Shown here one piece after another: positions 1 to 64,000 of a stretch of 64,000 nucleotides of DNA (position 1 is the first letter of the stretch; each line of letters begins with the position of its first letter). Position numbers and translations under genes: made by a program. The notes under the pieces are model-generated. The model made no database searches and was not told the origin of the DNA. It was given only the letters and a program-made list of their open reading frames with translations. Source of the DNA: Betaproteobacteria bacterium RIFCSPLOWO2_12_FULL_68_20 (GTDB lineage: Bacteria > Pseudomonadota > Gammaproteobacteria > Burkholderiales > SG8-39); NCBI GenBank assembly GCA_001770655.1, contig MERQ01000045.1, positions 1-64,000 on the forward strand, written 5' to 3'.

Positions 1-58
1 ATTCTGGAGCGAGCCGGAGCGCGGCGCGGATTCTGGAGCGAGCCGGAGCGCGGCGCGG
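1..58. repeat. Perfect 29-bp tandem duplication
   Basis: Bases 1-29 and 30-58 are identical copies of a 29-bp unit. The unit length is not a multiple of three, so the second copy shifts any reading frame running through it. It lies at the very edge of the window, upstream of the MoaD-like gene. It may be a real short tandem duplication, or an assembly artefact if this is also a contig end. Confidence 0.8.
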
Positions 59-369
59 CGGGCGCCACGGGCGCACCCCTCGCCGCGCAGGTCTGGCTGT
101 TCGGGCGGCTCGCCCGCGCCGCGGAAAAGCAGCCGCTGAGCCTGGCGCTGCCGAACCCTTTCTGCGTTCGCGACGTGATCGCCGAGCTGCAGCGTCGCTG
201 CGACGACGAAGCCTTGGCGCCGCTCACTGGAGCGAACGCCGGGAGACTGAGGGATTGCCGCGTGTTCGTGGATGGCTTGCCGGTCGAGGACGCGGGCGCG
301 CCGATCGCGCCGCGGGCCTCGCCGGCGCGGGTGGAGATCATCCTGCTCACCGCGATCGAAGGGGGCTGA
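1..369 (+). CDS. MoaD/ThiS-family sulfur carrier protein, 5' end uncertain
   Basis: This is a small ubiquitin-fold sulfur carrier. The family transfers sulfur as a C-terminal thiocarboxylate, for example during molybdopterin synthesis. The frame is open from the window start. The recognisable domain begins around base 91 with a beta-strand (VWLFGRLA), and the protein ends in TAIEGG, the diglycine tail needed for activation. There is no ATG, GTG or TTG in frame before the GTG at 175, which would cut off the first strand, so the true start is upstream or non-canonical. It ends 6 bp before the molybdenum oxidoreductase gene, which fits a dedicated role in supplying molybdopterin or sulfur to that enzyme. 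The 29-bp duplication at the window edge makes the upstream frame unreliable. Confidence 0.65.
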   Translation: MLERAGARRGFWSEPERGAAGATGAPLAAQVWLFGRLARAAEKQPLSLALPNPFCVRDVIAELQRRCDDEALAPLTGANAGRLRDCRVFVDGLPVEDAGAPIAPRASPARVEIILLTAIEGG

Positions 370-375
370 CCCGCC

Positions 376-2964
376 ATGAACGACCTCGCCACTCCGATCC
401 GCGACGACGCCTGGATTCCCTCCTCGTGCGCGCTGTGCTACGGCTCCTGCTCGATCCTCGCGCACCGCGTGGACGGCGTGGTGGTGAAGGTCGAGGGCAA
501 TCCGCAGAGCGTGGTCGGGAAAGGTCGCCTGTGCGGCAAGGGCGCGGGCGGCATCATGACCCACTACGATCCCAACCGGCTGAAAACGCCGCTGCGCCGC
601 ACCAACCCGAAAAAAGGCCTCGACGAGGATCCGCGCTGGAAGGAGATCACCTGGGACGACGCGCTCGAGGAGATCGCGGCGCGCCTGCGCCGCATCCGCG
701 CCGAGGACTCGCGCAAGCTCGTCATGCAGCGCACCACCACGGTCACTGCGAGCCGGCTGCCGATGCAGACCTTCGCGGCGGCGTTCGGCACGCCCAATCT
801 CTCCACCGCCGGCGGCGGGCTGCACTGCGGCAACGGCGCCCACCTGCTCTCCGGGATCATGCACGCGTCGTGGTCGGTGGTGCCCGATTTCGAGTACTGC
901 AACTACGCGATCTACTTCGGCGCCTCGAAGGGTCACGGCGCCGGACACGCCTCCGCTTCCAACATGGGCCTCGCTGCCGAGGCGCGCGCGCGCGGCATGA
1001 AGCTGGTGGTGGTCGATCCGATGTGCAATTTCGCCTCGGCCAAGGCGAGCGAATGGGTGCCGCTGCGCGTCGGCACCGACGGGGCGCTCGCGCTCGCGAT
1101 GTGCAACACGATGGCGAACGAGCTGGGCATCTACGATGCCGCCTACCTCCAGGCGAAGACCAACGCCCCCTACCTGATCGGTCCCGACAAGCTCTACGTG
1201 CGCGATCCGGCGAGCGGCAAACCGCTGGTGTGGGACAAGGCCGCCGGCGCCGCGCGGCCCTATACCGACGCAAGGCCGGCAGACACGGCCCTGGAGGGCG
1301 AGCTCGAGGCGAACGGCGTGCGCTGCCAGCCGGCGTTCCAGAAGCTCAAGGACCACCTGCGCCGGTTCTCCCCGGAATGGGGCGAGGCGATCAGCACCGT
1401 GCCGGCGACCACCATCCGCCGCCTCGCGCGCGAGTTCGCGCGCGAGGCGCGCATCGGCAGCACCATCGTCGTCGAGGGCGTGACGCTCCCGTACCGGCCG
1501 GTGGCGGCGATCGCCTTCCGCGGCGCGCAGGGGCACAAGAACTCGGTGTACAACTTCCTCGCCATCGAGCTGCTCAACCAGCTGGTCGGCGCGGCCGACG
1601 TGGTCGGCTCGTGCCTCGGCTTCAACCCGGCCTGCGGCGGCTTTCCCGAGACCGGCCGGCCGCGCTACGTGCCGAGCGCCGGGCCGGACGGATTGATGAC
1701 GGTCGGCATGTGGATGGGCTACCACTATCCCTATCCCATCGCCGAGCCGCGCATGCCGCGCAACCTCGGCTTGCAGGACCTGTTCGCGATGGGCATGACT
1801 TCGCCCTTCCTCGACTCCGACGACCGCGAGCAGATGTGGAGCCGCTTCGAGCTCGGCTACCGCCCGGAGATGATGCTCAACTTCGGCGCCAACCTGCTGA
1901 TGAGCATCGCCAACCGCGAGACCGTGGCGCGCTCGCTCGCGGCGTACGAATTCATGGTCTCGATCGACCTGTTCGAGACCGAGACCACGCGCTTCGCCGA
2001 CATCGTGCTGCCAGATTGCAGCTACCTGCAGACGCTCGATTCGCGCTCCAACTTCCCGTTCATCTTCAGCCTGCCTGCCGGCATGGGCGAGTGGTGCTGG
2101 CCGATCCGCCAGCCGGTGCTCGCGCCCGAAGGCGGGCAGCGCCGCTTCCAGGACGTGCTGCTCGAGCTCGCCGAGCGCATCGGCATGCGCGCCGACCTGA
2201 ACGCCGCCTACAACGCCTCGATGAACCTGGCGCCCGAATTCCGGCTGCAGGGCGAGCGGCGCTACACGTTCGAGGAGATCTGCGACGCCGAGCTGAAGAG
2301 CAACTTCGGGCCAGGGCGCGGGCTCGATTGGTTCAAGGAGCACGGCCTCGTCAAGTGGCCGAAGCGGCCCGAGGAGGTTTACTGGCGGCCGTTCGTCGAC
2401 GTGCGGGTGCCGGTGTACTGGGAGTTCATGGTCCCGCTCGCCGAGAAAATCGACGCCCTCACGGCGCCGCGCGGACTCAAGCTGCCGCGCGAGTACTACG
2501 AGCCGCTGCCCGATTTCCTTCCCTGCGCGTCGCACGACTGCAAGGCGCCGGGGTTCGACCTGACCGCGTTCTACTACCGCGACAGCATCCACACCAACAG
2601 CTTCACCATGGAGAACCCGTGGCTGGACGAAGCCGCGCGGCTCGACCCGTTCTCCTACACCATCGCCATCAATGCCGACACCGCGACGAAAAAGGGCCTC
2701 GCCGACGGCGCGCTCGTGCGGGTGGAGACCGAAAGCGGCCGCAGCGTCGAGGGGCGCGTGCGCCTGACCCAGGCGATCCACCCCGAGGGGCTCGGCATCG
2801 CCGCCTGCGCGGGCCACTGGGGCGACGGCATGCCGGTGGCGAAGGGCAAAGGCGTGTTCTTCAACGGCCTGCTCGATCTCGACTGGGAGCACGTGAGCCC
2901 GGTCAACCTGAACCTCGACTTGTGCGCGCGGGTGAGGGTGACGCCAGTGGAGGCGCGGCGATGA
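376..2964 (+). CDS. Molybdopterin oxidoreductase catalytic subunit (DMSO reductase family)
   Basis: This 862-residue protein is a Mo/W-bisPGD enzyme and the catalytic subunit of a membrane-linked redox complex. The N-terminal [4Fe-4S] motif is complete: C18-x2-C21-x3-C25-x27-C53. C151, in the segment GGLHCGNGAH, is the best candidate for the protein ligand to molybdenum. The C-terminal part, from about residue 740, looks like the usual molydopterin dinucleotide-binding barrel. There is no twin-arginine signal, so the enzyme probably faces the cytoplasm. The next gene overlaps it by 4 bp (ATGA) and encodes the FeS subunit, followed by a membrane anchor, giving a DmsABC-like set. The substrate cannot be read from sequence; candidates include sulfur oxyanions, polysulfide, or oxidation/hydroxylation of organic substrates. 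Confidence 0.88.
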   Translation: MNDLATPIRDDAWIPSSCALCYGSCSILAHRVDGVVVKVEGNPQSVVGKGRLCGKGAGGIMTHYDPNRLKTPLRRTNPKKGLDEDPRWKEITWDDALEEIAARLRRIRAEDSRKLVMQRTTTVTASRLPMQTFAAAFGTPNLSTAGGGLHCGNGAHLLSGIMHASWSVVPDFEYCNYAIYFGASKGHGAGHASASNMGLAAEARARGMKLVVVDPMCNFASAKASEWVPLRVGTDGALALAMCNTMANELGIYDAAYLQAKTNAPYLIGPDKLYVRDPASGKPLVWDKAAGAARPYTDARPADTALEGELEANGVRCQPAFQKLKDHLRRFSPEWGEAISTVPATTIRRLAREFAREARIGSTIVVEGVTLPYRPVAAIAFRGAQGHKNSVYNFLAIELLNQLVGAADVVGSCLGFNPACGGFPETGRPRYVPSAGPDGLMTVGMWMGYHYPYPIAEPRMPRNLGLQDLFAMGMTSPFLDSDDREQMWSRFELGYRPEMMLNFGANLLMSIANRETVARSLAAYEFMVSIDLFETETTRFADIVLPDCSYLQTLDSRSNFPFIFSLPAGMGEWCWPIRQPVLAPEGGQRRFQDVLLELAERIGMRADLNAAYNASMNLAPEFRLQGERRYTFEEICDAELKSNFGPGRGLDWFKEHGLVKWPKRPEEVYWRPFVDVRVPVYWEFMVPLAEKIDALTAPRGLKLPREYYEPLPDFLPCASHDCKAPGFDLTAFYYRDSIHTNSFTMENPWLDEAARLDPFSYTIAINADTATKKGLADGALVRVETESGRSVEGRVRLTQAIHPEGLGIAACAGHWGDGMPVAKGKGVFFNGLLDLDWEHVSPVNLNLDLCARVRVTPVEARR

Positions 2965-3563
2965 GGCGGGGCATGGTGATCGACCTGCGCCGCTGCACCG
3001 GCTGCTACGGCTGCCAGATCTCGTGCAAGGCCGAGCACGGCACGCCGCCCGGGGTGTTGTTCGCCCGTGTGCTCAAGCGCGAGGAAGGCCGTTACCCGAG
3101 CATGCGGCTGTTGTTCCTGCCGGTGCTGTGCAATCACTGCGCGGAGCCGCCGTGCGTCGAGGCCTGCCCGACCGGCGCGAGCTTCAAGTGGGAGGACGGC
3201 ATCGTCGACATCGATCAAGACAAGTGCGTCGGCTGCCGCTCGTGCATGATGGCCTGCCCGTACGCCAACCGTTACCTGAACGACAGCCCGCAGAATTATT
3301 TCGAGCAGGGCGCGACGCCCTTTGAGGCGGCGCGCACCGCGCGCCACCAGACCGACGTGGTGATGAAGTGCAATTTCTGCCGCGATCGCGTGCGCGCCGG
3401 GAAGCCGCCGGCGTGCGTCGCCAACTGCCCGACCGCCGCGCGCACCTTCGGCGATCTGGACGATCCGGCGAGCGAGGTGTCGCGGCTCATCCAGGAGCGC
3501 GGCGGCTTCCCGCTGCACCCCGAGGCCGGCACCAGGCCGTCGGTCTTCTACCTGCCGCCGTGA
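2961..3563 (+). CDS. DmsB/NrfC-type 4Fe-4S ferredoxin subunit
   Basis: This 200-residue electron-transfer subunit has four cysteine groups arranged for four [4Fe-4S] clusters: C12/C15/C18/C22, C57/C60/C65/C69, C89/C92/C95/C99 and C137/C140/C152/C156. This is the standard DmsB pattern. It carries electrons between the molybdenum subunit encoded upstream and the membrane anchor encoded downstream. The ATG at 2961 overlaps the TGA of the catalytic gene (ATGA). An open frame extends far upstream but is only the shadow of the catalytic gene. There is no signal peptide, matching a cytoplasmic catalytic subunit. Confidence 0.93.
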   Translation: MRRGMVIDLRRCTGCYGCQISCKAEHGTPPGVLFARVLKREEGRYPSMRLLFLPVLCNHCAEPPCVEACPTGASFKWEDGIVDIDQDKCVGCRSCMMACPYANRYLNDSPQNYFEQGATPFEAARTARHQTDVVMKCNFCRDRVRAGKPPACVANCPTAARTFGDLDDPASEVSRLIQERGGFPLHPEAGTRPSVFYLPP

Positions 3564-3579
3564 GCCGGGAGAGCGAGCC

Positions 3580-4509
3580 ATGCAGACGACGCGCGCCAAA
3601 TACGAGCGGCTGATCGGCGACCTGCGCACCGAGCTGCGGCCGCAGCGCGAATGGTGCGAGGGTCGCGGGCTGTTCCTCGTGATCGGGCACTTCGTGGTCG
3701 GCGTCGCCGCCGGCACGTGGCTGTTCGCGCTGCTGTTCGAGAGCCGCGCGGGGCTGGCGGCCGCCTTCGGCCTTGCCGCGCTCGGGGGCCTGGCGCATCT
3801 CGCGTTTCTCGGCCGTCCCGGGCGCTTCTGGCGCATGGCGGCGCACTGGCGCACTTCGTGGATCTCGCGCGGCTTCGTCGGGCTCGCCCTGTTTCTCGCC
3901 GGCGCGGCCCTTTACCTCGTTGCGCTGTTTGCGCCGGGCGCGCCGTGGGCGGCCGGGTCCTGGCTCGCGCAAACCGGATACGCGGCTGCGCTCGCGGGCA
4001 TGCTCGTGCTCATGGTGTACATGGGATTCGTGTACACCGCCTCCAAGGGCGTGCCGTTCTGGACCTCGCCCCTGCACCCGGCGCTCTACATCGCGTACGC
4101 GCTGCGCGGCGGTGTCGCGGCGCTCGCCGTCGCGCTCGCGCTCGGCGCCGCCAGCAGCGCGACGATGGAAGGGCTGCTGCTCGCGTGGTCGGGGGTGACG
4201 GCGGCGGTGATCGCGCTGTTCGCGCTCGAGGTGCACGGCGCGCTCACCGGAGGCAATGCGGCTGCGCGCCGCTCGGTGCACGAGCTGCTCGCTGGGCGCG
4301 TCGCGCTCTATTTCTACTGCGGCACGCTCGCGCTGGGCATCCTGGTTCCGGCCTGGCTCGCCTGGCAGGGCCTCTCCGGGCAGCTGTCGCTCGCAGCGCT
4401 CGCGGCACTGGGGCTCGCCTCCGCGCTCGGCGATTTCTTCATGAAATACGCGACGATCCGGGCGGGCGTGCTCCTGCCCGTGTGGACGCCCATGGCGCCG
4501 CAGCGCTAG
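3580..4509 (+). CDS. DmsC/NrfD-type membrane anchor subunit
   Basis: This 309-residue protein has about eight hydrophobic segments, spread from residue 30 to the C-terminus. It is the quinone-interacting anchor expected for a DmsABC-like complex. The N-terminal 25 residues are hydrophilic. The segment around residues 75-95 (AFLGRPGRFWRM, then WRTSWISRG) resembles the conserved loop of DmsC-family proteins, and a similar loop occurs in the fused FeS-membrane protein at 22847-24445. The gene starts 16 bp after the FeS gene. It ends 6 bp before the convergent marR-type gene. Confidence 0.85.
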   Translation: MQTTRAKYERLIGDLRTELRPQREWCEGRGLFLVIGHFVVGVAAGTWLFALLFESRAGLAAAFGLAALGGLAHLAFLGRPGRFWRMAAHWRTSWISRGFVGLALFLAGAALYLVALFAPGAPWAAGSWLAQTGYAAALAGMLVLMVYMGFVYTASKGVPFWTSPLHPALYIAYALRGGVAALAVALALGAASSATMEGLLLAWSGVTAAVIALFALEVHGALTGGNAAARRSVHELLAGRVALYFYCGTLALGILVPAWLAWQGLSGQLSLAALAALGLASALGDFFMKYATIRAGVLLPVWTPMAPQR

Positions 4510-4515
4510 CCGGGG

Positions 4516-5016
4516 TCAGGCTCGCTTTCGGCGCTGTCGCGGGCGGGAACCCTGCGCCACCCCCACCGGATCGATGATCGCGCCATGCCCGCGCAGGAAC
4601 GCCTCCAGCAACTCCAGGAACTGAACGCGCCTCGCACGCGGCAACGGCGCGAGCGCGGCCTGCTGCGCGCGCCTGGCGGCGGGCTCGATGGCGGAGAGGA
4701 GGCGGCGGCCCGCGGAACTCAGCGTCAGGTGCTTGCAGCGGCTGTCCCGGTCGTTCACCGAGCGCTCGATGAGGCCGCGCGCGGCGAGCAGCCGCACCAC
4801 CAGCCCCGCGGTGGAACGATCCAGCCCGACCATGCGCCCGAGCCCGAGCTGATCCAGGCCCGGGAACTCGCGCAGGGCGCACAGCGCGCCGTACTGCGAC
4901 GGCGTGATGTTGAAGTCGCGGCAATGATCGAGAAACAGCGCCGCGGTGATCTGATGGCAGCGCTTGAGCAGGAAGCCCGGTCGGCGGTACATGTTTCGCA
5001 GCGGCGCTTTGTCCAT
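4516..5016 (-). CDS. MarR-family transcriptional regulator
   Basis: This 166-residue winged-helix repressor shows the MarR signature: TPSQYGALCALREFPG, then a recognition-helix region (GLDRSTAGLVVRLLAARGLIER) and the wing sequence NDRDSRCKHLTLSSAG. It is transcribed divergently from the amidohydrolase-CoA ligase-hydrolase genes, with 77 bp between the start codons. It most likely controls that operon in response to an aromatic or phenolic ligand. The C-terminus is rich in Arg and Lys. The ligand is not predictable. Confidence 0.88.
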   Translation of the reverse strand: MDKAPLRNMYRRPGFLLKRCHQITAALFLDHCRDFNITPSQYGALCALREFPGLDQLGLGRMVGLDRSTAGLVVRLLAARGLIERSVNDRDSRCKHLTLSSAGRRLLSAIEPAARRAQQAALAPLPRARRVQFLELLEAFLRGHGAIIDPVGVAQGSRPRQRRKRA

Positions 5017-5042
5017 ACCGGGCGATCCGCGTCATGATACAG

Positions 5043-5059
5043 CGCCGGCCGCGCCGGCG
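5043..5059. promoter_or_regulatory. Candidate operator palindrome between marR-type gene and amidohydrolase
   Basis: There is a 7+3+7 perfect inverted repeat (CGCCGGC-CGC-GCCGGCG) in the divergent intergenic region. Its position suits a MarR-dimer operator. It is pure G/C in a GC-rich genome, so a chance palindrome is possible, and MarR operators are usually more AT-rich. Confidence 0.35.
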
Positions 5060-5093
5060 ATCGGATGCCGCCGTCAACCTCAGGGGATCAGGC

Positions 5094-6110
5094 ATGAAAC
5101 TGGACATCTTCAATCACGTTTTCCCGAAGAAATATTTCGAGTGCATGCTCAAGGTCGCGCCTAACGGCAGGGACATGCACAAGCGCGTGCGCGCGATCCC
5201 GTCGATCGTGGACATGGACGCGCGCTTCCGCATCATGGACAGGTTCGGTCCGGACTACGCGCAGGTGATCTGCCTCGGCGCGCCGCCGATCGAGGTGTTC
5301 GGGCCACCGCCCGTCTCGACCGACATGGCGAAAATCGCCAACGACGGCATGGCCGATCTGGTTCGAAAGCATTCGGATCGCTTCCCAGCCTTCATCGCCT
5401 CGCTGCCGATGAACGATCCGAAGGGGCTGCTCAAGGAAGCGAAGCGCGCGATCAAGGATCTCGGCGCGGTGGGCGTGCAGATCTTCACCAACGTGCTCGG
5501 CAAGCCGCTGACTACGCCGGAGACGATGCCGCTGTTCGACCTGATGGCGAAACTCGATCTGCCGATCTGGCTGCACCCGGCGCGCGGCGCGGACACTCCC
5601 GACTACAAGAGCGAGAGCAAGAGCCACTACGAGATCTGGTGGACCTTCGGCTGGCCCTACGAGACGAGCGTCGCGATGGCGCACATGGTGTTCGCGGGGC
5701 TTTTCGACCAGCACCCCGGCCTCAAGATCATCACGCACCACATGGGCGGCATGGTCCCGTACTTCGAAGGCCGCGTCGGGCCCGGCTGGGACCAGCTCGG
5801 CACGCGCACTTCCGACGTGGACTACACCAGGCTGCTGAAGAAGCTGAACAAGCGCCCGCTCGATTACTTCCGGATGTTCTACGCCGACACGGCGCTGTTC
5901 GGCGCCTGGGAAGCGACCAAGTGCGGGCTCAAGTTCTTCGGCGTGGACCACGTGCTGTTCGCCTCGGATGCGCCTTTCGACCCGGAAAAGGGCTCGATGT
6001 ACACGCGCACCACGATCGAGATCATCGACCGGCTCGACCTCTCGCCGGACGAGCGCAGCGCGATCTACGAGGGCAACGCGCGCCGCCTGCTCAAGCTCGC
6101 GCCGGGCTGA
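5094..6110 (+). CDS. Amidohydrolase-2 family enzyme (ACMSD-like decarboxylase/hydrolase)
   Basis: This 338-residue TIM-barrel metalloenzyme belongs to the family of aminocarboxymuconate-semialdehyde decarboxylase, gamma-resorcylate decarboxylase and related enzymes. Visible metal or active-site segments are FNHVFP at the N-terminus, WLHPARG, ITHHMGG and FASDAPFDPE. The first metal motif has only one histidine (H8), so the binding site differs from the HxH type. The ATG at 5094, just after AGGGGATCAGGC, matches the family N-terminus; an in-frame start at 5034 would add a low-complexity extension. The next gene, a CoA ligase, begins 4 bp later, so decarboxylation or hydrolysis coupled to CoA activation of a carboxylic acid is plausible. 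Confidence 0.85.
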   Translation: MKLDIFNHVFPKKYFECMLKVAPNGRDMHKRVRAIPSIVDMDARFRIMDRFGPDYAQVICLGAPPIEVFGPPPVSTDMAKIANDGMADLVRKHSDRFPAFIASLPMNDPKGLLKEAKRAIKDLGAVGVQIFTNVLGKPLTTPETMPLFDLMAKLDLPIWLHPARGADTPDYKSESKSHYEIWWTFGWPYETSVAMAHMVFAGLFDQHPGLKIITHHMGGMVPYFEGRVGPGWDQLGTRTSDVDYTRLLKKLNKRPLDYFRMFYADTALFGAWEATKCGLKFFGVDHVLFASDAPFDPEKGSMYTRTTIEIIDRLDLSPDERSAIYEGNARRLLKLAPG

Positions 6111-6114
6111 TCGC

Positions 6115-7644
6115 ATGCTCGGCACCCTGCGCGATCACTTCGCCGCGACGGTCTCCAGGTGGCCGGGCAGAACGGCCCTCCTGGAGGGCGAGCGTGCCTG
6201 GACCTGGAGCGAGCTCGACCGCGCGGTGAACCGGCTGGCCAATTTCCTGCGCCACCTGGGGGCGCGCAAGGGCGACGCAGTCGGGCTACTGCTGGTCAAC
6301 TGCGCCGAGTTCGCCATCGGCTTCCTCGCCTGCCAGAAGCTCGGCGCGGTGTCCTCGTGTCTCAACTACCGCCTGGCCGCGGGCCCGATCGGCCACGCGG
6401 TGCGCGAGGAGAGGCTGAAGGCCGTGATCTTCAATGCCGAGCTCGCGGGCAAGCTCGCCGACGCGATGCAGCAGGCCGGCTCCTGCCGCTTCCTGTGCGC
6501 CGGCGCGCCGGCGCCGGGCGGCGCCCTCGGCTTCGATGAATGCGGCGCCTTCCCGGCGAGCGAGCCGCCGCCGGTCGACATCGCCGAAAGCGACATTTGC
6601 AACGTCATCCACACCTCGGGAACGACCGGCAGGCCGAAGGGCGCCGCCTTCACCAATGAGACCCAGATCCTCAGCGGCATCCAGTACTGCCTCGAAATGG
6701 GGCTGGATCGGGGCCACGTGGGAATGAGCCTCGCCCCGGTGGTGATCGGCGCGGCCACGAATTTCTTCGTCGCCTATGTGTTCGTCGGCGCCGCCCAGGT
6801 GATGATCGGCGAATACGAGGCGCAAAAGGCGCTGCGCCTGATCGCGCGTCACCGGGTCACCGAGGCGTTCGCGGTGCCGACGCAGATGTACCAGATGGCC
6901 GAGGCCAGGGCGCAGCTCGGTGCGCTCGATATCGCGTCGCTGCGCCTGCTGCGCAGCGGCGGCTCGGCGCTGCCACGCACGCTGCTGCACCGGGTGCGCG
7001 AAGCGCTGGGCTGCGAGGTCCTCAACACCTACGGCACGACCGAGAGCTGCACCGCCGTCACCGCCTGCCACACCGGCCTGGAGCCGGAGGACAAGTGGGA
7101 AAGCATCGGCAAGCCCAGCTATTTCCAGGAGGTGCGCGTGGCTCGCGCCGCGCAGGATGTGCAGGCCGCGCCCGAGGACGCGATCGCCGCCCCGGGCGAG
7201 GGGCAGCTGATCAACCGCGGCCCGCAGTGCGTCGCCGAATACTATCGCTCGCCGCTCGAGAGCCTGCGCGGCCGGGACGGCTGGCAATACACGCGCGACA
7301 TCGTCAGAGTCGACGCCGAAGGCTACCTCTACCCGGTCGATCGCATGGACAACGTCATCATCAGCGGCGGAGAGAACATCTATCCGCAGGAGATCGAGTT
7401 CTTCCTGTCCAAGCATCCGCTCATCGCCGACATCGCCGTGTGCGGCGTGCCGGACGAGAAGTGGGGACAGGTGATCAAGGCGCTGATCGTGCGCCGCTCG
7501 CCCGAGCTCACCCCCGAGGCGCTCGAGCGCTACTGCCTGGAGAGCAGCGATCTGGCGCGCCACAAGCGGCCGAGGCTGGTCCAGTTCGTCGACTCGGTGC
7601 CCCGCAACGTGCTGGGAAAGATCGACCGGACCGCGCTGCGCTAG
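6115..7644 (+). CDS. AMP-dependent acyl-CoA synthetase
   Basis: This 509-residue ligase of the ANL superfamily activates a carboxylic acid with ATP and CoA. Motifs in order are the P-loop HTSGTTGRPKG, the A5 motif YGTTES, the hinge region YTRD (normally TGD) with GGENIYPQEIE, and the C-terminal lysine motif NVLGKIDR. The ATG at 6115 follows the amidohydrolase stop by 4 bp. The substrate is unknown. The context of an ACMSD-like enzyme and an esterase-like hydrolase suggests an aromatic or cyclic acid. Confidence 0.9.
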   Translation: MLGTLRDHFAATVSRWPGRTALLEGERAWTWSELDRAVNRLANFLRHLGARKGDAVGLLLVNCAEFAIGFLACQKLGAVSSCLNYRLAAGPIGHAVREERLKAVIFNAELAGKLADAMQQAGSCRFLCAGAPAPGGALGFDECGAFPASEPPPVDIAESDICNVIHTSGTTGRPKGAAFTNETQILSGIQYCLEMGLDRGHVGMSLAPVVIGAATNFFVAYVFVGAAQVMIGEYEAQKALRLIARHRVTEAFAVPTQMYQMAEARAQLGALDIASLRLLRSGGSALPRTLLHRVREALGCEVLNTYGTTESCTAVTACHTGLEPEDKWESIGKPSYFQEVRVARAAQDVQAAPEDAIAAPGEGQLINRGPQCVAEYYRSPLESLRGRDGWQYTRDIVRVDAEGYLYPVDRMDNVIISGGENIYPQEIEFFLSKHPLIADIAVCGVPDEKWGQVIKALIVRRSPELTPEALERYCLESSDLARHKRPRLVQFVDSVPRNVLGKIDRTALR

Positions 7645-7660
7645 GCGCAAGGAGCGGCGC

Positions 7661-9346
7661 ATGACCAAGGCGCGTTTCAGGACGATCCTGCGCGAGGGGA
7701 CGCCGCCCGCGCGGCACAAGTATCCCGGCCTCGGGCACCGCGTCTCGCGCGAGCGCGGCATGATCGTCGAGCGCGACGCGGGCGTGCCGATGCGCGACAG
7801 GGCGCGGCTCTACGTGGACATACATCGTCCGCCGGGGAAGCTGCGCGTTCCCGCGCTCGTCGCCTGGAGTCCGTACGGCAAGCACCGGCCTTTCCAGTAC
7901 GAGTATTTCTACCGGCGCGGCGGCGTGCGCAAGGAATGGGTCTCCCCCTACACCGTGTTCGAGGGTCCGGATCCCCTGTACTGGGTGCCGCGCGGCTACG
8001 CGGTGGTCAACGTCGACGTGCGGGGCACGTGGGGCTCGGAGGGGAACGCGACCTACTGGAGCCACGACGAAGGCCGCGACGGCCACGACCTCGTCGAATG
8101 GCTGGCGGCGCAGGACTGGTGCAGCGGCAAGGTCGGGATGACCGGCGTCTCCTACCTGGCGATCGCGCAGTGGCAGGTGGCGGCGACGCGGCCGCCGCAC
8201 CTCGCGGCGATCAACCCCTGGGAAGGCTTGAGCGACATGTACCGGGAGTTCGCCTTCCACGGCGGCATTCCCGAGACGGCGTTCACGCCGATCTGGCAGA
8301 AATCGATTTCCTACTCGCTGAACCGGGTCGAGGACGTCGCCGCGATGATGAAGGCGCACCCGCTGCGCGACGGCTACTGGGCGACCAAGGTCGCCGATCT
8401 TTCGAGGATCGAAGTCCCCGCGTTCGTCGTGGCGGGCTGGGCGGACCAGGGCCTGCATCTGCGCGGCACGCTCGAGGCGTTCCAGCGCATCGCCTCCAGG
8501 GACAAGTGGCTGGTGATCCACGGCCGCAAGAAATGGGAGAACTTCCACCGGCCCGAAAGCGTGGCGAGGCAGACCGCTTTCTTCGACCAGTTCCTGAGAG
8601 GCATCGACAGGGGCGTGCGGCGCTGGCCGAAAGTCCGGCTCGAGGTGCGCGAGCGGTACGGCGTCGGCAAGTTCAGGAGCGAGAACGATTGGCCGCTCGC
8701 GCGCACCCGCTACCGCAGGCTCTACCTCGACGCGCGCAGCGCGACGATGCGGCCCGCGCGCGTCAGGTCCGCGTCGCTGGCCCGCTACCTGGCGCCGGGA
8801 GACGAGTCGCGCTGCCCCGCCGCCTATCGCGCCGAGCGGGCGCAGTTCGACTACGTGTTCCCCGCGGCGACCGAGCTCACCGGGCACATGAAGCTGCGGC
8901 TGTGGGTGGAGGCGATCGGCGCCGATGACATGGATCTTTTCGTCGCCATCCAGAAGTTCGACCGCGACGGCCGGTACGTCCCGTTCACCGCCTTCAGCGC
9001 GCTCGAGGACGGTCCGGTCGCACTGGGCTGGCTGCGCGCCTCGCATCGCGAGCTCGACCCCGAGCGCTCCACGCCGCAGCAGCCGTGGCTGCGCCACCAG
9101 CGGCTCCTCAAGCTCAAGCGTGGCGTTCCGGTGCCGGTCGAGATCGAGATCTGGCCCTCGTCGACCCGCTTCGAGCGCGGCGAGACGCTGCGCGTAGTCG
9201 TGCAAGGCAGCGACATCTACAGGTACGCGCGCTGGATGGTGCGAGCCGGCCACCCCAGGACGATCAACGCCGGGACCCACGTGATCCGCACGGGCGGCAG
9301 GTACGATTCGCACCTGCTCGTCCCGGTCATCCCGCAGCGGGCATGA
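7661..9346 (+). CDS. CocE/NonD-family serine hydrolase
   Basis: This 561-residue protein belongs to the X-Pro dipeptidyl-peptidase/cocaine-esterase family. An alpha/beta-hydrolase domain comes first, with nucleophile S164 in GMTGVSYLA, an Asp in AGWADQGLH and a His in VIHGRKKW. A C-terminal jelly-roll domain of the CocE type starts near residue 330. The family cleaves esters or amides. It lies 16 bp after the CoA ligase and is probably co-transcribed with it under MarR control, so it may release the acid that the ligase activates. Confidence 0.88.
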   Translation: MTKARFRTILREGTPPARHKYPGLGHRVSRERGMIVERDAGVPMRDRARLYVDIHRPPGKLRVPALVAWSPYGKHRPFQYEYFYRRGGVRKEWVSPYTVFEGPDPLYWVPRGYAVVNVDVRGTWGSEGNATYWSHDEGRDGHDLVEWLAAQDWCSGKVGMTGVSYLAIAQWQVAATRPPHLAAINPWEGLSDMYREFAFHGGIPETAFTPIWQKSISYSLNRVEDVAAMMKAHPLRDGYWATKVADLSRIEVPAFVVAGWADQGLHLRGTLEAFQRIASRDKWLVIHGRKKWENFHRPESVARQTAFFDQFLRGIDRGVRRWPKVRLEVRERYGVGKFRSENDWPLARTRYRRLYLDARSATMRPARVRSASLARYLAPGDESRCPAAYRAERAQFDYVFPAATELTGHMKLRLWVEAIGADDMDLFVAIQKFDRDGRYVPFTAFSALEDGPVALGWLRASHRELDPERSTPQQPWLRHQRLLKLKRGVPVPVEIEIWPSSTRFERGETLRVVVQGSDIYRYARWMVRAGHPRTINAGTHVIRTGGRYDSHLLVPVIPQRA

Positions 9347-9352
9347 GATCCA

Positions 9353-9829
9353 TCACCTGCTCGCCTGCTTCGCCTCGTACTCGGCAATCGCCTTTTTCAG
9401 GTCGCTGAACTCCTCGCAGCCGAAAAAGCACAGGCTGTCGAGGCGCGCGAGGTGCTCCTTCGCCTTGGCGAGGTTGCCGATCTTCAGGAAGGCCTCGCCG
9501 ATGTACTCGTGCGCGCCGCGGTGCTTCGGATCGAGCTTGAGCGCCTCGTTGTAGTGCTTGAACACGAGGTCCATGTTGGGATTGGGTCCCTTACGCATCG
9601 AGTAGGCGTACAGGTTGTGGTACCCGGCGTTCCCGGGATCCTTCGCCACGCCGGACTTCAGGACCTCCGCCGCCTTTACCCAGTCCTGTTGCGACTTCGC
9701 GGCGGCGTACTGCTCGAGCACCGGGTCGTTGGGCTGCGTGACCGCGGGCGAGCCCCCGGTGTCGGCGGCAAACGCCGCGGCCGGCGCCAGAATCAGCGAT
9801 AGCATGAGGGAACGAATCAATGTTTTCAT
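9353..9829 (-). CDS. Secreted TPR protein
   Basis: This 158-residue protein starts with a clear signal peptide (hydrophobic core at residues 7-20, cleavage after AFAA), followed by tetratricopeptide-like helices. The segment NEALKLDPKHRGAHEYIGEA is a canonical TPR. C136 and C140, in the pattern CFFGC near the C-terminus, may form a disulfide in the periplasm. The ATG at 9829 is preceded by the strong ribosome site AAGGAGAA; the longer open frame upstream overlaps the divergent TPR gene and is rejected. Proteins of this type are often found beside quinoprotein or metal-enzyme gene sets; no such partner is visible here. Confidence 0.82.
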   Translation of the reverse strand: MKTLIRSLMLSLILAPAAAFAADTGGSPAVTQPNDPVLEQYAAAKSQQDWVKAAEVLKSGVAKDPGNAGYHNLYAYSMRKGPNPNMDLVFKHYNEALKLDPKHRGAHEYIGEAFLKIGNLAKAKEHLARLDSLCFFGCEEFSDLKKAIAEYEAKQASR

Positions 9830-9863
9830 GTGTTCTCCTTCCGGGAGCCGGGGAGATATACGC

Positions 9864-10529
9864 ATGGCCGGAAAATCGGATTCAGCACTGTCGATACTAC
9901 TCCTCGCCGCAGCGCTAACAGCGGCCGCCCCGCCCGCATTCCCCGAGCCGCCCAGCTCGCGCGTCGAGGCGCTCGCGGCGCTGCGCGATGCGGACGCCGC
10001 AAGGCGCGCCGAGGCGATCGTCTGGATCGCCAACCGCGGCGCCATGGACGACGCGCCGCTGCTGCACGAGCGGCTGCGCGACGAGAGCCCGTTCGTGCGC
10101 GGCTTCGCCGAGCGCGGGCTGTGGCTGCTGTGGGGCCGCTCGGGCGATGCCGAGATCGACCGCCTGATGGCGCGCGGCACCGAGGAGATGCAGGCGGGCC
10201 GATATCAGGATGCGATCGCCACGTTCTCCGGGGTGATCCGCAGCAGGCCGGATTTCGCCGAGGGCTGGAACCGGCGCGCCACGGTCCTTTATCTCGCCGG
10301 CGAGTACCGCAAGTCGCTCGCCGACTGCGGCGAGGTGCTCAAGCGCAACCCGAAGCATTTCGGGGCGATCTCGGGGGTCGGGCAGATCCACGTCAAGCTG
10401 GAGCAGTACGAGCAGGCGCTGGAGTGGTTCCGGCGCGCGCTCGAAGTGAACCCGAACATGATCGGGGTGGAGGTCAACATCCGCGAGCTCGAGGAGCTGC
10501 TCGAGGAGCGGCGGCGCCGCGCGACGTGA
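9864..10529 (+). CDS. HEAT-like/TPR protein with N-terminal signal or anchor
   Basis: This 221-residue protein has a hydrophobic N-terminus (residues 9-27), then a HEAT-like helical pair (about residues 35-90), then three TPR-like repeats from residue 96. It probably acts in the periplasm as a scaffold. It is divergent from the other TPR gene, with only 34 bp between starts, suggesting shared control. Its 3' end overlaps the convergent alpha/beta-hydrolase gene by 56 bp. The function is not assignable. Confidence 0.75.
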   Translation: MAGKSDSALSILLLAAALTAAAPPAFPEPPSSRVEALAALRDADAARRAEAIVWIANRGAMDDAPLLHERLRDESPFVRGFAERGLWLLWGRSGDAEIDRLMARGTEEMQAGRYQDAIATFSGVIRSRPDFAEGWNRRATVLYLAGEYRKSLADCGEVLKRNPKHFGAISGVGQIHVKLEQYEQALEWFRRALEVNPNMIGVEVNIRELEELLEERRRRAT

Positions 10530-11316
10530 GCTGGAGCTCGTCGAGCAGCCCTTCGATCGCGCGCGCGGCCTCCAGCGGGCGCTCAAACGGAAACAGATGC
10601 CCTCCCGGCACTTTGCGCAGCGCGAACCTGCCGCGCGTTGCGGCGAGGCCTACCTGCTGCACCACGTTCGATTCGGCTCCGCCGATGAATCCTGCGGGCA
10701 CGCGCAGCGCGGAGAGCCGCTTGGACATGCCATGCGGGATGGTCCGATAGATCTCCGCCTCGATCGCGGGATCGATCAGCAGGCGCAGCCCGCCGTGCCC
10801 GTCCTCGACCAGCCCGTGGCGCACGTAGTCGTCCAGGCATTGCTCGGTGAAATGCCGGAACAGTCGCCGCGTACGGAAGTGCGCTTTGGCTTCGGCGCGG
10901 CTCGCCCAGACCGAGCGCCGGTCGCGGCTCGCGCCCGCCGGGGTGACGCGGTCGACCAGGCCGAGCCGCTTCACCGCCCCGAGCATGCCGCCGCGGATCG
11001 CGCCGATGATCGGCGCATCGAGCAGCACGATCGCGCGGAACAGCTCGGGCCGGCGCACCGCCGCATGGAAGTTGAGAAAGCCGCCGAGCGAGTGGCCTAC
11101 CCCGAACACCGGCTCGCCGCGATACTTCGCCTCGAGCGTGTCGAGGAGCTGGTCGATCAGCCGCGGCCAGCCCTCGCTCACCGGGTAGTGCGGATCGCAG
11201 CCGATCGCCTCGATCCAGGACACGCGGTAGCGCGAGCGCAGCGCCCCGAGCATCGCCGCGTAGCAGGGCGCGGGAAAGCCGTTGGCGTGCGAGAAGTGGA
11301 GGGGCGCGCGGTTCAG
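10474..11316 (-). CDS. Alpha/beta hydrolase, apparent CTG start
   Basis: This is an alpha/beta-hydrolase fold protein of about 280 residues. It has the oxyanion-side segment HFSHANGFP, the nucleophile elbow GVGHSLGG, and a C-terminal catalytic His in GGHLFPFE. Homology begins immediately after CTG at 11316, which overlaps the upstream TGA as CTGA. No ATG, GTG or TTG occurs at that point. The nearest conventional start upstream is GTG at 11385, which would add an Arg-rich shadow of the EAL-domain gene. A CTG start would match the 4-bp overlaps of the other four genes in this operon. Substrate unknown; such proteins are lipases, esterases or lactonases. Confidence 0.75.
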   Translation of the reverse strand: MNRAPLHFSHANGFPAPCYAAMLGALRSRYRVSWIEAIGCDPHYPVSEGWPRLIDQLLDTLEAKYRGEPVFGVGHSLGGFLNFHAAVRRPELFRAIVLLDAPIIGAIRGGMLGAVKRLGLVDRVTPAGASRDRRSVWASRAEAKAHFRTRRLFRHFTEQCLDDYVRHGLVEDGHGGLRLLIDPAIEAEIYRTIPHGMSKRLSALRVPAGFIGGAESNVVQQVGLAATRGRFALRKVPGGHLFPFERPLEAARAIEGLLDELQLTSRGAAAPRAAPRARGC

Positions 11317-14300
11317 ACGTAGTGTTGCGCGGCGGTGTCGGCGTCGAGCGGCTCGCCGACGAGGTACCCCTGGATGAAGCCGCACTCGCAGGTCTGCAGG
11401 AACGCCTTCTGGGCCTCGCTCTCCACTCCCTCGGCGATCACCGGGATGTCGAGAGCGCGCGCGAGCGCGACGATGGCGGCGACGATCGCGCGCTCGCCAC
11501 GCCCCCCGGGCAGCTCGGCGACGAACGAGCGGTCCACTTTCAGCTTGTCCACGGGGAAGCGCTGCAGGGTCGACAAGCTCGAGTAGCCGGTGCCGAAGTC
11601 GTCGATCGCGATCGACACGCCCAGCTGTTTCAGTCTTTTCAGGGTGCCGAGCGTCACGTCGGTGTGCTGCATCGCCGTGGACTCGGTGATCTCCAGCTCG
11701 AGCAGGCGCGCGGGCAGCCCCGTCTCCTTCAGCGCGCCCGACACCGTCTCGACCAGCTTCGGGTCGTTGAACTGGCGCGCCGAGAGATTCACCGAGACCG
11801 GCAGGCCGCGCTCGACGCCGATGAAGGTCGCCCAGCGGCAGGCCTCGCGCAGCACCCATTCGCCGATCTTCAGGATGAGCCCCGTCTCCTCGGCGAGCTG
11901 GATGAATTCCGCGGGCGCAACAAGGCCCCGCTCGGGGTGCTGCCAGCGCACCAGCGCCTCGTGCGCGGCGACGCGGCCGCTGGCGAGCTCGACGATCGGC
12001 TGGTAGTACACGCGCAGCTCGCCCTTGCCGAGCGCGCGGCGCAGGTCGTTCTCCAGCGCCAGCCGGCGCGAGGCCGCCTGGTTCATCTCGGCGGTGAAGA
12101 ACTGGTAGTTGGCGCGCCCCATTTCCTTGGCGTGGTACATCGCCGCGTCGGCGTTGCGGATGAGGGTCTCGGCATCGCGGCCGTCGACCGGGAACACCGA
12201 GATGCCGATCGAGGGCGTGATGGTCAGCTCGCGGCCCTCGACTTGCGCCGGCTGCGACAGCTGCTCGATCACCTTCTGGGCGACGCTGGCGAGGTCGGAG
12301 GAGCGCTTGACCTCCGGCAGCACCACCACGAACTCGTCGCCGCCGATGCGGCAGATGGTGTCGCCGACCCGCAGCTGCTTGACCAGGCGCTGCGCGATCT
12401 CCCTGAGCAGCACGTCGCCGATCGAGTGCCCGAGCGAGTCGTTGATGGTCTTGAACCGGTCGAGGTCCACGAACATCACGGCGGTTTCCTTGCGGTTGCG
12501 CTGGCTGAGCGCGAGCGCCTGCGTGAGCCGGTCCTCCAGCAGCCTGCGGTTCGGCAGGCCGGTGAGGGCGTCGTGGTCGGCGAGGTGCTGCGCGCGCTGC
12601 TCGGCGAGCTTTCTCTCGCCGATCTCGGCCTCGAGCAGCCGGTTCGCCGCCTCGAGCTCGGCGGTGCGCTCGGCGACCGCGCGCTCGAGCGCGTCGCGCG
12701 CCGCGTGCTCGGCCGACACGTCGTCGTAAATCCAGATCGAGCCGTCGCGGGGACGCGCCGCGTCGATCGCCCTGCCGACCACTTTGCACCAGAAAGGGCT
12801 CCCGTCCTTGCGCCGGAATTGCGACTCGGTGGAGAAGCTCTCGCCGCGCGCGAGTCGCGGATAGTTGCGGCCGGCGCGCTCGAATGCCGCGCGCGTCGGA
12901 AACAGCACGGCGGTGCTCCGGCCCACCAGCTCGCCCGGCTGGTAGCCGAACATCTCCTCGAAGCGGGGGTTGCAGCGCTCGATCGTCCGGTTGCGCGAAA
13001 AGGCGATGCCGACGGTGGCGTTGTCGAGGATCAGCTCCTGCTCGGCGAGCGCGCGCTGCACGCGGATCTCGGCCTCGCGCTCGGCGGTGACATCCTCGTA
13101 GCTCCAGATCCACTCCTGCACCGGTTCGCCCGCGTCGATGCGCCGTCCGCGCGAGCGGCACAGGAAGGTCGAGCCGTCCTTGCGCTTGAAGCGCCACTCG
13201 CTCTCGTGTGTCCCGCCCGGAGCGGTCCCCGTGTACGCGATGCGCCCGGCCTCCTTCCAGTCCTCCTCGGCTGCGAACAGCACCGCGGAGCTCACCCCGA
13301 TCAGCTCTCCGGGCCCCGCCGCGACCATATCCTCGAGGAAGCGGTTGCAGCGCTGGATCACGCGATTGCGCACGAACGAGATCCCCACGGCCGCGTTGTC
13401 GAGGATCAGCTCCTGCTCGGCGGCCGCGCGCTGCAGGCGCTCCTCGGCCTCGCGCTCGATGCGCTTGAGCGCCTCGTCGGCGCGCTTGCGCTCGCCGATG
13501 TCCTCGAACAGCCACACCGTCCCTTTCGCGGCGTCGCCCGGCTGCACCGCGCGCCCGGTGAGCCGGCACCAGAAGCCCGATCCATCGCGACGCCTCATCC
13601 ACTGCTCGCGCGCATGCGTGCGGCCTTCGGCGAGCTCCGCGTAGACCTGCCCGCCCCGCTCGAATTCCTCGTCGGTGAAATAGCCGAGCCGCGCCGAGGC
13701 GCCGGCCGCCGCGCCGGGCTCGATGCAGAACATGTCCTCGAAGCGGCGATTGCAGCGCATGATCTTGCGATCGCGGATGAAAGCGATGCCCACCACCACG
13801 TTGTCGAGCAGCGCCTGCTGCTCGGCAAACACGCGCTGCAGCTCGTCCTCGGCGCGACGCTGCTCGGTGGCGTCCTCGTCGGTCCAGACGTAACCCTTGT
13901 CCGGGACCGCGGGGTCGAGCGCGCGCCCGGTGGCGCGCACCCAGAAGGTGGAGCCGTCCTTGCGCCGGCGCAGGCCGCTCGCGCGGATCAGCTGCCCCCT
14001 GGCATGCTGATAGCGCAATCCCATCTCGTCGTGATCCTTCGCCTCGGCGTAGAGCACGCGCGAAGGCCGACCCTGCAGCTCGCCGGGCGCGTAGCCGTAC
14101 ATGTCCTCGAAGCGGCGGTTGCAGCGCACGATGCGCCGATCCTTGGTGAAGCAGATGCCGATGGAGGCGGTCTCGAGGATCGCCTCCTGCTCGCGCAGCA
14201 GCCGCGAGACCTCGTCGGCGTGGCGCCGCCTCTCGGTGATGTCCTCGACGATCCACACCGTGCCGTGGCGCGTGTCGCTCTCGCTGATCGCCTTGGCGAT

Positions 14301-14657
14301 CATGCGGCACAGGAACGCGGAGCCGTCCTTCCTGCGCACTTCCCATTCGAGGTCGAGCTGGCGACCCGCGGCGAGGACCGGCACCGCAATCGCCCCCAGC
14401 GCCTCGTAGCTCTCGCGGCTCGTGTACACGACCTCGCCGGACTGGCCGATCAGCTCGTCCGGGCCCCAGCCGAACATCTCGGCGAATTTCGGATTGCAGA
14501 GGAAAAAGCGCCGGTCGCGGGTGAACGCGATGCCGATCGAGGCATTGGCGAGAATCGCCTCGTACTCCAGTTGCGTGTAGCGGGTGTGGCCGGCGTAGGC
14601 CGCGGGCGGCGACTCGAGCGTGCTTTCGACTGCGCGCAGCGGCTTAGGGTCGTTCAC
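11313..14657 (-). CDS. Five-PAS diguanylate cyclase/phosphodiesterase (PAS-GGDEF-EAL)
   Basis: This 1,114-residue signalling protein makes or degrades cyclic-di-GMP. Five tandem PAS domains (about residues 30-655, roughly 125 each) share nearly the same framework: AxxGIxFxRxR at the start, RRKDGSxFWC in the middle and a VWxxEDxTE-like end. A coiled-coil (ERAVAERTAELEAANRLLEAE) follows. The GGDEF domain has an intact GGDEF at about 772-776 and an RxxD inhibitory site (RVGD) five residues upstream. The EAL domain has EAL at about 900-902, DDFGTGYSS and ELEITES, so both activities look possible. There are no membrane segments, so it is a cytosolic sensor. The GTG start at 14657 overlaps the upstream stop (GTGA). 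The PAS repeats look like recent internal duplications. Confidence 0.93.
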   Translation of the reverse strand: MNDPKPLRAVESTLESPPAAYAGHTRYTQLEYEAILANASIGIAFTRDRRFFLCNPKFAEMFGWGPDELIGQSGEVVYTSRESYEALGAIAVPVLAAGRQLDLEWEVRRKDGSAFLCRMIAKAISESDTRHGTVWIVEDITERRRHADEVSRLLREQEAILETASIGICFTKDRRIVRCNRRFEDMYGYAPGELQGRPSRVLYAEAKDHDEMGLRYQHARGQLIRASGLRRRKDGSTFWVRATGRALDPAVPDKGYVWTDEDATEQRRAEDELQRVFAEQQALLDNVVVGIAFIRDRKIMRCNRRFEDMFCIEPGAAAGASARLGYFTDEEFERGGQVYAELAEGRTHAREQWMRRRDGSGFWCRLTGRAVQPGDAAKGTVWLFEDIGERKRADEALKRIEREAEERLQRAAAEQELILDNAAVGISFVRNRVIQRCNRFLEDMVAAGPGELIGVSSAVLFAAEEDWKEAGRIAYTGTAPGGTHESEWRFKRKDGSTFLCRSRGRRIDAGEPVQEWIWSYEDVTAEREAEIRVQRALAEQELILDNATVGIAFSRNRTIERCNPRFEEMFGYQPGELVGRSTAVLFPTRAAFERAGRNYPRLARGESFSTESQFRRKDGSPFWCKVVGRAIDAARPRDGSIWIYDDVSAEHAARDALERAVAERTAELEAANRLLEAEIGERKLAEQRAQHLADHDALTGLPNRRLLEDRLTQALALSQRNRKETAVMFVDLDRFKTINDSLGHSIGDVLLREIAQRLVKQLRVGDTICRIGGDEFVVVLPEVKRSSDLASVAQKVIEQLSQPAQVEGRELTITPSIGISVFPVDGRDAETLIRNADAAMYHAKEMGRANYQFFTAEMNQAASRRLALENDLRRALGKGELRVYYQPIVELASGRVAAHEALVRWQHPERGLVAPAEFIQLAEETGLILKIGEWVLREACRWATFIGVERGLPVSVNLSARQFNDPKLVETVSGALKETGLPARLLELEITESTAMQHTDVTLGTLKRLKQLGVSIAIDDFGTGYSSLSTLQRFPVDKLKVDRSFVAELPGGRGERAIVAAIVALARALDIPVIAEGVESEAQKAFLQTCECGFIQGYLVGEPLDADTAAQHYV

Positions 14658-15514
14658 CTGGACGCGCTTTCCGCCCTGCGCCTGCCGGCGAGCGACGTAA
14701 AATCCTCGGCGAAACTCCTGAAGCGCGCGACCGCCTTCGCGCGTTGCTCTGCGCTCAGCATTCGATCCAGCTCGAGCAGCATCGAGAAATATTCCTCGAG
14801 GTGCGCACGGCTCGCCGCGGCGTAGGCGGGCTCGCGGTCGCTGTCCCAGCGCGCCGCCCAGTCGGTTAGCCGCCGCTGCACCTCGCGCGCGCGCAGCATC
14901 GAGACGAATCCGGCTTGCCGGCGCCTGCGGTAGCGATCGCGCAGCTCGTCGACGAGCGGGGCGCGCTCCGAATAGCGTCTCACCCTCTCGGCCTGGGCCT
15001 CGGACAGCGATCCCACCCATCCCTCCAGTCGCTCGACGGTGCGCTGCAGGCGCCGCTTCCTGCGCTCTCCCGGCGTTCCGGCCAGGAACTCTTGCGCGAA
15101 TTCCCGGTTGTCCTCGGCGAACCGCCGCTCGACGCGCGCCACCTGCTCGGGTGTGAGCCGGTCGAGCAGCGGGGCGATGCGGTCCGCGGCGGCGCGCAGG
15201 CTCTCCCGCGCCTGCGCCAGGAAAATATCGTACCCCCAAACGAGGTCGTCCCGCGAGATCCCGCGCGCCACGCGCTCGCCCGCCTCGTCTGCGACGCGCG
15301 CGTACTGCGGCAGCGCATCGGCCCGGTGCCAGGCGAGAAACGACGCGATACCGCCCTCGAGCTGCTCGGCCTCGGCGCCCTGCAGTTCCAGGTAGCTCGT
15401 TAGGCGCCAGCGCAGCAGCAGGTCGGCGTTTTCATAAGTGATCTGCAGGGTGCTGCAGCCTGACGCGAGCCAGGCCGCAGCTGCCGCGAGCGCGAGCCTC
15501 AGAAGCCGCTTCAC
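14654..15514 (-). CDS. DUF6279-type lipoprotein
   Basis: This 286-residue predicted lipoprotein has a basic n-region, a hydrophobic stretch at residues 7-16 and lipobox ASGC with C20 as the lipidated residue. The rest is charged and helical, rich in Arg and Glu, with a pattern I recognise as the DUF6279 family of proteobacterial lipoproteins of unknown function. It starts with GTG at 15514, overlapping the fpr stop as GTGA, and its own stop overlaps the next start in the same way. Confidence 0.8.
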   Translation of the reverse strand: MKRLLRLALAAAAAWLASGCSTLQITYENADLLLRWRLTSYLELQGAEAEQLEGGIASFLAWHRADALPQYARVADEAGERVARGISRDDLVWGYDIFLAQARESLRAAADRIAPLLDRLTPEQVARVERRFAEDNREFAQEFLAGTPGERRKRRLQRTVERLEGWVGSLSEAQAERVRRYSERAPLVDELRDRYRRRRQAGFVSMLRAREVQRRLTDWAARWDSDREPAYAAASRAHLEEYFSMLLELDRMLSAEQRAKAVARFRSFAEDFTSLAGRRRAESASR

Positions 15515-16254
15515 CAGAAGCTCTCCACCGTCACGTGGCCGGGGGCGCGGCGCCGGTGCTTCCTCATGCCGCGCTCGGCGAGCGCCGCGGCTGCGTCCTT
15601 GAGCATGCCGGGATTGCCGCACAGCATCACCTGCGAGGACTGGGGCGAGAGCGCGAGGCCCGCGGCCGCCTCGAGGCGGCCGTCGCGGATCGCGGCCGGG
15701 ATGCGTCCCGCGAGCGCCCCGGGCGCCGCCTCGCGGCTCGCCAGCGTGACGTAGCGAAAGCGCCCGCGCCAGGCGGCGATGAAATCGTCCACCAGCTCGC
15801 GATACACGAGCTCGCGCGCGAAGCGCGCCGCGTGCACCAGCACGACGTTTTGGTAGCGCTTGCGCGCCGCCGCGGTGCGCAGTATCGAGAGGAAGGGCGC
15901 GATCCCGGTGCCGGTGGAAACCAGCCAGAGCGTCTCGGCGTCCGGCAGCTCGGAAAGCACGAGGAACCCGGCCGGATTCGGTGCGACGTAGAGCGCGTCG
16001 CCCGGCGAGAGCCGCGCCAGCAGCGGCGAGAGCGGCCCCTGCGGCACCACCACGCCGTAGAACTCGAGCACCGGATCCTCGGGCGGATTGACGAAGGAGA
16101 ACGGCCGCGCCACCCGCTCGCCCCCGCTGTCGAGCGCGATGCGCACGAACTGCCCCGCTTCGAAGCGAAGTCGCGGCGCCTCGACGCGCAGCGAGAACAG
16201 CATCCCGGTCCAGTGCCGGTTCGCGATCACGCGGCCGGTGAGCCACTCGCTCAT
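15511..16254 (-). CDS. fpr: Ferredoxin/flavodoxin-NADP+ reductase
   Basis: This 247-residue flavoprotein exchanges electrons between NADPH and ferredoxin or flavodoxin. Visible motifs are the FAD-binding RPFSFVN, the NADP-binding STGTGIAPFLSILR, LCGNPGML, and the terminal aromatic residue in VESFW that stacks on the flavin in bacterial Fpr proteins. Length matches the family. The ATG at 16254 overlaps the stop of the DUF3301 gene (ATGA). In the cell it may serve oxidative-stress defence or FeS enzymes. It is the only recognisable metabolic gene in this operon. Confidence 0.9.
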   Translation of the reverse strand: MSEWLTGRVIANRHWTGMLFSLRVEAPRLRFEAGQFVRIALDSGGERVARPFSFVNPPEDPVLEFYGVVVPQGPLSPLLARLSPGDALYVAPNPAGFLVLSELPDAETLWLVSTGTGIAPFLSILRTAAARKRYQNVVLVHAARFARELVYRELVDDFIAAWRGRFRYVTLASREAAPGALAGRIPAAIRDGRLEAAAGLALSPQSSQVMLCGNPGMLKDAAAALAERGMRKHRRRAPGHVTVESFW

Positions 16255-16559
16255 TGCAGCCGGTAAGGCTCGAGTTGCAGGTCGCGCAGCTCGCCGCCGA
16301 GCATCACGATCGCGCCGTGGCGCCGGTTGTTGCCGGTGTCGGAGAATTCGAACGTATAGGTGCGTGCGAGCCTGAGGTGCCCGTCCTCGTCGCGCGCGAG
16401 GCGCAGCCGCCCGAAGGACACCGTGTCGTCGAGAAACAGCAGCTGGTAGCGCGCGCAGGCGGCGCGGCCCGCCTGCACCGCGTGCTCGCGGGCGCGCAGG
16501 CTGTCGGCCCAGAGCGCCGCAAGCGCCGCGACGGCCAGCAGCGCCGCGATTTCCCACAT
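16251..16559 (-). CDS. DUF3301 small membrane-anchored protein
   Basis: This 102-residue protein has one N-terminal hydrophobic segment (residues 4-18) and a soluble domain with QLLFLDDTVSFGRLRL and YTFEFSDTGNNRRHG, which I recognise as the DUF3301 family found in beta- and gammaproteobacteria. The function is unknown. It is the first gene of the operon, whose five members are joined by 4-bp overlaps. It starts 18 bp before the convergent end of nothing else on this strand; the cyclase-family gene ends at 16578. Confidence 0.8.
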   Translation of the reverse strand: MWEIAALLAVAALAALWADSLRAREHAVQAGRAACARYQLLFLDDTVSFGRLRLARDEDGHLRLARTYTFEFSDTGNNRRHGAIVMLGGELRDLQLEPYRLQ

Positions 16560-16577
16560 GAGACGGATTCTACTTTC

Positions 16578-17621
16578 TCACACCGTCGCAACTGGCGTCG
16601 CCGGCGAGCCGACGGCGCCGGGCAGCCTCAACGGCGGCGCGGTGAGCAGAAAACGGTTCCTTCCGTGCGCGCGCAGCCAGCGCGCCAGCTCGGTGAGATA
16701 CCACAGCTCGCCGAGGTGGATGCCGTTCTTGAAGATGCAGTGCTCGTGCAGCGGCATGAGCGCGTGCGGCGCGGGCCTGGTGAAGCTCGTGGGAATGATC
16801 TCGACCGCGTAATTGTCGGCGATGAGGCACGCGAGCCCGGAGTCCGAGATCCAGCGCAGCAGCCGTTCGTCGCGGCCGTCCAGGCCGCTGCAGGTGCCGT
16901 GAAGAAGCTTCGGATCGGGGTTCTTCTTCAGCTCCAGGATCACATCGGCGAAGCCGGTGTAAAGGCACACCATATCGCCCTTTTCAACCTCAATCTTGTC
17001 CGCCTCCATCACCCGCATCAACTCGTCGTATCCGATCGCCTTTCGCGCGCGCCCGAAATGCTGGTGCAGGTCGACGAGCACCCCGCGCCCCTGAGCGCCG
17101 TGCTCTGCGAGGTTCTGGATGCCGAGGGCGCGCGCCTCGGTGCCCTCGAACTTGGCCCAGGCCTCGGCGCCAGGTTTTTCGGCCGCGGGCCGGATGTCTT
17201 CCCCGCCGCGAAAGCCGTTGTAGAACACGATCTCCGCGCGTCCATCGCCATCGGCGTCGAAGCGGCTGCCGATGTGCGCAAAGCTGTCCCATTGCGTCGA
17301 ATACTGGAGCGTGAGTAGCGCCACGTCGTCACAGACCACGTCGCTGTGCTCGGGATTGTCCTCGGCGAGCGGCCAGCAGAAGTTCTGCCGGCCGGTTTCA
17401 TGACGCACGGTCGCCGCCAGCCGCGGCGGCCGCCGGCGCGGATTGAGAACGCTCCCGCCCGGGTAGTCGAGCGGCAGCGACAGGCAGAACGTGATGCCCT
17501 CCTTCACCTCGGCGACGCCCTGCAAGACCTTTTCGCGCGTCACCCAGTTCATGCGGCCGCGCTGGTCCTCCGGCCCGAACTCGCCCCAGTTGGAGTTGGG
17601 CGGCCTTGTCTTCCACCTCAT
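16578..17621 (-). CDS. Cyclase/kynurenine formamidase-like metal hydrolase
   Basis: This 347-residue protein belongs to the cyclase family (PF04199 type), metal-dependent hydrolases that open amide, lactone or cyclic ketone bonds. The active-site region reads WDSFAHIGSRFDADGDGRAE, in which an insertion of DxDxDG type resembles a calcium-binding loop next to the catalytic His. A second conserved His stretch is VDLHQHFG, and PLHEHCIFKNGIHLGE closes the site. The ATG at 17621 shares one base with the stop of the MaoC gene (TGATG). As the last gene of a CoA ligase/enoyl-CoA hydratase/MaoC operon it may open a ring or an amide in an alicyclic acid pathway. Confidence 0.82.
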   Translation of the reverse strand: MRWKTRPPNSNWGEFGPEDQRGRMNWVTREKVLQGVAEVKEGITFCLSLPLDYPGGSVLNPRRRPPRLAATVRHETGRQNFCWPLAEDNPEHSDVVCDDVALLTLQYSTQWDSFAHIGSRFDADGDGRAEIVFYNGFRGGEDIRPAAEKPGAEAWAKFEGTEARALGIQNLAEHGAQGRGVLVDLHQHFGRARKAIGYDELMRVMEADKIEVEKGDMVCLYTGFADVILELKKNPDPKLLHGTCSGLDGRDERLLRWISDSGLACLIADNYAVEIIPTSFTRPAPHALMPLHEHCIFKNGIHLGELWYLTELARWLRAHGRNRFLLTAPPLRLPGAVGSPATPVATV

Positions 17622-18067
17622 CAGTAGTAATGCCTCCCTATCCATTCCGCGACCATGACCGGCTTGTCGGATCCCTCGCGCTCCAGCGTCACGTTCCAGG
17701 CCACCTGCACGCCGCCCTCCAGCTTGTCGTATTTCGCCAGGACGAAGCGCGCGCGCACGCGCGAGCCGCTCGGCACCGGCGCGGTGAAGCGCACGCGGTT
17801 CAGTCCGTAGTTGACGCCCATTTTTCGGTCGGAGAACGAGAACGTCGTCTCGGCGAGGTGCGACAGCAGCGCGAGCGTCAGGAACCCGTGCGCGATGGTG
17901 GTGCCGTAGGGCGAGGATTTCGCGCGGCTGCGGTCGACGTGGATCCACTGGAAGTCCTCGATCGCGCGCGCGAAGGTGTCGATGCGCTCCTGGGTGATTT
18001 CGAGCCAGGGCGAGACGCCCACCTCCTCGCCGACCCGGCTTTCCAGCTCACTGAGGCTCGTGCTCAT
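17621..18067 (-). CDS. MaoC-family (R)-specific enoyl-CoA hydratase
   Basis: This 148-residue single-hotdog protein hydrates enoyl-CoA or dehydrates 3-hydroxyacyl-CoA. The hydratase-2 motif is visible as DFQWIHVDRSRAKSSPYGTT followed by AHGFLTLAL, including the catalytic Asp/His pair replaced in part by W-I-H. The C-terminal RHYY is typical of this subgroup, often annotated as a MaoC-like dehydratase. The ATG overlaps the amidase stop (ATGA at 18064-18067). Confidence 0.9.
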   Translation of the reverse strand: MSTSLSELESRVGEEVGVSPWLEITQERIDTFARAIEDFQWIHVDRSRAKSSPYGTTIAHGFLTLALLSHLAETTFSFSDRKMGVNYGLNRVRFTAPVPSGSRVRARFVLAKYDKLEGGVQVAWNVTLEREGSDKPVMVAEWIGRHYY

Positions 18068-18723
18068 TTCAGGCAGGAGGCGACGCCCCCGGCGATGGCC
18101 CGGGCGATGCGGCCTCGCACCAGGGGATCGCGCAGGCGCAGCTCCTCTTCGCGGTTCACGATCACGCCCGCCTCGACGAGCACCGAGGGCATCGTCGCGG
18201 TGCGTGCGACCGCGAGGTTGTCGTAGTAGTGAACGCCATTCGCTTCGTCGGCGAACGCTCGGCCCGACCCGAGCGCCGGATCGGCATGGTAGCGCGAAGG
18301 CGAGAATCCCGCGGCGCGCAGCCGCTCGCCGATCGCGCTGGCGCAGGCGAGGCTTTTCTCCAGCCGCGGGTTGAGCCGCGACACGAACAGCGAGAAGCCC
18401 GAGAAGCTCCCGGCCGACGGGAGGAGCTCCTCCCTCACCGAGTCGTGGTGGATGGACAGGAACAGGTCGGCTCCCTGCGCGTCCCGGGTCCGGTCGTGGA
18501 GAACCGCGTAGTCGCCGCGCTCGCCGATCATGTATGTTCGCAGGCCGTGAGGCTCGAGCGCGCGCCTCACTTCCCCCGCCAGAGCGAGGTTGTATTCGAA
18601 TTCGGGCGTCCCGGAGGCGCCGATCGCCCCGGGCGCTGCGGCGTGGTGGCCGACGTCCAGCGCCACCAGCGGCGCGCAGCCCGCCGCCGCGGCGAGCGCC
18701 GCCGCCGCAGCCGCCCGCCTCAC
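18064..18723 (-). CDS. N-acetylmuramoyl-L-alanine amidase (Amidase_3), predicted lipoprotein
   Basis: This 219-residue zinc amidase cleaves the bond between MurNAc and L-Ala in peptidoglycan. Zinc-site and catalytic segments are all present: DVGHH (first His), EFEYNLALA (Glu), LFLSIHHDS (second His) and VLVEAGVIVN (catalytic Glu). An N-terminal hydrophobic stretch ends in AAAGC, so it may be lipid-anchored in the periplasm. The GTG at 18723 overlaps the enoyl-CoA hydratase stop (GTGA). A cell-wall enzyme inside an acyl-CoA operon is out of place by function but is tightly embedded on both sides. Confidence 0.88.
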   Translation of the reverse strand: MRRAAAAAALAAAAGCAPLVALDVGHHAAAPGAIGASGTPEFEYNLALAGEVRRALEPHGLRTYMIGERGDYAVLHDRTRDAQGADLFLSIHHDSVREELLPSAGSFSGFSLFVSRLNPRLEKSLACASAIGERLRAAGFSPSRYHADPALGSGRAFADEANGVHYYDNLAVARTATMPSVLVEAGVIVNREEELRLRDPLVRGRIARAIAGGVASCLK

Positions 18724-19478
18724 GAGAACTTCGAGAAGTCGGGCTTTCTCTTCTCGAGGAACGCGGTGAATGCCTCCTTCGCCTCCGGCGAGGCCAGGCG
18801 CTCGCGCACCAGGCGGGCCTCCTCCTCGATACGCTCGCCGAGCCCCGCGTAGCCCGATTTCAGCAGCCGCTTCGCCAGCCGCAGCGAAGCCGGCGGCAGC
18901 GCGGCGAGCTGCGCCGCCGCCTCGCGTGCATGCGCGAGCAGCCGTTCCTCGGGAACGATCTCGTTCACCAGGCCGATCTCGAGCGCCTTGTCGGCACCGA
19001 AGGGCCGGCCGAGGAGCAGCAGTTCCGCCGCCCGCTGGTAGCCGGCGAGCCGCGGCAGGAGCAGCGTCGAGCCGAACTCCGGCACGATGCCGAGCGGCAC
19101 GAAGGGAAACTGCAAGCGGGCGTTCGGCGCGGCATAGACGAGGTCGCAATGCAGCAGCATCGTCGCGCCGATCCCGACCGCCGGTCCGCCGACCGCAGCC
19201 ACCACCGGCTTGGACAGCCCGGGAAGCGTCTCGAACAGCCAAGAGGCGGGGGTCTTGCCCGGCGGCGGGTTGAGGAAGTCGCCAATGTCGTTGCCCGCGC
19301 AGAAGCAGTCGGGCCGGCCGTGGATCAGCACCGCGCGCACCTGGGGGTCGGCCTCCGCCGCGGCGAGGGCATCGCCGATCATGCGGTACATCTCGACGGT
19401 CAGCGCATTCTTCTTGTCCGCGCGGTTGAGCTCGATGCGCGCGATGCGCTCTTTTGTCTCGACGAGGACGAGGCTCAT
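18720..19478 (-). CDS. Enoyl-CoA hydratase/isomerase
   Basis: This 252-residue crotonase-fold enzyme has the oxyanion-hole segments FCAGNDIGDFL and GPAVGIGATMLLHCDLVYA, with the second region FPFVPLGIVPEFGSTLLLPR. The first catalytic Glu position (normally GGxxE) reads GIGATML, so the residue set differs from standard hydratases, and it may act as an isomerase. The gene directly abuts the CoA ligase stop with no spacer. It belongs to the same acyl-CoA operon. Confidence 0.88.
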   Translation of the reverse strand: MSLVLVETKERIARIELNRADKKNALTVEMYRMIGDALAAAEADPQVRAVLIHGRPDCFCAGNDIGDFLNPPPGKTPASWLFETLPGLSKPVVAAVGGPAVGIGATMLLHCDLVYAAPNARLQFPFVPLGIVPEFGSTLLLPRLAGYQRAAELLLLGRPFGADKALEIGLVNEIVPEERLLAHAREAAAQLAALPPASLRLAKRLLKSGYAGLGERIEEEARLVRERLASPEAKEAFTAFLEKRKPDFSKFS

Positions 19479-21107
<1,629 letters not shown>

Positions 21108-21148
21108 CGGATTTCCTCCCCAGCGCCGGGGTAGTTTATCCTAGGCCC

Positions 21149-22078
21149 ATGAACTTCGAAGACGTGCTCGCTCTGTACGAGCTGCCGCTGGCGGAACTGG
21201 TCTACCGCGCCCAGACCGTGCACCGGGAGCATTTCGACCCGGCCGAGCTGCAGCTCTCGACGCTGCTCTCGGTGAAGACCGGCGGCTGCCCGGAAGACTG
21301 CGGCTACTGCCCGCAGTCGCGCCGCCACGCAACCGGCGTGCAGGACGAACCGTTGCTACCCCTGGACGAAGTGCTCGAGGCGGCGCGCGCGGCGAAAGAA
21401 CAGGGCGCGTCGCGCTTTTGCATGGGCGCCGCCTGGCGAGGGCCGAAGGAGCGCGACCTCGCTCCTGTGCTCGAGATGGTGCGCGCCGTGAAGGGCCTCG
21501 GCATGGAGACCTGCGCGACGCTTGGCATGCTCAAGGAAGGCCAGGCCGAGGCGCTGAGAGTCGCGGGCCTTGACTACTACAACCACAATCTCGACACCTC
21601 CCCTGAGTTCTACGGAGCCATCGTCTCCACGCGCACCTACGAAGACCGGCTGGAAACGCTGCAGCGCGTGCGGTCAGCGGGGTTGCGCGTCTGCTGCGGC
21701 GGGATCGTCGGCATGGGCGAGTCGCGCCGCGACCGGGCGGCGCTGATCGCGCAGCTGGCAAATCTGGACCCCTATCCGGAGAGCGTGCCGATCAACGACC
21801 TGGTGCGCGTCGAAGGTACGCCTCTCGAGAACGCCGAGCCGCTCGACGAGCTGGAGTTCGTGCGCACGGTCGCGGCTGCGCGGATTGCGATGCCGAAGGC
21901 CTACGTGCGGCTCTCCGCGGGTCGCGAGCGCATGTCGGACGCGATGCAGGCGCTGTGCTTCATCGCCGGGGCGAACTCGGTGTTTTACGGGGAAAAGCTC
22001 CTCACCACCCCGAATCCGGAGAAATCGCGCGACCGGGCGCTGTTCGAGCGGCTCGGAATCAGGATCAGCGCCCCGTAA
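21149..22078 (+). CDS. bioB: Biotin synthase
   Basis: This 309-residue radical SAM enzyme inserts sulfur into dethiobiotin. The [4Fe-4S] motif is C47-x3-C51-x2-C54 ([13 protein letters not shown]). The ligands of the [2Fe-2S] sulfur donor cluster are visible in [17 protein letters not shown] and [25 protein letters not shown] is the usual BioB stretch. The length is normal. No other biotin genes are adjacent. Biotin is needed by acyl-CoA carboxylases, which would fit the surrounding metabolism, but bioB may simply be isolated here. Confidence 0.96.
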
Positions 22079-22086
22079 GGCGCGGG

Positions 22087-22115
22087 TTGATCTCTGATGT
22101 AGAACGTCCTACAAT
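22087..22115 (+). promoter_or_regulatory. Promoter of the Phd/PIN toxin-antitoxin operon, possibly leaderless
   Basis: TTGATC at 22087-22092 and TACAAT at 22110-22115 are separated by 17 bp, a good sigma-70 arrangement. The expected transcription start, 6-8 bp downstream, coincides with the antitoxin ATG at 22122. No ribosome-binding site is visible before that ATG. The antitoxin mRNA may therefore be leaderless. Confidence 0.6.
22098..22113. promoter_or_regulatory. Operator-like dyad overlapping the toxin-antitoxin promoter
   Basis: TGTAG-AACGTC-CTACA is a 16-bp near-perfect dyad (14 of 16 positions symmetric, with ACGT at the centre). It covers the -10 box, which is where antitoxin-toxin complexes usually bind to autorepress. 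Confidence 0.6.
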
Positions 22116-22121
22116 AATTCT

Positions 22122-22370
22122 ATGAAGCAGCATATCAGCCTGCGCCAGGCAAATCAGAACTTTTCGCGCTACATCGAAGACGTCGAGCGCGGCCAGGAAT
22201 TCATTGTCACGCGCCGCGGCAGGCCGGTAGCCGTTATCTCGCCCGCCCCGCGCCGGGGCGGCCGCCGCCTGAGCTTGGCCCGGAAATCGGCCTTGAAGCG
22301 GTTCTTTGCGGTTGCCCGCCCGCTGGGAATCAGGCGGTGGCGACGCGAAGAGCTCTACGAGGATGTCTAG
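22122..22370 (+). CDS. Phd/YefM-type antitoxin
   Basis: This 82-residue antitoxin has the Phd/YefM N-terminal DNA-binding fold: QHISLRQANQNFSRYIEDV, then GQEFIVTRRGRPVAVISP. The basic C-terminal part (residues 45-82) is the expected toxin-binding tail. Its stop overlaps the start of the PIN gene by 8 bp, so translation is probably coupled. Autoregulation is suggested by the dyad over its promoter. Confidence 0.85.
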   Translation: MKQHISLRQANQNFSRYIEDVERGQEFIVTRRGRPVAVISPAPRRGGRRLSLARKSALKRFFAVARPLGIRRWRREELYEDV

Positions 22371-22812
22371 GCTTTCGCTCGATGCGAATGTCCTGATCTA
22401 CGGCATCGACGCGGGCGATCCCGCCAAGCACCGGACCGCGCGACGCGTCATCATGCTCGCCGCAGAGCGCGACTGCGTCCTGACCCTGCAGGCGTTAGCC
22501 GAGTTTTACTTCGTCGCCACGAGGAAGGGAAAGCTGGACGCCCCGCAGGTGAAGGCGCAGGTCGACGAGCTTCGCTCCGTGTTCCCAATGGTTTTGCCAA
22601 GCGCTCGCACGCTCAACCTCGCCATTGACGCGTCCGAACGGCATCGCATCGGCTTCTGGGACGGGATGCAGATCGCGGTCATGCACGAAGCCGGCGTCGG
22701 GATTCTGCTCAGCGAGGATCTGCAGGACGGCCAGATCTACGAAGGCGTGCGGTGCCTGAATCCATTTGCCCGCACCGCTGTGCAGCTCACCAGACTCTTC
22801 CGGTCGATTTGA
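22363..22812 (+). CDS. PIN-domain toxin (VapC-like ribonuclease)
   Basis: This 149-residue PIN-domain protein is expected to be an Mg2+-dependent RNase. The acidic residues are present: D7 in SLDANVLIYGID, a Glu in ALAEFYFVATRKG, an Asp in FWDGMQIAVM and an Asp in LLSEDLQDG. The ATG at 22363 (GGATGTCTAG) lies inside the end of the antitoxin gene; an upstream in-frame start at 22306 would overlap it fully and is less likely. The gene is free-standing, between bioB and the molybdenum oxidoreductase operon. Confidence 0.88.
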   Translation: MSRLSLDANVLIYGIDAGDPAKHRTARRVIMLAAERDCVLTLQALAEFYFVATRKGKLDAPQVKAQVDELRSVFPMVLPSARTLNLAIDASERHRIGFWDGMQIAVMHEAGVGILLSEDLQDGQIYEGVRCLNPFARTAVQLTRLFRSI

Positions 22813-22846
22813 CCAGGACGCGCTCGGCGCTGGATTTCGCACCGGA

Positions 22847-24445
22847 TTATCGGTGCTCAAGGCGCGCCGGCGCGGCGAACCGCCCCGAGCCGCGCTGCGG
22901 GAGCTTCGGCAGCGCGAAGCCCTGCTGGTAGCCCGCCCGCGCCACCACCGAGAACTTCCAGTAAGCGCCGCCGGCAACGGCGGCGATTCCCGCCAGGGCG
23001 AAAAGCGCCGGATCGCCGCTGAGAAGGAGCAGCGCCGGAATGGCGTGACCGACGAAGTGCAGCGGCATTGTGACCCGGTCGATCACGCGCCGCGCGAGCG
23101 GTCCGATTCCGCGGCTGCGCGCGCTCGACCGATAGGCGTACCACAGCGCGGCATTGGCGATCACGAGCGTGATTCCGGCAAGTTGCAGCCTCGATCCGGC
23201 GTACGCCGCCAGCCCCGGCCACAGCCACCCGGCAATCGCGAGCAGGCCGAACCCCTCCAGCAGCCCGCTCGCGAAAATCATCCAGGGAACGAGCGGCGCG
23301 CGCCACGCCGGGATGCCGCGTGCCTTGTACAGGATCATCGCCTGACAAATCAGGAACGTGAGCGCTGCAATGCCTGCGAGCGCGAGCGCCACCGGCCCGG
23401 CCCCGAGCAGCCCGGCGAGCACCGCCGGGTAGAACACCAGGACGGCGTACAGCTCGCGCGACATCCAGGAGGATTGCAGGCGCGTCAGCGCGCGCCAGAA
23501 GCGCAGCTTCCTGCCGATCTCGAGGAACACGCAGAAAAGCCCGATCGCCATGAGCACAGCGGCGGCGGCGAGCAGCACTCGCAAGCGTGCGGGATTCACC
23601 ATGCCGGCAGCCGCGCCGAGCACGGCGACGACGGCGAATCCCGAGCTCGCCCCGCCGAAGCACCAGTTCATCGCAGCTCGCCAGTCCCAGAAAGTCTGCA
23701 GCGCGCCGACGAGCGGGTTCGAAGGATCGGCGAGCCGTTCCTCGTCTTCAGGCTCCTTGTCGCGTCCCGGCACAGCGGGCGTGGTGTAGAGGTACTTGAT
23801 CTGCGGATCGGTGCCCAGCTCCGCGTGCATCTGGAACGACGGGTTCCCCGCCGCGAGCTTCGACACGTTGCTCGCCGGATCGGCGAAATCGCCGAAGTGG
23901 ATCGCCTGCGCGATGCACGAAGCCGAGCACGCGGGCGTCGCCTGCGGATCGACGCCGGGAGTGAGGCCGGCCGCCTTGCCTTCGTCGACGCGATCGACGC
24001 AGAAGGTGCATTTCTGCGCCACGCCGAGCCGCTCCTCGTGCGCGACCTTCCTCTCCTGCACGGTTTCCTTTCCGTAGTACCAGCGCTCGTCGTGCACGAT
24101 GGTGCGCGCCTGGTACGGGCAGGAGACCGCGCAGTAGGCGCAGCCGATGCACACGTCGTAGTCCATCGTCACCAGGCCGTCCGCCCTCTGGCGCGTCGCG
24201 CCGGTCGGGCACACCGGAACGCAAGGCGGCTCCGCGCAGTGCTGGCAGCCGGTGACGAGGAACAGGCGCTGCACGTCGGGATAGGTCCCGCTCTCGACGT
24301 CGAGCACCCGGCGCCACTGCACGCCCGGCGGCGTGTCGTTCGCGTGCTTGCAGGCGGCGGTGCAGGTCTGGCAGCCGACGCAGCGGTTCAGGTCGACCAC
24401 CATCCCCCAGCGGGGAGCGCTCGTTGCCGCGCCTGGCGAGCTCAT
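22847..24445 (-). CDS. Fused 4Fe-4S ferredoxin-NrfD/DmsC membrane subunit
   Basis: This 532-residue protein joins two subunits that are normally separate. Residues 1-240 form a DmsB-like electron-transfer module with four cysteine groups (C22/C25/C28/C32; C67/C70/C75/C79; C99/C102/C105/C109; C146/C149/C173/C177). From about residue 255 the protein becomes a membrane domain with roughly eight hydrophobic segments, including the loop KLRFWRALTRLQSSWMSRE shared in type with the anchor of the first complex. The ATG at 24445 overlaps the catalytic-subunit stop (ATGA). It should accept or donate electrons between the quinone pool and the molybdenum subunit in one polypeptide. There is no sign of a lost stop codon: linker and frame are clean. 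Confidence 0.88.
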   Translation of the reverse strand: MSSPGAATSAPRWGMVVDLNRCVGCQTCTAACKHANDTPPGVQWRRVLDVESGTYPDVQRLFLVTGCQHCAEPPCVPVCPTGATRQRADGLVTMDYDVCIGCAYCAVSCPYQARTIVHDERWYYGKETVQERKVAHEERLGVAQKCTFCVDRVDEGKAAGLTPGVDPQATPACSASCIAQAIHFGDFADPASNVSKLAAGNPSFQMHAELGTDPQIKYLYTTPAVPGRDKEPEDEERLADPSNPLVGALQTFWDWRAAMNWCFGGASSGFAVVAVLGAAAGMVNPARLRVLLAAAAVLMAIGLFCVFLEIGRKLRFWRALTRLQSSWMSRELYAVLVFYPAVLAGLLGAGPVALALAGIAALTFLICQAMILYKARGIPAWRAPLVPWMIFASGLLEGFGLLAIAGWLWPGLAAYAGSRLQLAGITLVIANAALWYAYRSSARSRGIGPLARRVIDRVTMPLHFVGHAIPALLLLSGDPALFALAGIAAVAGGAYWKFSVVARAGYQQGFALPKLPQRGSGRFAAPARLEHR

Positions 24446-27153
24446 TCCCGGTAGAGCTTCACGCGCGCGAGGTCGGAGCCGCTGCCGGTCGAGTCGGTGA
24501 GCGAGAGCGCGAGCGAGGTGAGCGTGTTGAGGCTGGGGACCTTCAGGTCCTTCGCATAGGGAGTCTTCCAGTGGTCGAACTGGCCGATCATCAGCACGGT
24601 GTCGGGCCGGATGCCCTCGCGCAGCACCGCGCGGCCGCGCGTGACCCCGGCGACCGACTCGATCGCCACCGCGTCGCCCTCGGCGATGCCGAGCGAGCGG
24701 GCGGTGGCGCGGTTGATGATCACCCCGCGATGCCCGGCGATGTTCGCCGCCACCTCGCTGATGAGCGGCAGCCCCACGTTCGCGCCCCAGGAGTACTGCA
24801 TGCTGCGCGCGGTGAGCGCCCACAACGGGTACTCGGCGGGATCGCGGCCGACCTCGCGCGCGTAATTGATCCAGATGTCGGGAAACCGCTCGTAGCTCGG
24901 CAGGAACTCGTATTCCTTGAGCTGCGTATCCCACCATTCGATTCCGGTCTCGTGCAGCCGATGGGCGAGCTCGCGCCCGTGGCGCACGATGCGCTCCTGG
25001 TACGGCAGCTCGTAGCGAAGGTTCTGGCGCGTCATCGCGGGATGCAGGTACCAGTCGAGCTGGGGAAACGGCGCGAGCATGTAGCCGTGCTCCTTGAACC
25101 AGTCGATGCCGTGGACCTCTTTTCCGTCCGAAAGATCGTGGCTCGCGGCCCTGGCGACCGCGTCCCAGATCTCCTCGAGCGCGTGCGGCTTCGCCGGATC
25201 GAGCGCGTAGTCGAAGCCCTTGCCGCGCAGGCCCATGCCGGCGGCGCCGCGGTTGATCGCCTCGTTGTACTCCTGGAGGATTCCCGTGCGGCGCGCGAGC
25301 TCGGTCGAGATGTCGGTCATGTCCACGCAGTCGAGCGTTTTCGCGGCGGCCGGCTGCCGGATCGCCCAGCCCTCGTGCTTCCAGAACTGCTCGGTGAACT
25401 TGGTGCTGCCGATGCGGATGAGCTGCAGGCTCTCGAGATCGGTCGCCTCCGGCAGCAGCACGTCGGCGAAGTGGTTGGTCTCGTCCTCGGTGTAGGCGAA
25501 GGCGACGATGAACGGGAACTCGGCGAGCCGCTCGGCGACCTCGGGCGCGTTCCACGACGAGATCGCCGGATTGGTGCGGTAGCAGAACCAGACTTCGGGC
25601 GTGGTCTGCTTGGGCCAGTGGTCGGGCTGCTGCTTCTGGAACAGCCACGGCAGGTGCGCCGGCCCGAGCGCCGGCGACCACGGCGAGTTCGACACCAGCG
25701 GCACGAGCGTGCGGAAGGCGTTGCGGATGTGCGGCTTCGACTCCCAGGCCTCGCGCGAGGTGGGATTGAAGTCGTAGCGCATGAAGCCGTCGGGCCCGGG
25801 CAGGCACGAGCCGGTGCGGCTCGCCGCGGGGCGCACCAGCTTTACCGCGGTGCCGAGCGTGCCGCCGGGAACTTCCAGCGCGCCGACGAGCACCGCGAGC
25901 ACGGTGCGCGCCCAGCACGCGTGATAGCCGCCCCAGCCGTTGTTGACGGTCTTTCCGAGCATCACCGCGACCGGACGGAACGGCAGCCTCATGCCCTCGA
26001 TCTCGATCGTCTGGCCGACGCAGGCGTGCGCCAGGTACTCGTCGGCGATGCGCCGGATCGTGGCGGCGGGAACGTCGCACTCGCGCTCGGCCCATTCCGG
26101 CGCGTACGGCGCGACGTGATCGAGCAGCTTCTGGAACGCGGGCTGCGCCTGCGCCGCGTTGTGGCGGATGATCTCGCCGTCGGGCCCGAGCTCGACTCCC
26201 GCCACCTGGAAAGTTCCCGTCAGCGCCGGGTCCCCGACGTTCGCGTCGAACGGCTTCGCCGCGCCGTCCGCGGAATCCCACAGCAGCGGCCGCTTCGATT
26301 CAGGATCGCGCAGGAACCATCCGTTCGGCCCGACCAGATAGGGCGAATTGGTGCGCTGCTTGAGGAACGGCACGTCGCACACCTCGGTCCAGTTGCGCTC
26401 GCAAAGGATGCGGTGGACGAGCGCGAACAGGAACGCCGCGTCGGTCTTCGGCTTGATCGGCACCCACTCGGCCGACATCGCGCCGGTAATGGAGAGGTGC
26501 GGCTCGACCTGCACGCGCTTCGCGCCGCGCACGCGCGCGTCGGCCTCGCGCCACACGCCGACCACGCCGCCGGAAGCCTCGACGTTGTTGCCGCAGTTGA
26601 TGATGTAGTTCACGTACGGCGTGTCGGGCGAGACGATGAACGCGCGGTGCCACAGCTCGCCGTAGAGGTGCTCCGAGTGGTAGCACTTCACCCCCTGGCC
26701 GGCGCCGTAGCCCTGGTCGACCGGGCCCCACGCCGCCATGAACGCCGGGAAGGTGCCCATGTACTGCACCGGCGTACCGCCGCCCCCCGTCGTCACCGCG
26801 AGGCGCGGAAATCCGGACTCGTCCCGCAACCCCCGCTCGCGAATACCGCGCAATCTGGCCGCGACGATCTCAAGGGCCTCGTCCCAGGAGATCGGCGCAA
26901 AGCCCGGGTTCTCGCCCCGCCCCTTCTTCGGGTTGGTGCGCTTCATCGGCTGACGGATGCGGCTCGGGTTGTAGGTCTTCTGCACCAGGCCGTAGGCCTT
27001 CACGCACACCCGCCCGCCGCCGGGATGCTCGCCGCGGATGTCGTAGTTCGACTCGACGCGCAGCGCGATGCCGTCCTCGACCTCGACTTTCATCAGGTCC
27101 GGGCCCGAGACGCACTGATAGCAAAACACCGGGATCTTGCGCTTCTCGCCCAT
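24442..27153 (-). CDS. Molybdopterin oxidoreductase catalytic subunit with atypical FeS motif
   Basis: This 903-residue protein is of the DMSO reductase superfamily. The N-terminal cluster motif is C11-x2-C14 then P18/D19 then C50: the third cysteine is missing and an Asp sits near its place. C157, in VKCYHSEHLYG, is the best candidate for the molybdenum ligand. There is no twin-arginine signal. The segment RTNPKKGRGENPGF is shared with the first molybdenum enzyme of this window, but the two proteins are clearly different overall. The partner is the fused FeS-membrane protein encoded downstream. I do not recognise a characterised substrate. Anaerobic hydroxylation or oxidation of an organic compound is possible given the beta-oxidation genes next door, but unproven. 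Confidence 0.87.
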   Translation of the reverse strand: MGEKRKIPVFCYQCVSGPDLMKVEVEDGIALRVESNYDIRGEHPGGGRVCVKAYGLVQKTYNPSRIRQPMKRTNPKKGRGENPGFAPISWDEALEIVAARLRGIRERGLRDESGFPRLAVTTGGGGTPVQYMGTFPAFMAAWGPVDQGYGAGQGVKCYHSEHLYGELWHRAFIVSPDTPYVNYIINCGNNVEASGGVVGVWREADARVRGAKRVQVEPHLSITGAMSAEWVPIKPKTDAAFLFALVHRILCERNWTEVCDVPFLKQRTNSPYLVGPNGWFLRDPESKRPLLWDSADGAAKPFDANVGDPALTGTFQVAGVELGPDGEIIRHNAAQAQPAFQKLLDHVAPYAPEWAERECDVPAATIRRIADEYLAHACVGQTIEIEGMRLPFRPVAVMLGKTVNNGWGGYHACWARTVLAVLVGALEVPGGTLGTAVKLVRPAASRTGSCLPGPDGFMRYDFNPTSREAWESKPHIRNAFRTLVPLVSNSPWSPALGPAHLPWLFQKQQPDHWPKQTTPEVWFCYRTNPAISSWNAPEVAERLAEFPFIVAFAYTEDETNHFADVLLPEATDLESLQLIRIGSTKFTEQFWKHEGWAIRQPAAAKTLDCVDMTDISTELARRTGILQEYNEAINRGAAGMGLRGKGFDYALDPAKPHALEEIWDAVARAASHDLSDGKEVHGIDWFKEHGYMLAPFPQLDWYLHPAMTRQNLRYELPYQERIVRHGRELAHRLHETGIEWWDTQLKEYEFLPSYERFPDIWINYAREVGRDPAEYPLWALTARSMQYSWGANVGLPLISEVAANIAGHRGVIINRATARSLGIAEGDAVAIESVAGVTRGRAVLREGIRPDTVLMIGQFDHWKTPYAKDLKVPSLNTLTSLALSLTDSTGSGSDLARVKLYRE

Positions 27154-27221
27154 GAACCGATGATAAACGAGCGCCGCCTTTGCCAGTACAATCGTCTCCC
27201 CCCTTTCTTGACCTCCCGCAA

Positions 27222-29309
27222 ATGAACGACGCGGCAGCGTATTCCGTGGCCGACGGCATCGCCGTCATCGCCATGAACAATCCCCCCGTGAACGGCCTGG
27301 GCAATGCGCTGCGCGCGGGCATCATGGACAACCTGAAGAAGGCGCAGGCCGACGCCGCGGTGAAAGCGGTCGTGATCATCGGATCGGCCAAGGCGTTCTC
27401 GGGCGGGGCCGACATCCGGGAGTTCGGCAAGCCCATGAGCCCGCCCATGCTCTGGGACGTGAACGACCAGCAGGACGCGATGACCAAGCCCCTGGTGGCC
27501 GCGATCGGCGGCTTCGCCCTGGGCGGCGGCCTGGAGCTCGCGCTCGCATGCAGCTATCGCATCGCGGCGCCGAAATCGCAGATCGGGTTTCCGGAGGTGA
27601 AGCTCGGCATCCTGCCCGGCTCGGGCGGCACGCAGCGGCTGCCGCGGCTCATCTCCGCCGCCGAGGCGCTCAAGATGATGATCACCGGCGAGCCGGTGCC
27701 GGCCGAGCGGGCGAAGGAGCTCGGCATCGTGGACGAGATCGTCACGGGCGAGCTGCTGCAGGCGGGAATCGCGTACGCCAAGCGTCTCGTCGCCCAGGGC
27801 GCAGGTCCCCGGCGCGTGCGCGACATGCCCCCGAAGGCGGATGGCGATCCGGCGAAACTGTTTCAGGCACCCCCGCCGGGAATCGCGGGAAGCGCGAAAG
27901 GCAATCCCGCGCCCGCGGAGATCCTGAAATGCGTGGAGGCGGCGGTGACCCTGCCCTTCGACGAGGGCCGCAAGGTCGAGCGCGCGGCCTCGGTCTATCT
28001 CATGGGGACGACCGAGTCGAAGGCGCTGCGGCACGTGTTCTTCGCCGAGCGCCAGACCTCGAAGATCCCCGACGTGCCCGAGGACACGCCGCTGCGCGAG
28101 CTGAAGAAGGCCGCCATCGTCGGCGCCGGCACCATGGGCGGCGGGATCGCGATGAGCTTCGCCAACGCCGGAATCCCGGTGACGATCCTCGACGTCTCGC
28201 AGGAAGCGCTCGAGCGCGGCATGAAGCGCATCCGCGACAACTACACGGTGACGGTGCAGCGCGGGCGGCTCAAGCAGGAGGACATGGACAAGCGTATGAA
28301 GCTGATCTCGCCGAGGGCGGACCTCGCCGCCGTCAAGTCCGCGGACATCGTCATCGAGGCGGTGTTCGAGCAGATGGACGTGAAGCAGGACATGTTCAGG
28401 AAGCTCGACGCGATCGCCAGGCCCGGGGCGATCCTCGCCACCAACACCTCGACGCTCGACGTCAACCAGATCGCGGCCGTCACCAAGCGCCCGCAGGACG
28501 TGCTCGGGCTGCATTTCTTCTCGCCGGCCAACGTGATGCGCCTGCTCGAAGTGGTGCGCGGAAAGCAGACCGCCAAGGACGTTCTCGCCACCTCGATGAA
28601 GCTCGGCAAGACGCTGAAAAAGGTAGCGGTGGTGGCCGGCGTGTGCGACGGCTTCATCGGCAACCGCATGCTGGAGAAGTACCAGCAGCAGGCGATGTTC
28701 CTGCTCGACGAAGGCGCGAGCCCGCAGCAGGTGGACGGCGCGCTGCAGAGCTGGGGCATGGCGATGGGGCTGTTCGCCGTCGGCGACATGGCGGGCAACG
28801 ACATCGGCTGGGCGGTGAGAAAGCGCCGCCGCGTCGAGCGGCCCGATTTCGTCTATTCGGCGGTCGGCGACCGCCTGTGCGAGAAAGGCCGCTTCGGGCA
28901 GAAGACCGGCAAGGGCTGGTACCGCTACGAGCCGGGCAACCGCAAGCCGATCCCCGATCCCGAGGTCGAGCAGCTGATCGCCGCTTACCGCAAGGAGCTC
29001 GGGCTGAAGCCGCGCAGCATCGCCGATGAAGAGATCGTGGAGCGCTGCATTTACGCGCTCGCGAACGAAGGCGCGAAGCTGCTCGAGGAAGGCATCGCGC
29101 TGCGCGCCTCCGACATCGACGCCGTGTACCTCGCCGGCTACGGCTTCCCGGCGTGGCGCGGCGGGCCGATGTTCTACGCCGACACGGTGGGCCTCGACAA
29201 GGTGCTCGCGGCCATCGAGCGCTTTCAGAAAGGCTACCAGGGCGGCGTGTGGAAGCCGGCGCCGCTGCTGGTCAGGCTCGCCAGGCAAGGCGGGAAATTC
29301 AACGGATAG
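27222..29309 (+). CDS. Bifunctional enoyl-CoA hydratase/3-hydroxyacyl-CoA dehydrogenase (FadB/FadJ-like)
   Basis: This 695-residue beta-oxidation enzyme has an N-terminal crotonase domain (residues 1-190) with oxyanion-hole segment [11 protein letters not shown] and catalytic Glu residues E105 and E125. A Rossmann NAD+-binding motif follows at 298-310 ([12 protein letters not shown]), with the dehydrogenase segment [11 protein letters not shown] containing the catalytic His. Two C-terminal helical domains complete it. The ATG at 27222 gives the normal N-terminus; an upstream GTG- or TTG-type frame from 27180 is unsupported. A -10-like TACAAT lies at 27187-27192. The thiolase follows 8 bp downstream, forming a fadBA-like pair. 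Confidence 0.94.
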
Positions 29310-29317
29310 GAGGCGCC

Positions 29318-30496
29318 ATGACCGAAGCCGTCATCGTTTCCACCGCGCGCACGCCGCTCTGCAAGAGCTGGCGCGGCGCACTCAACATGACCCACGGCGC
29401 GAAAATGGGCGGGCACGTGGTGCACGCCGCGCTCGAGCGTGCGCAGCTCGATCCGCGGGAGATCGAGGACGTGATCATGGGCTGCGCCAATCCCGAGGGC
29501 GCGACCGGGCAGAACATCGCGCGCCAGATCGCCTTCCGCGCCGGCTGCCCGAGCAGCGTTCCCGGCATGACGGTGAACCGCTTCTGCTCCTCGGGCCTGC
29601 AGACCATCGCCATCGCCAGCCAGCGGATCCTCGCCGGCGAAGGCGAGATCTACGCCGCGGGCGGGGTCGAGTCGATCTCCATGGTGCAGAACGAGATGAA
29701 CAAGCACCACCTGCAGGACGAGTGGCTGCACCGCCACAAGCCGGAGATCTACTGGCCGATGCTGCAGACCGCCGAATACGTGGCGAAGAAATACGACATC
29801 CCGCGCGAGGCGCAGGACCGCTTCGGCGTGCAGAGCCAGAGCCGCGCCGCACAGGCGAGAAAGGAAGGCAGGTTCAAGGACGAGATCGCGCCGATCACGA
29901 CCAAGATGAAGGTGGTCGACAAGAACACCGGCGCCGAGACGCTGAAGGAGGTCACCGCGTCGGAAGACGAGGGAATCCGCCCGGACACCACCTTCGAGGG
30001 CGTGTCGCAGATCAAGCCGGCGATCGAGGGCGGCGTGATCGCCGCCGGCAACGCCAGCCAGTTCTCGGACGGCGCCTCGGCCTGCGTGGTGATGAGCGAC
30101 CGGCAGGCGGCGAAGCGCGGCCTCAAGCCGATGGGCGTGTTCCGGGGATTCGCCGTCGCCGGCTGCGAGCCGAACGAGATGGGGATCGGCCCGGTGTTCG
30201 CGGTGCCGAAGCTGCTCGAGAAGACCGGCAAGAAGATCTCCGACATCGATCTGTGGGAGCTGAACGAGGCCTTCGCCGTGCAGGTGATCTATTGCCGCGA
30301 CCGGCTCGGCATCCCCAACGGGCGGCTGAACGTGGACGGCGGCGCGATCGCGGTCGGCCACCCCTACGGCATGAGCGGAGCGCGGCTCGCCGGGCACGCG
30401 CTCATCGAAGGCAGGCGGCGCGGGGCGAAGTACGTCGTGGTCACGATGTGCATCGGCGGTGGCATGGGCGCCGCGGGGCTGTTCGAAGTCGTCTAG
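29318..30496 (+). CDS. Acetyl-CoA acyltransferase (thiolase, FadA-like)
   Basis: This 392-residue thiolase carries out the last step of beta-oxidation. Catalytic residues are visible: C90 in [11 protein letters not shown]348 in [10 protein letters not shown] and C378 in [20 protein letters not shown] precedes the ATG at 29318, a strong ribosome site. It forms an operon with the preceding multifunctional enzyme. A hairpin follows the stop codon at 30501-30524. Confidence 0.95.
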
Positions 30497-30500
30497 GTCC

Positions 30501-30524
30501 TGCGCCGAGCGAATCTTTCGGCGC
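30501..30524. terminator. Hairpin between convergent genes (possible bidirectional terminator)
   Basis: TGCGCCGA at 30501-30508 and TCGGCGCA at 30518-30524/25 form a perfect 8-bp stem with a 9-base loop. It lies exactly in the 31-bp gap between the thiolase stop (30496) and the convergent response-regulator stop (30528). There is no long T-tract on either strand, so intrinsic termination would be weak; it could also block 3' decay. Confidence 0.5.
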
Positions 30525-30527
30525 AAT

Positions 30528-31655
30528 TCAGCCGCGCACCGAAACGAGCCTGAACGCCGGCACCGGCTGGTGAAAGCCGCGCAGGCTGAGCGGGCCCACG
30601 TGCTCGGTCTCGGCGAGCTGGGCGACGTCCCGCTCGGTCTGCGCATCGAGCAGGATCTCGCCGGCGCGCGCCTCGCCGCACAGCCGCGCGGCGAGATTCG
30701 GCACGTTGCCGATCGCGGCGTATTCCCAGCGCTGCTCGAATCCGATCACGCCGAGCGTGGCGTCGCCCTGCGCGATGCCGATGCCGAGGCCGACCTGCTG
30801 ACCGAGCTTCTGCCACGCCCGCGAGATCGGCAGGAACGCCTGCTGCAGCGCCAGCGCCATGCGCACTGCGCGCTCGGCGGGCCGCTCGACCGGGTACGGA
30901 TCGTTGAAGAAGATCATGATGCCGTCGCCGGCGAAATGCTCCAGGGTGCCGCCGAACTCGTCCACCGAGCGCCCGAGCGTCGCGTGGTAGGCGCGCAGCA
31001 GCTCCAGCACCTCCTCCGGGTCGGCGCGGTCGGTGAACGCGGTGAAGCCGCGCAGGTCGAGGAACACCGCGGTGATCTCGCGGCGGTGCGGCTCGAGGAT
31101 CTTCTCGCCGCCGGCGACGATCGCCTCCGCGACCTGGCGCGGAAAGAAGCGCTTGAGGCGCCCCAGGCGCTCGATCGCCTGTACCTGCTCGCGCACGCGT
31201 TTCTCCAGCGTCGCGTTCCAGTCGCGCAGTACCTCGGCCTGGCGCATCACCTCGTCCTGCAGCGTCTTCACGCGCAGCAGCCTCTTCACCCGGGCGAACA
31301 GCTCGGGCCAGTTCACCGGCTTGGACAGGAAGTCGTCGGCGCCCGCCTCGATCCCCTTCACGCGCTCCGACTGCGGATCGAGCGAGGTGACGAGCACCAC
31401 CGGCAGCAGCGCGGTGGCGGGGTCCGCTCGCAGCCTCCTGCACAGCTCGTAGCCGTCCATGCCCGGCATCATGATGTCCGAGACGACCAGATCCGGGTGG
31501 CGGCTGTGCACGCGGCTGAGCGCGATCTCGCCGTCGAGCGCCGTGAGCACCTCGTAGCCGAGCGCGCGCAACAGCCCCGCCATCATCTCGGCGTTCGAGC
31601 GCTGGTCATCGACGACCAGGATGCACCCGCCAGTCGTGTCGTCGCCGGGCTTCAT
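30528..31655 (-). CDS. Response regulator with class III nucleotide cyclase domain
   Basis: This 375-residue two-domain protein starts with a receiver domain (residues 10-130) with D60 as the phosphorylation site in VVSDIMMPGMDG and Lys in SKPVNW. A coiled-coil linker (about 135-165) leads to a class III adenylyl/guanylyl cyclase domain. The metal-binding residues D200 (VFLDLRGFT) and D244 (FAGDG) are present, as is the transition-state pair in NLAARL. The purine-specificity positions are unusual: the normal Lys before FxGD is H240, and the later Asp of IGD is Asn (IGN). It lies 1 bp after the alcohol dehydrogenase gene and has no adjacent histidine kinase. Confidence 0.92.
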   Translation of the reverse strand: MKPGDDTTGGCILVVDDQRSNAEMMAGLLRALGYEVLTALDGEIALSRVHSRHPDLVVSDIMMPGMDGYELCRRLRADPATALLPVVLVTSLDPQSERVKGIEAGADDFLSKPVNWPELFARVKRLLRVKTLQDEVMRQAEVLRDWNATLEKRVREQVQAIERLGRLKRFFPRQVAEAIVAGGEKILEPHRREITAVFLDLRGFTAFTDRADPEEVLELLRAYHATLGRSVDEFGGTLEHFAGDGIMIFFNDPYPVERPAERAVRMALALQQAFLPISRAWQKLGQQVGLGIGIAQGDATLGVIGFEQRWEYAAIGNVPNLAARLCGEARAGEILLDAQTERDVAQLAETEHVGPLSLRGFHQPVPAFRLVSVRG

Positions 31656-31656
31656 C

Positions 31657-32763
31657 CTAGAACACGATGACGCCGCGCGCGTTGCGGCCGGACTCCAGGT
31701 CTGCGAACGCCTGCGGCGCCTCTTCGATCGAGTAGCGCTTCGTGATCAGCTCGTCGAGCTTCAACTGGCCGCCGAGGTAAAGGCCCAGCATGCGCGGGAA
31801 GTCGACGCGCGGCACGCACGAGCCGAAGTAGCTGCCGGTGAGCGTCTTTTCCTCGAAGGGGAGCGTCATGGTGCGCACCGAGGTCAAGTCGCCGGGTTTC
31901 GCCACCCCGACCACCACGGCGAGGCCGCCGCGGCGGATCGCGCGGTACGCCGCCGCGGCGAGCTCGCCGCTTCCGACGCACTCGAAGGCATAGTCCGGCC
32001 CGCCGCCCGTCAGCTTCTTGAGCGGCTTGGCGAAGTCTTCGCCCGGCTTCGCAAGGAGCGACTCGGTCGCGCCGAGCTTCGCCGCCATCTCGAGCTTCGC
32101 CTGCACCGAGTCGATCGCGACGATCCTCGCCGCGCCGGCGATGCGCGCGCCCTGCACGACGTTCAGGCCCACTCCGCCGCAACCGATCACCGCCACCGAT
32201 GAGCCCGGCGCCACTTTCGCGGTGTTGAACACCGCGCCGACGCCGGTGGTCACCGCGCAGCCGACGAGCGCCGCGCGATCGAATGGAATTGTCGGGTCGA
32301 TCCTCACTAGGTTGTCCACGTGCAGCGTCGCGTACTCGGCCATCACGCCGCAGCCGGAAAAGACGCTGAGCGGCGCGCCCTTCGAGTCCTTCGTGCGCAG
32401 CGTGCCGTCGGGGAGCGTGGTGAGCGCCTTTCCCTGCTCCAGGCACAGCACCGGCCTTCCCGCCGAGCAGAAGCGGCACTTGCCGCACATGTAGATGAAG
32501 GAGGAGACGACGTGATCGCCGAGCGCAAGATCGGCGACGCCCTGGCCGACCTCGACCACCTCGCCGGCCGCCTCGTGGCCGAGCACGAGCGGCGGCGGCA
32601 TCGGGATCGTGCCGTTGGTCGCCGAGAGGTCGGAGTGGCACACGCCGCAGGCGCCGAGCTTCACGGTGACTTCGCCGCGCAGCGGCGCATCGACCGTGAT
32701 CGCCTCGACGACGACAGGCTTGTTCAGTTCGCGGCAGACGACCGCCCTGGCGAGGCGCGGCAT
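31657..32763 (-). CDS. Zinc-dependent alcohol dehydrogenase (MDR family)
   Basis: This 368-residue medium-chain dehydrogenase has a catalytic zinc site in GACGVCHSD and GHEAAGEV, and four structural-zinc cysteines in CGKCRFCSAGRPVLC. The NAD-binding segment is VIGCGGVGLNVV. It resembles class III-like or aryl alcohol dehydrogenases. A -10-like TATACT (complement of 32789-32794) lies about 25 bp upstream of the ATG. It would oxidise an alcohol to an aldehyde, and interestingly an aldehyde dehydrogenase remnant lies divergently just upstream. Confidence 0.92.
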   Translation of the reverse strand: MPRLARAVVCRELNKPVVVEAITVDAPLRGEVTVKLGACGVCHSDLSATNGTIPMPPPLVLGHEAAGEVVEVGQGVADLALGDHVVSSFIYMCGKCRFCSAGRPVLCLEQGKALTTLPDGTLRTKDSKGAPLSVFSGCGVMAEYATLHVDNLVRIDPTIPFDRAALVGCAVTTGVGAVFNTAKVAPGSSVAVIGCGGVGLNVVQGARIAGAARIVAIDSVQAKLEMAAKLGATESLLAKPGEDFAKPLKKLTGGGPDYAFECVGSGELAAAAYRAIRRGGLAVVVGVAKPGDLTSVRTMTLPFEEKTLTGSYFGSCVPRVDFPRMLGLYLGGQLKLDELITKRYSIEEAPQAFADLESGRNARGVIVF

Positions 32764-32839
32764 CGGTTCCCTTCCCTTTTCCGTCTTCAGTATATATCGG
32801 ACGCTCGGATAAAATGGCGGCCGCGCCGAGGAGAATCGC

Positions 32840-32926
32840 ATGCTGACCCGCGACAAACTTTTCATCGCCGGTAGGTGGACGGCACCATGCGCGAGCGAGA
32901 CCATCGACGTGCACGACAACGGCTGA
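32840..32926 (+). pseudogene. N-terminal remnant of an aldehyde dehydrogenase gene
   Basis: A 28-codon open frame begins at ATG 32840 after the good ribosome site GAGGAGAA. It reads KLFIAGRWTAP followed by ETIDVHDN, matching the typical first residues of NAD(P)-dependent aldehyde dehydrogenases (FIGGxWxxP..ETIDVxNPAT). A TGA then ends the frame where the NPAT motif should be, and the rest of the gene (about 450 codons) is absent because the flavoprotein gene starts at 32950. The remnant keeps its start, ribosome site and a -10-like TAAAAT (32810-32815). It looks like the scar of a deletion that removed an aldehyde dehydrogenase next to the alcohol dehydrogenase. Confidence 0.75.
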
Positions 32927-32949
32927 GCCGCGTGGGATAAACTGCGGCC

Positions 32950-34353
32950 ATGGCTCGGAACGAACCGCGGCCGGCGATCCAGGAGCCGGGCCGCGCCACG
33001 CCGATTCTCGGCGAGTACGAGGTGGTGGTGCTGGGCGGCGGTCCCGCGGGGATCGCCGCGGCGGCGGCTGCCGCCCGCACCGGCCGCTCGACCATCCTGG
33101 TCGAGCGCTACGGGTTCCTGGGCGGCGCGGGCACCGCGGCGGGGCTTTCGACCTTCTGCGGGCTGCACGCCAACGTCCACGGCGAGCACCGACAGGTGGT
33201 GCACGGCATCGCCGACGAGATCCTCGAGCGCCTGCAGAAGATGGACGGCCTGAACGCGCCGCACCTGTCGCTCGCAAACCGGATCACCGCGCAGGCCTAC
33301 GACATCTCCGCCTACAAGATCGCCGCCGACGAGCTGCTCGCCGCCTGCGGCGCGCGGATCCTGTTCCACGCGTTCGGCGCCGGGGCGAGCATGCGCTCGG
33401 AGCGCGAGATCGACGCCCTGCTGGTCGAGACCAAGTCCGGGCGCCGCGCCGTTCGCGGGCGGGTGTTCATCGACTGCTCGGGCGACGGCGATCTCGCCGC
33501 CTGGGCGGGGGCGCCGTTCGAGCTGGGCGACGGCGCGGGCAACATGCTGTATCCGTCGACGATGTTCCGCATCAGCGGCGTCGACCCGGTCAAGGCGGGC
33601 CGCGCCTGGGAAATCATCCCCAGGCTCATGGAAGAGGCCGAGAAGAAGGGCCGCCGCTTCCCGCGCAAGGGCGCGATCGTGCGCCCGCAGAAGAACCCGA
33701 TCGAGTGGCGCGCCAACCTCACCCAGATCAGGAACCCCGACGGCACGGCGGTGAGCGGAATCGACGCCGAGCAGCTCTCCTACGGCGAGATCGAGGGACG
33801 CCGCCAGTGCCGGGACGTGTTCGAGTTCATCAAGAGCGCGACGCCGGGCTTCGAGAACGCGTACATCGTCGAGATCGCTCCCCAGATCGGCATTCGCGAG
33901 ACGCGCCGCGTGGTCGGCGAGTACCTGCTTTCCGAGGCGGACATTCTCGGCTGCGCAAGCTTTGCCGATTCCATCGGCGTCAACGGCTGGCCTGTAGAGG
34001 CGCATGTCGCCGGCAACGTGCTGCTGAAATTCGCGCCGGCGCCGCAATCGCGGGGATTCAATCAGCTTCCCTACCGCATGATCGTTCCGCAGCGGATCGA
34101 GAACCTGTTCGTCGCCGGCCGCTGCGCCTCCATGACCCACGACGGCCAGTCGTCGGCGCGCGTCTCGGGTCCGTGCTTCGCCATGGGGCAGGCGGCGGGC
34201 AGCGCCGCCGATTTGGCGCTCGCGGCGCGCACTGTGCCGAGAAGCCTCGACGTCGCTACCCTTCAGCGCCGGCTGGCCGCGGACGGCGCCTATCTGGGCG
34301 TCGATGCGGACGCGCGCGCGGAAGCGAAGGCGAAGACCTCGGCCACCGCTTAG
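32950..34353 (+). CDS. FAD-dependent oxidoreductase
   Basis: This 467-residue flavoprotein of the FAD_oxidored type (PF12831-like) has an N-terminal dinucleotide-binding motif VVLGGGPAGIAAAAAAA and a second FAD segment (NLFVAGRCASMTHDGQSSARVSG) near the C-terminus. It has IDCSGDGDLAAWAG, typical of this family. Substrates of the family vary and are mostly unknown. It leads an operon with an SDR (16-bp gap) and a PaaI-type thioesterase. The Lys/Ala-rich tail after residue 440 is probably disordered. Confidence 0.85.
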   Translation: MARNEPRPAIQEPGRATPILGEYEVVVLGGGPAGIAAAAAAARTGRSTILVERYGFLGGAGTAAGLSTFCGLHANVHGEHRQVVHGIADEILERLQKMDGLNAPHLSLANRITAQAYDISAYKIAADELLAACGARILFHAFGAGASMRSEREIDALLVETKSGRRAVRGRVFIDCSGDGDLAAWAGAPFELGDGAGNMLYPSTMFRISGVDPVKAGRAWEIIPRLMEEAEKKGRRFPRKGAIVRPQKNPIEWRANLTQIRNPDGTAVSGIDAEQLSYGEIEGRRQCRDVFEFIKSATPGFENAYIVEIAPQIGIRETRRVVGEYLLSEADILGCASFADSIGVNGWPVEAHVAGNVLLKFAPAPQSRGFNQLPYRMIVPQRIENLFVAGRCASMTHDGQSSARVSGPCFAMGQAAGSAADLALAARTVPRSLDVATLQRRLAADGAYLGVDADARAEAKAKTSATA

Positions 34354-34369
34354 CCGCGTTCAGGCCGCG

Positions 34370-35146
34370 ATGAACGTCAAGCAGCTTCTGGATCTCGGCG
34401 GACGCGTCGCCCTTGTCACCGGCGGATCGCGCGGCCTCGGCCTTCAAATGGCCGAGGCGCTCGGCGAGATGGGAGCCAGGCTCGCGCTCACCGCGAGAAA
34501 AAAAGACGAGCTCGACGAGGCGGTCTCGCATCTGAAGGGCCTCGGCGTCGAGGCGACCGCCCACGTCTGCGACCTGGGCAAGCGCGAGCAGATCCCGCCG
34601 GTCGCGGACGAGATCCTCAAGCGATACGGAAAGGTGGACATCCTGGTCAACAACGCCGGCGCCACCTGGGGCGCGCCGGCGGAGGACCACCCGCTCGAGG
34701 CCTGGGACAAGCTCGTCAACCTCAACCTCACCGGTACGTTCGTGATCACGCAGATCGTGGCCAAGAAATCGATGATCCCGGCGAAATGGGGCCGCATCAT
34801 CAACATCGCCTCGATAAACGGGATCCAGGCAAACGACCCGCGCCTGGTGCGAACCGCGGCGTACGTCACCACTAAGCACGGCGTCGTCGGTCTCACCCGG
34901 CAGCTCGCGGCCGAGTGGGGAGCCTATGGAATCACTGTGAATGCCATCTGTCCGGGATTCTTTCCGACGAAGATGTCGCGGGCGACGTTCGAAAAAGTCC
35001 TTGAAACGATCATCGAAGCCACGCCGACCCGGCGCGTGGGCGGGGACGAGGACCTGAAAGGCCTGGTGGTGCTCCTCGCCTCCGAGGCCTCGCGCCACAT
35101 CACCGGCCAGGCGATCGCCGTCGACGGCGGCCAGACGATCATCTGA
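34370..35146 (+). CDS. Short-chain dehydrogenase/reductase
   Basis: This 258-residue SDR has the NAD(P)-binding motif TGGSRGLGLQ, NNAG, the catalytic Ser region NIASINGIQ and the YVTTK pair. The C-terminal HITGQAIAVDGG is standard. It is FabG-like, with 3-oxoacyl-CoA or alcohol substrates likely. The ATG at 34370 has little upstream spacing (16 bp) from the flavoprotein stop. Its stop shares one base with the next start (TGATG). Confidence 0.92.
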   Translation: MNVKQLLDLGGRVALVTGGSRGLGLQMAEALGEMGARLALTARKKDELDEAVSHLKGLGVEATAHVCDLGKREQIPPVADEILKRYGKVDILVNNAGATWGAPAEDHPLEAWDKLVNLNLTGTFVITQIVAKKSMIPAKWGRIINIASINGIQANDPRLVRTAAYVTTKHGVVGLTRQLAAEWGAYGITVNAICPGFFPTKMSRATFEKVLETIIEATPTRRVGGDEDLKGLVVLLASEASRHITGQAIAVDGGQTII

Positions 35147-35571
35147 TGGCGGGCTCGAGCGGGAACGAAAAGCTCGCCTTCACGCGCGAGTACCAGAAGA
35201 AGATCCCGTACGTCGTGCATCTCGGCCTCGTCACCGAGGCGCTCGGCGACGGCACGGCGCGGCTGTCCATGCCGATCGCGTCGCACTTCACCAACAGCCT
35301 GGGCACGGTGCACGGTGGGGTCATCCTGTCGCTGCTGGACGTGACGCTGTGCACGGCGGCGCGCACGCTGCACCCCGATTCGGCAGGCGTGATCACGATC
35401 GACCTGAGCGCCTCGTTCGTCGGCGGCGGCAAGGGCGCGCGCCTGCTCGCCGAGGCGCGCGTGCTGAAGGACGGCCGCTCGGCGATCTTCGTCGAAGGCG
35501 AGGCGAAGAACGAGGACGGCTCGCTGGTCGCCAAGGCGATCGCCACCGTGCGCGCGCTGGAAAAGCGCTAG
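35146..35571 (+). CDS. PaaI-type hotdog thioesterase
   Basis: This 141-residue hotdog-fold acyl-CoA thioesterase has the typical N-S-x-G-x-V-H-G-G-V motif (TNSLGTVHGGVILSLLD). It should hydrolyse aromatic or short acyl-CoA esters and prevent CoA sequestration. It is the third gene of the flavoprotein-SDR operon. Its TAG stop is shared, in the palindrome CTAG, with the convergent MFS gene. Confidence 0.9.
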   Translation: MAGSSGNEKLAFTREYQKKIPYVVHLGLVTEALGDGTARLSMPIASHFTNSLGTVHGGVILSLLDVTLCTAARTLHPDSAGVITIDLSASFVGGGKGARLLAEARVLKDGRSAIFVEGEAKNEDGSLVAKAIATVRALEKR

Positions 35572-36785
35572 CCGAGCAGCCTGCGGCCGCTCCACAGCCA
35601 GCCCAGACCGGCGAGCTGCACCGCCCAGACCATGCCGAGCGCCCAGGGGTAGGCCTCGGGCGCGTAGCCGGCTGGTGTCTGCGGCCAGAGATCGAGCACC
35701 AGGCCGATGCCCCACTGCCCGCCGAACATCCCTGCGAAACCGAACACGTTGATCGCGGTGTTGGCCCGTCCCGCCATCGCCTTCGGGTAGCGGCGCGACA
35801 GGATCGAGTACCCGAGCGATGCAGCCGTGCCCGCGGCGACGAACAGGCTCCACAGCGGCATCGCGGCGGCGCGAGCGCCGAGCGCCAGGGCCGCGAGGCT
35901 CGCCGAAGCCACGGCGATGCCCGCCATGAAGAGCCAGAGCACGCTCTTTCCGCGCCGCGCGAGCGCGTCGCCGGCGCGGCCGAACCCCAGGTAGCCGGCG
36001 ATCATGGCGACGCTCACGGCGAGCAGGCCGCGCGCCACCTCGGCCGGGCTGTATCCCGCGACGTCGCGCAGCCAGGTCGCGATCCACAGCGTCTGCAACG
36101 CCACCGCCGCGAACTGGGTCGCGCCGAGGCATACCGCGAGGCGCAGGAATCCCGGGTCGGCGATCACCTCGCGCAGGCCTCGCCACTGCTCGGCGAGCGT
36201 CTCGCCGCGCGGACGTGCGCTTCGCGGGTCGGGCACCCAGAGCCAGAATACCGCGCTGACCGCCACCGTGGTCCCCGCGATCAGGAAGAACGCCTCGCGC
36301 CAGTGCCAGACCCGCAGCAGCAGCTCGAGCGGCACCGTCGCGGCCATCGCCCCGAGCATGCCGGCCGAGAACGCGAGCCCGTTCATGGTCGAGATGCGAT
36401 CGGGCGGGTACCAGAGCACGAACGCCGTGAACGAGGCCATCAGGCAGCCCGAGACGCCTATGCCGATCAGCGCCCGAGCGGCGATCGCGGAGGGCGCCGA
36501 CCCGGCGAGCGCGAACCACGCGCCTCCCGCCGCCGCGACGAGCAGCAGGGTCGCATTGACGCGGCGCGGCCCGAAACGGTCGAGCAGCAGCCCGAGCGGC
36601 AACTGGAACAGACCGAACGACAGGAAGTACACGCTCGAGAGCAGCCCCAGCCCGCCCGCGCTCAGTCCGAACTCGGCGGCGAGCGTCGGAGCGAGCACCG
36701 CATTCACCATGCGGTACACGTAGGAAACGAAGTAGCCGGCGAGGAACGGCGCCGCGACGCGCGCGAACAGCCAGCCCGGGCTCAA
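35568..36785 (-). CDS. MFS transporter
   Basis: This 405-residue major facilitator protein has about twelve hydrophobic segments. The loop LPLGLLLDRFGPRRVN between TM2 and TM3 is the MFS signature. No ATG fits; the best start is TTG at 36785, giving SPGWLFARVAAPFLAGYF as the cytoplasmic start and TM1. It is the last gene of the IclR-divergent operon, so it may import (or export) the acid that the acyl-CoA dehydrogenases process. Confidence 0.87.
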   Translation of the reverse strand: MSPGWLFARVAAPFLAGYFVSYVYRMVNAVLAPTLAAEFGLSAGGLGLLSSVYFLSFGLFQLPLGLLLDRFGPRRVNATLLLVAAAGGAWFALAGSAPSAIAARALIGIGVSGCLMASFTAFVLWYPPDRISTMNGLAFSAGMLGAMAATVPLELLLRVWHWREAFFLIAGTTVAVSAVFWLWVPDPRSARPRGETLAEQWRGLREVIADPGFLRLAVCLGATQFAAVALQTLWIATWLRDVAGYSPAEVARGLLAVSVAMIAGYLGFGRAGDALARRGKSVLWLFMAGIAVASASLAALALGARAAAMPLWSLFVAAGTAASLGYSILSRRYPKAMAGRANTAINVFGFAGMFGGQWGIGLVLDLWPQTPAGYAPEAYPWALGMVWAVQLAGLGWLWSGRRLLG

Positions 36786-36794
36786 TCCGGCAGA

Positions 36795-37493
36795 CTATCG
36801 CCTGGCATACTGCTTCGCGCCGAACAGCACTTCCTTCTGCTCCTCGGTCATGGCGGCCACCGGGCGCCTGCGATCGGCGAGCACCTGCAGCGCCTTCTGC
36901 ACCGCCGGCCGGGCGTTCATGCGCTCCATCCAGCCCTTGACGTTCGGATACCGGCTCATGTCGACGCCCTGCCGCTCGGGCGCGCGCAGCCAGGGCATGA
37001 TCGACATGTCGGCGATGGTGTACTCGCCGCACGCCACCCAGGTGCTTTTCCCGAGCTGCTTGTCGAGCACGCCGTAGAGGCGGTTCGCCTCGTTCCGGTA
37101 GCGGTTCATCGCGTAGGGGATCTTCTCCGGCGCGTAGCCGAGGAAATGGTGCGCCTGCCCGAGCATCGGGCCGATGTGCCCCATCTGGAACATCACCCAC
37201 TGCATCACCATCCAGCGGCTGCGCACGTCTGCCGGCAGGAATTTCCCGGTCTTCGAGGCGAGGTAGAAGAGCATCGCCCCGGACTCGGCGAGCGCGAACG
37301 GCTTTCCGTCCGAGCCGTCCTGGTCCACCATCGCCGGCATCTTGTTGTTGGGAGAAATCGCGAGGAACTCGGGCTTGAACTGGTCGCCCGCGCCGATGTC
37401 CACCGGGTGGACGCGGTACGGCAGCCCGGTTTCCTCGAGCATGATGTGGATCTTGTGGCCGTTGGGGGTGGGCCAGGTGTAAAGGTCGATCAT
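36795..37493 (-). CDS. Glutathione S-transferase (YfcG/YghU-like)
   Basis: This 232-residue protein has the N-terminal thioredoxin-fold domain with WPTPNGHKIHIMLEE, as in Nu-class GSTs (YfcG/YghU, disulfide-bond reductase type). ISPNNKMPAMVD and LAESGAMLFYLA form the glutathione site. The helical domain follows from about residue 95. Spacing to RDD (10 bp) and MFS (9 bp) neighbours indicates co-transcription. Confidence 0.92.
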   Translation of the reverse strand: MIDLYTWPTPNGHKIHIMLEETGLPYRVHPVDIGAGDQFKPEFLAISPNNKMPAMVDQDGSDGKPFALAESGAMLFYLASKTGKFLPADVRSRWMVMQWVMFQMGHIGPMLGQAHHFLGYAPEKIPYAMNRYRNEANRLYGVLDKQLGKSTWVACGEYTIADMSIMPWLRAPERQGVDMSRYPNVKGWMERMNARPAVQKALQVLADRRRPVAAMTEEQKEVLFGAKQYARR

Positions 37494-37503
37494 CTCGTTC
37501 CTT

Positions 37504-37971
37504 TCATTCGTCCTCGTAGACCACCACGGTTCCCGCGATCTTGTCGTGGAACCCCTGCTTCCTGCGATCGATGCCGATCCAGATGAATCCGATGAACAGC
37601 GGCAGCATCGAGACGAGGTACGCGAAATAGCGCACCACCAGGCGCCCGGTGGAGGGAGCGCCGCCCGTTTTCGCGTCGACGATCTTCGCCGAGATGGCCA
37701 TCTTCCCGGGCGTCGCGCCGCAGTAGCGCCAGAACAGGATCACCGCCACCGCCGGCAGCACCACCTGGATCATGAAGTCCCAGAAACCCGCGAACGCGCC
37801 CGCCTCGCGCATCCAGTATCCGCGGCCGTAGATCGCCAGCACCAGCGGCACGGTGACCACCAGCAGGATGAAGGTGTCGATCAGCATCGCGACGAAGCGC
37901 TTCCAGAACCCGACGTACTCGACTCGCGGGGGCTGCGCGGCTTCAGGCGAGCTTGACGAGCTGTTTTCCAA
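37504..37971 (-). CDS. RDD-family membrane protein
   Basis: This 155-residue protein with three to four hydrophobic segments has the RDD-family pattern: FWKRFVAMLIDT, RYCGATPGKMAISAKIVD and GIDRRKQGFHDKIAGT. The role is unclear; some family members are implicated in Na+/H+ transport. Its first nine codons overlap the end of the preceding MDR gene (29 bp), and there is no good alternative start downstream. The serine-rich N-terminus is probably unstructured. Confidence 0.88.
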   Translation of the reverse strand: MENSSSSSPEAAQPPRVEYVGFWKRFVAMLIDTFILLVVTVPLVLAIYGRGYWMREAGAFAGFWDFMIQVVLPAVAVILFWRYCGATPGKMAISAKIVDAKTGGAPSTGRLVVRYFAYLVSMLPLFIGFIWIGIDRRKQGFHDKIAGTVVVYEDE

Positions 37972-38938
37972 AGTTCTCTCCCTTGAGCAGCCCGATCAGT
38001 CCCCGCGGCGCGTTCTCCAGGCCCTCGATCACCGACTCGCGGTATTTGAGCTTTCCCTGCGCGAGATAGCCGGCGAGCGCCTTGATCGCCTCTACGTAGC
38101 GGTCCTTCCAGTCGAACACGATCATGCCCTGCATGCGGATGCGGTTCGAGAGCACCGAGCGCAGCGTCTTCACGCCGTAGGGCTCGGTCGCGTTGTAGTC
38201 GGCGACCATGCCGCACAGGACGATGCGCGAGCTCACGTTCATGACCCGCAGCACCGTGTCGAGCACCGCTCCGCCCACGTTCTCGAAATAGACGTCGACG
38301 CCCTTCGGGCAGGCGGCCTCGAGATCGCGCAGGAGATTCCCCGCCTTGTAATCGACGCAGGCATCGAAGCCGAGCTCGCGCGTGACGTAATCGCACTTCG
38401 CGCTTCCGCCCGCGATGCCGACCGCGCGGCAGCCCCAGAGCTTCGCGAGCTGGCCCACCACGCTGCCGACCGCCCCGGAGGCGGCCGACACGACCACCGT
38501 GTCGCCGGATTTCGGCTGGCCGATCTCCTTGAGGCCGAAATACGCGGTCATCCCCGGCATGCCGAGGCAGCCGAGGTAATAGCTGAGCGGCGCGCGTTTC
38601 GCGTCGACCTTGTTCAGCGCGTCGCCTTTGGCGCAGCCGAAGAGCTGCCAGCCCAGGCCGGTGAGGACGCTATCGCCCTTGGCGAACGCCGGGTGCTTCG
38701 ACTCGAGCACCTCCCCCGCCGTCTGGCCGACCATCAGCTCGCCGATCTCGACCGGCTTGACGTAGCTCTTCGCCGCGTTCATGCGGCCGCGCATGTAGGG
38801 GTCGAGCGAGAGCCAGAGGTTCTTCACCAGGACTTCGCCCTCCCGCGGCGCGCCGACCGGCGGCGTCTCGAGCCTGAAGTTCTCCTCGGTGAGCCAGCCG
38901 CTGGGACGGCTGGCGAGGACCCAGCGCTTGTTTTGCAT
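37943..38938 (-). CDS. Zinc-independent MDR oxidoreductase (CurA/PTGR-like)
   Basis: This 331-residue NADP-dependent double-bond reductase family protein begins KRWVLASRPSG, as do CurA/YncB-type proteins. It has SLDPYMRGRMN, the cofactor motif VSAASGAVGSVVGQLAK and VDVYFENVGG. No zinc-binding cysteines are present. The family reduces alpha,beta-unsaturated ketones or aldehydes. The start at 38938 is 11 bp after the acyl-CoA dehydrogenase stop. Confidence 0.92.
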   Translation of the reverse strand: MQNKRWVLASRPSGWLTEENFRLETPPVGAPREGEVLVKNLWLSLDPYMRGRMNAAKSYVKPVEIGELMVGQTAGEVLESKHPAFAKGDSVLTGLGWQLFGCAKGDALNKVDAKRAPLSYYLGCLGMPGMTAYFGLKEIGQPKSGDTVVVSAASGAVGSVVGQLAKLWGCRAVGIAGGSAKCDYVTRELGFDACVDYKAGNLLRDLEAACPKGVDVYFENVGGAVLDTVLRVMNVSSRIVLCGMVADYNATEPYGVKTLRSVLSNRIRMQGMIVFDWKDRYVEAIKALAGYLAQGKLKYRESVIEGLENAPRGLIGLLKGENFGKQLVKLA

Positions 38939-38949
38939 GAGCAATGGCC

Positions 38950-40040
38950 CTAAAGCGAAGCGAAGCGCTCGAGGTGATGATCGGCATCGCCGAACTGCTG
39001 CGCGATCATCGTAAGCCGGCGGAACGTGTGGCTCACCTTCAGCTCCTCGGTCATGCCCATGCCGCCGTGCAGCTGGACCGACTCCTGGCTCACGTGCCGG
39101 CAGGCGTCGGCGATCTTGATCTTCGCCGCCGAGATCGCGCGCTTGCGTTCGCTGGCGCTCGCCGCGTCCGCCTTGGAGCACGCGAGGCAGGCCATCGAGC
39201 GCGCCTGCTCGCCGCTGATCACCATGTCCACCATCCGGTGCTGCAGCGCCTGGAAGGCCCCGATCGGAACGCCGAACTGCTTGCGGGTCTTGAGATATTC
39301 CAGCGTCGCATCGTTGGCGTACTGGATCGCGCCGACGGCTTCCGCGCAAACGAGCGCGGTGGCGAAATCCGTCGCTTCCTCGATCAGCTCAAGGCCGCCC
39401 TCCAGCGCCTCGGCGCGGACCCCGGCGAGGACGACGTCCGCCGCGCGCATCTCGTCGAGCGTGCGGTAAGGCCTCAGGCTAACGCCCGCCGCTTCGCGAT
39501 CGACGAGGAAGAGCGCGATGCCTGCGCCGCTCCTCGCCGAGACGACCAGCTTGTCGGCCATCGGCGCGCCGATCACGGCGCGTTTCTCGCCCTCGATTCG
39601 CCACCCGTCGGCCGCTTTCTTCGCCTGCGCGCGCACCTGCGCCAGATCGTAGCGGGCGCCCGCCTCGGCATGAGCGAATGCCATCTTCAACTTGCCTTCG
39701 GCCACCGCGGGGAGGATCGCCTTCTTCTGCTGTGCGCTGCCGGCCTTCGCCACGAACCGGGCTCCGAGCCCCACCGTCGCCAGGTAGGGCTCGACCACCA
39801 GCGCCTCGCCGAACGCTTCCATGACGGACAGCAAATCGACCGCGCCGCCGCCGAATCCGCCGTGCTCGGTCGAGAACGGCAGGCCGAGCAGCCCCATATC
39901 GGCGAACACGGACCAGACCTCGGGGCTGAACCCATGCTCCGAAGCGACGATCTTGCGGCGCCGCTCGAAATCGTAATCCTTCTGCACGAAGCGCCGGACC
40001 GAGTCGGCGAGAAGCTGCTGCTCCTCGTTGTAGTCGAAAT

Positions 40041-40044
<4 letters not shown>
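38950..40044 (-). CDS. Acyl-CoA dehydrogenase, small-subunit type (PimD-like)
   Basis: This 364-residue flavin enzyme resembles the small subunit of pimeloyl-CoA dehydrogenase. It starts FDYNEEQQLLADSVRRF and carries QLHGGMGMTEELKVSHTFRR at the C-terminus. The protein has the usual alpha-beta-alpha arrangement, although the catalytic Glu position is not obvious, as in other such partner subunits. Its ATG overlaps the stop of the large-subunit gene (ATGA). It is likely a heteromer with that product, oxidising a dicarboxylyl- or cyclic acyl-CoA. Confidence 0.88.
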
Positions 40045-41167
<1,123 letters not shown>

Positions 41168-41168
<1 letters not shown>

Positions 41169-41932
41169 CAGGCAATACTAACGCCGCCGTCAGCGACGAT
41201 CACCTGCCCGGTGACGAAGGAGGCCGCCTCGGAGGCGAGGAACACGGCGATGCCGCCGATCTCGCGCGGCTCGCCGAGGCGCCTCAAGGGCGTCGCCGCC
41301 TCCCGCTCGGCGCGCCGGCGCCCGTCCTCCCACAGCGCGCGCGAGAACTCCGTGCGGATGAGCCCGGGTGCGATCGCGTTCACCCGCACCTTCCTCGGTC
41401 CCCACTCGGCGGCGAGGTTGCGCACCAGGTGATGCGCCGCGGCCTTCGAGACCCCATAGGCGCCGATCACGGTGCTGGCGAGCAGCCCCGCGATCGAGCC
41501 GACCAGGATGAAGCTTCCCCCGCCGCGATCGGCCATGCCCGGGAGCGTCAGATTCGCGAGCCAGAGCACGCCTTTGACGTTGGTCGCGAGCACCTTGTCG
41601 AGGGCCTCGTCCGGCAGCCCGGCCAGCAGGCCGTAGTGGGGATTGGCCGCGGCGCTGGCGACCACGACGTCGATCCGCCCCCACTCCGCAAGCGTGGCGT
41701 CGACGAGCGCGCCGAGCTCGTCCCTGCGCGAAGCGTTGCACGGGCGGGCGAGCACCGGCCAGCCGTTTGCGGCGAAGGCGGCGCGCGCCTGCTCGCAGGC
41801 CTCGGCCTTGCGGCTGGAGATCGCCACCTTGGCGCCCGAGCGCGCCAGCTCCTCGGCGATCGAACGCCCGATTCCGCGCGTCGATCCGGTCACCAGCGCC
41901 ACCTTGCCGCGAAGGTCGAAGAGCGGGGACAT
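41168..41932 (-). CDS. Short-chain dehydrogenase/reductase
   Basis: This 254-residue SDR has TGSTRGIGRSIAEE, the catalytic Ser region VGSIAGLLAS and the YGVSK pair, with FVTGQVIVADGG near the C-terminus. The NNAG motif is altered to SAAANP. It is the first gene of the seven-gene minus-strand operon and lies divergent from the IclR-type regulator, separated by 159 bp that contain the operator-like palindrome. Confidence 0.91.
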
Positions 41933-41975
41933 AAGCGAAGGCCAAGGGTAAACAAAACGCCAGCTTCCAACTTCG

Positions 41976-41992
41976 ATTTCGCATTGCGAAAT
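41976..41992. promoter_or_regulatory. IclR-type operator palindrome
   Basis: ATTTCGCA-T-TGCGAAAT is a perfect 17-bp palindrome in the intergenic region between the SDR operon and the iclR-type gene. TTTCGC/GCGAAA half-sites around a short centre are common in IclR-family operators. It lies 15 bp upstream of the regulator's -35 box and about 45 bp from the SDR start, so it could control both directions. Confidence 0.75.
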
Positions 41993-42006
41993 CTGGTACG
42001 ACTAAG

Positions 42007-42035
42007 TTGACAGGGCGACACGCCCGACCGAATAT
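42007..42035 (+). promoter_or_regulatory. Candidate promoter of the IclR-type gene
   Basis: A consensus -35 box TTGACA at 42007-42012 is followed after 17 bp by GAATAT (42030-42035), a weak -10 match. Downstream, 42037-42060 forms an 8-bp inverted repeat (GAAACGGC/GCCGTTTC, 8-base loop) in the leader of the transcript. Confidence 0.45.
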
Positions 42036-42091
42036 CGAAACGGCAGCATTCCGCCGTTTCCCAGAAAAAATCCGACGCGAGGAGATGACCC

Positions 42092-42919
42092 ATGGGCGCA
42101 CCCGAGCCCGCAGCACCGCTTTCGCAGCCTGCCGGCGCATTCAGCTACGAGCACGAAGGCGACCGGCAATTCGCCACCACGCTTGCGCGCGGACTGGAAG
42201 TCCTGCGCTGCTTCACCCCGCTCGAGCCGCTGCTCGGCAACAAGGAGATCTCGGTGCGCACGGGCCTGCCCAAGCCGACCGTCTCGCGGCTTACCTACAC
42301 GCTCACCAAGCTGGGGTACCTGCGCCACAACATGCGCCTGGGCAAATACCAGCTCGGCTCGGCGGTGCTCTCGATCGGCTACCCGCTGCTCGCCTCGATG
42401 AGCGTGCGCCAGGCCGCGCGCCCCGTCATGAAGGAGCTCGCCGACCGCTGCAACGGCTCGGTGTCGATGGGCGTGCGCGACCGCCTGAACATGGTGTACG
42501 TCGAGTCCTGCCGCAGCGGCAACGGCCTCACCACGCTGCCCGACATCGGCACCTCGGTGTCGATCGCGCAGTCGGTGATCGGCCGCGCCTTCCTCGCCGC
42601 CTGCACGCCCGCGGAGCGCGAGGCCGTGCTCAACCAGATGAAGGTCAAGGAGCCCGAGGCGCACCGCAAGTTCCGCGCCTCGATCGACAAGGCGCTCGAG
42701 GACATCCGCTCGCGCGGCTTCTGCGTCTCGATGGGCGAGCTGCACCGCGAGATCTTCGCGGTCGGCGCGCCGATGCGCCGCACCGTGGACGGCGAGATCG
42801 TGGCCTTCAACTGCGTGGTGCCCGCATTCATGGCCAACAAGGGCCAGCTCGAGGACGATATCGGGCCGCGCCTGGTGGCCATGGTGAGGAACATCGAGGC
42901 CTCCCTGGGCATGCACTAG
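42092..42919 (+). CDS. IclR-family transcriptional regulator
   Basis: This 275-residue regulator has an N-terminal helix-turn-helix (ARGLEVLRCFTPLEPLLGNK, then VRTGLPKPTVSRLTYTL) and the C-terminal IclR effector domain (CNGSVSMGVRDRLNMVYVE, GRAFLAACTP, GFCVSMGELHREIFAVGAP). It is divergent from the acyl-CoA dehydrogenase operon and probably regulates it with an aromatic or dicarboxylic acid or CoA intermediate as ligand. The first 25 residues are a non-conserved extension. Confidence 0.93.
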   Translation: MGAPEPAAPLSQPAGAFSYEHEGDRQFATTLARGLEVLRCFTPLEPLLGNKEISVRTGLPKPTVSRLTYTLTKLGYLRHNMRLGKYQLGSAVLSIGYPLLASMSVRQAARPVMKELADRCNGSVSMGVRDRLNMVYVESCRSGNGLTTLPDIGTSVSIAQSVIGRAFLAACTPAEREAVLNQMKVKEPEAHRKFRASIDKALEDIRSRGFCVSMGELHREIFAVGAPMRRTVDGEIVAFNCVVPAFMANKGQLEDDIGPRLVAMVRNIEASLGMH

Positions 42920-42962
42920 CCCTCGTCGTAGCATGGGCGCCTCCATTCCGACGGAGGTGCCC

Positions 42963-43865
42963 ATGGAAGTGCTGCTCTCGTATTTCGGCGCGCTCGACGA
43001 AGAGGCGCGCGCCTTCGCCACTACCGCCGCTCGCGTGGTGCTGATCCTGCTCATCGCCTGGCTGCTGCAGGCGGTGGCGAGACGTCTGATCCGAGCCTTC
43101 CGCGTCTACATGGCGCGGCGCGCCGCCGGCCCGGACGAGGCGCACCGTATCGAGACGCTCGGACGCGTGTTCCGCTACACCGCCACGGTGGTGATCGCGA
43201 TCGTCGCGGGAACGCTGGTGCTGGGCGAGCTGGGCGTCTCGGTGGCGCCGATCCTTGCCACCGCGGGGGTCGCCGGCGTGGCGATCGGCTTCGGCGCGCA
43301 AAGCCTGATCAAGGACTACTTCAACGGCTTCTTCCTGCTCCTGGAGGATCAGGTGCGCCAGGGCGACGTGATCGACGTCGCTGGCCAGGGCGGGTACGTG
43401 GAGGAGGTCACGCTGCGCTATGTGCGGATGCGCAACTTCGACGGCCACGTCATCTTCGTGCCCAACGGCGAGATCCAGATCGTGAAGAACATGACGCGCG
43501 ACTTCGCGACGGCGGTGATCGAGGTCGGCGTCGCCTACCGCGAGGACCCGGACGAGGCGCTCGCCGCAATGCGCGACGTCGGCCGCGGGATGCGCGCCGA
43601 TCCGGCCTGGGGCGAGAGGATCGCCGGCGACACCGAGATCATCGGCGTCGAGCGCTGGGACGACTCGGCGGTGATCCTGCGCTGCCGCGTCAAGGTGGCC
43701 CCGGCAATCGAGCAGTGGAACGTGAAGCGCGAGTTCCTCAAGCGCCTGAAGAAGGCCTACGACGAGCGCGGCATCGAGATTCCATACCCGCATCTCACGC
43801 TGTATCCCGGGGAGCCCAAGCGGGGCGCGGCGCCGGCGCTGCGCGTGCAGACGCTAGCGGCCTAG
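42963..43865 (+). CDS. MscS-family mechanosensitive channel
   Basis: This 300-residue channel has hydrophobic segments at about residues 20-40 and 65-110. The pore-lining helix pattern GVAGVAIGFGAQSLIKDYFN is followed by the MscS beta domain (QGDVIDVAGQGGYVEEVTLR) and a cytoplasmic alpha/beta domain. ATG at 42963 follows GGAGGTGCCC; an in-frame start at 42933 lacks such a site. It should release solutes on osmotic downshift. The TAG stop is shared in CTAG with the convergent BtuF-like gene. Confidence 0.92.
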   Translation: MEVLLSYFGALDEEARAFATTAARVVLILLIAWLLQAVARRLIRAFRVYMARRAAGPDEAHRIETLGRVFRYTATVVIAIVAGTLVLGELGVSVAPILATAGVAGVAIGFGAQSLIKDYFNGFFLLLEDQVRQGDVIDVAGQGGYVEEVTLRYVRMRNFDGHVIFVPNGEIQIVKNMTRDFATAVIEVGVAYREDPDEALAAMRDVGRGMRADPAWGERIAGDTEIIGVERWDDSAVILRCRVKVAPAIEQWNVKREFLKRLKKAYDERGIEIPYPHLTLYPGEPKRGAAPALRVQTLAA

Positions 43866-44668
43866 GCCGCGCGCTCCCTTGCCCAGGCGGCGAGGATGGC
43901 GTGAATGCGGCGCACCCCGTCGGTGAGCGCCGCGGGCCCCGGCTGCAGGATCTCGGAAGACTTGATCTCGTGCAGCTCGCCGTCGCGCACCGCGGGGATC
44001 GCGCTCCAGCCCGGGCGCGCGGCGACGCGCTCGGGACGGAACTTCTTGCCGCACCACGAGCCGAGGATCACGTCCGGGCGCCGGCGCACCACTTCCTGCG
44101 CATCGGCGATCGTGCGCCCGGCCGCCGCCTGCGACGTCGACAGCTCGGCGAACACGTCCTCGCCGCCGGCGATCGCCACCAGCTCGCTCACCCAGCGGAT
44201 GCCGCTGATCATCGGCTCGTCCCATTCCTCGAAGTAGACCCTCGGCCTTCGCGGCAGCCGCGCGGCGGCCTCGCGGATCGAGTCGAGATTCCCTTCCAGC
44301 CCGGCGACCAGCTTCGCTCCCTTCTCGGCCGCGCCGACCATCGAGGACAGCGTCTGGATCACCGAGAGAATTTCCTCCACCGAGCGCTGGTTGAAGATGA
44401 CGACGTTCAGCCCTGCCTTCGCCAGCTCGCGCGCGATGTCGGCCTGAAGGTCGGAAAACCCGATCACGAGATCGGGCTTCAGCTCGAGGATCTTGTCGGT
44501 CCTGGCCGAAAGGAACGCCGATACCCTGGGCTTTTCGCGCCGCGCGCGGGCCGGGCGCACGGTATAGCCGGAGATGCCGACGACGCGCCGCTCCTCGCCG
44601 AGCAGGTACAGCGTCTCGGTGGTCTCCTCGGTGAGGCAAACAATGCGCTCGGGAAAGCGGGCGGCCAT
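43862..44668 (-). CDS. BtuF-like cobalamin/metal-chelate binding protein without signal peptide
   Basis: This 268-residue protein has the class III periplasmic binding protein fold (PF01497). It reads RIVCLTEETTETLYLLGEE at the start, ELKPDLVIGFSDLQADIA, VYFEEWDEPMISG and GRTIADAQEVVRRRPDVI. The canonical BtuF start would be SP(S)xTE, which is CLTEETTE here. There is no signal peptide and no upstream in-frame extension that could supply one. No ABC transporter genes are adjacent. It may be a cytoplasmic cobalamin-binding protein. Confidence 0.85.
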   Translation of the reverse strand: MAARFPERIVCLTEETTETLYLLGEERRVVGISGYTVRPARARREKPRVSAFLSARTDKILELKPDLVIGFSDLQADIARELAKAGLNVVIFNQRSVEEILSVIQTLSSMVGAAEKGAKLVAGLEGNLDSIREAAARLPRRPRVYFEEWDEPMISGIRWVSELVAIAGGEDVFAELSTSQAAAGRTIADAQEVVRRRPDVILGSWCGKKFRPERVAARPGWSAIPAVRDGELHEIKSSEILQPGPAALTDGVRRIHAILAAWARERAA

Positions 44669-44684
44669 GCCCGGTAGCTGCCGA

Positions 44685-45095
44685 TCAGGGCTTCAGCCAG
44701 TTCTGAACGGTCAGCCCCGGAACGCGGCGGAATTCGGACTCGTTGTTCGTCACCAGCGTCGCGCCGATGTGGCGCGCGTGCGCGGCGATCAGCAGGTCGT
44801 ATCCGCCGATCCGCCTGCCGGCCTTTTCCAGCGCCACCCGGATCTCCGCGTAGTCCTCGGCTGCAGAGTCGGGAAAGTCGTCCACCTGGAACAGCGCCAG
44901 GAAATCCTCCAGCGCTTCGCGGCGCTCCGCGCCGACGTCTCCTGCGGCAAAGCCGTATCGAATCTCCACCAGCGTGATTGCCGAGAGGCGCGCCTCGCCC
45001 GGCGAGCGACCGGACAGCCTGCGCTTGATGCGCTCGACGCCGGGGGCGCGGTTGATGAGATATCCGACCGTGTCGGTGTCGAGCATCCAGATCAT
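44685..45095 (-). CDS. vapC: VapC-type PIN-domain toxin
   Basis: This 136-residue PIN-domain RNase has the classical VapC pattern: [35 protein letters not shown] and [13 protein letters not shown]. All four acidic residues are in place. Its ATG overlaps the stop of the antitoxin gene (ATGA). VapC toxins of this group cleave tRNA or rRNA. Confidence 0.93.
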
Positions 45096-45313
45096 CGCCA
45101 GCGCCGTTTCTGCAGCGCGGGCTGGCGGCGCACGAACCGGCCGCGAAACTGCCCGAGGATCTCGTTCAACTGTCCGAGCGTGATCCTCTTGGGCATCAGA
45201 AGCACGCCCGATGCCGTGCGCTTCACGATCACCTCGTCGGCGTCGAAGCGGAACTCCTTGGGCAGCCTGACCGCCTGGCTGTTGCCGTGCTTGAACACCT
45301 TTGCCGTCTTCAC
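45092..45313 (-). CDS. vapB: VapB-type antitoxin (AbrB/MazE fold)
   Basis: This 73-residue antitoxin has the swapped-hairpin DNA-binding motif [20 protein letters not shown]. The C-terminal part (residues 45-73, ending in basic residues) binds the toxin. I chose the GTG at 45313 because GGAGG lies seven bases upstream and the length then matches VapB; an ATG at 45346 in the same frame would overlap the operator. Confidence 0.9.
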
Positions 45314-45329
45314 TCGGTCCTCCAGATAG

Positions 45330-45342
45330 ATACTTGAAGTAT
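45330..45342. promoter_or_regulatory. vapBC operator-like palindrome over a -10 box
   Basis: ATACTT-G-AAGTAT is a perfect 13-bp palindrome 17 bp upstream of the vapB GTG. The complement of 45338-45343 reads TATACT, a good -10 element, so the palindrome covers the promoter as expected for autoregulated vapBC. It also lies only 33 bp from the divergent CoA-transferase/racemase start. Confidence 0.65.
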
Positions 45343-45374
45343 ACACTCCCGACGGCGCGGGATATCATCGGGTC

Positions 45375-46517
45375 ATGGGCCCGCTGAGCGGCATCAAGGT
45401 GCTCGAATTCGAGGCGATCGGCCCCTGCCCGTTTGCCGGCATGCTGCTCGCCGACATGGGCGCGGACGTGCTGGTCGTCGACCGGCCGGTCTCGACGGAC
45501 CTCGGCCTCAAGCGCGAGCGCTGGTTCGACGTGATGATGCGCGGTAAGCGCTCGGTGACGATCGATCTCAAGACGCTGCGCGGAGCCGAAGCGGCGCTCG
45601 AGCTCGTCGCGCGCGCCGACGCGCTGATCGAAGGCATGCGCCCGGGCGTCATGGAGCGGCTCGGGCTCGGGCCTGCCACCGCGCTCGCCCGCAATCCGCA
45701 CCTCGTCTACGGACGCATGACCGGCTTCGGCCAGGACGGGCCGCTCTCGCCGCGCGCCGGGCACGACATCAACTACATCGCGCTCGCGGGCGTGTTGAAT
45801 GCGTTCGGGCGCAAGGGCGAGGCGCCGGTACCGCCGTTGAATCTCGTCGGCGACTTCGGCGGCGGCGGGATGCTGCTCGGCTTCGGCGTCGCTTGCGCGC
45901 TGCTCGAGGCGAGCCGCTCGGGCACGGGCCAGGTGGTGGACGCCGCGATGGTGGACGGCGCTTCGCTCCTCGCCGCGATGTTCTCGGGGTTCCTGGCGGT
46001 AAATCAGTGGAGCGAGAAACGCGGCGAGAACATCCTCGACACCGGCGCCCCGTGGTACGACGTGTACGAGACCAAGGACGGAAAATACGTCGCTGTCGGG
46101 GCGATCGAAGCGAGGTTCTACGAGGAGCTGCTCAAGCGCCTGGGCCTTGCCGGGGAGAAGCTCCCGGCGCAGAACGATCGCTCGGGCTGGCCGGCGCTCA
46201 AGGCGCGCTTCACGGAAGTATTCAAATCGAAATCGCGCGACGAGTGGTGCAAGGCGTTCGAGGGCTCGGACGCCTGCTTCGCGCCGGTGCTGACGTTCTC
46301 CGAAGCGCGGCGCGATTCTCACAACGTGGCGCGGCGCGCTTTCGTGAGCGTCTCGGGTGTGGAGCAGCCCGCCCCCGCTCCGCGCTTCTCGCGCACGCCG
46401 CCAGCGGTGCTGCGCTCACCACCGGAGCGCGGCGAGGGCGGTGCTCAGGCGCTCGCGGAATGGGGATTTGGCGACAAAGAAATTGTGAATTTGAAATCCC
46501 TCGGCCTTGGATTCTGA
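45375..46517 (+). CDS. CaiB/BaiF-family protein, alpha-methylacyl-CoA racemase-like
   Basis: This 380-residue class III CoA-transferase superfamily protein belongs to the racemase branch. AGHDINYIALAG (H130) and NLVGDFGGGG (D160) match the catalytic His and Asp regions of alpha-methylacyl-CoA racemase. It would interconvert the 2R and 2S forms of 2-methyl-branched acyl-CoA so that acyl-CoA dehydrogenases can act. It stands alone, divergent from vapB, and near several beta-oxidation genes. Confidence 0.9.
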   Translation: MGPLSGIKVLEFEAIGPCPFAGMLLADMGADVLVVDRPVSTDLGLKRERWFDVMMRGKRSVTIDLKTLRGAEAALELVARADALIEGMRPGVMERLGLGPATALARNPHLVYGRMTGFGQDGPLSPRAGHDINYIALAGVLNAFGRKGEAPVPPLNLVGDFGGGGMLLGFGVACALLEASRSGTGQVVDAAMVDGASLLAAMFSGFLAVNQWSEKRGENILDTGAPWYDVYETKDGKYVAVGAIEARFYEELLKRLGLAGEKLPAQNDRSGWPALKARFTEVFKSKSRDEWCKAFEGSDACFAPVLTFSEARRDSHNVARRAFVSVSGVEQPAPAPRFSRTPPAVLRSPPERGEGGAQALAEWGFGDKEIVNLKSLGLGF

Positions 46518-46557
46518 AAGCCTCGACGCTTCCTTGAGGGAGGACAAGGCGCGGGTC

Positions 46558-47001
46558 TCAGGTCATCTTGATCGGCTGGCCGGACTTCCCGACGTGGTAG
46601 ATGAACGGACCCGGGTCCTTGCGCGCGATGCGCTCGATGCGCGGCAAGGCACCAGCGAGGATTTTCCCGGTGTCCTCCATCCCCACGTTGCCACCGGTGA
46701 ACACGAAGGCGCGAACGCGGGCGGCTTTCAGTGCGAGCAACTCGAGCCGCCGGTAGCGGATGCGCTTGTCGCGGGAGAGGACGACCCGGCGATTGACGCC
46801 GACCCACTCGAGCCAGACCAGGTCCTCGGTGCCCTTCGGGAAGCGATCAGTCAGCCGCTCGACGCTCGCGCCGGCCGCGCGCAGCGCCTCCACGACGACC
46901 GTGGCGTCGAGCGACTCGTCGAGAAAAAGAGTGAGCGGCTCAGGCGGCGGCGAGCTCGAGCTCGCAGCGGATCGCGTCCCAGACCGCTTCTTCGTTGGCA
47001 C
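46558..47001 (-). CDS. PIN-like toxin of VapC45/DUF5615 type
   Basis: This 147-residue PIN-like protein shows TLFLDESLDATVVVEALRAAG, then LVWLEWVGVNRRVVLSRDKRIR and the C-terminal GPFIYHVGKSGQPIKM. These match the DUF5615/VapC45-type PIN-like proteins, with Asp residues at the start and in the SRDKRIR segment. Its first 20 residues (Ser- and Pro-rich) overlap the end of the antitoxin gene by 62 bp. The pairing with a DUF433 protein supports a toxin-antitoxin role. Confidence 0.8.
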   Translation of the reverse strand: MPTKKRSGTRSAASSSSPPPEPLTLFLDESLDATVVVEALRAAGASVERLTDRFPKGTEDLVWLEWVGVNRRVVLSRDKRIRYRRLELLALKAARVRAFVFTGGNVGMEDTGKILAGALPRIERIARKDPGPFIYHVGKSGQPIKMT

Positions 47002-47647
47002 CGTAGGCCTTTGCCAGGTCCGCAGGCAGGTCGCCGGCCTTGAACTGTTCGGCGAGCACCGCCGTCGGGATCGCCGTCCCGGCGACCACCGGGCGGCCGA
47101 ACGACACGCGCGGGTCGATCACTACGGTGCGCGGCTGCTCCCGCAGGGGCTGGGAGCGCATGAACGGGTAGAGCTTGATCGGAAGCCCCTTCGGGTCGCG
47201 GTCGACCCGCTCCAGGTAGGTCAGGATCAGATCTGCCATTTCGAGCTGCCCGTCCTTCGACAGATTGATGATCTGTCCCAGGCGCTCGACGAACAGTTGC
47301 GCCCCCTTGGTGGCGAACCGCTCTTCAAGCAGCGGGCGCTTCGCGCCGAGCTTGTCGACGAGCCAGGCAAGCCCCTTACGGATTGTCGGAAGCCCGATCT
47401 CGTGCTTGCGCCGGATAGCCGTCAGGACGTATGCCTCGACGAGGTTCGAGAAGGAGAGCCCAAGCGGCGGGTGGGGATCGGCGGGCTTGATGACACGCTC
47501 AAACATCTTCCGCTCACCTTGGTACGTATACCGCTGCCCGGCGAACCAGGAACGCAAGGTGGACTTGCTGATGCCGAGGTAATGAGCCGCCTCGCCGACT
47601 GTGTAGGCCGGGACTTCGCGTGGATCTTTGAGGTCGAAGGTCGTCAC
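46940..47647 (-). CDS. DUF433-family antitoxin (VapB45-like)
   Basis: This 235-residue protein begins with a MerR-like helix-turn-helix (YTVGEAAHYLGISKSTLRSW). The C-terminal third is a DUF433 domain (IDPRVSFGRPVVAGTAIPT, then LAEQFKAGDLPADLAKAYG). The middle region (residues 65-160) is helical. I chose the GTG at 47647; a longer frame from 47707 would overlap the thiolase stop region. Together with the following PIN-like gene it forms a VapBC45-type pair, with the antitoxin gene first. Confidence 0.82.
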   Translation of the reverse strand: MTTFDLKDPREVPAYTVGEAAHYLGISKSTLRSWFAGQRYTYQGERKMFERVIKPADPHPPLGLSFSNLVEAYVLTAIRRKHEIGLPTIRKGLAWLVDKLGAKRPLLEERFATKGAQLFVERLGQIINLSKDGQLEMADLILTYLERVDRDPKGLPIKLYPFMRSQPLREQPRTVVIDPRVSFGRPVVAGTAIPTAVLAEQFKAGDLPADLAKAYGANEEAVWDAIRCELELAAA

Positions 47648-47673
47648 CGTCCGTCTCAATTGGCAGCGTCGAA

Positions 47674-48855
47674 TTATATGGCCAACTCGTAGAGCGTCAC
47701 GACGCACGCCCCGCCGAGGCCGATGTTGTGCTGGAGCGCGACGCGCGCGCCCTCGACCTGCCTGTCACCTGCGCTGCCGCGCAGTTGCGACACCAGCTCG
47801 TAGCACTGCGCGAGGCCCGTGGCACCCAGCGGGTGCCCCTTGGAGATCAGCCCACCCGAAGGATTGGTCACCCATTTCCCTCCGAACGTGTTGTCGCCGT
47901 CGGCGATCAGCTTCTCGCCCTCGCCCTCCGGCGCGAGCCCGAGCGCCTCGTAGGAAATCAGCTCGTTGATGGTGAAGCAGTCGTGCAGCTCGATCACGTC
48001 CACGTCCTCGGGCCCGACGCCCGCGGCATCAAAGACCTTGCGCGCGGCCTCCTGCGACATCTCGAAACCGACCGTTTTCCTCATGTCCGATTCGTGGAAG
48101 CTGCCGGCGCGGTCGGTGGTCATCGCCTGGGCCGCAATCCGCACGCGCGCATCGAGCCCGCGCTTTTTCGCGAAGGACTCGGAGACCACCAGCGCCGCGG
48201 CCGCGCCGCAAGTCGGCGGGCAGCACTGCAGGCGCGTGAGCGGCTCGGCCATCATCGGCGAGGCGAGCACCTCTTCCTCGGTGACCTGGTCCTTGAACAG
48301 CGCCAGCGGGTTCTTCGCGGCGTGGCGGCGCGATTTCACCGTGATGCGCGCGAGCAGCTTTTCGTCGAGCCCGAAGCGCCGGCGGTAGTCGCGCGCAGCC
48401 GCCCCGAAGAGCTGCGGCGCGAGCCCTTTCTGCTCCTCGAAGCCATCCTTTTTCGCAGCTTCGAAGAACGCCTCGAGCGGCATCGGGCGGTCGGTGTACT
48501 GGCGCTGCAGCGCCCCCGGAACCATCTGCTCGAAGCCGAGCGCAAGCGCGCACTCGACCGCGCCCGATTCCACCGCCTGCCGGGCGAGATAAAGCGCGCT
48601 CGATCCGGTCGAGCAGTTGTTGTTGACGTTGATTACCGGGATGCCGGTGAGCCCGAGCGGGTACAGCGCCGCCTGGCCGCAGGTCGAATCGCCGTAGACG
48701 TAGCCGACGTAGGCCTGCTCGACCGCTGCGTACTCGAGGCGCGCATCTTCGAGCGCCAGCTTCGCCGCGCGCGTGCCCATCACGTTGTAGGGATCGCTTC
48801 TCCCCGGCTTGGCGAACGGCACCATGCCGACGCCCGCGATCAATGCCTTGCTCAT
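47674..48855 (-). CDS. Thiolase family protein (SCP2/lipid-transfer type)
   Basis: This 393-residue thiolase-fold protein has the nucleophile region NVNNNCSTGSSALYLA, the His motif LISKGHPLGATGLAQ and the C-terminal QHNIGLGGACVVTLYE. This pattern is typical of SCP2-type thiolases acting on branched or steroid-side-chain acyl-CoA. It lies 76 bp after the CoA ligase on the same strand, and 26 bp before the antitoxin start. Confidence 0.91.
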   Translation of the reverse strand: MSKALIAGVGMVPFAKPGRSDPYNVMGTRAAKLALEDARLEYAAVEQAYVGYVYGDSTCGQAALYPLGLTGIPVINVNNNCSTGSSALYLARQAVESGAVECALALGFEQMVPGALQRQYTDRPMPLEAFFEAAKKDGFEEQKGLAPQLFGAAARDYRRRFGLDEKLLARITVKSRRHAAKNPLALFKDQVTEEEVLASPMMAEPLTRLQCCPPTCGAAAALVVSESFAKKRGLDARVRIAAQAMTTDRAGSFHESDMRKTVGFEMSQEAARKVFDAAGVGPEDVDVIELHDCFTINELISYEALGLAPEGEGEKLIADGDNTFGGKWVTNPSGGLISKGHPLGATGLAQCYELVSQLRGSAGDRQVEGARVALQHNIGLGGACVVTLYELAI

Positions 48856-48931
48856 GGCCGGTATTCTCTCTCGTTCCTCGAGACTTCGCCTAGGGCCGGC
48901 GCAGCAGCGAGAAGAAGCGGGGCGATGTTCC

Positions 48932-50605
48932 TCAAGCCGCGCCCCGCTTGCGATTCTCCTCGTCCTGCAGCGAGCGCCACAGGATCTTGCCGGTCGCGGT
49001 CTTCGGCAGCTCTTCGACGAACTCGACCGTGCGCGGCACCTTGAACGCCGCCATGCGGCCGCGCGCCCAGTCGACGATCTCCTCGGGTTTCGTCCTGCCG
49101 CGCGCCTGCTGCTTCAGCACGATGAGCGCCTTGACGCTCTCGCCGCGATACGCATCCGGCGTGCCGATCACGCACGCCTCCTGAACGTCCGGGTGCGCGT
49201 AGAGCATCGCCTCGACTTCCGCCGGCCAGACCTTGAAACCGGCGGCGTTGATCATGCGCTTCAAGCGGTCGGTGATGAAGAAGTAGCCCTCCTCGTCGTA
49301 GTAGCCGAGGTCGCCGGTGCGCAAGAAGCGATGCCCGTCGTGCTCGAGGAACGCGCGCGCGGTCTCCTCGGGCTGGTTCCAGTAGCCCTTGAACACCTGC
49401 GGGCCGCGCACCACGATCTCGCCCACCTCGCCAGGGCCGCACTCGCGCCCGGTGTCGAGGTCGAGCACGCGCGCGTCGGTGTCGAAGATCGGGACGCCGC
49501 CGCACTGCGGCTTCGGGCGCTGCGGCGGATTCATGTGCGAGGGGGCCATGGTCTCGGTGAGGCCGTAGCCTTCGACGTACGGCAGCCCGATCGTTTCCTC
49601 CAGCCTTTTCGCCACTGCCTCGGGCATCGCCGCGCCGCCGCCGCCGAGCACCTGCAGCGACGACAGGTCGTGCTTTGCGAGCTCCGGGTTGGACACGAAA
49701 TCGACGAGCATCGTCGTGATCGCCGTCCAGTTGGTGACCTTCGCGCGCTCGATCTGCATCGCCGCGCAGTCGCGGTCCCAGCGCGAAAGGATCACCAGCG
49801 TCGCGGCGGCATGGATCGGACCGTTCATCCCGGTCTGCATCCCGGTGACGTGGAAGAAGGGCAGCGCGGCGAGCACGACCGAGTGCTCGGGCGCGCCGCG
49901 CCACCGCAGGTAGGCGGCTGCGGTCGCCTGCACCGTGGCGTGCGTGTGCATGCATCCCTTCGGTCTGCCGGTGGTGCCCGAGGTGTAGGGCATGACCGCG
50001 AGGTCCTCCAGCCCGGCGCGGTGCTCGGCCGGCGCGAGGCCGGCGGCGACGGCGTCGCGCCAGTCGGCGACCGCGGGATGCGCGGGAGTGCGGCGCGGCG
50101 CGTGCACGAAATCCGGCATCGGGAGCCCGGTCGGTGCGTGAAGATGATCCGAGTAGGCCCCGATCACCGCCTGCGCGAGCACCCCGGCGCGCGCGAGCGG
50201 CTCGATGCGGTCCCACAGCTCCTGCGTGGCGACGATCGCATTCGCGCCGCAGTCTTCGGCGTACGTGCGCAGCTCTTCGCTGCGGTACATCGGATTGAGC
50301 GGCACCGCGACCGCGTCGGCGCGCAGGATCGCGTAGTAGCCGATCACGAAATGCGGGCTGTTCTGCGTGAGCAGGATCACCCTGTCGCCTCGCGCGACCC
50401 CGCAGCGCCCCTGCAGGAACCCGGCCAGCGCGTCGGCCTGCCGCCTCAGCTCGAGATAGGAGAGCGTCGAGCCGTAGTAATCGATCGCGACGCGGTCCGG
50501 GAATCGCGCCGCGGCGTGCGCGAGATTGGCGTACACGCCCGCCGTCGCCGCAGGCAGCGACTTCGGGCGGCCCGGCGGCCAGTGAGCGTAATGGCGCGTG
50601 AACAT
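48932..50605 (-). CDS. Acyl-CoA synthetase (AMP-forming)
   Basis: This 557-residue ANL-superfamily ligase has PYTSGTTGRPKG, VEGYGLTETMAPSHMN, TGDLGYYDEEGYF and ELPKTATGKILWR. The overall pattern is that of long-chain fatty acid-CoA ligases, but specificity cannot be read. The ATG at 50605 shares one base with the racemase-like gene's stop, so translation is coupled. A longer frame up to 50641 lies inside that gene. Confidence 0.91.
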   Translation of the reverse strand: MFTRHYAHWPPGRPKSLPAATAGVYANLAHAAARFPDRVAIDYYGSTLSYLELRRQADALAGFLQGRCGVARGDRVILLTQNSPHFVIGYYAILRADAVAVPLNPMYRSEELRTYAEDCGANAIVATQELWDRIEPLARAGVLAQAVIGAYSDHLHAPTGLPMPDFVHAPRRTPAHPAVADWRDAVAAGLAPAEHRAGLEDLAVMPYTSGTTGRPKGCMHTHATVQATAAAYLRWRGAPEHSVVLAALPFFHVTGMQTGMNGPIHAAATLVILSRWDRDCAAMQIERAKVTNWTAITTMLVDFVSNPELAKHDLSSLQVLGGGGAAMPEAVAKRLEETIGLPYVEGYGLTETMAPSHMNPPQRPKPQCGGVPIFDTDARVLDLDTGRECGPGEVGEIVVRGPQVFKGYWNQPEETARAFLEHDGHRFLRTGDLGYYDEEGYFFITDRLKRMINAAGFKVWPAEVEAMLYAHPDVQEACVIGTPDAYRGESVKALIVLKQQARGRTKPEEIVDWARGRMAAFKVPRTVEFVEELPKTATGKILWRSLQDEENRKRGAA

Positions 50606-51699
50606 CAAAGCGCGTAACGCTTCACCGCTTTCTCGTTCCACTTCATGCCCATGCCCGGGCGCTCCGGAATCAGCACACTGCCGTCCTTCAATGCAAGCGG
50701 CTCAGCGAGGATCGGATCGGCCCAGTCCACGTATTCGAGCCAGTGGCCGGTGGGCGTCACCGCGAGCAGATGGCAGCTCGCCTCGGGGAAAAGATGGCTC
50801 GACATCTCCACGCCCGCCCCCTGGGCGAGGGCGGCCGCGCGCATCCAGCCGGTGACGCCGCCGATGCGCTGCGCGTCCGGCATGACGAAGTCGCAGGCGC
50901 CCGCGGCGAGTGCCTGCGCCATCTGCTCCGGCCCCATGAAGTTCTCGCCGATCTGGATGGGCGTGGCCACCTCTCGCGCCACCCTGGCGCAGCCGGCGAA
51001 GTCGTCGGCGCGCACCGGCTCCTCGATCCAGGTCACGCCCCCCTCGTCATCGATCATGCGGCCGCGCCGCACGGCCTCGGCGACCGAAAGCGCCTGGTTG
51101 AAGTCCACCATGAGCGTCACCTCGGGACCGACCGCTTTTTTCACCGCGCGCAGCGCCGCGAGGTCGTCCTTCGCCTGCGGGCGCCCGAGCCGCAGCTTCA
51201 CGGCGCGAAAGCCCTCTTCCACCAGCTCGACCGCTTCTTTCGCCAGCGACTTCGCCGGCATGATGCCCAGGCCCTTGGAGTTGTACGCGGGAATCGGGCG
51301 CGTCGAGCCCCCGAGCAGCCGCACTAGTGGCAGGCCGAGCGCCTGCCCGAGCGCGTCCCATGCCGCCATGTCGATGCCCGACATGGCGAACAGCACGATG
51401 TTGTGCACGCCGAGGAGCGAATATCTCGCGCGCAGCTTCTTTTCCAAGTGGAAGGGGGCCACGGCGTCGCCCTGGACCACCTGCGTCATCGCCTCCACCA
51501 GCGCCGCGATCGGCTTGAGGTGAGCCCGGCCGAGGCCGAAGAGGTACGCGCGGCCGATGATGCCGCCGCTCGTCTGCAGGTCGATGAGGAGGAGCGGCGC
51601 GACGGTGACCGCGCCGATGCTGGTGGTGAGCGGGCGCCGCATCGGTGCCGCGACCGCGCGCAGCCGCACGCCGCGGATCTTGAGCTTTTCAAGCTTCAT
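50605..51699 (-). CDS. Mandelate racemase-like enolase-superfamily enzyme with Lys-to-Arg change
   Basis: This 364-residue enolase-superfamily enzyme closely follows Pseudomonas mandelate racemase along its whole length, as far as I can recall that sequence. Shared features are GIDMAAWDALG, the metal ligands D199 (VDFNQ), E226 (WIEEP) and E252 (GENFMGPE), D275 of MPDAQRIGGVTGW, H302 of MSSHLF and E322 of HWLEYVD. The one striking change is in the KxK motif: AVKLRLG has K168 then R170, so the position of the catalytic Lys166 holds Arg. The His/Asp dyad (H302/D275) is intact. It could be a racemase with altered base, or a dehydratase using the dyad only. The ATG at 51699 is preferred over TTG at 51717. 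It is coupled to a CoA ligase downstream. Confidence 0.87.
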   Translation of the reverse strand: MKLEKLKIRGVRLRAVAAPMRRPLTTSIGAVTVAPLLLIDLQTSGGIIGRAYLFGLGRAHLKPIAALVEAMTQVVQGDAVAPFHLEKKLRARYSLLGVHNIVLFAMSGIDMAAWDALGQALGLPLVRLLGGSTRPIPAYNSKGLGIMPAKSLAKEAVELVEEGFRAVKLRLGRPQAKDDLAALRAVKKAVGPEVTLMVDFNQALSVAEAVRRGRMIDDEGGVTWIEEPVRADDFAGCARVAREVATPIQIGENFMGPEQMAQALAAGACDFVMPDAQRIGGVTGWMRAAALAQGAGVEMSSHLFPEASCHLLAVTPTGHWLEYVDWADPILAEPLALKDGSVLIPERPGMGMKWNEKAVKRYAL

Positions 51700-51808
51700 T
51701 GTCGAACCCGAGGCCAACGCCCAATGGCAGCCTATCTGGATCGATTTGGCAATTCAGAACCTGTGCCAGCGCGAGATTGGCACAGTCCGAAAGACTGAAT
51801 CCGGCCAG

Positions 51809-52558
51809 CTAGAGGATATTCTGAACAATACGAGCCATGCGGGCGCGCACGTTTTCCGCTATTTCGCGCTGCGAAATATTACGCCCGCCGGCATAAACCG
51901 CAATCTTGGTCTTAAAGACCTGTTCGAAAGGTTTGATGCTCGATCGTCTCTCTTCCTGCAACGGCGGGCTAGACGAAAATACGATCGTCTTCTTTGTCTT
52001 TCCAGCCTGCTGGTCGGCCACGCCGACAGTTACTTCAGCAATGGCGATATACGTATCGTCTCGGACGTTGCTGCCAATCACTGCGCCAAGCGCTGCGCCG
52101 GCCAGAACACCTCCCAAGGAACTGCGGACCTCATGTCCGCCGCCGTAAGCAGCGACGCCGCCCGCCGCGCCTCCGAGGAACGTAAATTCCTTAGTTAAAT
52201 TAGTACTTATCTGTCCTGAGTAGAGAACGTTAACGTCGAATCGGATGCCAAAATCGTCTGCGTCACTCGGCCTGAATCCCTTTTGCACCAGTGACGATAG
52301 GAAAGCGTCTCTGAACGATCCCAGGTCGTAGGCGAGGTCCCCGGACACATTTCTTACGGTCACTTTGGCGGTGCGATTCTCAAGCTGAGACGGATCAAGA
52401 ACGAGATTTCGTTCCACCACCGAGCCCCACATTAGTCCCGTTTCCCTGTCCTCGACCATTCCCATTCGACTGGGCTGGGCACAACTTGATACGACGAGCA
52501 CCAACATCGAGGCGTAGATCGAACGTCGGCCTATTTTGCGAACTGACAGTTTCCTCAT
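51809..52558 (-). CDS. TraT-like outer-membrane lipoprotein
   Basis: This 249-residue predicted lipoprotein has a signal peptide ending VVSSC (lipidated C26). The mature part resembles TraT surface-exclusion/complement-resistance proteins: VERNLVLDPSQLENRTAKVT near the start, SLVQKGFRPSDADDFGIRF, a Gly/Ala-rich membrane-like stretch (about residues 130-165), YIAIAEVTVGV, and a final RMARIVQNIL. The hydrophobic Gly-rich segment is typical of TraT. Codon use and base composition differ from the surrounding genome. It is 28 bp downstream of the protease gene and probably co-transcribed with it. Confidence 0.75.
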   Translation of the reverse strand: MRKLSVRKIGRRSIYASMLVLVVSSCAQPSRMGMVEDRETGLMWGSVVERNLVLDPSQLENRTAKVTVRNVSGDLAYDLGSFRDAFLSSLVQKGFRPSDADDFGIRFDVNVLYSGQISTNLTKEFTFLGGAAGGVAAYGGGHEVRSSLGGVLAGAALGAVIGSNVRDDTYIAIAEVTVGVADQQAGKTKKTIVFSSSPPLQEERRSSIKPFEQVFKTKIAVYAGGRNISQREIAENVRARMARIVQNIL

Positions 52559-52586
52559 GGCGAGTCCTTCGAAAACGGTTCTGGAG

Positions 52587-54908
52587 CTAAAAGCCTTCTT
52601 TTAGGAACTCCTGAACTTCCGTGTAGTGAATGGAAAAGGAGATTCCTTCAATGCCCTTCGCCGAATATTTGAAATCATTGACTCCAACTACCTTGCCTTC
52701 CAAGAACAGCGGCCCCCCCGAGTTCCCGGGATTGATTGGCGTATCGGTTTGCACAAATGTCACTTCTTTTCCTCCTACGCCAGAAAGAGCTGGCCGTTTC
52801 CGCACAGCACTGACGACGCCCCGTGTGATACTGAAATTGAGCCCCGCGGGATGGCCAATCGCCTCAACTGTAGAACCCAATGGGATAGGGCCATCGAAGA
52901 ACGTAACCGGTGCGCCGCGAGCTTGAACTTTTACGAGGGCGAGATCCAATCTGACGTCAGATTTCACTACTTTTCCGAAGGTTTCGAGGCCATTGAAAAG
53001 CTTCATTTCAACAAATTGCGAACCTTCTACGACGTGGTAATTAGTCAACACCAAATCGGATTCGACAAAGAATCCCGTCCCTGTCATTCCTTTGGGATTA
53101 TGTACAACAACAACACTCGCAAATCTGGTGTCATTTTGTGTGGTTGTCGACTGGAGCCGAGACTTCTCCTTGTAACCCGCGAGAGTCGTATTCTTGTCTG
53201 CCAGCAACTCGTCACGCATTGCAATGGGACTCTTTAGGGGTTGGGACTGGCCCGGATTACGCAAATACTGATCCAAAACGTCAGATAGTCTCACCGTGCT
53301 CGGCGCATCGTTGAATTTCTTGATCTCAGCTTCCGTGTTGTACGAGCGCAGATGAGTCTCGCGATTTTTGTCCTTTTCGTGGAGCCGATACGCAATTCGA
53401 AAATTCTTCTCTTCTGCGACATCGAACTGCGCTTTAAAATACGTGCGACTTGCCAAATCGATTATGTAGTAGTTGGCAGTGACCGCTTTGCGGGCCGCTA
53501 CATCTGAGGCACTAAATTTGTAGTCGTTGTAGACAGGCTCGGTAATTGTCATTGGCGTCGCGGCGAATATCTTCTGCTGCTCTTGTACCTTTGAGCTAAG
53601 GACACCAGAAAGAATAGCTTTGGCAATGCACCCATATCCATAGCAGTATTGGGACTGATGATTGCTCAGGTTCATTTGCGCCTGGAACACTGCCATTCGT
53701 GCCTGCTCGTAGGACGGATTAGGCGATTCGCGCGAACCCGACAGGAACTGGCTGGGAACTTCATCCCGCTTCTGGACTCGTTGGAGCGTACGGGCAAGGC
53801 TAACGTCCAAGACAATTACAAAGTCAAACTGAGACCCATCAGCACTTAGCGCCTCGTCGAGTGAAGTCTTCTTGACTTCAAATGGCAGGTTCAATTCGAC
53901 GGCGACTGGAAATTCGATCTGGCCCTCCTTAAGAAGCGTTTGACTTGTCGCCTCAGCGAAGGCAATGCGGAATCCAGGCACCTGTGTCGGACTTAGTCCC
54001 GCCTCGCGTGCGCGCAGAAGAGCCTTCGTGGCAAGGCCAAGGCGCTCCGTCGAGCCTGCCGATTGAATTGCCATCTCAACGTATAGATTCGACAGCAATG
54101 CCAAGGCCCTAGAGGAACCCAGGTGGCGCTCATAAGTCTTGGCGAGCGAAAGCACTCCCTCTTGGCCTCCTGCTCGGAGAGCCTCCAGCATTCTGGGAAC
54201 CGCGTCTTCGATTACTTCCTTTGGACTGCCGATCTCGATTGGATAAGCAGTAAAAAAATCTCGCTTCATGTCGAACCGCGAAAGTGCGCTTGTAGCCTGC
54301 GTGCGCCAATATGCTTGGGCAATCTCAATCGCACCCGAAAGCTCGGCAAGATTTAGAAGCTGCGTACTTGCGTCCTTGACTGCTGGAATCGACGTAAACG
54401 CATCGCGCATCTTGATCGCGTTGCTGATTGACTCCTTTGCCGCCGGCCAACTAGATTCATTCTCAGCGGCAGACTTTGATATTGCCTTCCCGACATTAAG
54501 AAAAGCCTGTTGATAGGTCTTGTCCAGTCCTACTGCCAATGCTGCAATCAGCCCAGAATACTTCTCCCGTCGACTCGCAAAAAACTCATCCTTAAACTTT
54601 GAGTAGAGGGCAGAAGCCACTTCGAACTGGCCCTCATCTACTAATTCCTTGAGGTGATCCCCTTCGTCGAAGAAAGGGGTGTAGAACGTCGAAGGCGGGT
54701 CCTTAGGCGACGACAGCGGTGTCGCGATCTCCGCTGACGTTACATTGGCATTGACCTGCTGCGCTGACGCCTGCCAGGTGAGCAACATCCCTAGCACAGC
54801 CAGAAGCCATGAAATTACGAGGTGTTTCGGCTCATTCGTATCTAGTGCTGGTCCAAATACGACTGGGCCGCGCCGGTGACACGCAGAACTGTGACCATTT
54901 CCCCCCAT
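52587..54908 (-). CDS. Large secreted trypsin-like (HtrA/S1C-type) serine protease
   Basis: This 773-residue protein has a hydrophobic segment at residues 31-48 ending ASAQQ, which looks like a signal peptide after a long n-region. The ATG at 54908 is well supported by AAGGGGGAA upstream. Residues 70-330 are helical and repeat-like (TPR-like in places); 330-585 are of unknown fold, with the Cys pair in YCYGYGC. Residues 600-773 are a chymotrypsin-fold protease with a complete triad: H625 (TNYHVVEG), D655 (LDLALVKV) and S730 (NPGNSGGPLF). There is no PDZ domain. The 580-residue N-terminal part is not one I recognise. It sits in the low-GC island with the TraT-like gene. Confidence 0.85.
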   Translation of the reverse strand: MGGNGHSSACHRRGPVVFGPALDTNEPKHLVISWLLAVLGMLLTWQASAQQVNANVTSAEIATPLSSPKDPPSTFYTPFFDEGDHLKELVDEGQFEVASALYSKFKDEFFASRREKYSGLIAALAVGLDKTYQQAFLNVGKAISKSAAENESSWPAAKESISNAIKMRDAFTSIPAVKDASTQLLNLAELSGAIEIAQAYWRTQATSALSRFDMKRDFFTAYPIEIGSPKEVIEDAVPRMLEALRAGGQEGVLSLAKTYERHLGSSRALALLSNLYVEMAIQSAGSTERLGLATKALLRAREAGLSPTQVPGFRIAFAEATSQTLLKEGQIEFPVAVELNLPFEVKKTSLDEALSADGSQFDFVIVLDVSLARTLQRVQKRDEVPSQFLSGSRESPNPSYEQARMAVFQAQMNLSNHQSQYCYGYGCIAKAILSGVLSSKVQEQQKIFAATPMTITEPVYNDYKFSASDVAARKAVTANYYIIDLASRTYFKAQFDVAEEKNFRIAYRLHEKDKNRETHLRSYNTEAEIKKFNDAPSTVRLSDVLDQYLRNPGQSQPLKSPIAMRDELLADKNTTLAGYKEKSRLQSTTTQNDTRFASVVVVHNPKGMTGTGFFVESDLVLTNYHVVEGSQFVEMKLFNGLETFGKVVKSDVRLDLALVKVQARGAPVTFFDGPIPLGSTVEAIGHPAGLNFSITRGVVSAVRKRPALSGVGGKEVTFVQTDTPINPGNSGGPLFLEGKVVGVNDFKYSAKGIEGISFSIHYTEVQEFLKEGF

Positions 54909-55063
54909 GGTCTTCCCCCTTCGCGTCTGCTGATCGCAATACTGCGCCCACGCAAACAGCTACGCAAGATTGCCGTGCGTTCAACTGAACTGTTGTACTG
55001 AGCCCCCCGAGAGCAGAGAGCCAATTTGTCGGAGCCTGCTTCTACCGCAACGGTTACCCGCGG

Positions 55064-55954
55064 TTACGGCTTGTCGCTGGGCCCCCAAATTGAAAGTGGT
55101 GCGGATTTGGCATCGCGCGGAGCCCAGCGCGCGGCCTCGACCTGATGGAAGAAATCCTCGAGCAGGCGGTTGAACAGCTCCGGCTCCTCCAGGTTGAGCA
55201 CGTGGCCGCTCTTCGGCAGCACTGCCAGCGCCGCGGTGTGGATGGCGCGCTTCATGAGCAGCGAGGGCTCGAGCGTGGCGTCGTCCTCGTCGCCGGCCAC
55301 GATGAGAGTCGGCACGTCGATTCGCGCCATCTCGTCCACCAGCGTGTAAAGGGAGGGGCGTTGCGCCTGGCAGCCGAGCATGGTGTTCGCCGAGCCCTGC
55401 GCCGAGTGCCCGGAGAAGTTGCGGATGAATTCAGCGAAGCCGCGCGGGTCCTTCGCCTCGAGTTGCACGCGCGAGGGCCCGTGGCCGTAAGTCGCCGCCG
55501 TTTTCGCCATGCCTTCCTCGAGCATGCGCTTCGCGAGCGCGCGCGCATCTGCCTGGAACTGGGCATGCAGCGCCGGATGCGCGCCGTAGCCGCAGCCAGC
55601 CACGGTAATCGAGAGTGCGCGGTAGCCGTAGGCGATGCCGAAATGAAGCGTGGCGAACGCGCCCATCGACAGCCCGACCACGTGCGCGCGCTGGATGCCG
55701 AGCGCATCGAGCACGCAGCGCGCGTCGTCGCGCGCTCGCGCCTGGGAGTAGCTCTCGATCTGCGGCGGCACGTCGGAAGGCGGATAGCCGCGCGCGTTGT
55801 ACGCGATGCAGCGGTAGCGGCGCGAAAAATGCCGCAGCTGCGGCTCCCAGCTTCGGCAATCGCCGGCGAACTCGTGCACGAAGAGGATCGGGGTTCCCGA
55901 GCCGGTCTCCTCGAAAAACAGCCTGACGCCGTCGTCCGCGGTGACTGTTGGCAT
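55064..55954 (-). CDS. Alpha/beta hydrolase
   Basis: This 296-residue alpha/beta-hydrolase has the oxyanion region LFVHEFAGDCRSW, the nucleophile elbow VVGLSMGAFA, the acid region VAGDEDDATL and catalytic His in KSGHVLNLEEPE. It resembles 3-oxoadipate enol-lactonase or meta-cleavage product hydrolase-like enzymes. It is divergent from an SDR gene with only 14 bp between the start codons. Confidence 0.9.
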   Translation of the reverse strand: MPTVTADDGVRLFFEETGSGTPILFVHEFAGDCRSWEPQLRHFSRRYRCIAYNARGYPPSDVPPQIESYSQARARDDARCVLDALGIQRAHVVGLSMGAFATLHFGIAYGYRALSITVAGCGYGAHPALHAQFQADARALAKRMLEEGMAKTAATYGHGPSRVQLEAKDPRGFAEFIRNFSGHSAQGSANTMLGCQAQRPSLYTLVDEMARIDVPTLIVAGDEDDATLEPSLLMKRAIHTAALAVLPKSGHVLNLEEPELFNRLLEDFFHQVEAARWAPRDAKSAPLSIWGPSDKP

Positions 55955-55968
55955 AATGCAAAGCCTAT

Positions 55969-56709
55969 ATGGACTTGAACCTGAATGGGAAGCGAGTTCT
56001 CGTGACCGGCGGCTCGAAGGGTATCGGTTTCGCCTGCGCCAACGTTTTCGCCGACGAGGGCGCCGAGGTGCGCATCGCGTCGCGAAATCCCCCGGCCGGC
56101 GGGCGCTTCGCCGCGAAAGCGATCGATCTCTCGCGGCGCGGCGCGCCCGAGGAGCTGGCGGCGTGGGCTGGAGACCTGGATATCCTCGTCAACAATGCCG
56201 GCGCGATTCCGGGCGGGGACCTCCTCAAGGTGGACGAGCAGACCTGGCGGCACGCCTGGGATCTCAAGGTGTTCGGCTACATCAATCTCACGCGCGCGGT
56301 GTACGCGCGCATGAAAGCCGCGCGCCGCGGTGTGATCGTCAACATCATCGGCGGCGCCGGCGAGAAGCTCAACGCGTCGTACATCGCCGGAAGCACTGCG
56401 AACGCCGGGTTGATGGCGTTCACGCGCGCGTTGGGAGGCGTCTCGCACGCCGACGGCGTGCGCATCGTCGGAATCAATCCCGGGCCGGTGGCGACGGACC
56501 GGCTGACGAGCCTTTACCGCCAGCAGGCCGAGGCGAAGCTGGGCGACGCCTCGCGCTACCGGGAGCTGTTCGCGGGCATGTCGTTCGGCCGGCCGGCGGC
56601 TCCCGAGGAGATCGCCTGGGCGGCGGCGTTTCTCGCCTCCGAACGCGCCGCCTACATCAGCGGCTGCATCCTCACCATCGACGGCGGCGCGGCGGCGCGC
56701 CCAGGCTGA
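55969..56709 (+). CDS. SDR-family protein lacking the standard catalytic Ser and Lys
   Basis: This 246-residue Rossmann-fold protein has the cofactor motif TGGSKGIGFA and LVNNAGA, and ends with YISGCILTIDGG. The catalytic stretch is abnormal: NASYIAGSTANAG has Y138 but S142 where Lys of YxxxK belongs, and the Ser region reads NIIGGAG. It may use a different catalytic arrangement, or bind cofactor or ligand without SDR chemistry. The downstream gene starts 10 bp later. Confidence 0.85.
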   Translation: MDLNLNGKRVLVTGGSKGIGFACANVFADEGAEVRIASRNPPAGGRFAAKAIDLSRRGAPEELAAWAGDLDILVNNAGAIPGGDLLKVDEQTWRHAWDLKVFGYINLTRAVYARMKAARRGVIVNIIGGAGEKLNASYIAGSTANAGLMAFTRALGGVSHADGVRIVGINPGPVATDRLTSLYRQQAEAKLGDASRYRELFAGMSFGRPAAPEEIAWAAAFLASERAAYISGCILTIDGGAAARPG

Positions 56710-56719
56710 GCGGCCGCGC

Positions 56720-58171
56720 ATGAAGGGATGGCCGCGTATACTCGGCGCATCCAGCCTCCAGGGAGGGCGGGTGAGATCCGGATCCGGGCGCTTCGCGCTG
56801 CGCACGATTGCAGCTGCCGTCGGCGTCGCGTTCGCGCTCGGTGCGAACGCGCAGCAGACGCAGGCGGGACTGGAGCGGGCCACCAGGACGCCGCTCGAGA
56901 TCGTGTGGCTGAAGGCAGAGGTCTGGAGCGAGATCCGGCGCGACCACGCGCGGCTGGTCGAAGCGCGTACCTGCACGCCGGGAGCGAATCCGAGGGAAGG
57001 CTGCGTAATCGAGCGGCGCGCGCCGGCGCGCTTTCACTTCGGACCCGGCACGAACGTCGCGCCCGGCTCCTACTTCGATCTCGCCGGCGCGGGCGGCGTC
57101 TATCTGGTCCTGCCCGAGCAGGGAAACAGGGACCTGATCCGGGCGCCCTCGGGCGAGGTGCTTCTCGCCGCGGGGAAGTCGGTGCAACTGATTCATCCCG
57201 CGTACCCGGCGATCCACGTCCAGGTCAGCGCGCCGGCGAACCGGCCGCTGGCGCTCGGAAATCTCGCGCAAGCGGGAACGGGCACGATCTTCGCGCTCCT
57301 CGTCAAGCAGCCGGACGCGGTGAACGCCGCCGCCGCCGTCGCCGACGGCGGCAAGGTGGTTCTGCGATCTTCATCGGAAACTCGGGTCGCGGCCGGCGCG
57401 GCGCCCGCCGGCCGAAGCACCGTCGCCGCGAATGCGTTCGCCCTGGCGTTCGGTCCCGTCGATCCTGCGAGCATCACACTCGCTTCCTTTGACGCTCACG
57501 CCGCTGTTCCTCGCATCGACGCCGCGCGGCTGCTCGCGCAGGAATTCGGCGCAATCGATCCTGCGAGCATCACACTCGCCTCCATCGACGAGGCAGTGGC
57601 CGGATCCGGCGAGCCCGCACCGGTTTCGATCGACGGTGCTGCGCTTGCCGCGCTGGCCGGCTCGATCGAGACGGCGAGCGCCGTTCCAGCCGTGCCAGGC
57701 GTCGCGATCGCGGATGCATCGGCCCAGGCATTCGGCCCGGTCGATCCTGCGAGCGTCACGCTCGCGTCGCTGGAGATGCAGACGCCGGGGCCGCTCGCCG
57801 ACGGCGCCTGGGTGATCGCGCTCGATCTCGGCTCTACCGCGCTCGGCGCCGAAGAATTGGCGCCACAGCTGTCGTCCGATCCGGTCAAGCTCAAGACGGC
57901 GCAATTCGTCCTGGTGGCCGCAGCCGCGAACGTCCCGATCCCGGAGATCGCTCCTTCCCGGCCGAGCGCTCCGCCCGGCGTTACCGCGCAACAATCCGGC
58001 GGCGCGAATCCGGAGCTCGCCCGGCTGCGCGCCGAGGTCGAGGCCGAGATCGCGCGCGAGCGCGAGCGCCTCGCCGAGGCGGTGCAAAGCTGCGCCAGGA
58101 CCGGCTCGTACCGGCAGGGCTGCACCGCCGGCGGGCCGGCGCCGAAGCGCTTCGTCTTCGCCGGAGCCTAG
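56720..58171 (+). CDS. Secreted repeat protein of unknown function with duplicated end modules
   Basis: This 483-residue protein has a signal peptide (residues 24-45, ending GANAQQ). I do not recognise a family. Two related modules flank the protein: residues 65-110 and 435-483 share AEVxxEIxR, a C-x9-C pair (C85/C95 and C458/C468) and AP-x-RF-x-F. The middle carries three copies of a 16-residue repeat of the form FGPxDPASxTLAS (see repeat features) in an Ala-rich, low-complexity region. The longer variant from ATG 56720 is required for the signal peptide. It is probably a periplasmic or surface protein. Its TAG is shared with the convergent GNAT gene. Confidence 0.75.
   Translation: MKGWPRILGASSLQGGRVRSGSGRFALRTIAAAVGVAFALGANAQQTQAGLERATRTPLEIVWLKAEVWSEIRRDHARLVEARTCTPGANPREGCVIERRAPARFHFGPGTNVAPGSYFDLAGAGGVYLVLPEQGNRDLIRAPSGEVLLAAGKSVQLIHPAYPAIHVQVSAPANRPLALGNLAQAGTGTIFALLVKQPDAVNAAAAVADGGKVVLRSSSETRVAAGAAPAGRSTVAANAFALAFGPVDPASITLASFDAHAAVPRIDAARLLAQEFGAIDPASITLASIDEAVAGSGEPAPVSIDGAALAALAGSIETASAVPAVPGVAIADASAQAFGPVDPASVTLASLEMQTPGPLADGAWVIALDLGSTALGAEELAPQLSSDPVKLKTAQFVLVAAAANVPIPEIAPSRPSAPPGVTAQQSGGANPELARLRAEVEAEIARERERLAEAVQSCARTGSYRQGCTAGGPAPKRFVFAGA
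57446..57493 (+). repeat. 16-codon repeat copy 1 (FGPVDPASITLAS)
   Basis: First of three in-frame copies inside the secreted protein gene. It shares a nearly identical DNA core, GATCCTGCGAGCATCACACT, with copy 2. Confidence 0.85.
57542..57589 (+). repeat. 16-codon repeat copy 2 (FGAIDPASITLAS)
   Basis: Second copy, 96 bp (32 codons) after the first. The DNA core is identical to that of copy 1, suggesting recent duplication or gene conversion. Confidence 0.85.
57728..57775 (+). repeat. 16-codon repeat copy 3 (FGPVDPASVTLAS)
   Basis: Third copy, 186 bp after the second. It is more diverged at synonymous positions, but the protein motif is conserved. Confidence 0.85.
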
Positions 58172-58686
58172 CGGCTCTGCGGCGGCGCCGCGTCGCCGGC
58201 TCCCAGCGGCCGCTGCATGGTCACGCTGTCCACCCAGCGCCCGAGCTTGTAGCCCACCGAGCGCAGCGTGCCGACGCGCACGAAACCGAGGCTCGCGTGC
58301 AGCCCGATCGACGCCGCGTGCGCGCTGTCGCCGATCACCGCAATGAGCTGGCGGTAGCCGAGCGCCTCGCAGCGCCGGATCAGCTCGACGAGGATCGCCT
58401 TGCCCACGCCGCGGCCGTGCAGGTCGTGCCTGACGTAGACCGAGTCTTCGAGCGCGTAGCGGTAGGCCGAGCGGCTGCGGTAGAGCGCGCAGTAGCCGTA
58501 GCCGGCGACCGCCGCGCCCAGCTCGGCGACGAGGTAAGGCAGGCCGCGGCGCGCAAGCTCGTCGTAGCGGCGCCGCATTTCCCCCACCGAAGGCGGTTCT
58601 TCCTCGAACGACGCGAGCCCGTGCAGCACGTGGTGAGCGTAGATCGACTGGATCGCCGGCAGGTCCTCCGGCGTCGCCGGGCGCAC
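58168..58686 (-). CDS. GNAT-family N-acetyltransferase (phosphinothricin acetyltransferase-like)
   Basis: This 172-residue acetyltransferase resembles the Pat/Bar/YncA group. It reads RPATPEDLPAIQSIYAHHVL at the start, SVYVRHDLHGRGVGKAILVE as the acetyl-CoA-binding motif A, and ASIGLHASLGFVRVGTLRSV near the end. It transfers acetyl from acetyl-CoA to an amino group (phosphinothricin, methionine derivatives or similar). The start is GTG at 58686. It is convergent with the secreted repeat protein, sharing CTAG. Confidence 0.9.
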   Translation of the reverse strand: MRPATPEDLPAIQSIYAHHVLHGLASFEEEPPSVGEMRRRYDELARRGLPYLVAELGAAVAGYGYCALYRSRSAYRYALEDSVYVRHDLHGRGVGKAILVELIRRCEALGYRQLIAVIGDSAHAASIGLHASLGFVRVGTLRSVGYKLGRWVDSVTMQRPLGAGDAAPPQSR

Positions 58687-58711
58687 CAGCGGGCCTGGCT
58701 CGGCCGGCGTC

Positions 58712-58804
58712 TCAGCGGGCGTAATCCGGCTCCTCGCGATCGAGGATGCGCTTGAGCGCCTCGAAGTGCGCGGCCGCGTACTTCGGGGCGAACGAAACCA
58801 TCAT
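58712..58804 (-). CDS. Possible 30-residue small ORF upstream of the GNAT gene
   Basis: ATG-ATG at 58804 opens a 30-codon frame reading MMVSFAPKYAAAHFEAL, then KRILDREEPDYAR and TGA at 58712. The composition is balanced and coding-like, without the Arg/Ala bias of shadow frames here. It could be a small protein, a leader of the GNAT gene (25 bp before its GTG), or a relic of a longer gene. No clear ribosome site is seen. It is divergent from the small lipoprotein gene. Confidence 0.35.
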   Translation of the reverse strand: MMVSFAPKYAAAHFEALKRILDREEPDYAR

Positions 58805-58825
58805 GCGTCAATTATAGTGTCGGCC

Positions 58826-59098
58826 ATGAAAGCCCTCGCCGCCGCCGCAGGCATCGTGCTCGTCCTCGCGGCCTGCTCCAAGGTCACCCAGGAAAACTTC
58901 GCCAGCATCCGGGACGGCATGTCCGAGCAGGAAGTCATGGCGTTGCTCGGGACTCCGACCGAGTCGAGCAGCGTGAACGCCTTCGGCGTCTCCGGGACCT
59001 CTTCCAGGTGGGTCGCCAAGGAAGCCGTGATCACGGTGCGGTTCGTGAACGGAAAAGTGGCGCTCAAGACCTTCGACAAGCCCGCCCCCGCGCCCTAG
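58826..59098 (+). CDS. Small lipoprotein, BamE/SmpA-like fold
   Basis: This 90-residue lipoprotein has lipobox LAAC (C17). The mature part follows the BamE/SmpA-type pattern: TQENFASIRDGMSEQEVMALLGTP, then a strand with W (SSRWVAKEAVITVRFVNGKV). It probably sits in the periplasm or the outer membrane. It is too short to be BamE itself. Its TAG is shared (CTAG) with the convergent methyltransferase gene. Confidence 0.85.
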   Translation: MKALAAAAGIVLVLAACSKVTQENFASIRDGMSEQEVMALLGTPTESSSVNAFGVSGTSSRWVAKEAVITVRFVNGKVALKTFDKPAPAP

Positions 59099-60123
59099 CG
59101 GGGACGCAGGTAGAAGCAGGCGGAGTCGCCCTCGCCCCGCCGGTTCAGCTCGGCGGCCTCGCGCTCGAACGCGTCCCATTGCCCCCGGGAGAATGCCCGC
59201 GGGCCATTGCCGGGCTTGTAGCGCCCGTGCTCGACGTAAGGCACCCCGCGCACGTAGAGCTCGCTGCTCGCGAACTGCTGGGCCGAGGAATCGTGGGCGA
59301 TCTCGAGGATGTCGAAGCCCGCGTCGTCAGCCAGCCGCCGCATGCTTTTTGCGGTGTGCAGGTACAGGTGCCTCGGCGCGTCCCACTGGACCCAGTTCAC
59401 TCCGTACTTCCTGCGGGCGAGGCTGTCGGAGACCGGGATGCGCACGAGCACGGTTCCACCGGGGACGACTCTGCGCCGCAGCGCCCGCAGCGCTCGCGCG
59501 GGCTCCGGCATGTGCTCGAACGAATGATGCAGCATGACGAAATCGAATTCCCCCTCCAGCTCCTCGATGCCGCGCTTCAGAATGCGCACGCCGTTGCCGT
59601 AGTCGATGTCCGCCTCGATGAACGGATCCGCGCCGACGAGCGAGCGGAACCCGTCGCGCTGCAGCTTCAGCAGCAATCGTCCCGAACCGCAACCGATGTC
59701 GGCGATGCGCGAATCGAGCGTGATCCTGCCGCGGCGCAGCCACTCGAAGCGCTCCGGCCTTCTGCTCAGGCGCCCGAACAGGGCGCCGATCGTCGACGCC
59801 TCGCCGAGATAGTGCCGGCTGCGCGCGTGGCGCAGGCGCAGCAGCCAGTCCGGCTGGCGCTTTTCCTTCGGCCGCTGGTACGAGTAGTAGGCGTCGCGCG
59901 GATAGTACTTTTCCAGATCGTCCGGAATCCGGGCGATCTGCAGGCAGCCGCAGCTCCGGCACTCGAGGTACTCGAACGCTTCGTCCCAGCCGAACATCAT
60001 CTCCCTGGGGAAGTGCGCGAGGTTGCCCGAGGCATTGCCGCAGATCCTGCACGCTCCGGGCGATCCGCTCGAGGTCACGCCGCGATCGCCGCTGAAATCG
60101 ACCTTTGGCCCGCCATCATGCAT
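59095..60123 (-). CDS. Class I SAM-dependent methyltransferase with N-terminal zinc ribbon
   Basis: This 342-residue protein starts with a C-x2-C...C-x2-C zinc-ribbon-like pair (CRICGN at about 25 and CRSCGC at about 56). The Rossmann methyltransferase domain has motif I IADIGCGSGRLL and the segment LHHSFEHMPEPARALRALRR. This layout is typical of methyltransferases linked to sugar or surface polysaccharide modification (Methyltransf_23 type). It is divergent from the oxidoreductase operon with 54 bp between starts. The substrate is unknown. Confidence 0.87.
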   Translation of the reverse strand: MHDGGPKVDFSGDRGVTSSGSPGACRICGNASGNLAHFPREMMFGWDEAFEYLECRSCGCLQIARIPDDLEKYYPRDAYYSYQRPKEKRQPDWLLRLRHARSRHYLGEASTIGALFGRLSRRPERFEWLRRGRITLDSRIADIGCGSGRLLLKLQRDGFRSLVGADPFIEADIDYGNGVRILKRGIEELEGEFDFVMLHHSFEHMPEPARALRALRRRVVPGGTVLVRIPVSDSLARRKYGVNWVQWDAPRHLYLHTAKSMRRLADDAGFDILEIAHDSSAQQFASSELYVRGVPYVEHGRYKPGNGPRAFSRGQWDAFEREAAELNRRGEGDSACFYLRPR

Positions 60124-60177
60124 TTCCTTGACACAACGCAAGTTCCGGCTTTGCCCTCGGGCGTAGCCTAGCAAGCC

Positions 60178-60735
60178 ATGCTGCAGATCGTCATCCATGG
60201 GCGCGGCGGCCAGGGCGCCCAGTTGGCCGGCAACCTGCTCGCCATGGCCTTTTTCGCCGAGGGACGGCAGGTGCAGACCTTCGCCACCTACGGCGGCGCG
60301 CGGCGCGGCACCCCGGTCAGCTCCTCCATCCGCGTCGACGACAGGCCGATCCGCCTGCGCTGCGACATCGAGCAGGCCGACGCCATGCTGGTGTTCGACG
60401 CGAGCCTGCTCGACGGCCGGCTGGTCTCGATGGCGCGGCCCGATGCGCTCATCGTCGTGAACTCGCGCAGGACGCCGGCGCAGCTCGCGCAGCAGGCGCC
60501 CGGCTGCCGGGTGCTGCCCGTGGACGGCAGCGCCATCGCGCAGCGCCACGGCCTCGGCCGGATCGTGAATTCCGCGCTGCTCGGTGCCTTCGCCTGCGCG
60601 GTCGGGGAGCCGGACCTGTGGACGCTGAGCGGCACCATCGCCGACGCGGCGCCGAAGGACAGACAGCAGAACGTGGACGCCTGCCTCGCGGGCTACCGCC
60701 TGATCGAAGCGCAGTTGCGCAAGGCCGCCGCATGA
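60178..60735 (+). CDS. 2-oxoacid:acceptor oxidoreductase gamma subunit (PadE-like)
   Basis: This 185-residue protein belongs to the pyruvate/ketoisovalerate oxidoreductase gamma family. It starts LQIVIHGRGGQGAQLAGNLL, the standard motif, with TYGGARRGTPVSSSIRV. It is the first gene of a four-gene operon. The size and order match the gamma subunit of phenylglyoxylate dehydrogenase (PadE) as I recall that operon. The next gene overlaps by 4 bp (ATGA). Confidence 0.92.
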   Translation: MLQIVIHGRGGQGAQLAGNLLAMAFFAEGRQVQTFATYGGARRGTPVSSSIRVDDRPIRLRCDIEQADAMLVFDASLLDGRLVSMARPDALIVVNSRRTPAQLAQQAPGCRVLPVDGSAIAQRHGLGRIVNSALLGAFACAVGEPDLWTLSGTIADAAPKDRQQNVDACLAGYRLIEAQLRKAAA

Positions 60736-62384
60736 GCGCGTTGCCGCTGCCGCCGACCACCTGGACCACCGGCAACACCGATGTGTTCAAGACCGGGACC
60801 TGGCGCAGCGCGCTGCCGGTCTATCGCAATCCGCCGTCGCCCTGTCACCTCGCCTGCCCGGTGAGCGGCGGGATCGCCGCCTGGATCCGGCAGGCGGCGG
60901 TGCGCGACTGGCATGGCGCGTGGACCACGCTCACCGAGAACAATCCGTTTCCCGCGGTCGCCGGCCGCGTCTGCCACCGACCCTGCGAGAGCGCCTGCAA
61001 CCGCGGCGGCTACGACGCGCCGATTTCCATCTGCCGGCTGGAGCGGTTCATCGGCGATCTCGCGCTCGCCGAGGGCTGGCGCCATCCCGAGGTGCCGGTG
61101 ACGCGCAAGGAACGGATCGCGGTCGTCGGCGGCGGCCCCTCGGGGCTGTCGGCGGCCTACCAGCTGCGCCGGCGAGGCTACGCGGTGACGATCTTCGAAG
61201 CGCAGCCGCAGCTCGGCGGCCTGCTGCGCGACGGCATCCCGTCCTACCGTTTGCCGCGCAGCGTGCTCGAAAGCGAGATCCGGCGCATCCTGGAATCGGG
61301 AATCGAGGCGCGCACCGGGGCCGCGCTCGCCACGGCGCAGGAGCTCGAGCGGCTGCGCGCCGAATTCGACGCCGTCTATCTCGCCATGGGGGCGCGCCGC
61401 CAGAAGCGCCTGCCGGGGCTCGACTACGCGCAGCCCTGGGTCATGGACGGCGCGGCTTATCTCGCGCAGGCGAACGCCGGCGCTCCGCCCGCGCTCGGGC
61501 GGCGCCTCGCGGTCATCGGCGGCGGCAGCGCGGCGATGGACGTCGCGCGCAGCGCGCGCCGCGCCGGCCACGAGGTCAGGGTGCTTTCGCTCGAGCGCGA
61601 AGCGCAGATGCCCGCCCAGCGCGAGGAAGTGATCGAAGCGAAGGAGGAAGGCGTCGCGTTCCTCGAGGGCGCGATGCTGTGCGCGGCCGCCGCCGACGGC
61701 GCCGGCGGCCTGGAGCTCGATTGCGTGCGGGTGCTGTTCGAGGCCGGAGCGCGGCCCGGCGAGTTCCGGGTCACGCCCGTGGCGGGCAGCGAGTTCGTGC
61801 TCGCGGCCGATGCGGTCGTGCCCGCGATCGGCCAGGACCCGGAGCTGGCGCCCGTGCGTTCCCTGCTCGACGCCGAGGACGCGCTCATCCGCACCGACTC
61901 GCGGCAGGCGACGAGCCTCGAGGGCGTATTCGCCGGCGGCGACGTCGCGAGCCGCGCGCGTTTCGTCACCCAGGCGATCGGCATGGGCAGGGAGGCGGCG
62001 CAGCAGATCGACCGGATGCTACAGGGGCGGGCCGCGGCGCGGGCGAGCGCCGAGCCGGCGCTGCCGCTCGAGGCCATCAACACCTATTACTTCCCGCACG
62101 CCGGGCGCGCGCGCGACGCCCGGCTCGGGGCGCGCGAGCGGCTGCGCGGCTACGCCGAGGTGCAGCTCGGGATGGCGACCGAGCAGGCGCTCGCCGAGGC
62201 CGCGCGCTGCTTTTCCTGCGGCAACTGCATCTTCTGCGACAACTGCCTCGATTACTGCCCCGAATTGGCGGTGCGGCGCAGCGACGGCGCCTACGCGGTG
62301 GACGGCGACTACTGCAAGGGCTGCGGCCTGTGCGCCGAGGAATGCCCGACCGGATCGATCGCGATGCGCGAGGAGCTGCGGTGA
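60732..62384 (+). CDS. NAD(P)H-flavoprotein fused to a 2[4Fe-4S] ferredoxin domain
   Basis: This 550-residue protein resembles the small subunit of glutamate synthase. It has an N-terminal Cys-rich region (PCHLACPV; RVCHRPCESACNRGG), an FAD motif VVGGGPSGLSAAY (about residue 131) and an NAD(P)H motif VIGGGSAAMDVARSA (about residue 259). A C-terminal ferredoxin domain has CFSCGNCIFC-DNCLDYCP and CKGCGLCAEECP. In phenylglyoxylate dehydrogenase the flavoprotein (PadH) and ferredoxin (PadF) are separate; here they are one chain. It would pass electrons from the catalytic subunits to NAD(P)+. The ATG at 60732 overlaps the gamma stop. Confidence 0.88.
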   Translation: MSALPLPPTTWTTGNTDVFKTGTWRSALPVYRNPPSPCHLACPVSGGIAAWIRQAAVRDWHGAWTTLTENNPFPAVAGRVCHRPCESACNRGGYDAPISICRLERFIGDLALAEGWRHPEVPVTRKERIAVVGGGPSGLSAAYQLRRRGYAVTIFEAQPQLGGLLRDGIPSYRLPRSVLESEIRRILESGIEARTGAALATAQELERLRAEFDAVYLAMGARRQKRLPGLDYAQPWVMDGAAYLAQANAGAPPALGRRLAVIGGGSAAMDVARSARRAGHEVRVLSLEREAQMPAQREEVIEAKEEGVAFLEGAMLCAAAADGAGGLELDCVRVLFEAGARPGEFRVTPVAGSEFVLAADAVVPAIGQDPELAPVRSLLDAEDALIRTDSRQATSLEGVFAGGDVASRARFVTQAIGMGREAAQQIDRMLQGRAAARASAEPALPLEAINTYYFPHAGRARDARLGARERLRGYAEVQLGMATEQALAEAARCFSCGNCIFCDNCLDYCPELAVRRSDGAYAVDGDYCKGCGLCAEECPTGSIAMREELR

Positions 62385-63538
62385 GCCCCGGAAACGATGC
62401 GGTGCTTCTGACGGGCAACCACGCCGTCGCCTGGGGCGCGCGGCTGGCGCGGCCGAAGGTGGTGCCGGTCTATCCGATCACGCCGCAGACGCCGATCCTG
62501 GAGCTGCTCACCGAGTTCCAGGCGCAAGGGGAGCTGGAGGCGGAGATCATCACCCCGGAGTCCGAGCACTCGGTGATGGCGGCCTGCATCGCGGCCTCGC
62601 TCGGGGGCGTGCGCGTTTTCACCGCCACCGCCTCGCAGGGCCTGATGCTGATGCACGAGCTGCTGCACTACGCGAGCGGCGCGCGCGCGCCGATCGTGAT
62701 GGCGAACGTCAACCGCACCATCGCCTCGCCCTGGGGGTTCTGGCCCGACCAGACCGACAGCGTCGCCCAGCGCGACACCGGCTGGATCCAGTTCTACGTG
62801 GAAAGCGCGCAGGAAGGGCTCGACACGGTGCTCCAGGCGTTCCGCATCGCCGAGCGCGTGCGGCTGCCGGTGATGATCAACCTGGACGCGTTTTACGTCT
62901 CGCACTCGCTCGAGCCGGTGCGCGTGCCGCCGCAGGCGCTGGCCGACGAGTACCTGCCGCCCTATGCGCCCGAGCATTATCTCGATCCCGCCCGGGGCGA
63001 GTCCTGGGGCAACGTCGTCACCCAGGAGATGTACTGGCGCCATCGCCGGGACATCGGCGGCGCCATGGACGCCGTGCCCGAAGTCGCCGCCGAAGCCGAT
63101 CGCGAATGGCAGCGGCTCAGCGGCCGCGGCTGGGACCTCGTCGAGCGCTACCGCTGCGAGGGCGCCGACCTCGTCGTCCTCACCATGGGCAGCATGTGCG
63201 GCACGGCGCGCGAGGCCGTGGACGAGCTGCGCGACGCCGGGCACGCGGCCGGGCTGCTCAAGGTGCGGCTGTTCAGGCCGCTGCCGGCCGCCGAGCTGCG
63301 CCGCGCGCTCGCGGGCGTGCGCGACGTGCTGGTGCTCGACCGGAACTTTTCTCCGGGGGCGGGCGGCGTGCTGCACCAGGAGCTGCGCGCCGCGCTCTAT
63401 GGAACGGCGGCGGCGCCGCGCGTGCACGGCGCGCTCGCGGGCGTGGGCGGCGTGAACGTGCCGCCGGCGAAGATCGCCGAGCTCGCCGGGCGCGCGAGAA
63501 GTAGCGAGCCGCTCCCCGAGGCCGTATGGGCAAGATGA
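62381..63538 (+). CDS. 2-oxoacid:acceptor oxidoreductase alpha subunit (PadG-like)
   Basis: This 385-residue protein is the pyrimidine-binding (POR N-terminal) subunit of a CoA-dependent 2-oxoacid oxidoreductase. It reads VYPITPQTPILELL, TPESEHSVMAACIAASLGG and FTATASQGLMLMHELLHYAS, and includes the POR domain II near residue 260. The GTG at 62381 overlaps the flavoprotein stop (GTGA). It pairs with the beta subunit downstream. Pyruvate, phenylglyoxylate and indolepyruvate are all possible substrates from this subunit alone. Confidence 0.93.
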   Translation: MSPGNDAVLLTGNHAVAWGARLARPKVVPVYPITPQTPILELLTEFQAQGELEAEIITPESEHSVMAACIAASLGGVRVFTATASQGLMLMHELLHYASGARAPIVMANVNRTIASPWGFWPDQTDSVAQRDTGWIQFYVESAQEGLDTVLQAFRIAERVRLPVMINLDAFYVSHSLEPVRVPPQALADEYLPPYAPEHYLDPARGESWGNVVTQEMYWRHRRDIGGAMDAVPEVAAEADREWQRLSGRGWDLVERYRCEGADLVVLTMGSMCGTAREAVDELRDAGHAAGLLKVRLFRPLPAAELRRALAGVRDVLVLDRNFSPGAGGVLHQELRAALYGTAAAPRVHGALAGVGGVNVPPAKIAELAGRARSSEPLPEAVWAR

Positions 63539-64000
63539 TCGACATCCTGTGCTCCGGCCACGCGGCCTGCCCCGGCTGCATCGACGCGGTCTCGGCGCGC
63601 CACGTGCTCGCCGCGCTCGGCCCGGACTGCGTGGCCGTCATGCCGCCCTCGTGCATGGCGGTGATCGCCGGCCCGCAGCCCTTCAGCGGGCTGCGCATCC
63701 CCGTCTACCAGGCGTCGCTCGAGTCGGCCGCGGCTTCGGCCTGCGGCCTGCGCCGCGCGCTCGACGTGCGCGGCAGGACGGAAACCCAGGTCGTGGTGCT
63801 CGCCGGCGACGGCGGCACCTACGACATCGGCCTGCAGTGCCTGTCCTCGGCCGCCGAGCGCAACGAGAACATCCTCTACGTGTGCTTCGACAACGAGGGC
63901 TACATGAACACCGGCGCGCAGAAGTCCTCCTCGACGCCGCGTTACGCGAAGACCGGCTCGACGCCCGCCGGCAAGCCGACCCGCAAGAAGAACTTCACCG
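63535..64000 (+). CDS. 2-oxoacid:acceptor oxidoreductase beta subunit (TPP-binding), 3' truncated
   Basis: The first 155 codons of the thiamine diphosphate-binding subunit are visible, running off the window end. Near the start is CSGHAACPGC, a cysteine group as in PorB/PadI proteins. The TPP motif is GDGGTYDIGL, followed about 25 residues later by FDNEGYMNTG, the expected second part. The ATG at 63535 gives the ATGA overlap seen at the other joints of this operon; an ATG at 63526 in the same frame is an alternative. It completes the gamma-epsilon/delta-alpha-beta set. Confidence 0.9.
   Translation, partial: MIDILCSGHAACPGCIDAVSARHVLAALGPDCVAVMPPSCMAVIAGPQPFSGLRIPVYQASLESAAASACGLRRALDVRGRTETQVVVLAGDGGTYDIGLQCLSSAAERNENILYVCFDNEGYMNTGAQKSSSTPRYAKTGSTPAGKPTRKKNFT

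Follow-up and report, generated by a model that had tools for sequence, protein, structure and literature searches.

Arginine at the Lys166 position in a large group of mandelate-racemase-like proteins of the enolase superfamily

Two-base catalysis on carbon acids has mandelate racemase as a model enzyme, in which Lys166 provides one of the two acid/base groups. In the 64,000-nucleotide stretch of contig MERQ01000045.1 of Betaproteobacteria bacterium RIFCSPLOWO2_12_FULL_68_20 analysed here (the window), a mandelate-racemase-like gene was originally predicted to encode arginine at this position while keeping the metal ligands, the His/Asp dyad and Glu322, which raises the questions of whether the arginine is real, how far it extends among relatives, and what reaction such a protein might catalyse. 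The features of the locus are collected in the table.

Table. Features of the locus, with positions in the window
Feature	Position	Strand	Basis
Enolase-superfamily gene, mandelate-racemase-like, K-x-R type, 364 aa	50605..51699	(-)	ORF and translation, Pfam, best PDB match
Codon Arg170 (CGG), mandelate racemase Lys166 position	51190..51192	(-)	alignments, codon
Codon Lys168 (mandelate racemase Lys164)	51196..51198	(-)	alignments
Codon Asp199, metal ligand (D195)	51103..51105	(-)	alignments
Codon Glu226, metal ligand (E221)	51022..51024	(-)	alignments
Codon Glu252, metal ligand (E247)	50944..50946	(-)	alignments
Codon Asp275, dyad partner (D270)	50875..50877	(-)	alignments
Codon His302, acid/base (H297)	50794..50796	(-)	alignments
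Codon Glu322 (E317)	50734..50736	(-)	alignments
AMP-forming acyl-CoA ligase	48932..50641	(-)	NCBIfam PRK08314, 831.8 bits, cut-off 705
Thiolase-like protein (SCPx/lipid-transfer type), downstream of ligase	47674..48855	(-)	NCBIfam PRK08256, 655.5 bits, cut-off 436
Low-GC islet with TraT-like lipoprotein gene and Trypsin_2 protease gene, splitting hydrolase from racemase-like gene	51700..55000		GC, Pfam
Alpha/beta hydrolase	55064..55954	(-)	Pfam Abhydrolase_1
Short-chain dehydrogenase, divergent from hydrolase	55969..56709	(+)	NCBIfam PRK06125, 340.3 bits, cut-off 261

The protein carries both MR_MLE domains (Pfam MR_MLE_C, 205.5 bits; MR_MLE_N, 60.1 bits; both above cut-off), which places it in the mandelate racemase subgroup of the enolase superfamily. 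Its reading frame starts with an ATG at 51699, and an in-frame TTG at 51717 is a possible alternative start. Pseudomonas putida mandelate racemase was the top PDB sequence match (HMMER, E 2e-104; 46% full-length identity). The alignments bore out the predicted active site. HMMER aligned Arg170 to Lys166, and the arginine of 1mdl, the top PDB sequence, which is a laboratory K166R mutant of mandelate racemase, matched Arg170 with no gaps nearby. Lys164, Asn197 and Glu317 have their equivalents in Lys168, Asn201 and Glu322, and both the three acidic metal ligands and the His302/Asp275 dyad are kept in the window protein and in 49 of the 49 aligned KxR proteins. As judged by alignment, the whole proton-abstraction apparatus of mandelate racemase (metal ligands, Lys164, Asn197, Glu317, His297/Asp270) is present, with arginine at the Lys166 place. 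The mandelate-type pocket is mostly retained, V22/V26/V29/F52/L319 corresponding to L/I/V/F/V; at the place of Tyr54 the window protein has leucine, and close relatives mostly have Ile, Val, Leu or Met.

An AlphaFold2 model of the window protein (pLDDT 96.7), predicted from an input alignment of 40 of the sequences at hand, matched mandelate racemase at 1.1 Å over 358 residues (Z 55.7 to 7mqx; other entries of this enzyme are 2mnr, 1mns and 3uxk) and the K166R mutant 1mdl at 1.1 Å over 357, in an output that lists aligned ranges rather than residue pairs. Misalignment was ruled out as the cause of Arg170, because the arginine of 1mdl aligns with it without gaps and the folds match so closely. 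Besides the arginine, the window protein departs from mandelate racemase at Asp138 (Asn), Ala155 (Leu), Leu321 (Trp) and Tyr54 (Leu), and its beta-1 loop is longer. The Bradyrhizobium ORS278 protein BRADO_4202 (3toy and 3tte, the latter solved with mandelic acid) is also close (46% identity; Z 54.5 and 53.5), but it is a K-S-K protein with lysine at the Lys166 position.

Lys-x-Arg was found in 29 of the 29 best-matching relatives kept as loci (L006-L034, in which one sequence stops at residue 267 and one has an unreadable run at D195), in 17 of 25 further loci, in 49 of 80 loci from named genomes, and in 8 of the 14 loci of a phylum-wide draw, 9 of these 14 being from one genus. Since all 29 best-matching relatives carry Lys-x-Arg, Arg170 is neither chance nor a sequencing error, and a lone substitution was likewise ruled out. 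In the alignment the KxR set is marked by a loop and invariant residues of its own, the features accompanying the arginine being Asn140, Gly143, Leu159, Trp326 and the longer beta-1 loop; K-x-R together with Y-N-S/T-x-G-L would serve as a simple annotation rule to set Arg-type genes apart from true mandelate racemases. Because a large family of wild bacteria retains the same exchange, the Arg form gives the impression of a functional enzyme type, as yet uncharacterised, and not of the quirk of one genome.

One natural K-L-R protein has a solved structure: 3ugv (EFI-501650), an enolase of alpha proteobacterium BAL199 that matches the model with Z 54.6. It falls within the Arg group in the trees, but it belongs to another Arg-type subgroup, has Glu at the Phe52 place, and its entry title names no reaction. 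No mention of '3ugv' was found in the open-access literature, and no natural K-to-R racemase was recognised among the literature matches listed, a weak negative confined to open-access sources. The matches for 3toy, 3tte and their EFI targets were off-topic as judged by title, one general fold-architecture paper mentioning '3tte'. A large natural group that lacks Lys166 and keeps the rest of the active site, with one member crystallised, offers a direct route to how the lysine became essential. It also lets one ask whether arginine can be an acid/base in the enolase-superfamily fold given fitting surroundings, and it bears on how the racemases and dehydratases of the superfamily diverge.

Three trees were calculated, each after removal of the trait columns, which were those of the K-x-R stretch and of the beta-1 loop. 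The quick tree had 112 rows, hand-listed near-duplicate loci, rows shorter than 300 aa and rows with unreadable runs having been left out. The alignment for the careful trees had 97 rows, 77 hand-picked from the 112 and 20 further outgroup rows; 81 rows entered the first careful tree (16 were dropped for speed) and 65 the second. That the K-to-R form is a group was supported: the Arg proteins are numerous and coherent, though the best trees make them paraphyletic. In all three trees the KxK protein mandelate racemase arises from within the Arg proteins, suggesting that arginine may be ancestral and Lys166 re-acquired, with borderline tests. Forcing a single Arg clade cost 19.3 log-likelihood units in the 81-row tree (p-AU 0.043) and 24.8 in the 65-row tree (p-AU 0.086), so that one clean Arg clade is disfavoured; the starred branches of the 65-row tree are by themselves compatible with one origin of the Arg form. 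A single Lys clade was not rejected in the 81-row tree (p-AU 0.146). The groups compared in these tests were defined with an earlier tree already in view.

The picture implicit in the original prediction, in which arginine departs from a lysine ancestor, is thus unsupported, because the trees lean the other way. The two results named beforehand as speaking against the prediction, a lysine aligned at the catalytic position and a tree placement far from mandelate racemase, were both absent. It is conceivable, if doubtful, that arginine is ancestral in the mandelate-racemase-like family and is the active acid/base (or its partner) in widespread 2-hydroxyacid racemases, the two-base Lys166 site having been re-acquired inside the Arg lineage with loss of the longer beta-1 loop. 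If so, evolution would have carried out the K166R experiment in reverse, and the requirements of an Arg-type racemase could be read from the residues that co-vary.

In the subfamily of the window protein, the racemase-like gene sits between an alpha/beta hydrolase gene and an acyl-CoA ligase gene. Neighbours were counted in 32 relatives (at least two pairs, L075/L008 and L076/L018, are probably the same assembly), of which 28 or 31 had enough flank. The proposed coupling to the CoA ligase agrees with a real overlap of 37 nt, the ligase starting from a GTG at 50641; relatives usually show an overlap or a short gap as well, and the ligase lies directly downstream in 21 of 28. The hydrolase is the upstream partner, at 1.3 kb or less in 17 of 31 relatives; where relatives do not have the pair contiguous, no more than a hydratase gene or about 1.1 kb parts it. 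In the window the hydrolase is displaced by 3.4 kb. The islet between them has a GC content of 0.48-0.57 versus about 0.68, and a search around it for a mobile-element signature found only short imperfect repeats. A short-chain dehydrogenase gene occurs within 2.5 kb in 12 of 32 relatives, and an enoyl-CoA hydratase gene is among the partners in 10 of 31. The thiolase-like protein had one weak match in the relatives' loci (29%, L028), which does not lie downstream of the ligase.

The reading that we prefer, while giving it rather less than an even chance, is that the window protein represents a distinct, uncharacterised Arg type in the mandelate-racemase-like family, predicted to be a Mg2+-dependent racemase or epimerase of a hydrophobic 2-hydroxyacid. 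The enzyme would bind a 2-hydroxycarboxylic acid whose side chain is hydrophobic, enolise it and re-protonate it on the other face, with His302 serving one enantiomer and Arg170, perhaps held by the accompanying residues and loop listed above, serving the other. In the subfamily of the window protein, the coupled acyl-CoA ligase would then activate the enantiomer so formed; in some other subfamilies this enantiomer may be passed to 2-hydroxyacid oxidoreductases. The active site, complete apart from the K166R exchange, the close fold match of the model to mandelate racemase and the mostly kept hydrophobic pocket support racemisation, and an active enzyme is argued for because the arginine is strongly conserved across distant bacteria. 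Against racemisation, arginine serves poorly as a general base, and mandelate racemase is slow once K166R has been engineered into it; the partners in the subfamily of the window protein (hydrolase, ligase and, in some relatives, enoyl-CoA hydratase) suit other chemistry.

Other Arg-type genes stand beside 2-hydroxyacid/2-oxoacid oxidoreductase genes in some loci, which also supports racemisation. A gene of the ketopantoate reductase family, which includes D-mandelate dehydrogenase according to a passage of PMC4230899, is the immediate same-strand upstream neighbour, at gaps of 3-210 bp, in 11 of the 91 KxR loci with enough flank. The link is restricted to two subgroups, was absent in all 8 KxR members of the phylum-wide draw, and was rejected as a marker of Arg versus Lys type (11/91 vs 0/24, Fisher p 0.12, a rough value as near relatives are included, some perhaps of the same species). 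In L033/L074, L044 and L187 a GlcD-like dehydrogenase gene lies near the KxR gene; L040 has one at a distance of 2.3 kb, the product of which scores below the GlcD cut-off. An Ldh_2 dehydrogenase gene follows the KxR gene in L134; weak GlcD-like matches also adjoin two Lys-type genes (L046, L047). The subfamily of the window protein and the reductase/GlcD group (L040, L033, L044, L120) join at 96/96 in the 81-row tree and with SH-aLRT 94 in the quick tree, a grouping not recovered in the 65-row tree. In the window's own subfamily, none of these three kinds of oxidoreductase was found beside the gene.

The gene context speaks for racemisation in some respects and for one-base dehydration in others, the latter being a serious though unlikely alternative. 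His302 would take the alpha proton, a C3 leaving group would be expelled with help from Glu322/His302, and Arg170 would only bind the carboxylate and steady the enolate; the unsaturated or 2-oxo acid product would pass to the CoA ligase and then to the enoyl-CoA hydratase of relatives. In the known gene order menH-menB-menC-menE, the enolase-like enzyme MenC is a dehydratase, and the order hydrolase, crotonase, enolase-like protein, CoA ligase in part of the relatives parallels it by superfamily; the thiolase and short-chain dehydrogenase genes near the gene in the window also suit dehydration. According to a part of PMC7246345, acid-sugar dehydratases account for many members of the mandelate racemase subgroup. 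However, the family models for acid-sugar dehydratase, MenC and muconate cycloisomerase all scored below their cut-offs, including the NCBIfam equivalogs for L-talarate/galactarate dehydratase (218.6 bits, cut-off 500; other listed dehydratase models also far below) and MenC, o-succinylbenzoate synthase (63.9 bits, cut-off 200.65; other listed MenC models lower). The L-talarate/galactarate dehydratase 2pp0 shares subgroup and fold (Z 47.9) but only 30% identity, the hydrophobic pocket seems unlike that needed for a sugar acid, the nearest characterised relative is a racemase, and dehydrating a 3-hydroxyacid ahead of beta-oxidation would be roundabout.

Racemisation or epimerisation of an acid without a 2-hydroxy group, such as a 2-aryl or 2-alkyl acid released when the hydrolase cleaves an ester, giving the enantiomer that the ligase accepts, would fit a hydrolase and a long-chain-type acyl-CoA ligase as partners and the replacement of Tyr54, but it is improbable: Lys164, Asn197 and Glu317 are all retained, such a substrate has no direct support, and in the substrate-bound mandelate racemase structures described in a part of PMC9835602 Mg2+ is chelated by the carboxylate and the alpha-OH. 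Still less probable is an ordinary mandelate racemase in which the active site has been tuned to a slower rate. Full-length identity and closest fold speak for it, but a passage of PMC5467563 defines the family by a His and Lys acid-base pair, and by this definition the window protein is not a member; the KxR set moreover has a loop and invariant residues of its own, and the neighbours scanned included no gene recognised as belonging to the mandelate pathway. That the protein is a catalytically dead or relic homologue, having lost one of two catalytic groups, is highly improbable given the invariance of the other catalytic residues in the 49 aligned KxR proteins, the wide conservation of the K-x-R form and the location of the gene in a conserved cluster.

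A phenylglyoxylate dehydrogenase-like operon had been proposed nearby. A 2-oxoacid:acceptor oxidoreductase operon is indeed present (60178-63538), and it scored above the cut-off for the generic PorC_KorC subfamily (125.3 bits, cut-off 81.1), but far below those for the PadE (93.8 bits, cut-off 300) and PadG (274.6 bits, cut-off 700) equivalog models, so that its identity as specifically a phenylglyoxylate dehydrogenase was rejected and a specific link to phenylglyoxylate metabolism is unsupported. The gene context also differs from that of mandelate racemase as far as the window genes were scanned, neither (S)-mandelate dehydrogenase nor benzoylformate decarboxylase being recognised in that subset. 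One full-length FMN_dh protein is encoded on another contig of the same genome.

The reading frame at 50605-51699 (minus strand) encodes 364 residues, in which Pfam matches identified both mandelate racemase/muconate lactonising enzyme domains. Among solved structures, the top sequence matches were entries for Pseudomonas putida mandelate racemase (E 2e-104 and similar), with 3ugv and 3toy next in order. Sequence alignment placed Arg170 on Lys166 of mandelate racemase, in agreement with the original prediction; 1mdl, one of the PDB entries aligned, is an engineered K166R mutant according to its title. The metal ligands, the His/Asp dyad and Glu317 had also been predicted to be retained, and the alignments bore this out, with counterparts of Lys164, Asp195, Asn197, Glu221, Glu247, Asp270, His297 and Glu317 all present, so that the protein has the catalytic inventory of mandelate racemase with arginine at the Lys166 place (Arg type). 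Position 166 is truly catalytic in mandelate racemase, since Lys166 removes the alpha proton of (S)-mandelate and His297 that of (R)-mandelate, as described in excerpts of one report (PMC9835602). The aligned phenyl pocket is hydrophobic (V22 to L, V26 to I, L319 to V, with V29 and F52 kept), but Tyr54 of the racemase is replaced by leucine. The BAL199 protein of 3ugv has K-L-R at the motif and is likewise of the Arg type, whereas 3toy and 3tte, the latter solved with mandelic acid, keep lysine (K-S-K).

An AlphaFold2 model (mean pLDDT 96.7), for which 40 sequences had been aligned, superposed 358 residues on mandelate racemase 7mqx with an rmsd of 1.1 A (Z 55.7), and matched 1mdl (Z 54.6), 3ugv (Z 54.6) and 3toy (Z 54.5); talarate/galactarate dehydratases came next (Z 47.8 to 48.1). 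Rows no more than 1 Z unit apart are ties, and the top entries are not ranked from the fold alone. In the proposed mechanism a hydrophobic 2-hydroxyacid would be enolised with the help of Mg2+, and His302 would act on one face of the substrate. The leading reading, held tentatively, is a racemase or epimerase in which Arg170 would give or take a proton on the face opposite His302. With Arg170 only binding, the protein might instead be a one-base exchange enzyme or a dehydratase, the dehydratase being a somewhat unlikely alternative to the racemase or epimerase.

Of four enolase C-domain matches in its own genome the gene gives the strongest, and at E 1e-40 nothing else there matches the protein; a match at this level was found in 65 of the 120 genomes searched among relatives, its own genome listed among them. 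Each of the 29 best-matching relatives retained as loci (L006-L034, 55 to 81% identity) has K-x-R, and the 25 further loci L035-L059 (35 to 71% identity) had R in 17, K in seven and S in one. When 84,980 named species were scanned, the best 80 of 590 matches comprised 49 R, 29 K, one C and one starting beyond the site, some from the same species as L006-L059. The R loci among these 80 included Bradyrhizobium, Methylobacterium, Afipia, Methylocystis, Rhodospirillales, SAR116, a Thioglobus (SUP05-type) and a Rokuibacteriota sequence, and 15 of the 29 K loci were distant homologues (36% identity or less). An even, phylum-wide draw of 398 genomes, searched with alignment A1 at E 1e-90, gave a family member in 15, including the window's genome; the other 14 had R (eight) or K (six), nine of them (six R, three K) from one genus, which makes the draw thinner than it appears. 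Codons at the arginine site were mainly CGN (103 of 116 counted, repeat fetches of one locus included). An Oceanospirillaceae homologue (L131, 7001-8065) has K-x-C and altered counterparts of the dyad and Glu317 (N, N, Q), and its function is probably different or lost. A separate lineage of the mandelate racemase subgroup (L156, L157, L159, L160, L166, L167, L169, L171 and L172) has K-T-Q or K-M-Q and retains the metal ligands, the His/Asp dyad and the Glu317 counterpart.

When 49 Arg proteins of the family were aligned with 19 Lys proteins, four residues were shared by all 49 Arg proteins: Asn140 (Asp138 in the racemase; 4/19 Lys proteins), Gly143 (3/19), Leu159 (0 of 18 Lys rows compared there) and Trp326 (4/19). 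The loop after beta strand 1 in Arg proteins reads Y-N-S/T-x-G-L; in 13 of the 19 Lys proteins this loop is shorter by two residues. Pairwise alignment found all four residues in the eight Arg members of the phylum-wide draw, versus 0/6 (Asn140), 0/6 (Trp326), 4/6 (Gly143) and 1/6 (Leu159) in its Lys members. Because Asn140 and Arg170 end neighbouring strands of this fold (135-140 and 166-170 in the model), we infer, from strand positions rather than coordinates, that Asn140 and the beta-1 loop may hold the guanidinium of Arg170.

Three trees were built with the K-x-R stretch and the beta-1 loop left out: a quick one of 112 rows and two careful ones, of 81 rows with 20 outgroup rows and of 65 rows with the four nearest outgroup rows. 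The idea that the arginine form is a clade stood in part: an Arg grouping was seen, with Lys proteins, including the P. putida racemase, nested inside it in all three trees, and a single Arg clade was absent from the best trees. In neither careful run did any of the 200 bootstrap trees counted set Arg apart as one side of a branch, and forcing a single Arg clade cost 19.3 log-likelihood units with 20 outgroup rows (p-AU 0.043) and 24.8 with the four nearest outgroups (p-AU 0.086), although the starred branches of the four-outgroup tree, taken alone, are still compatible with one origin. Nor was Lys one clade in the best trees, which required three to four changes; forcing it with 20 outgroup rows cost 10.1 units (p-AU 0.146). 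A small Arg group (L083, L093, L119, L135) lay beside or among Lys proteins. At the Lys166 site the nearest outgroup carries three R and one S; K, Q and R occur in the wider outgroup. From the nesting, the forced-clade tests and the outgroup states, an Arg ancestor with re-acquired Lys166 appears to be the better-supported, though unproven, history. By the same comparison, the second lysine of KxK was replaced more than once within the mandelate racemase subgroup.

Outside the window's subfamily, 11 of the 91 Arg loci with sufficient flank, versus 0 of 24 Lys loci, have a ketopantoate-reductase-family gene (PF02558/PF08546) as immediate same-strand upstream neighbour, at 3 to 210 bp (Fisher p 0.12, rows non-independent); none of the eight Arg loci of the phylum-wide draw has one. 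The reductase partner at one Arg locus (L092) matched 3wfi, presumably a D-mandelate dehydrogenase structure, 3wfj and 5x20 at E 3e-15, after other entries named 2-dehydropantoate 2-reductase. The D-mandelate dehydrogenase of Enterococcus belongs to this reductase family and acts on 2-ketoisovalerate and benzoylformate, according to passages of one study (PMC4230899). A GlcD-like FAD dehydrogenase adjoins the Arg gene in L033/L074 and in L187, with 81% and 65% identity, respectively, to its counterpart beside L044, and another lies 2.3 kb away in L040 (335.5 bits, below the GlcD cut-off of 567.9); weaker matches (30 to 31%) also adjoin two Lys genes (L046, L047). A malate/L-lactate-dehydrogenase-type gene is directly downstream of the Arg gene in L134. 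Taken together, these neighbours suggest that part of the Arg type acts on 2-hydroxyacids, and the association was absent from the loci examined of the window's own subfamily. Racemisation of an acid lacking a 2-hydroxy group is judged improbable.

Database names were no help, because misannotation of the mandelate racemase family reaches up to 90%, according to one survey of 2009 (PMC2781113). A true mandelate racemase is more doubtful than a racemase of an acid lacking the 2-hydroxy group, despite the top structure matches, since the family is defined by a His and Lys pair, as stated in extracts of another paper (PMC5467563), and the window protein lacks this pair. A dead enzyme is scarcely credible, and the remaining probability belongs to reactions not thought of. 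The subgroup is already known, the His and Lys definition excludes the Arg type, and 3ugv has been on record since 2011 with no publication found in the open-access literature searched; the Arg-type proteins are thus, as judged from sequence, a variant of the subgroup outside the family definition.

Features of the window around the mandelate-racemase-like gene
Feature	Position	Remarks
Molybdopterin-oxidoreductase-like large protein	376-2964	likeness by eye
Molybdopterin-oxidoreductase-like large protein	24442-27153	likeness by eye
Acyl-CoA ligase		directly downstream of the enolase-like gene, 37 nt overlap; PRK08314, 831.8 bits
Low-GC islet	51700-55000	GC 0.48-0.57 versus about 0.68; TraT-like lipoprotein gene and trypsin-like (Trypsin_2) protease gene
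Alpha/beta hydrolase	55064-55954	relatives' upstream partner; 3.4 kb from the gene
Short-chain dehydrogenase	55969-56709	near the gene in part of the relatives; here beyond the islet from the gene
2-Oxoacid:acceptor oxidoreductase operon	60178-63538	gamma, GltD-like flavoprotein and alpha subunit genes

The nearby oxidoreductase operon had been called phenylglyoxylate dehydrogenase-like, which fits only loosely: with bit scores of 93.8 and 274.6, the phenylglyoxylate dehydrogenase (Pad) models fell short of their cut-offs of 300 and 700. Its gamma subunit (PorC_KorC subfamily) and flavoprotein (PRK12771) passed their cut-offs, and the best model for the alpha subunit, PorA_Arch, was below cut-off. 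By these model matches the operon is of generic PorC_KorC type, not specifically a phenylglyoxylate dehydrogenase, and only distance connects it with the gene under study.

The claimed coupling to a CoA ligase agrees with the overlap and with 32 relatives of at least 63% identity: where the flank was long enough (28), the ligase was immediately downstream in 21. An alpha/beta hydrolase lay within 1.3 kb upstream in 17/31, an enoyl-CoA hydratase gene directly upstream in 10/31 (one, L075, a probable duplicate of L008), and a short-chain dehydrogenase and a zinc alcohol dehydrogenase within 2.5 kb in 12/32 and 9/32. The loci G052/L068, G062/L072 and L077 showed neither a ligase nor a hydrolase of this type next to the gene; the protein directly downstream in L072 passes the cut-off of a 4,5-DOPA-extradiol-dioxygenase model. 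The order alpha/beta hydrolase, crotonase (enoyl-CoA hydratase), enolase-like protein, acyl-CoA ligase occurs in L062, L015/L067, L020, L022, L025, L038 and others, and the menaquinone genes menH, menB, menC and menE follow the same superfamily order. Since the families listed in the scans of window and relatives' genes include no Men model above its cut-off, the likeness is one of logic only. The islet, whose flanks have no clear repeats, splits the hydrolase from the racemase-like gene, two genes that stand close in many relatives.
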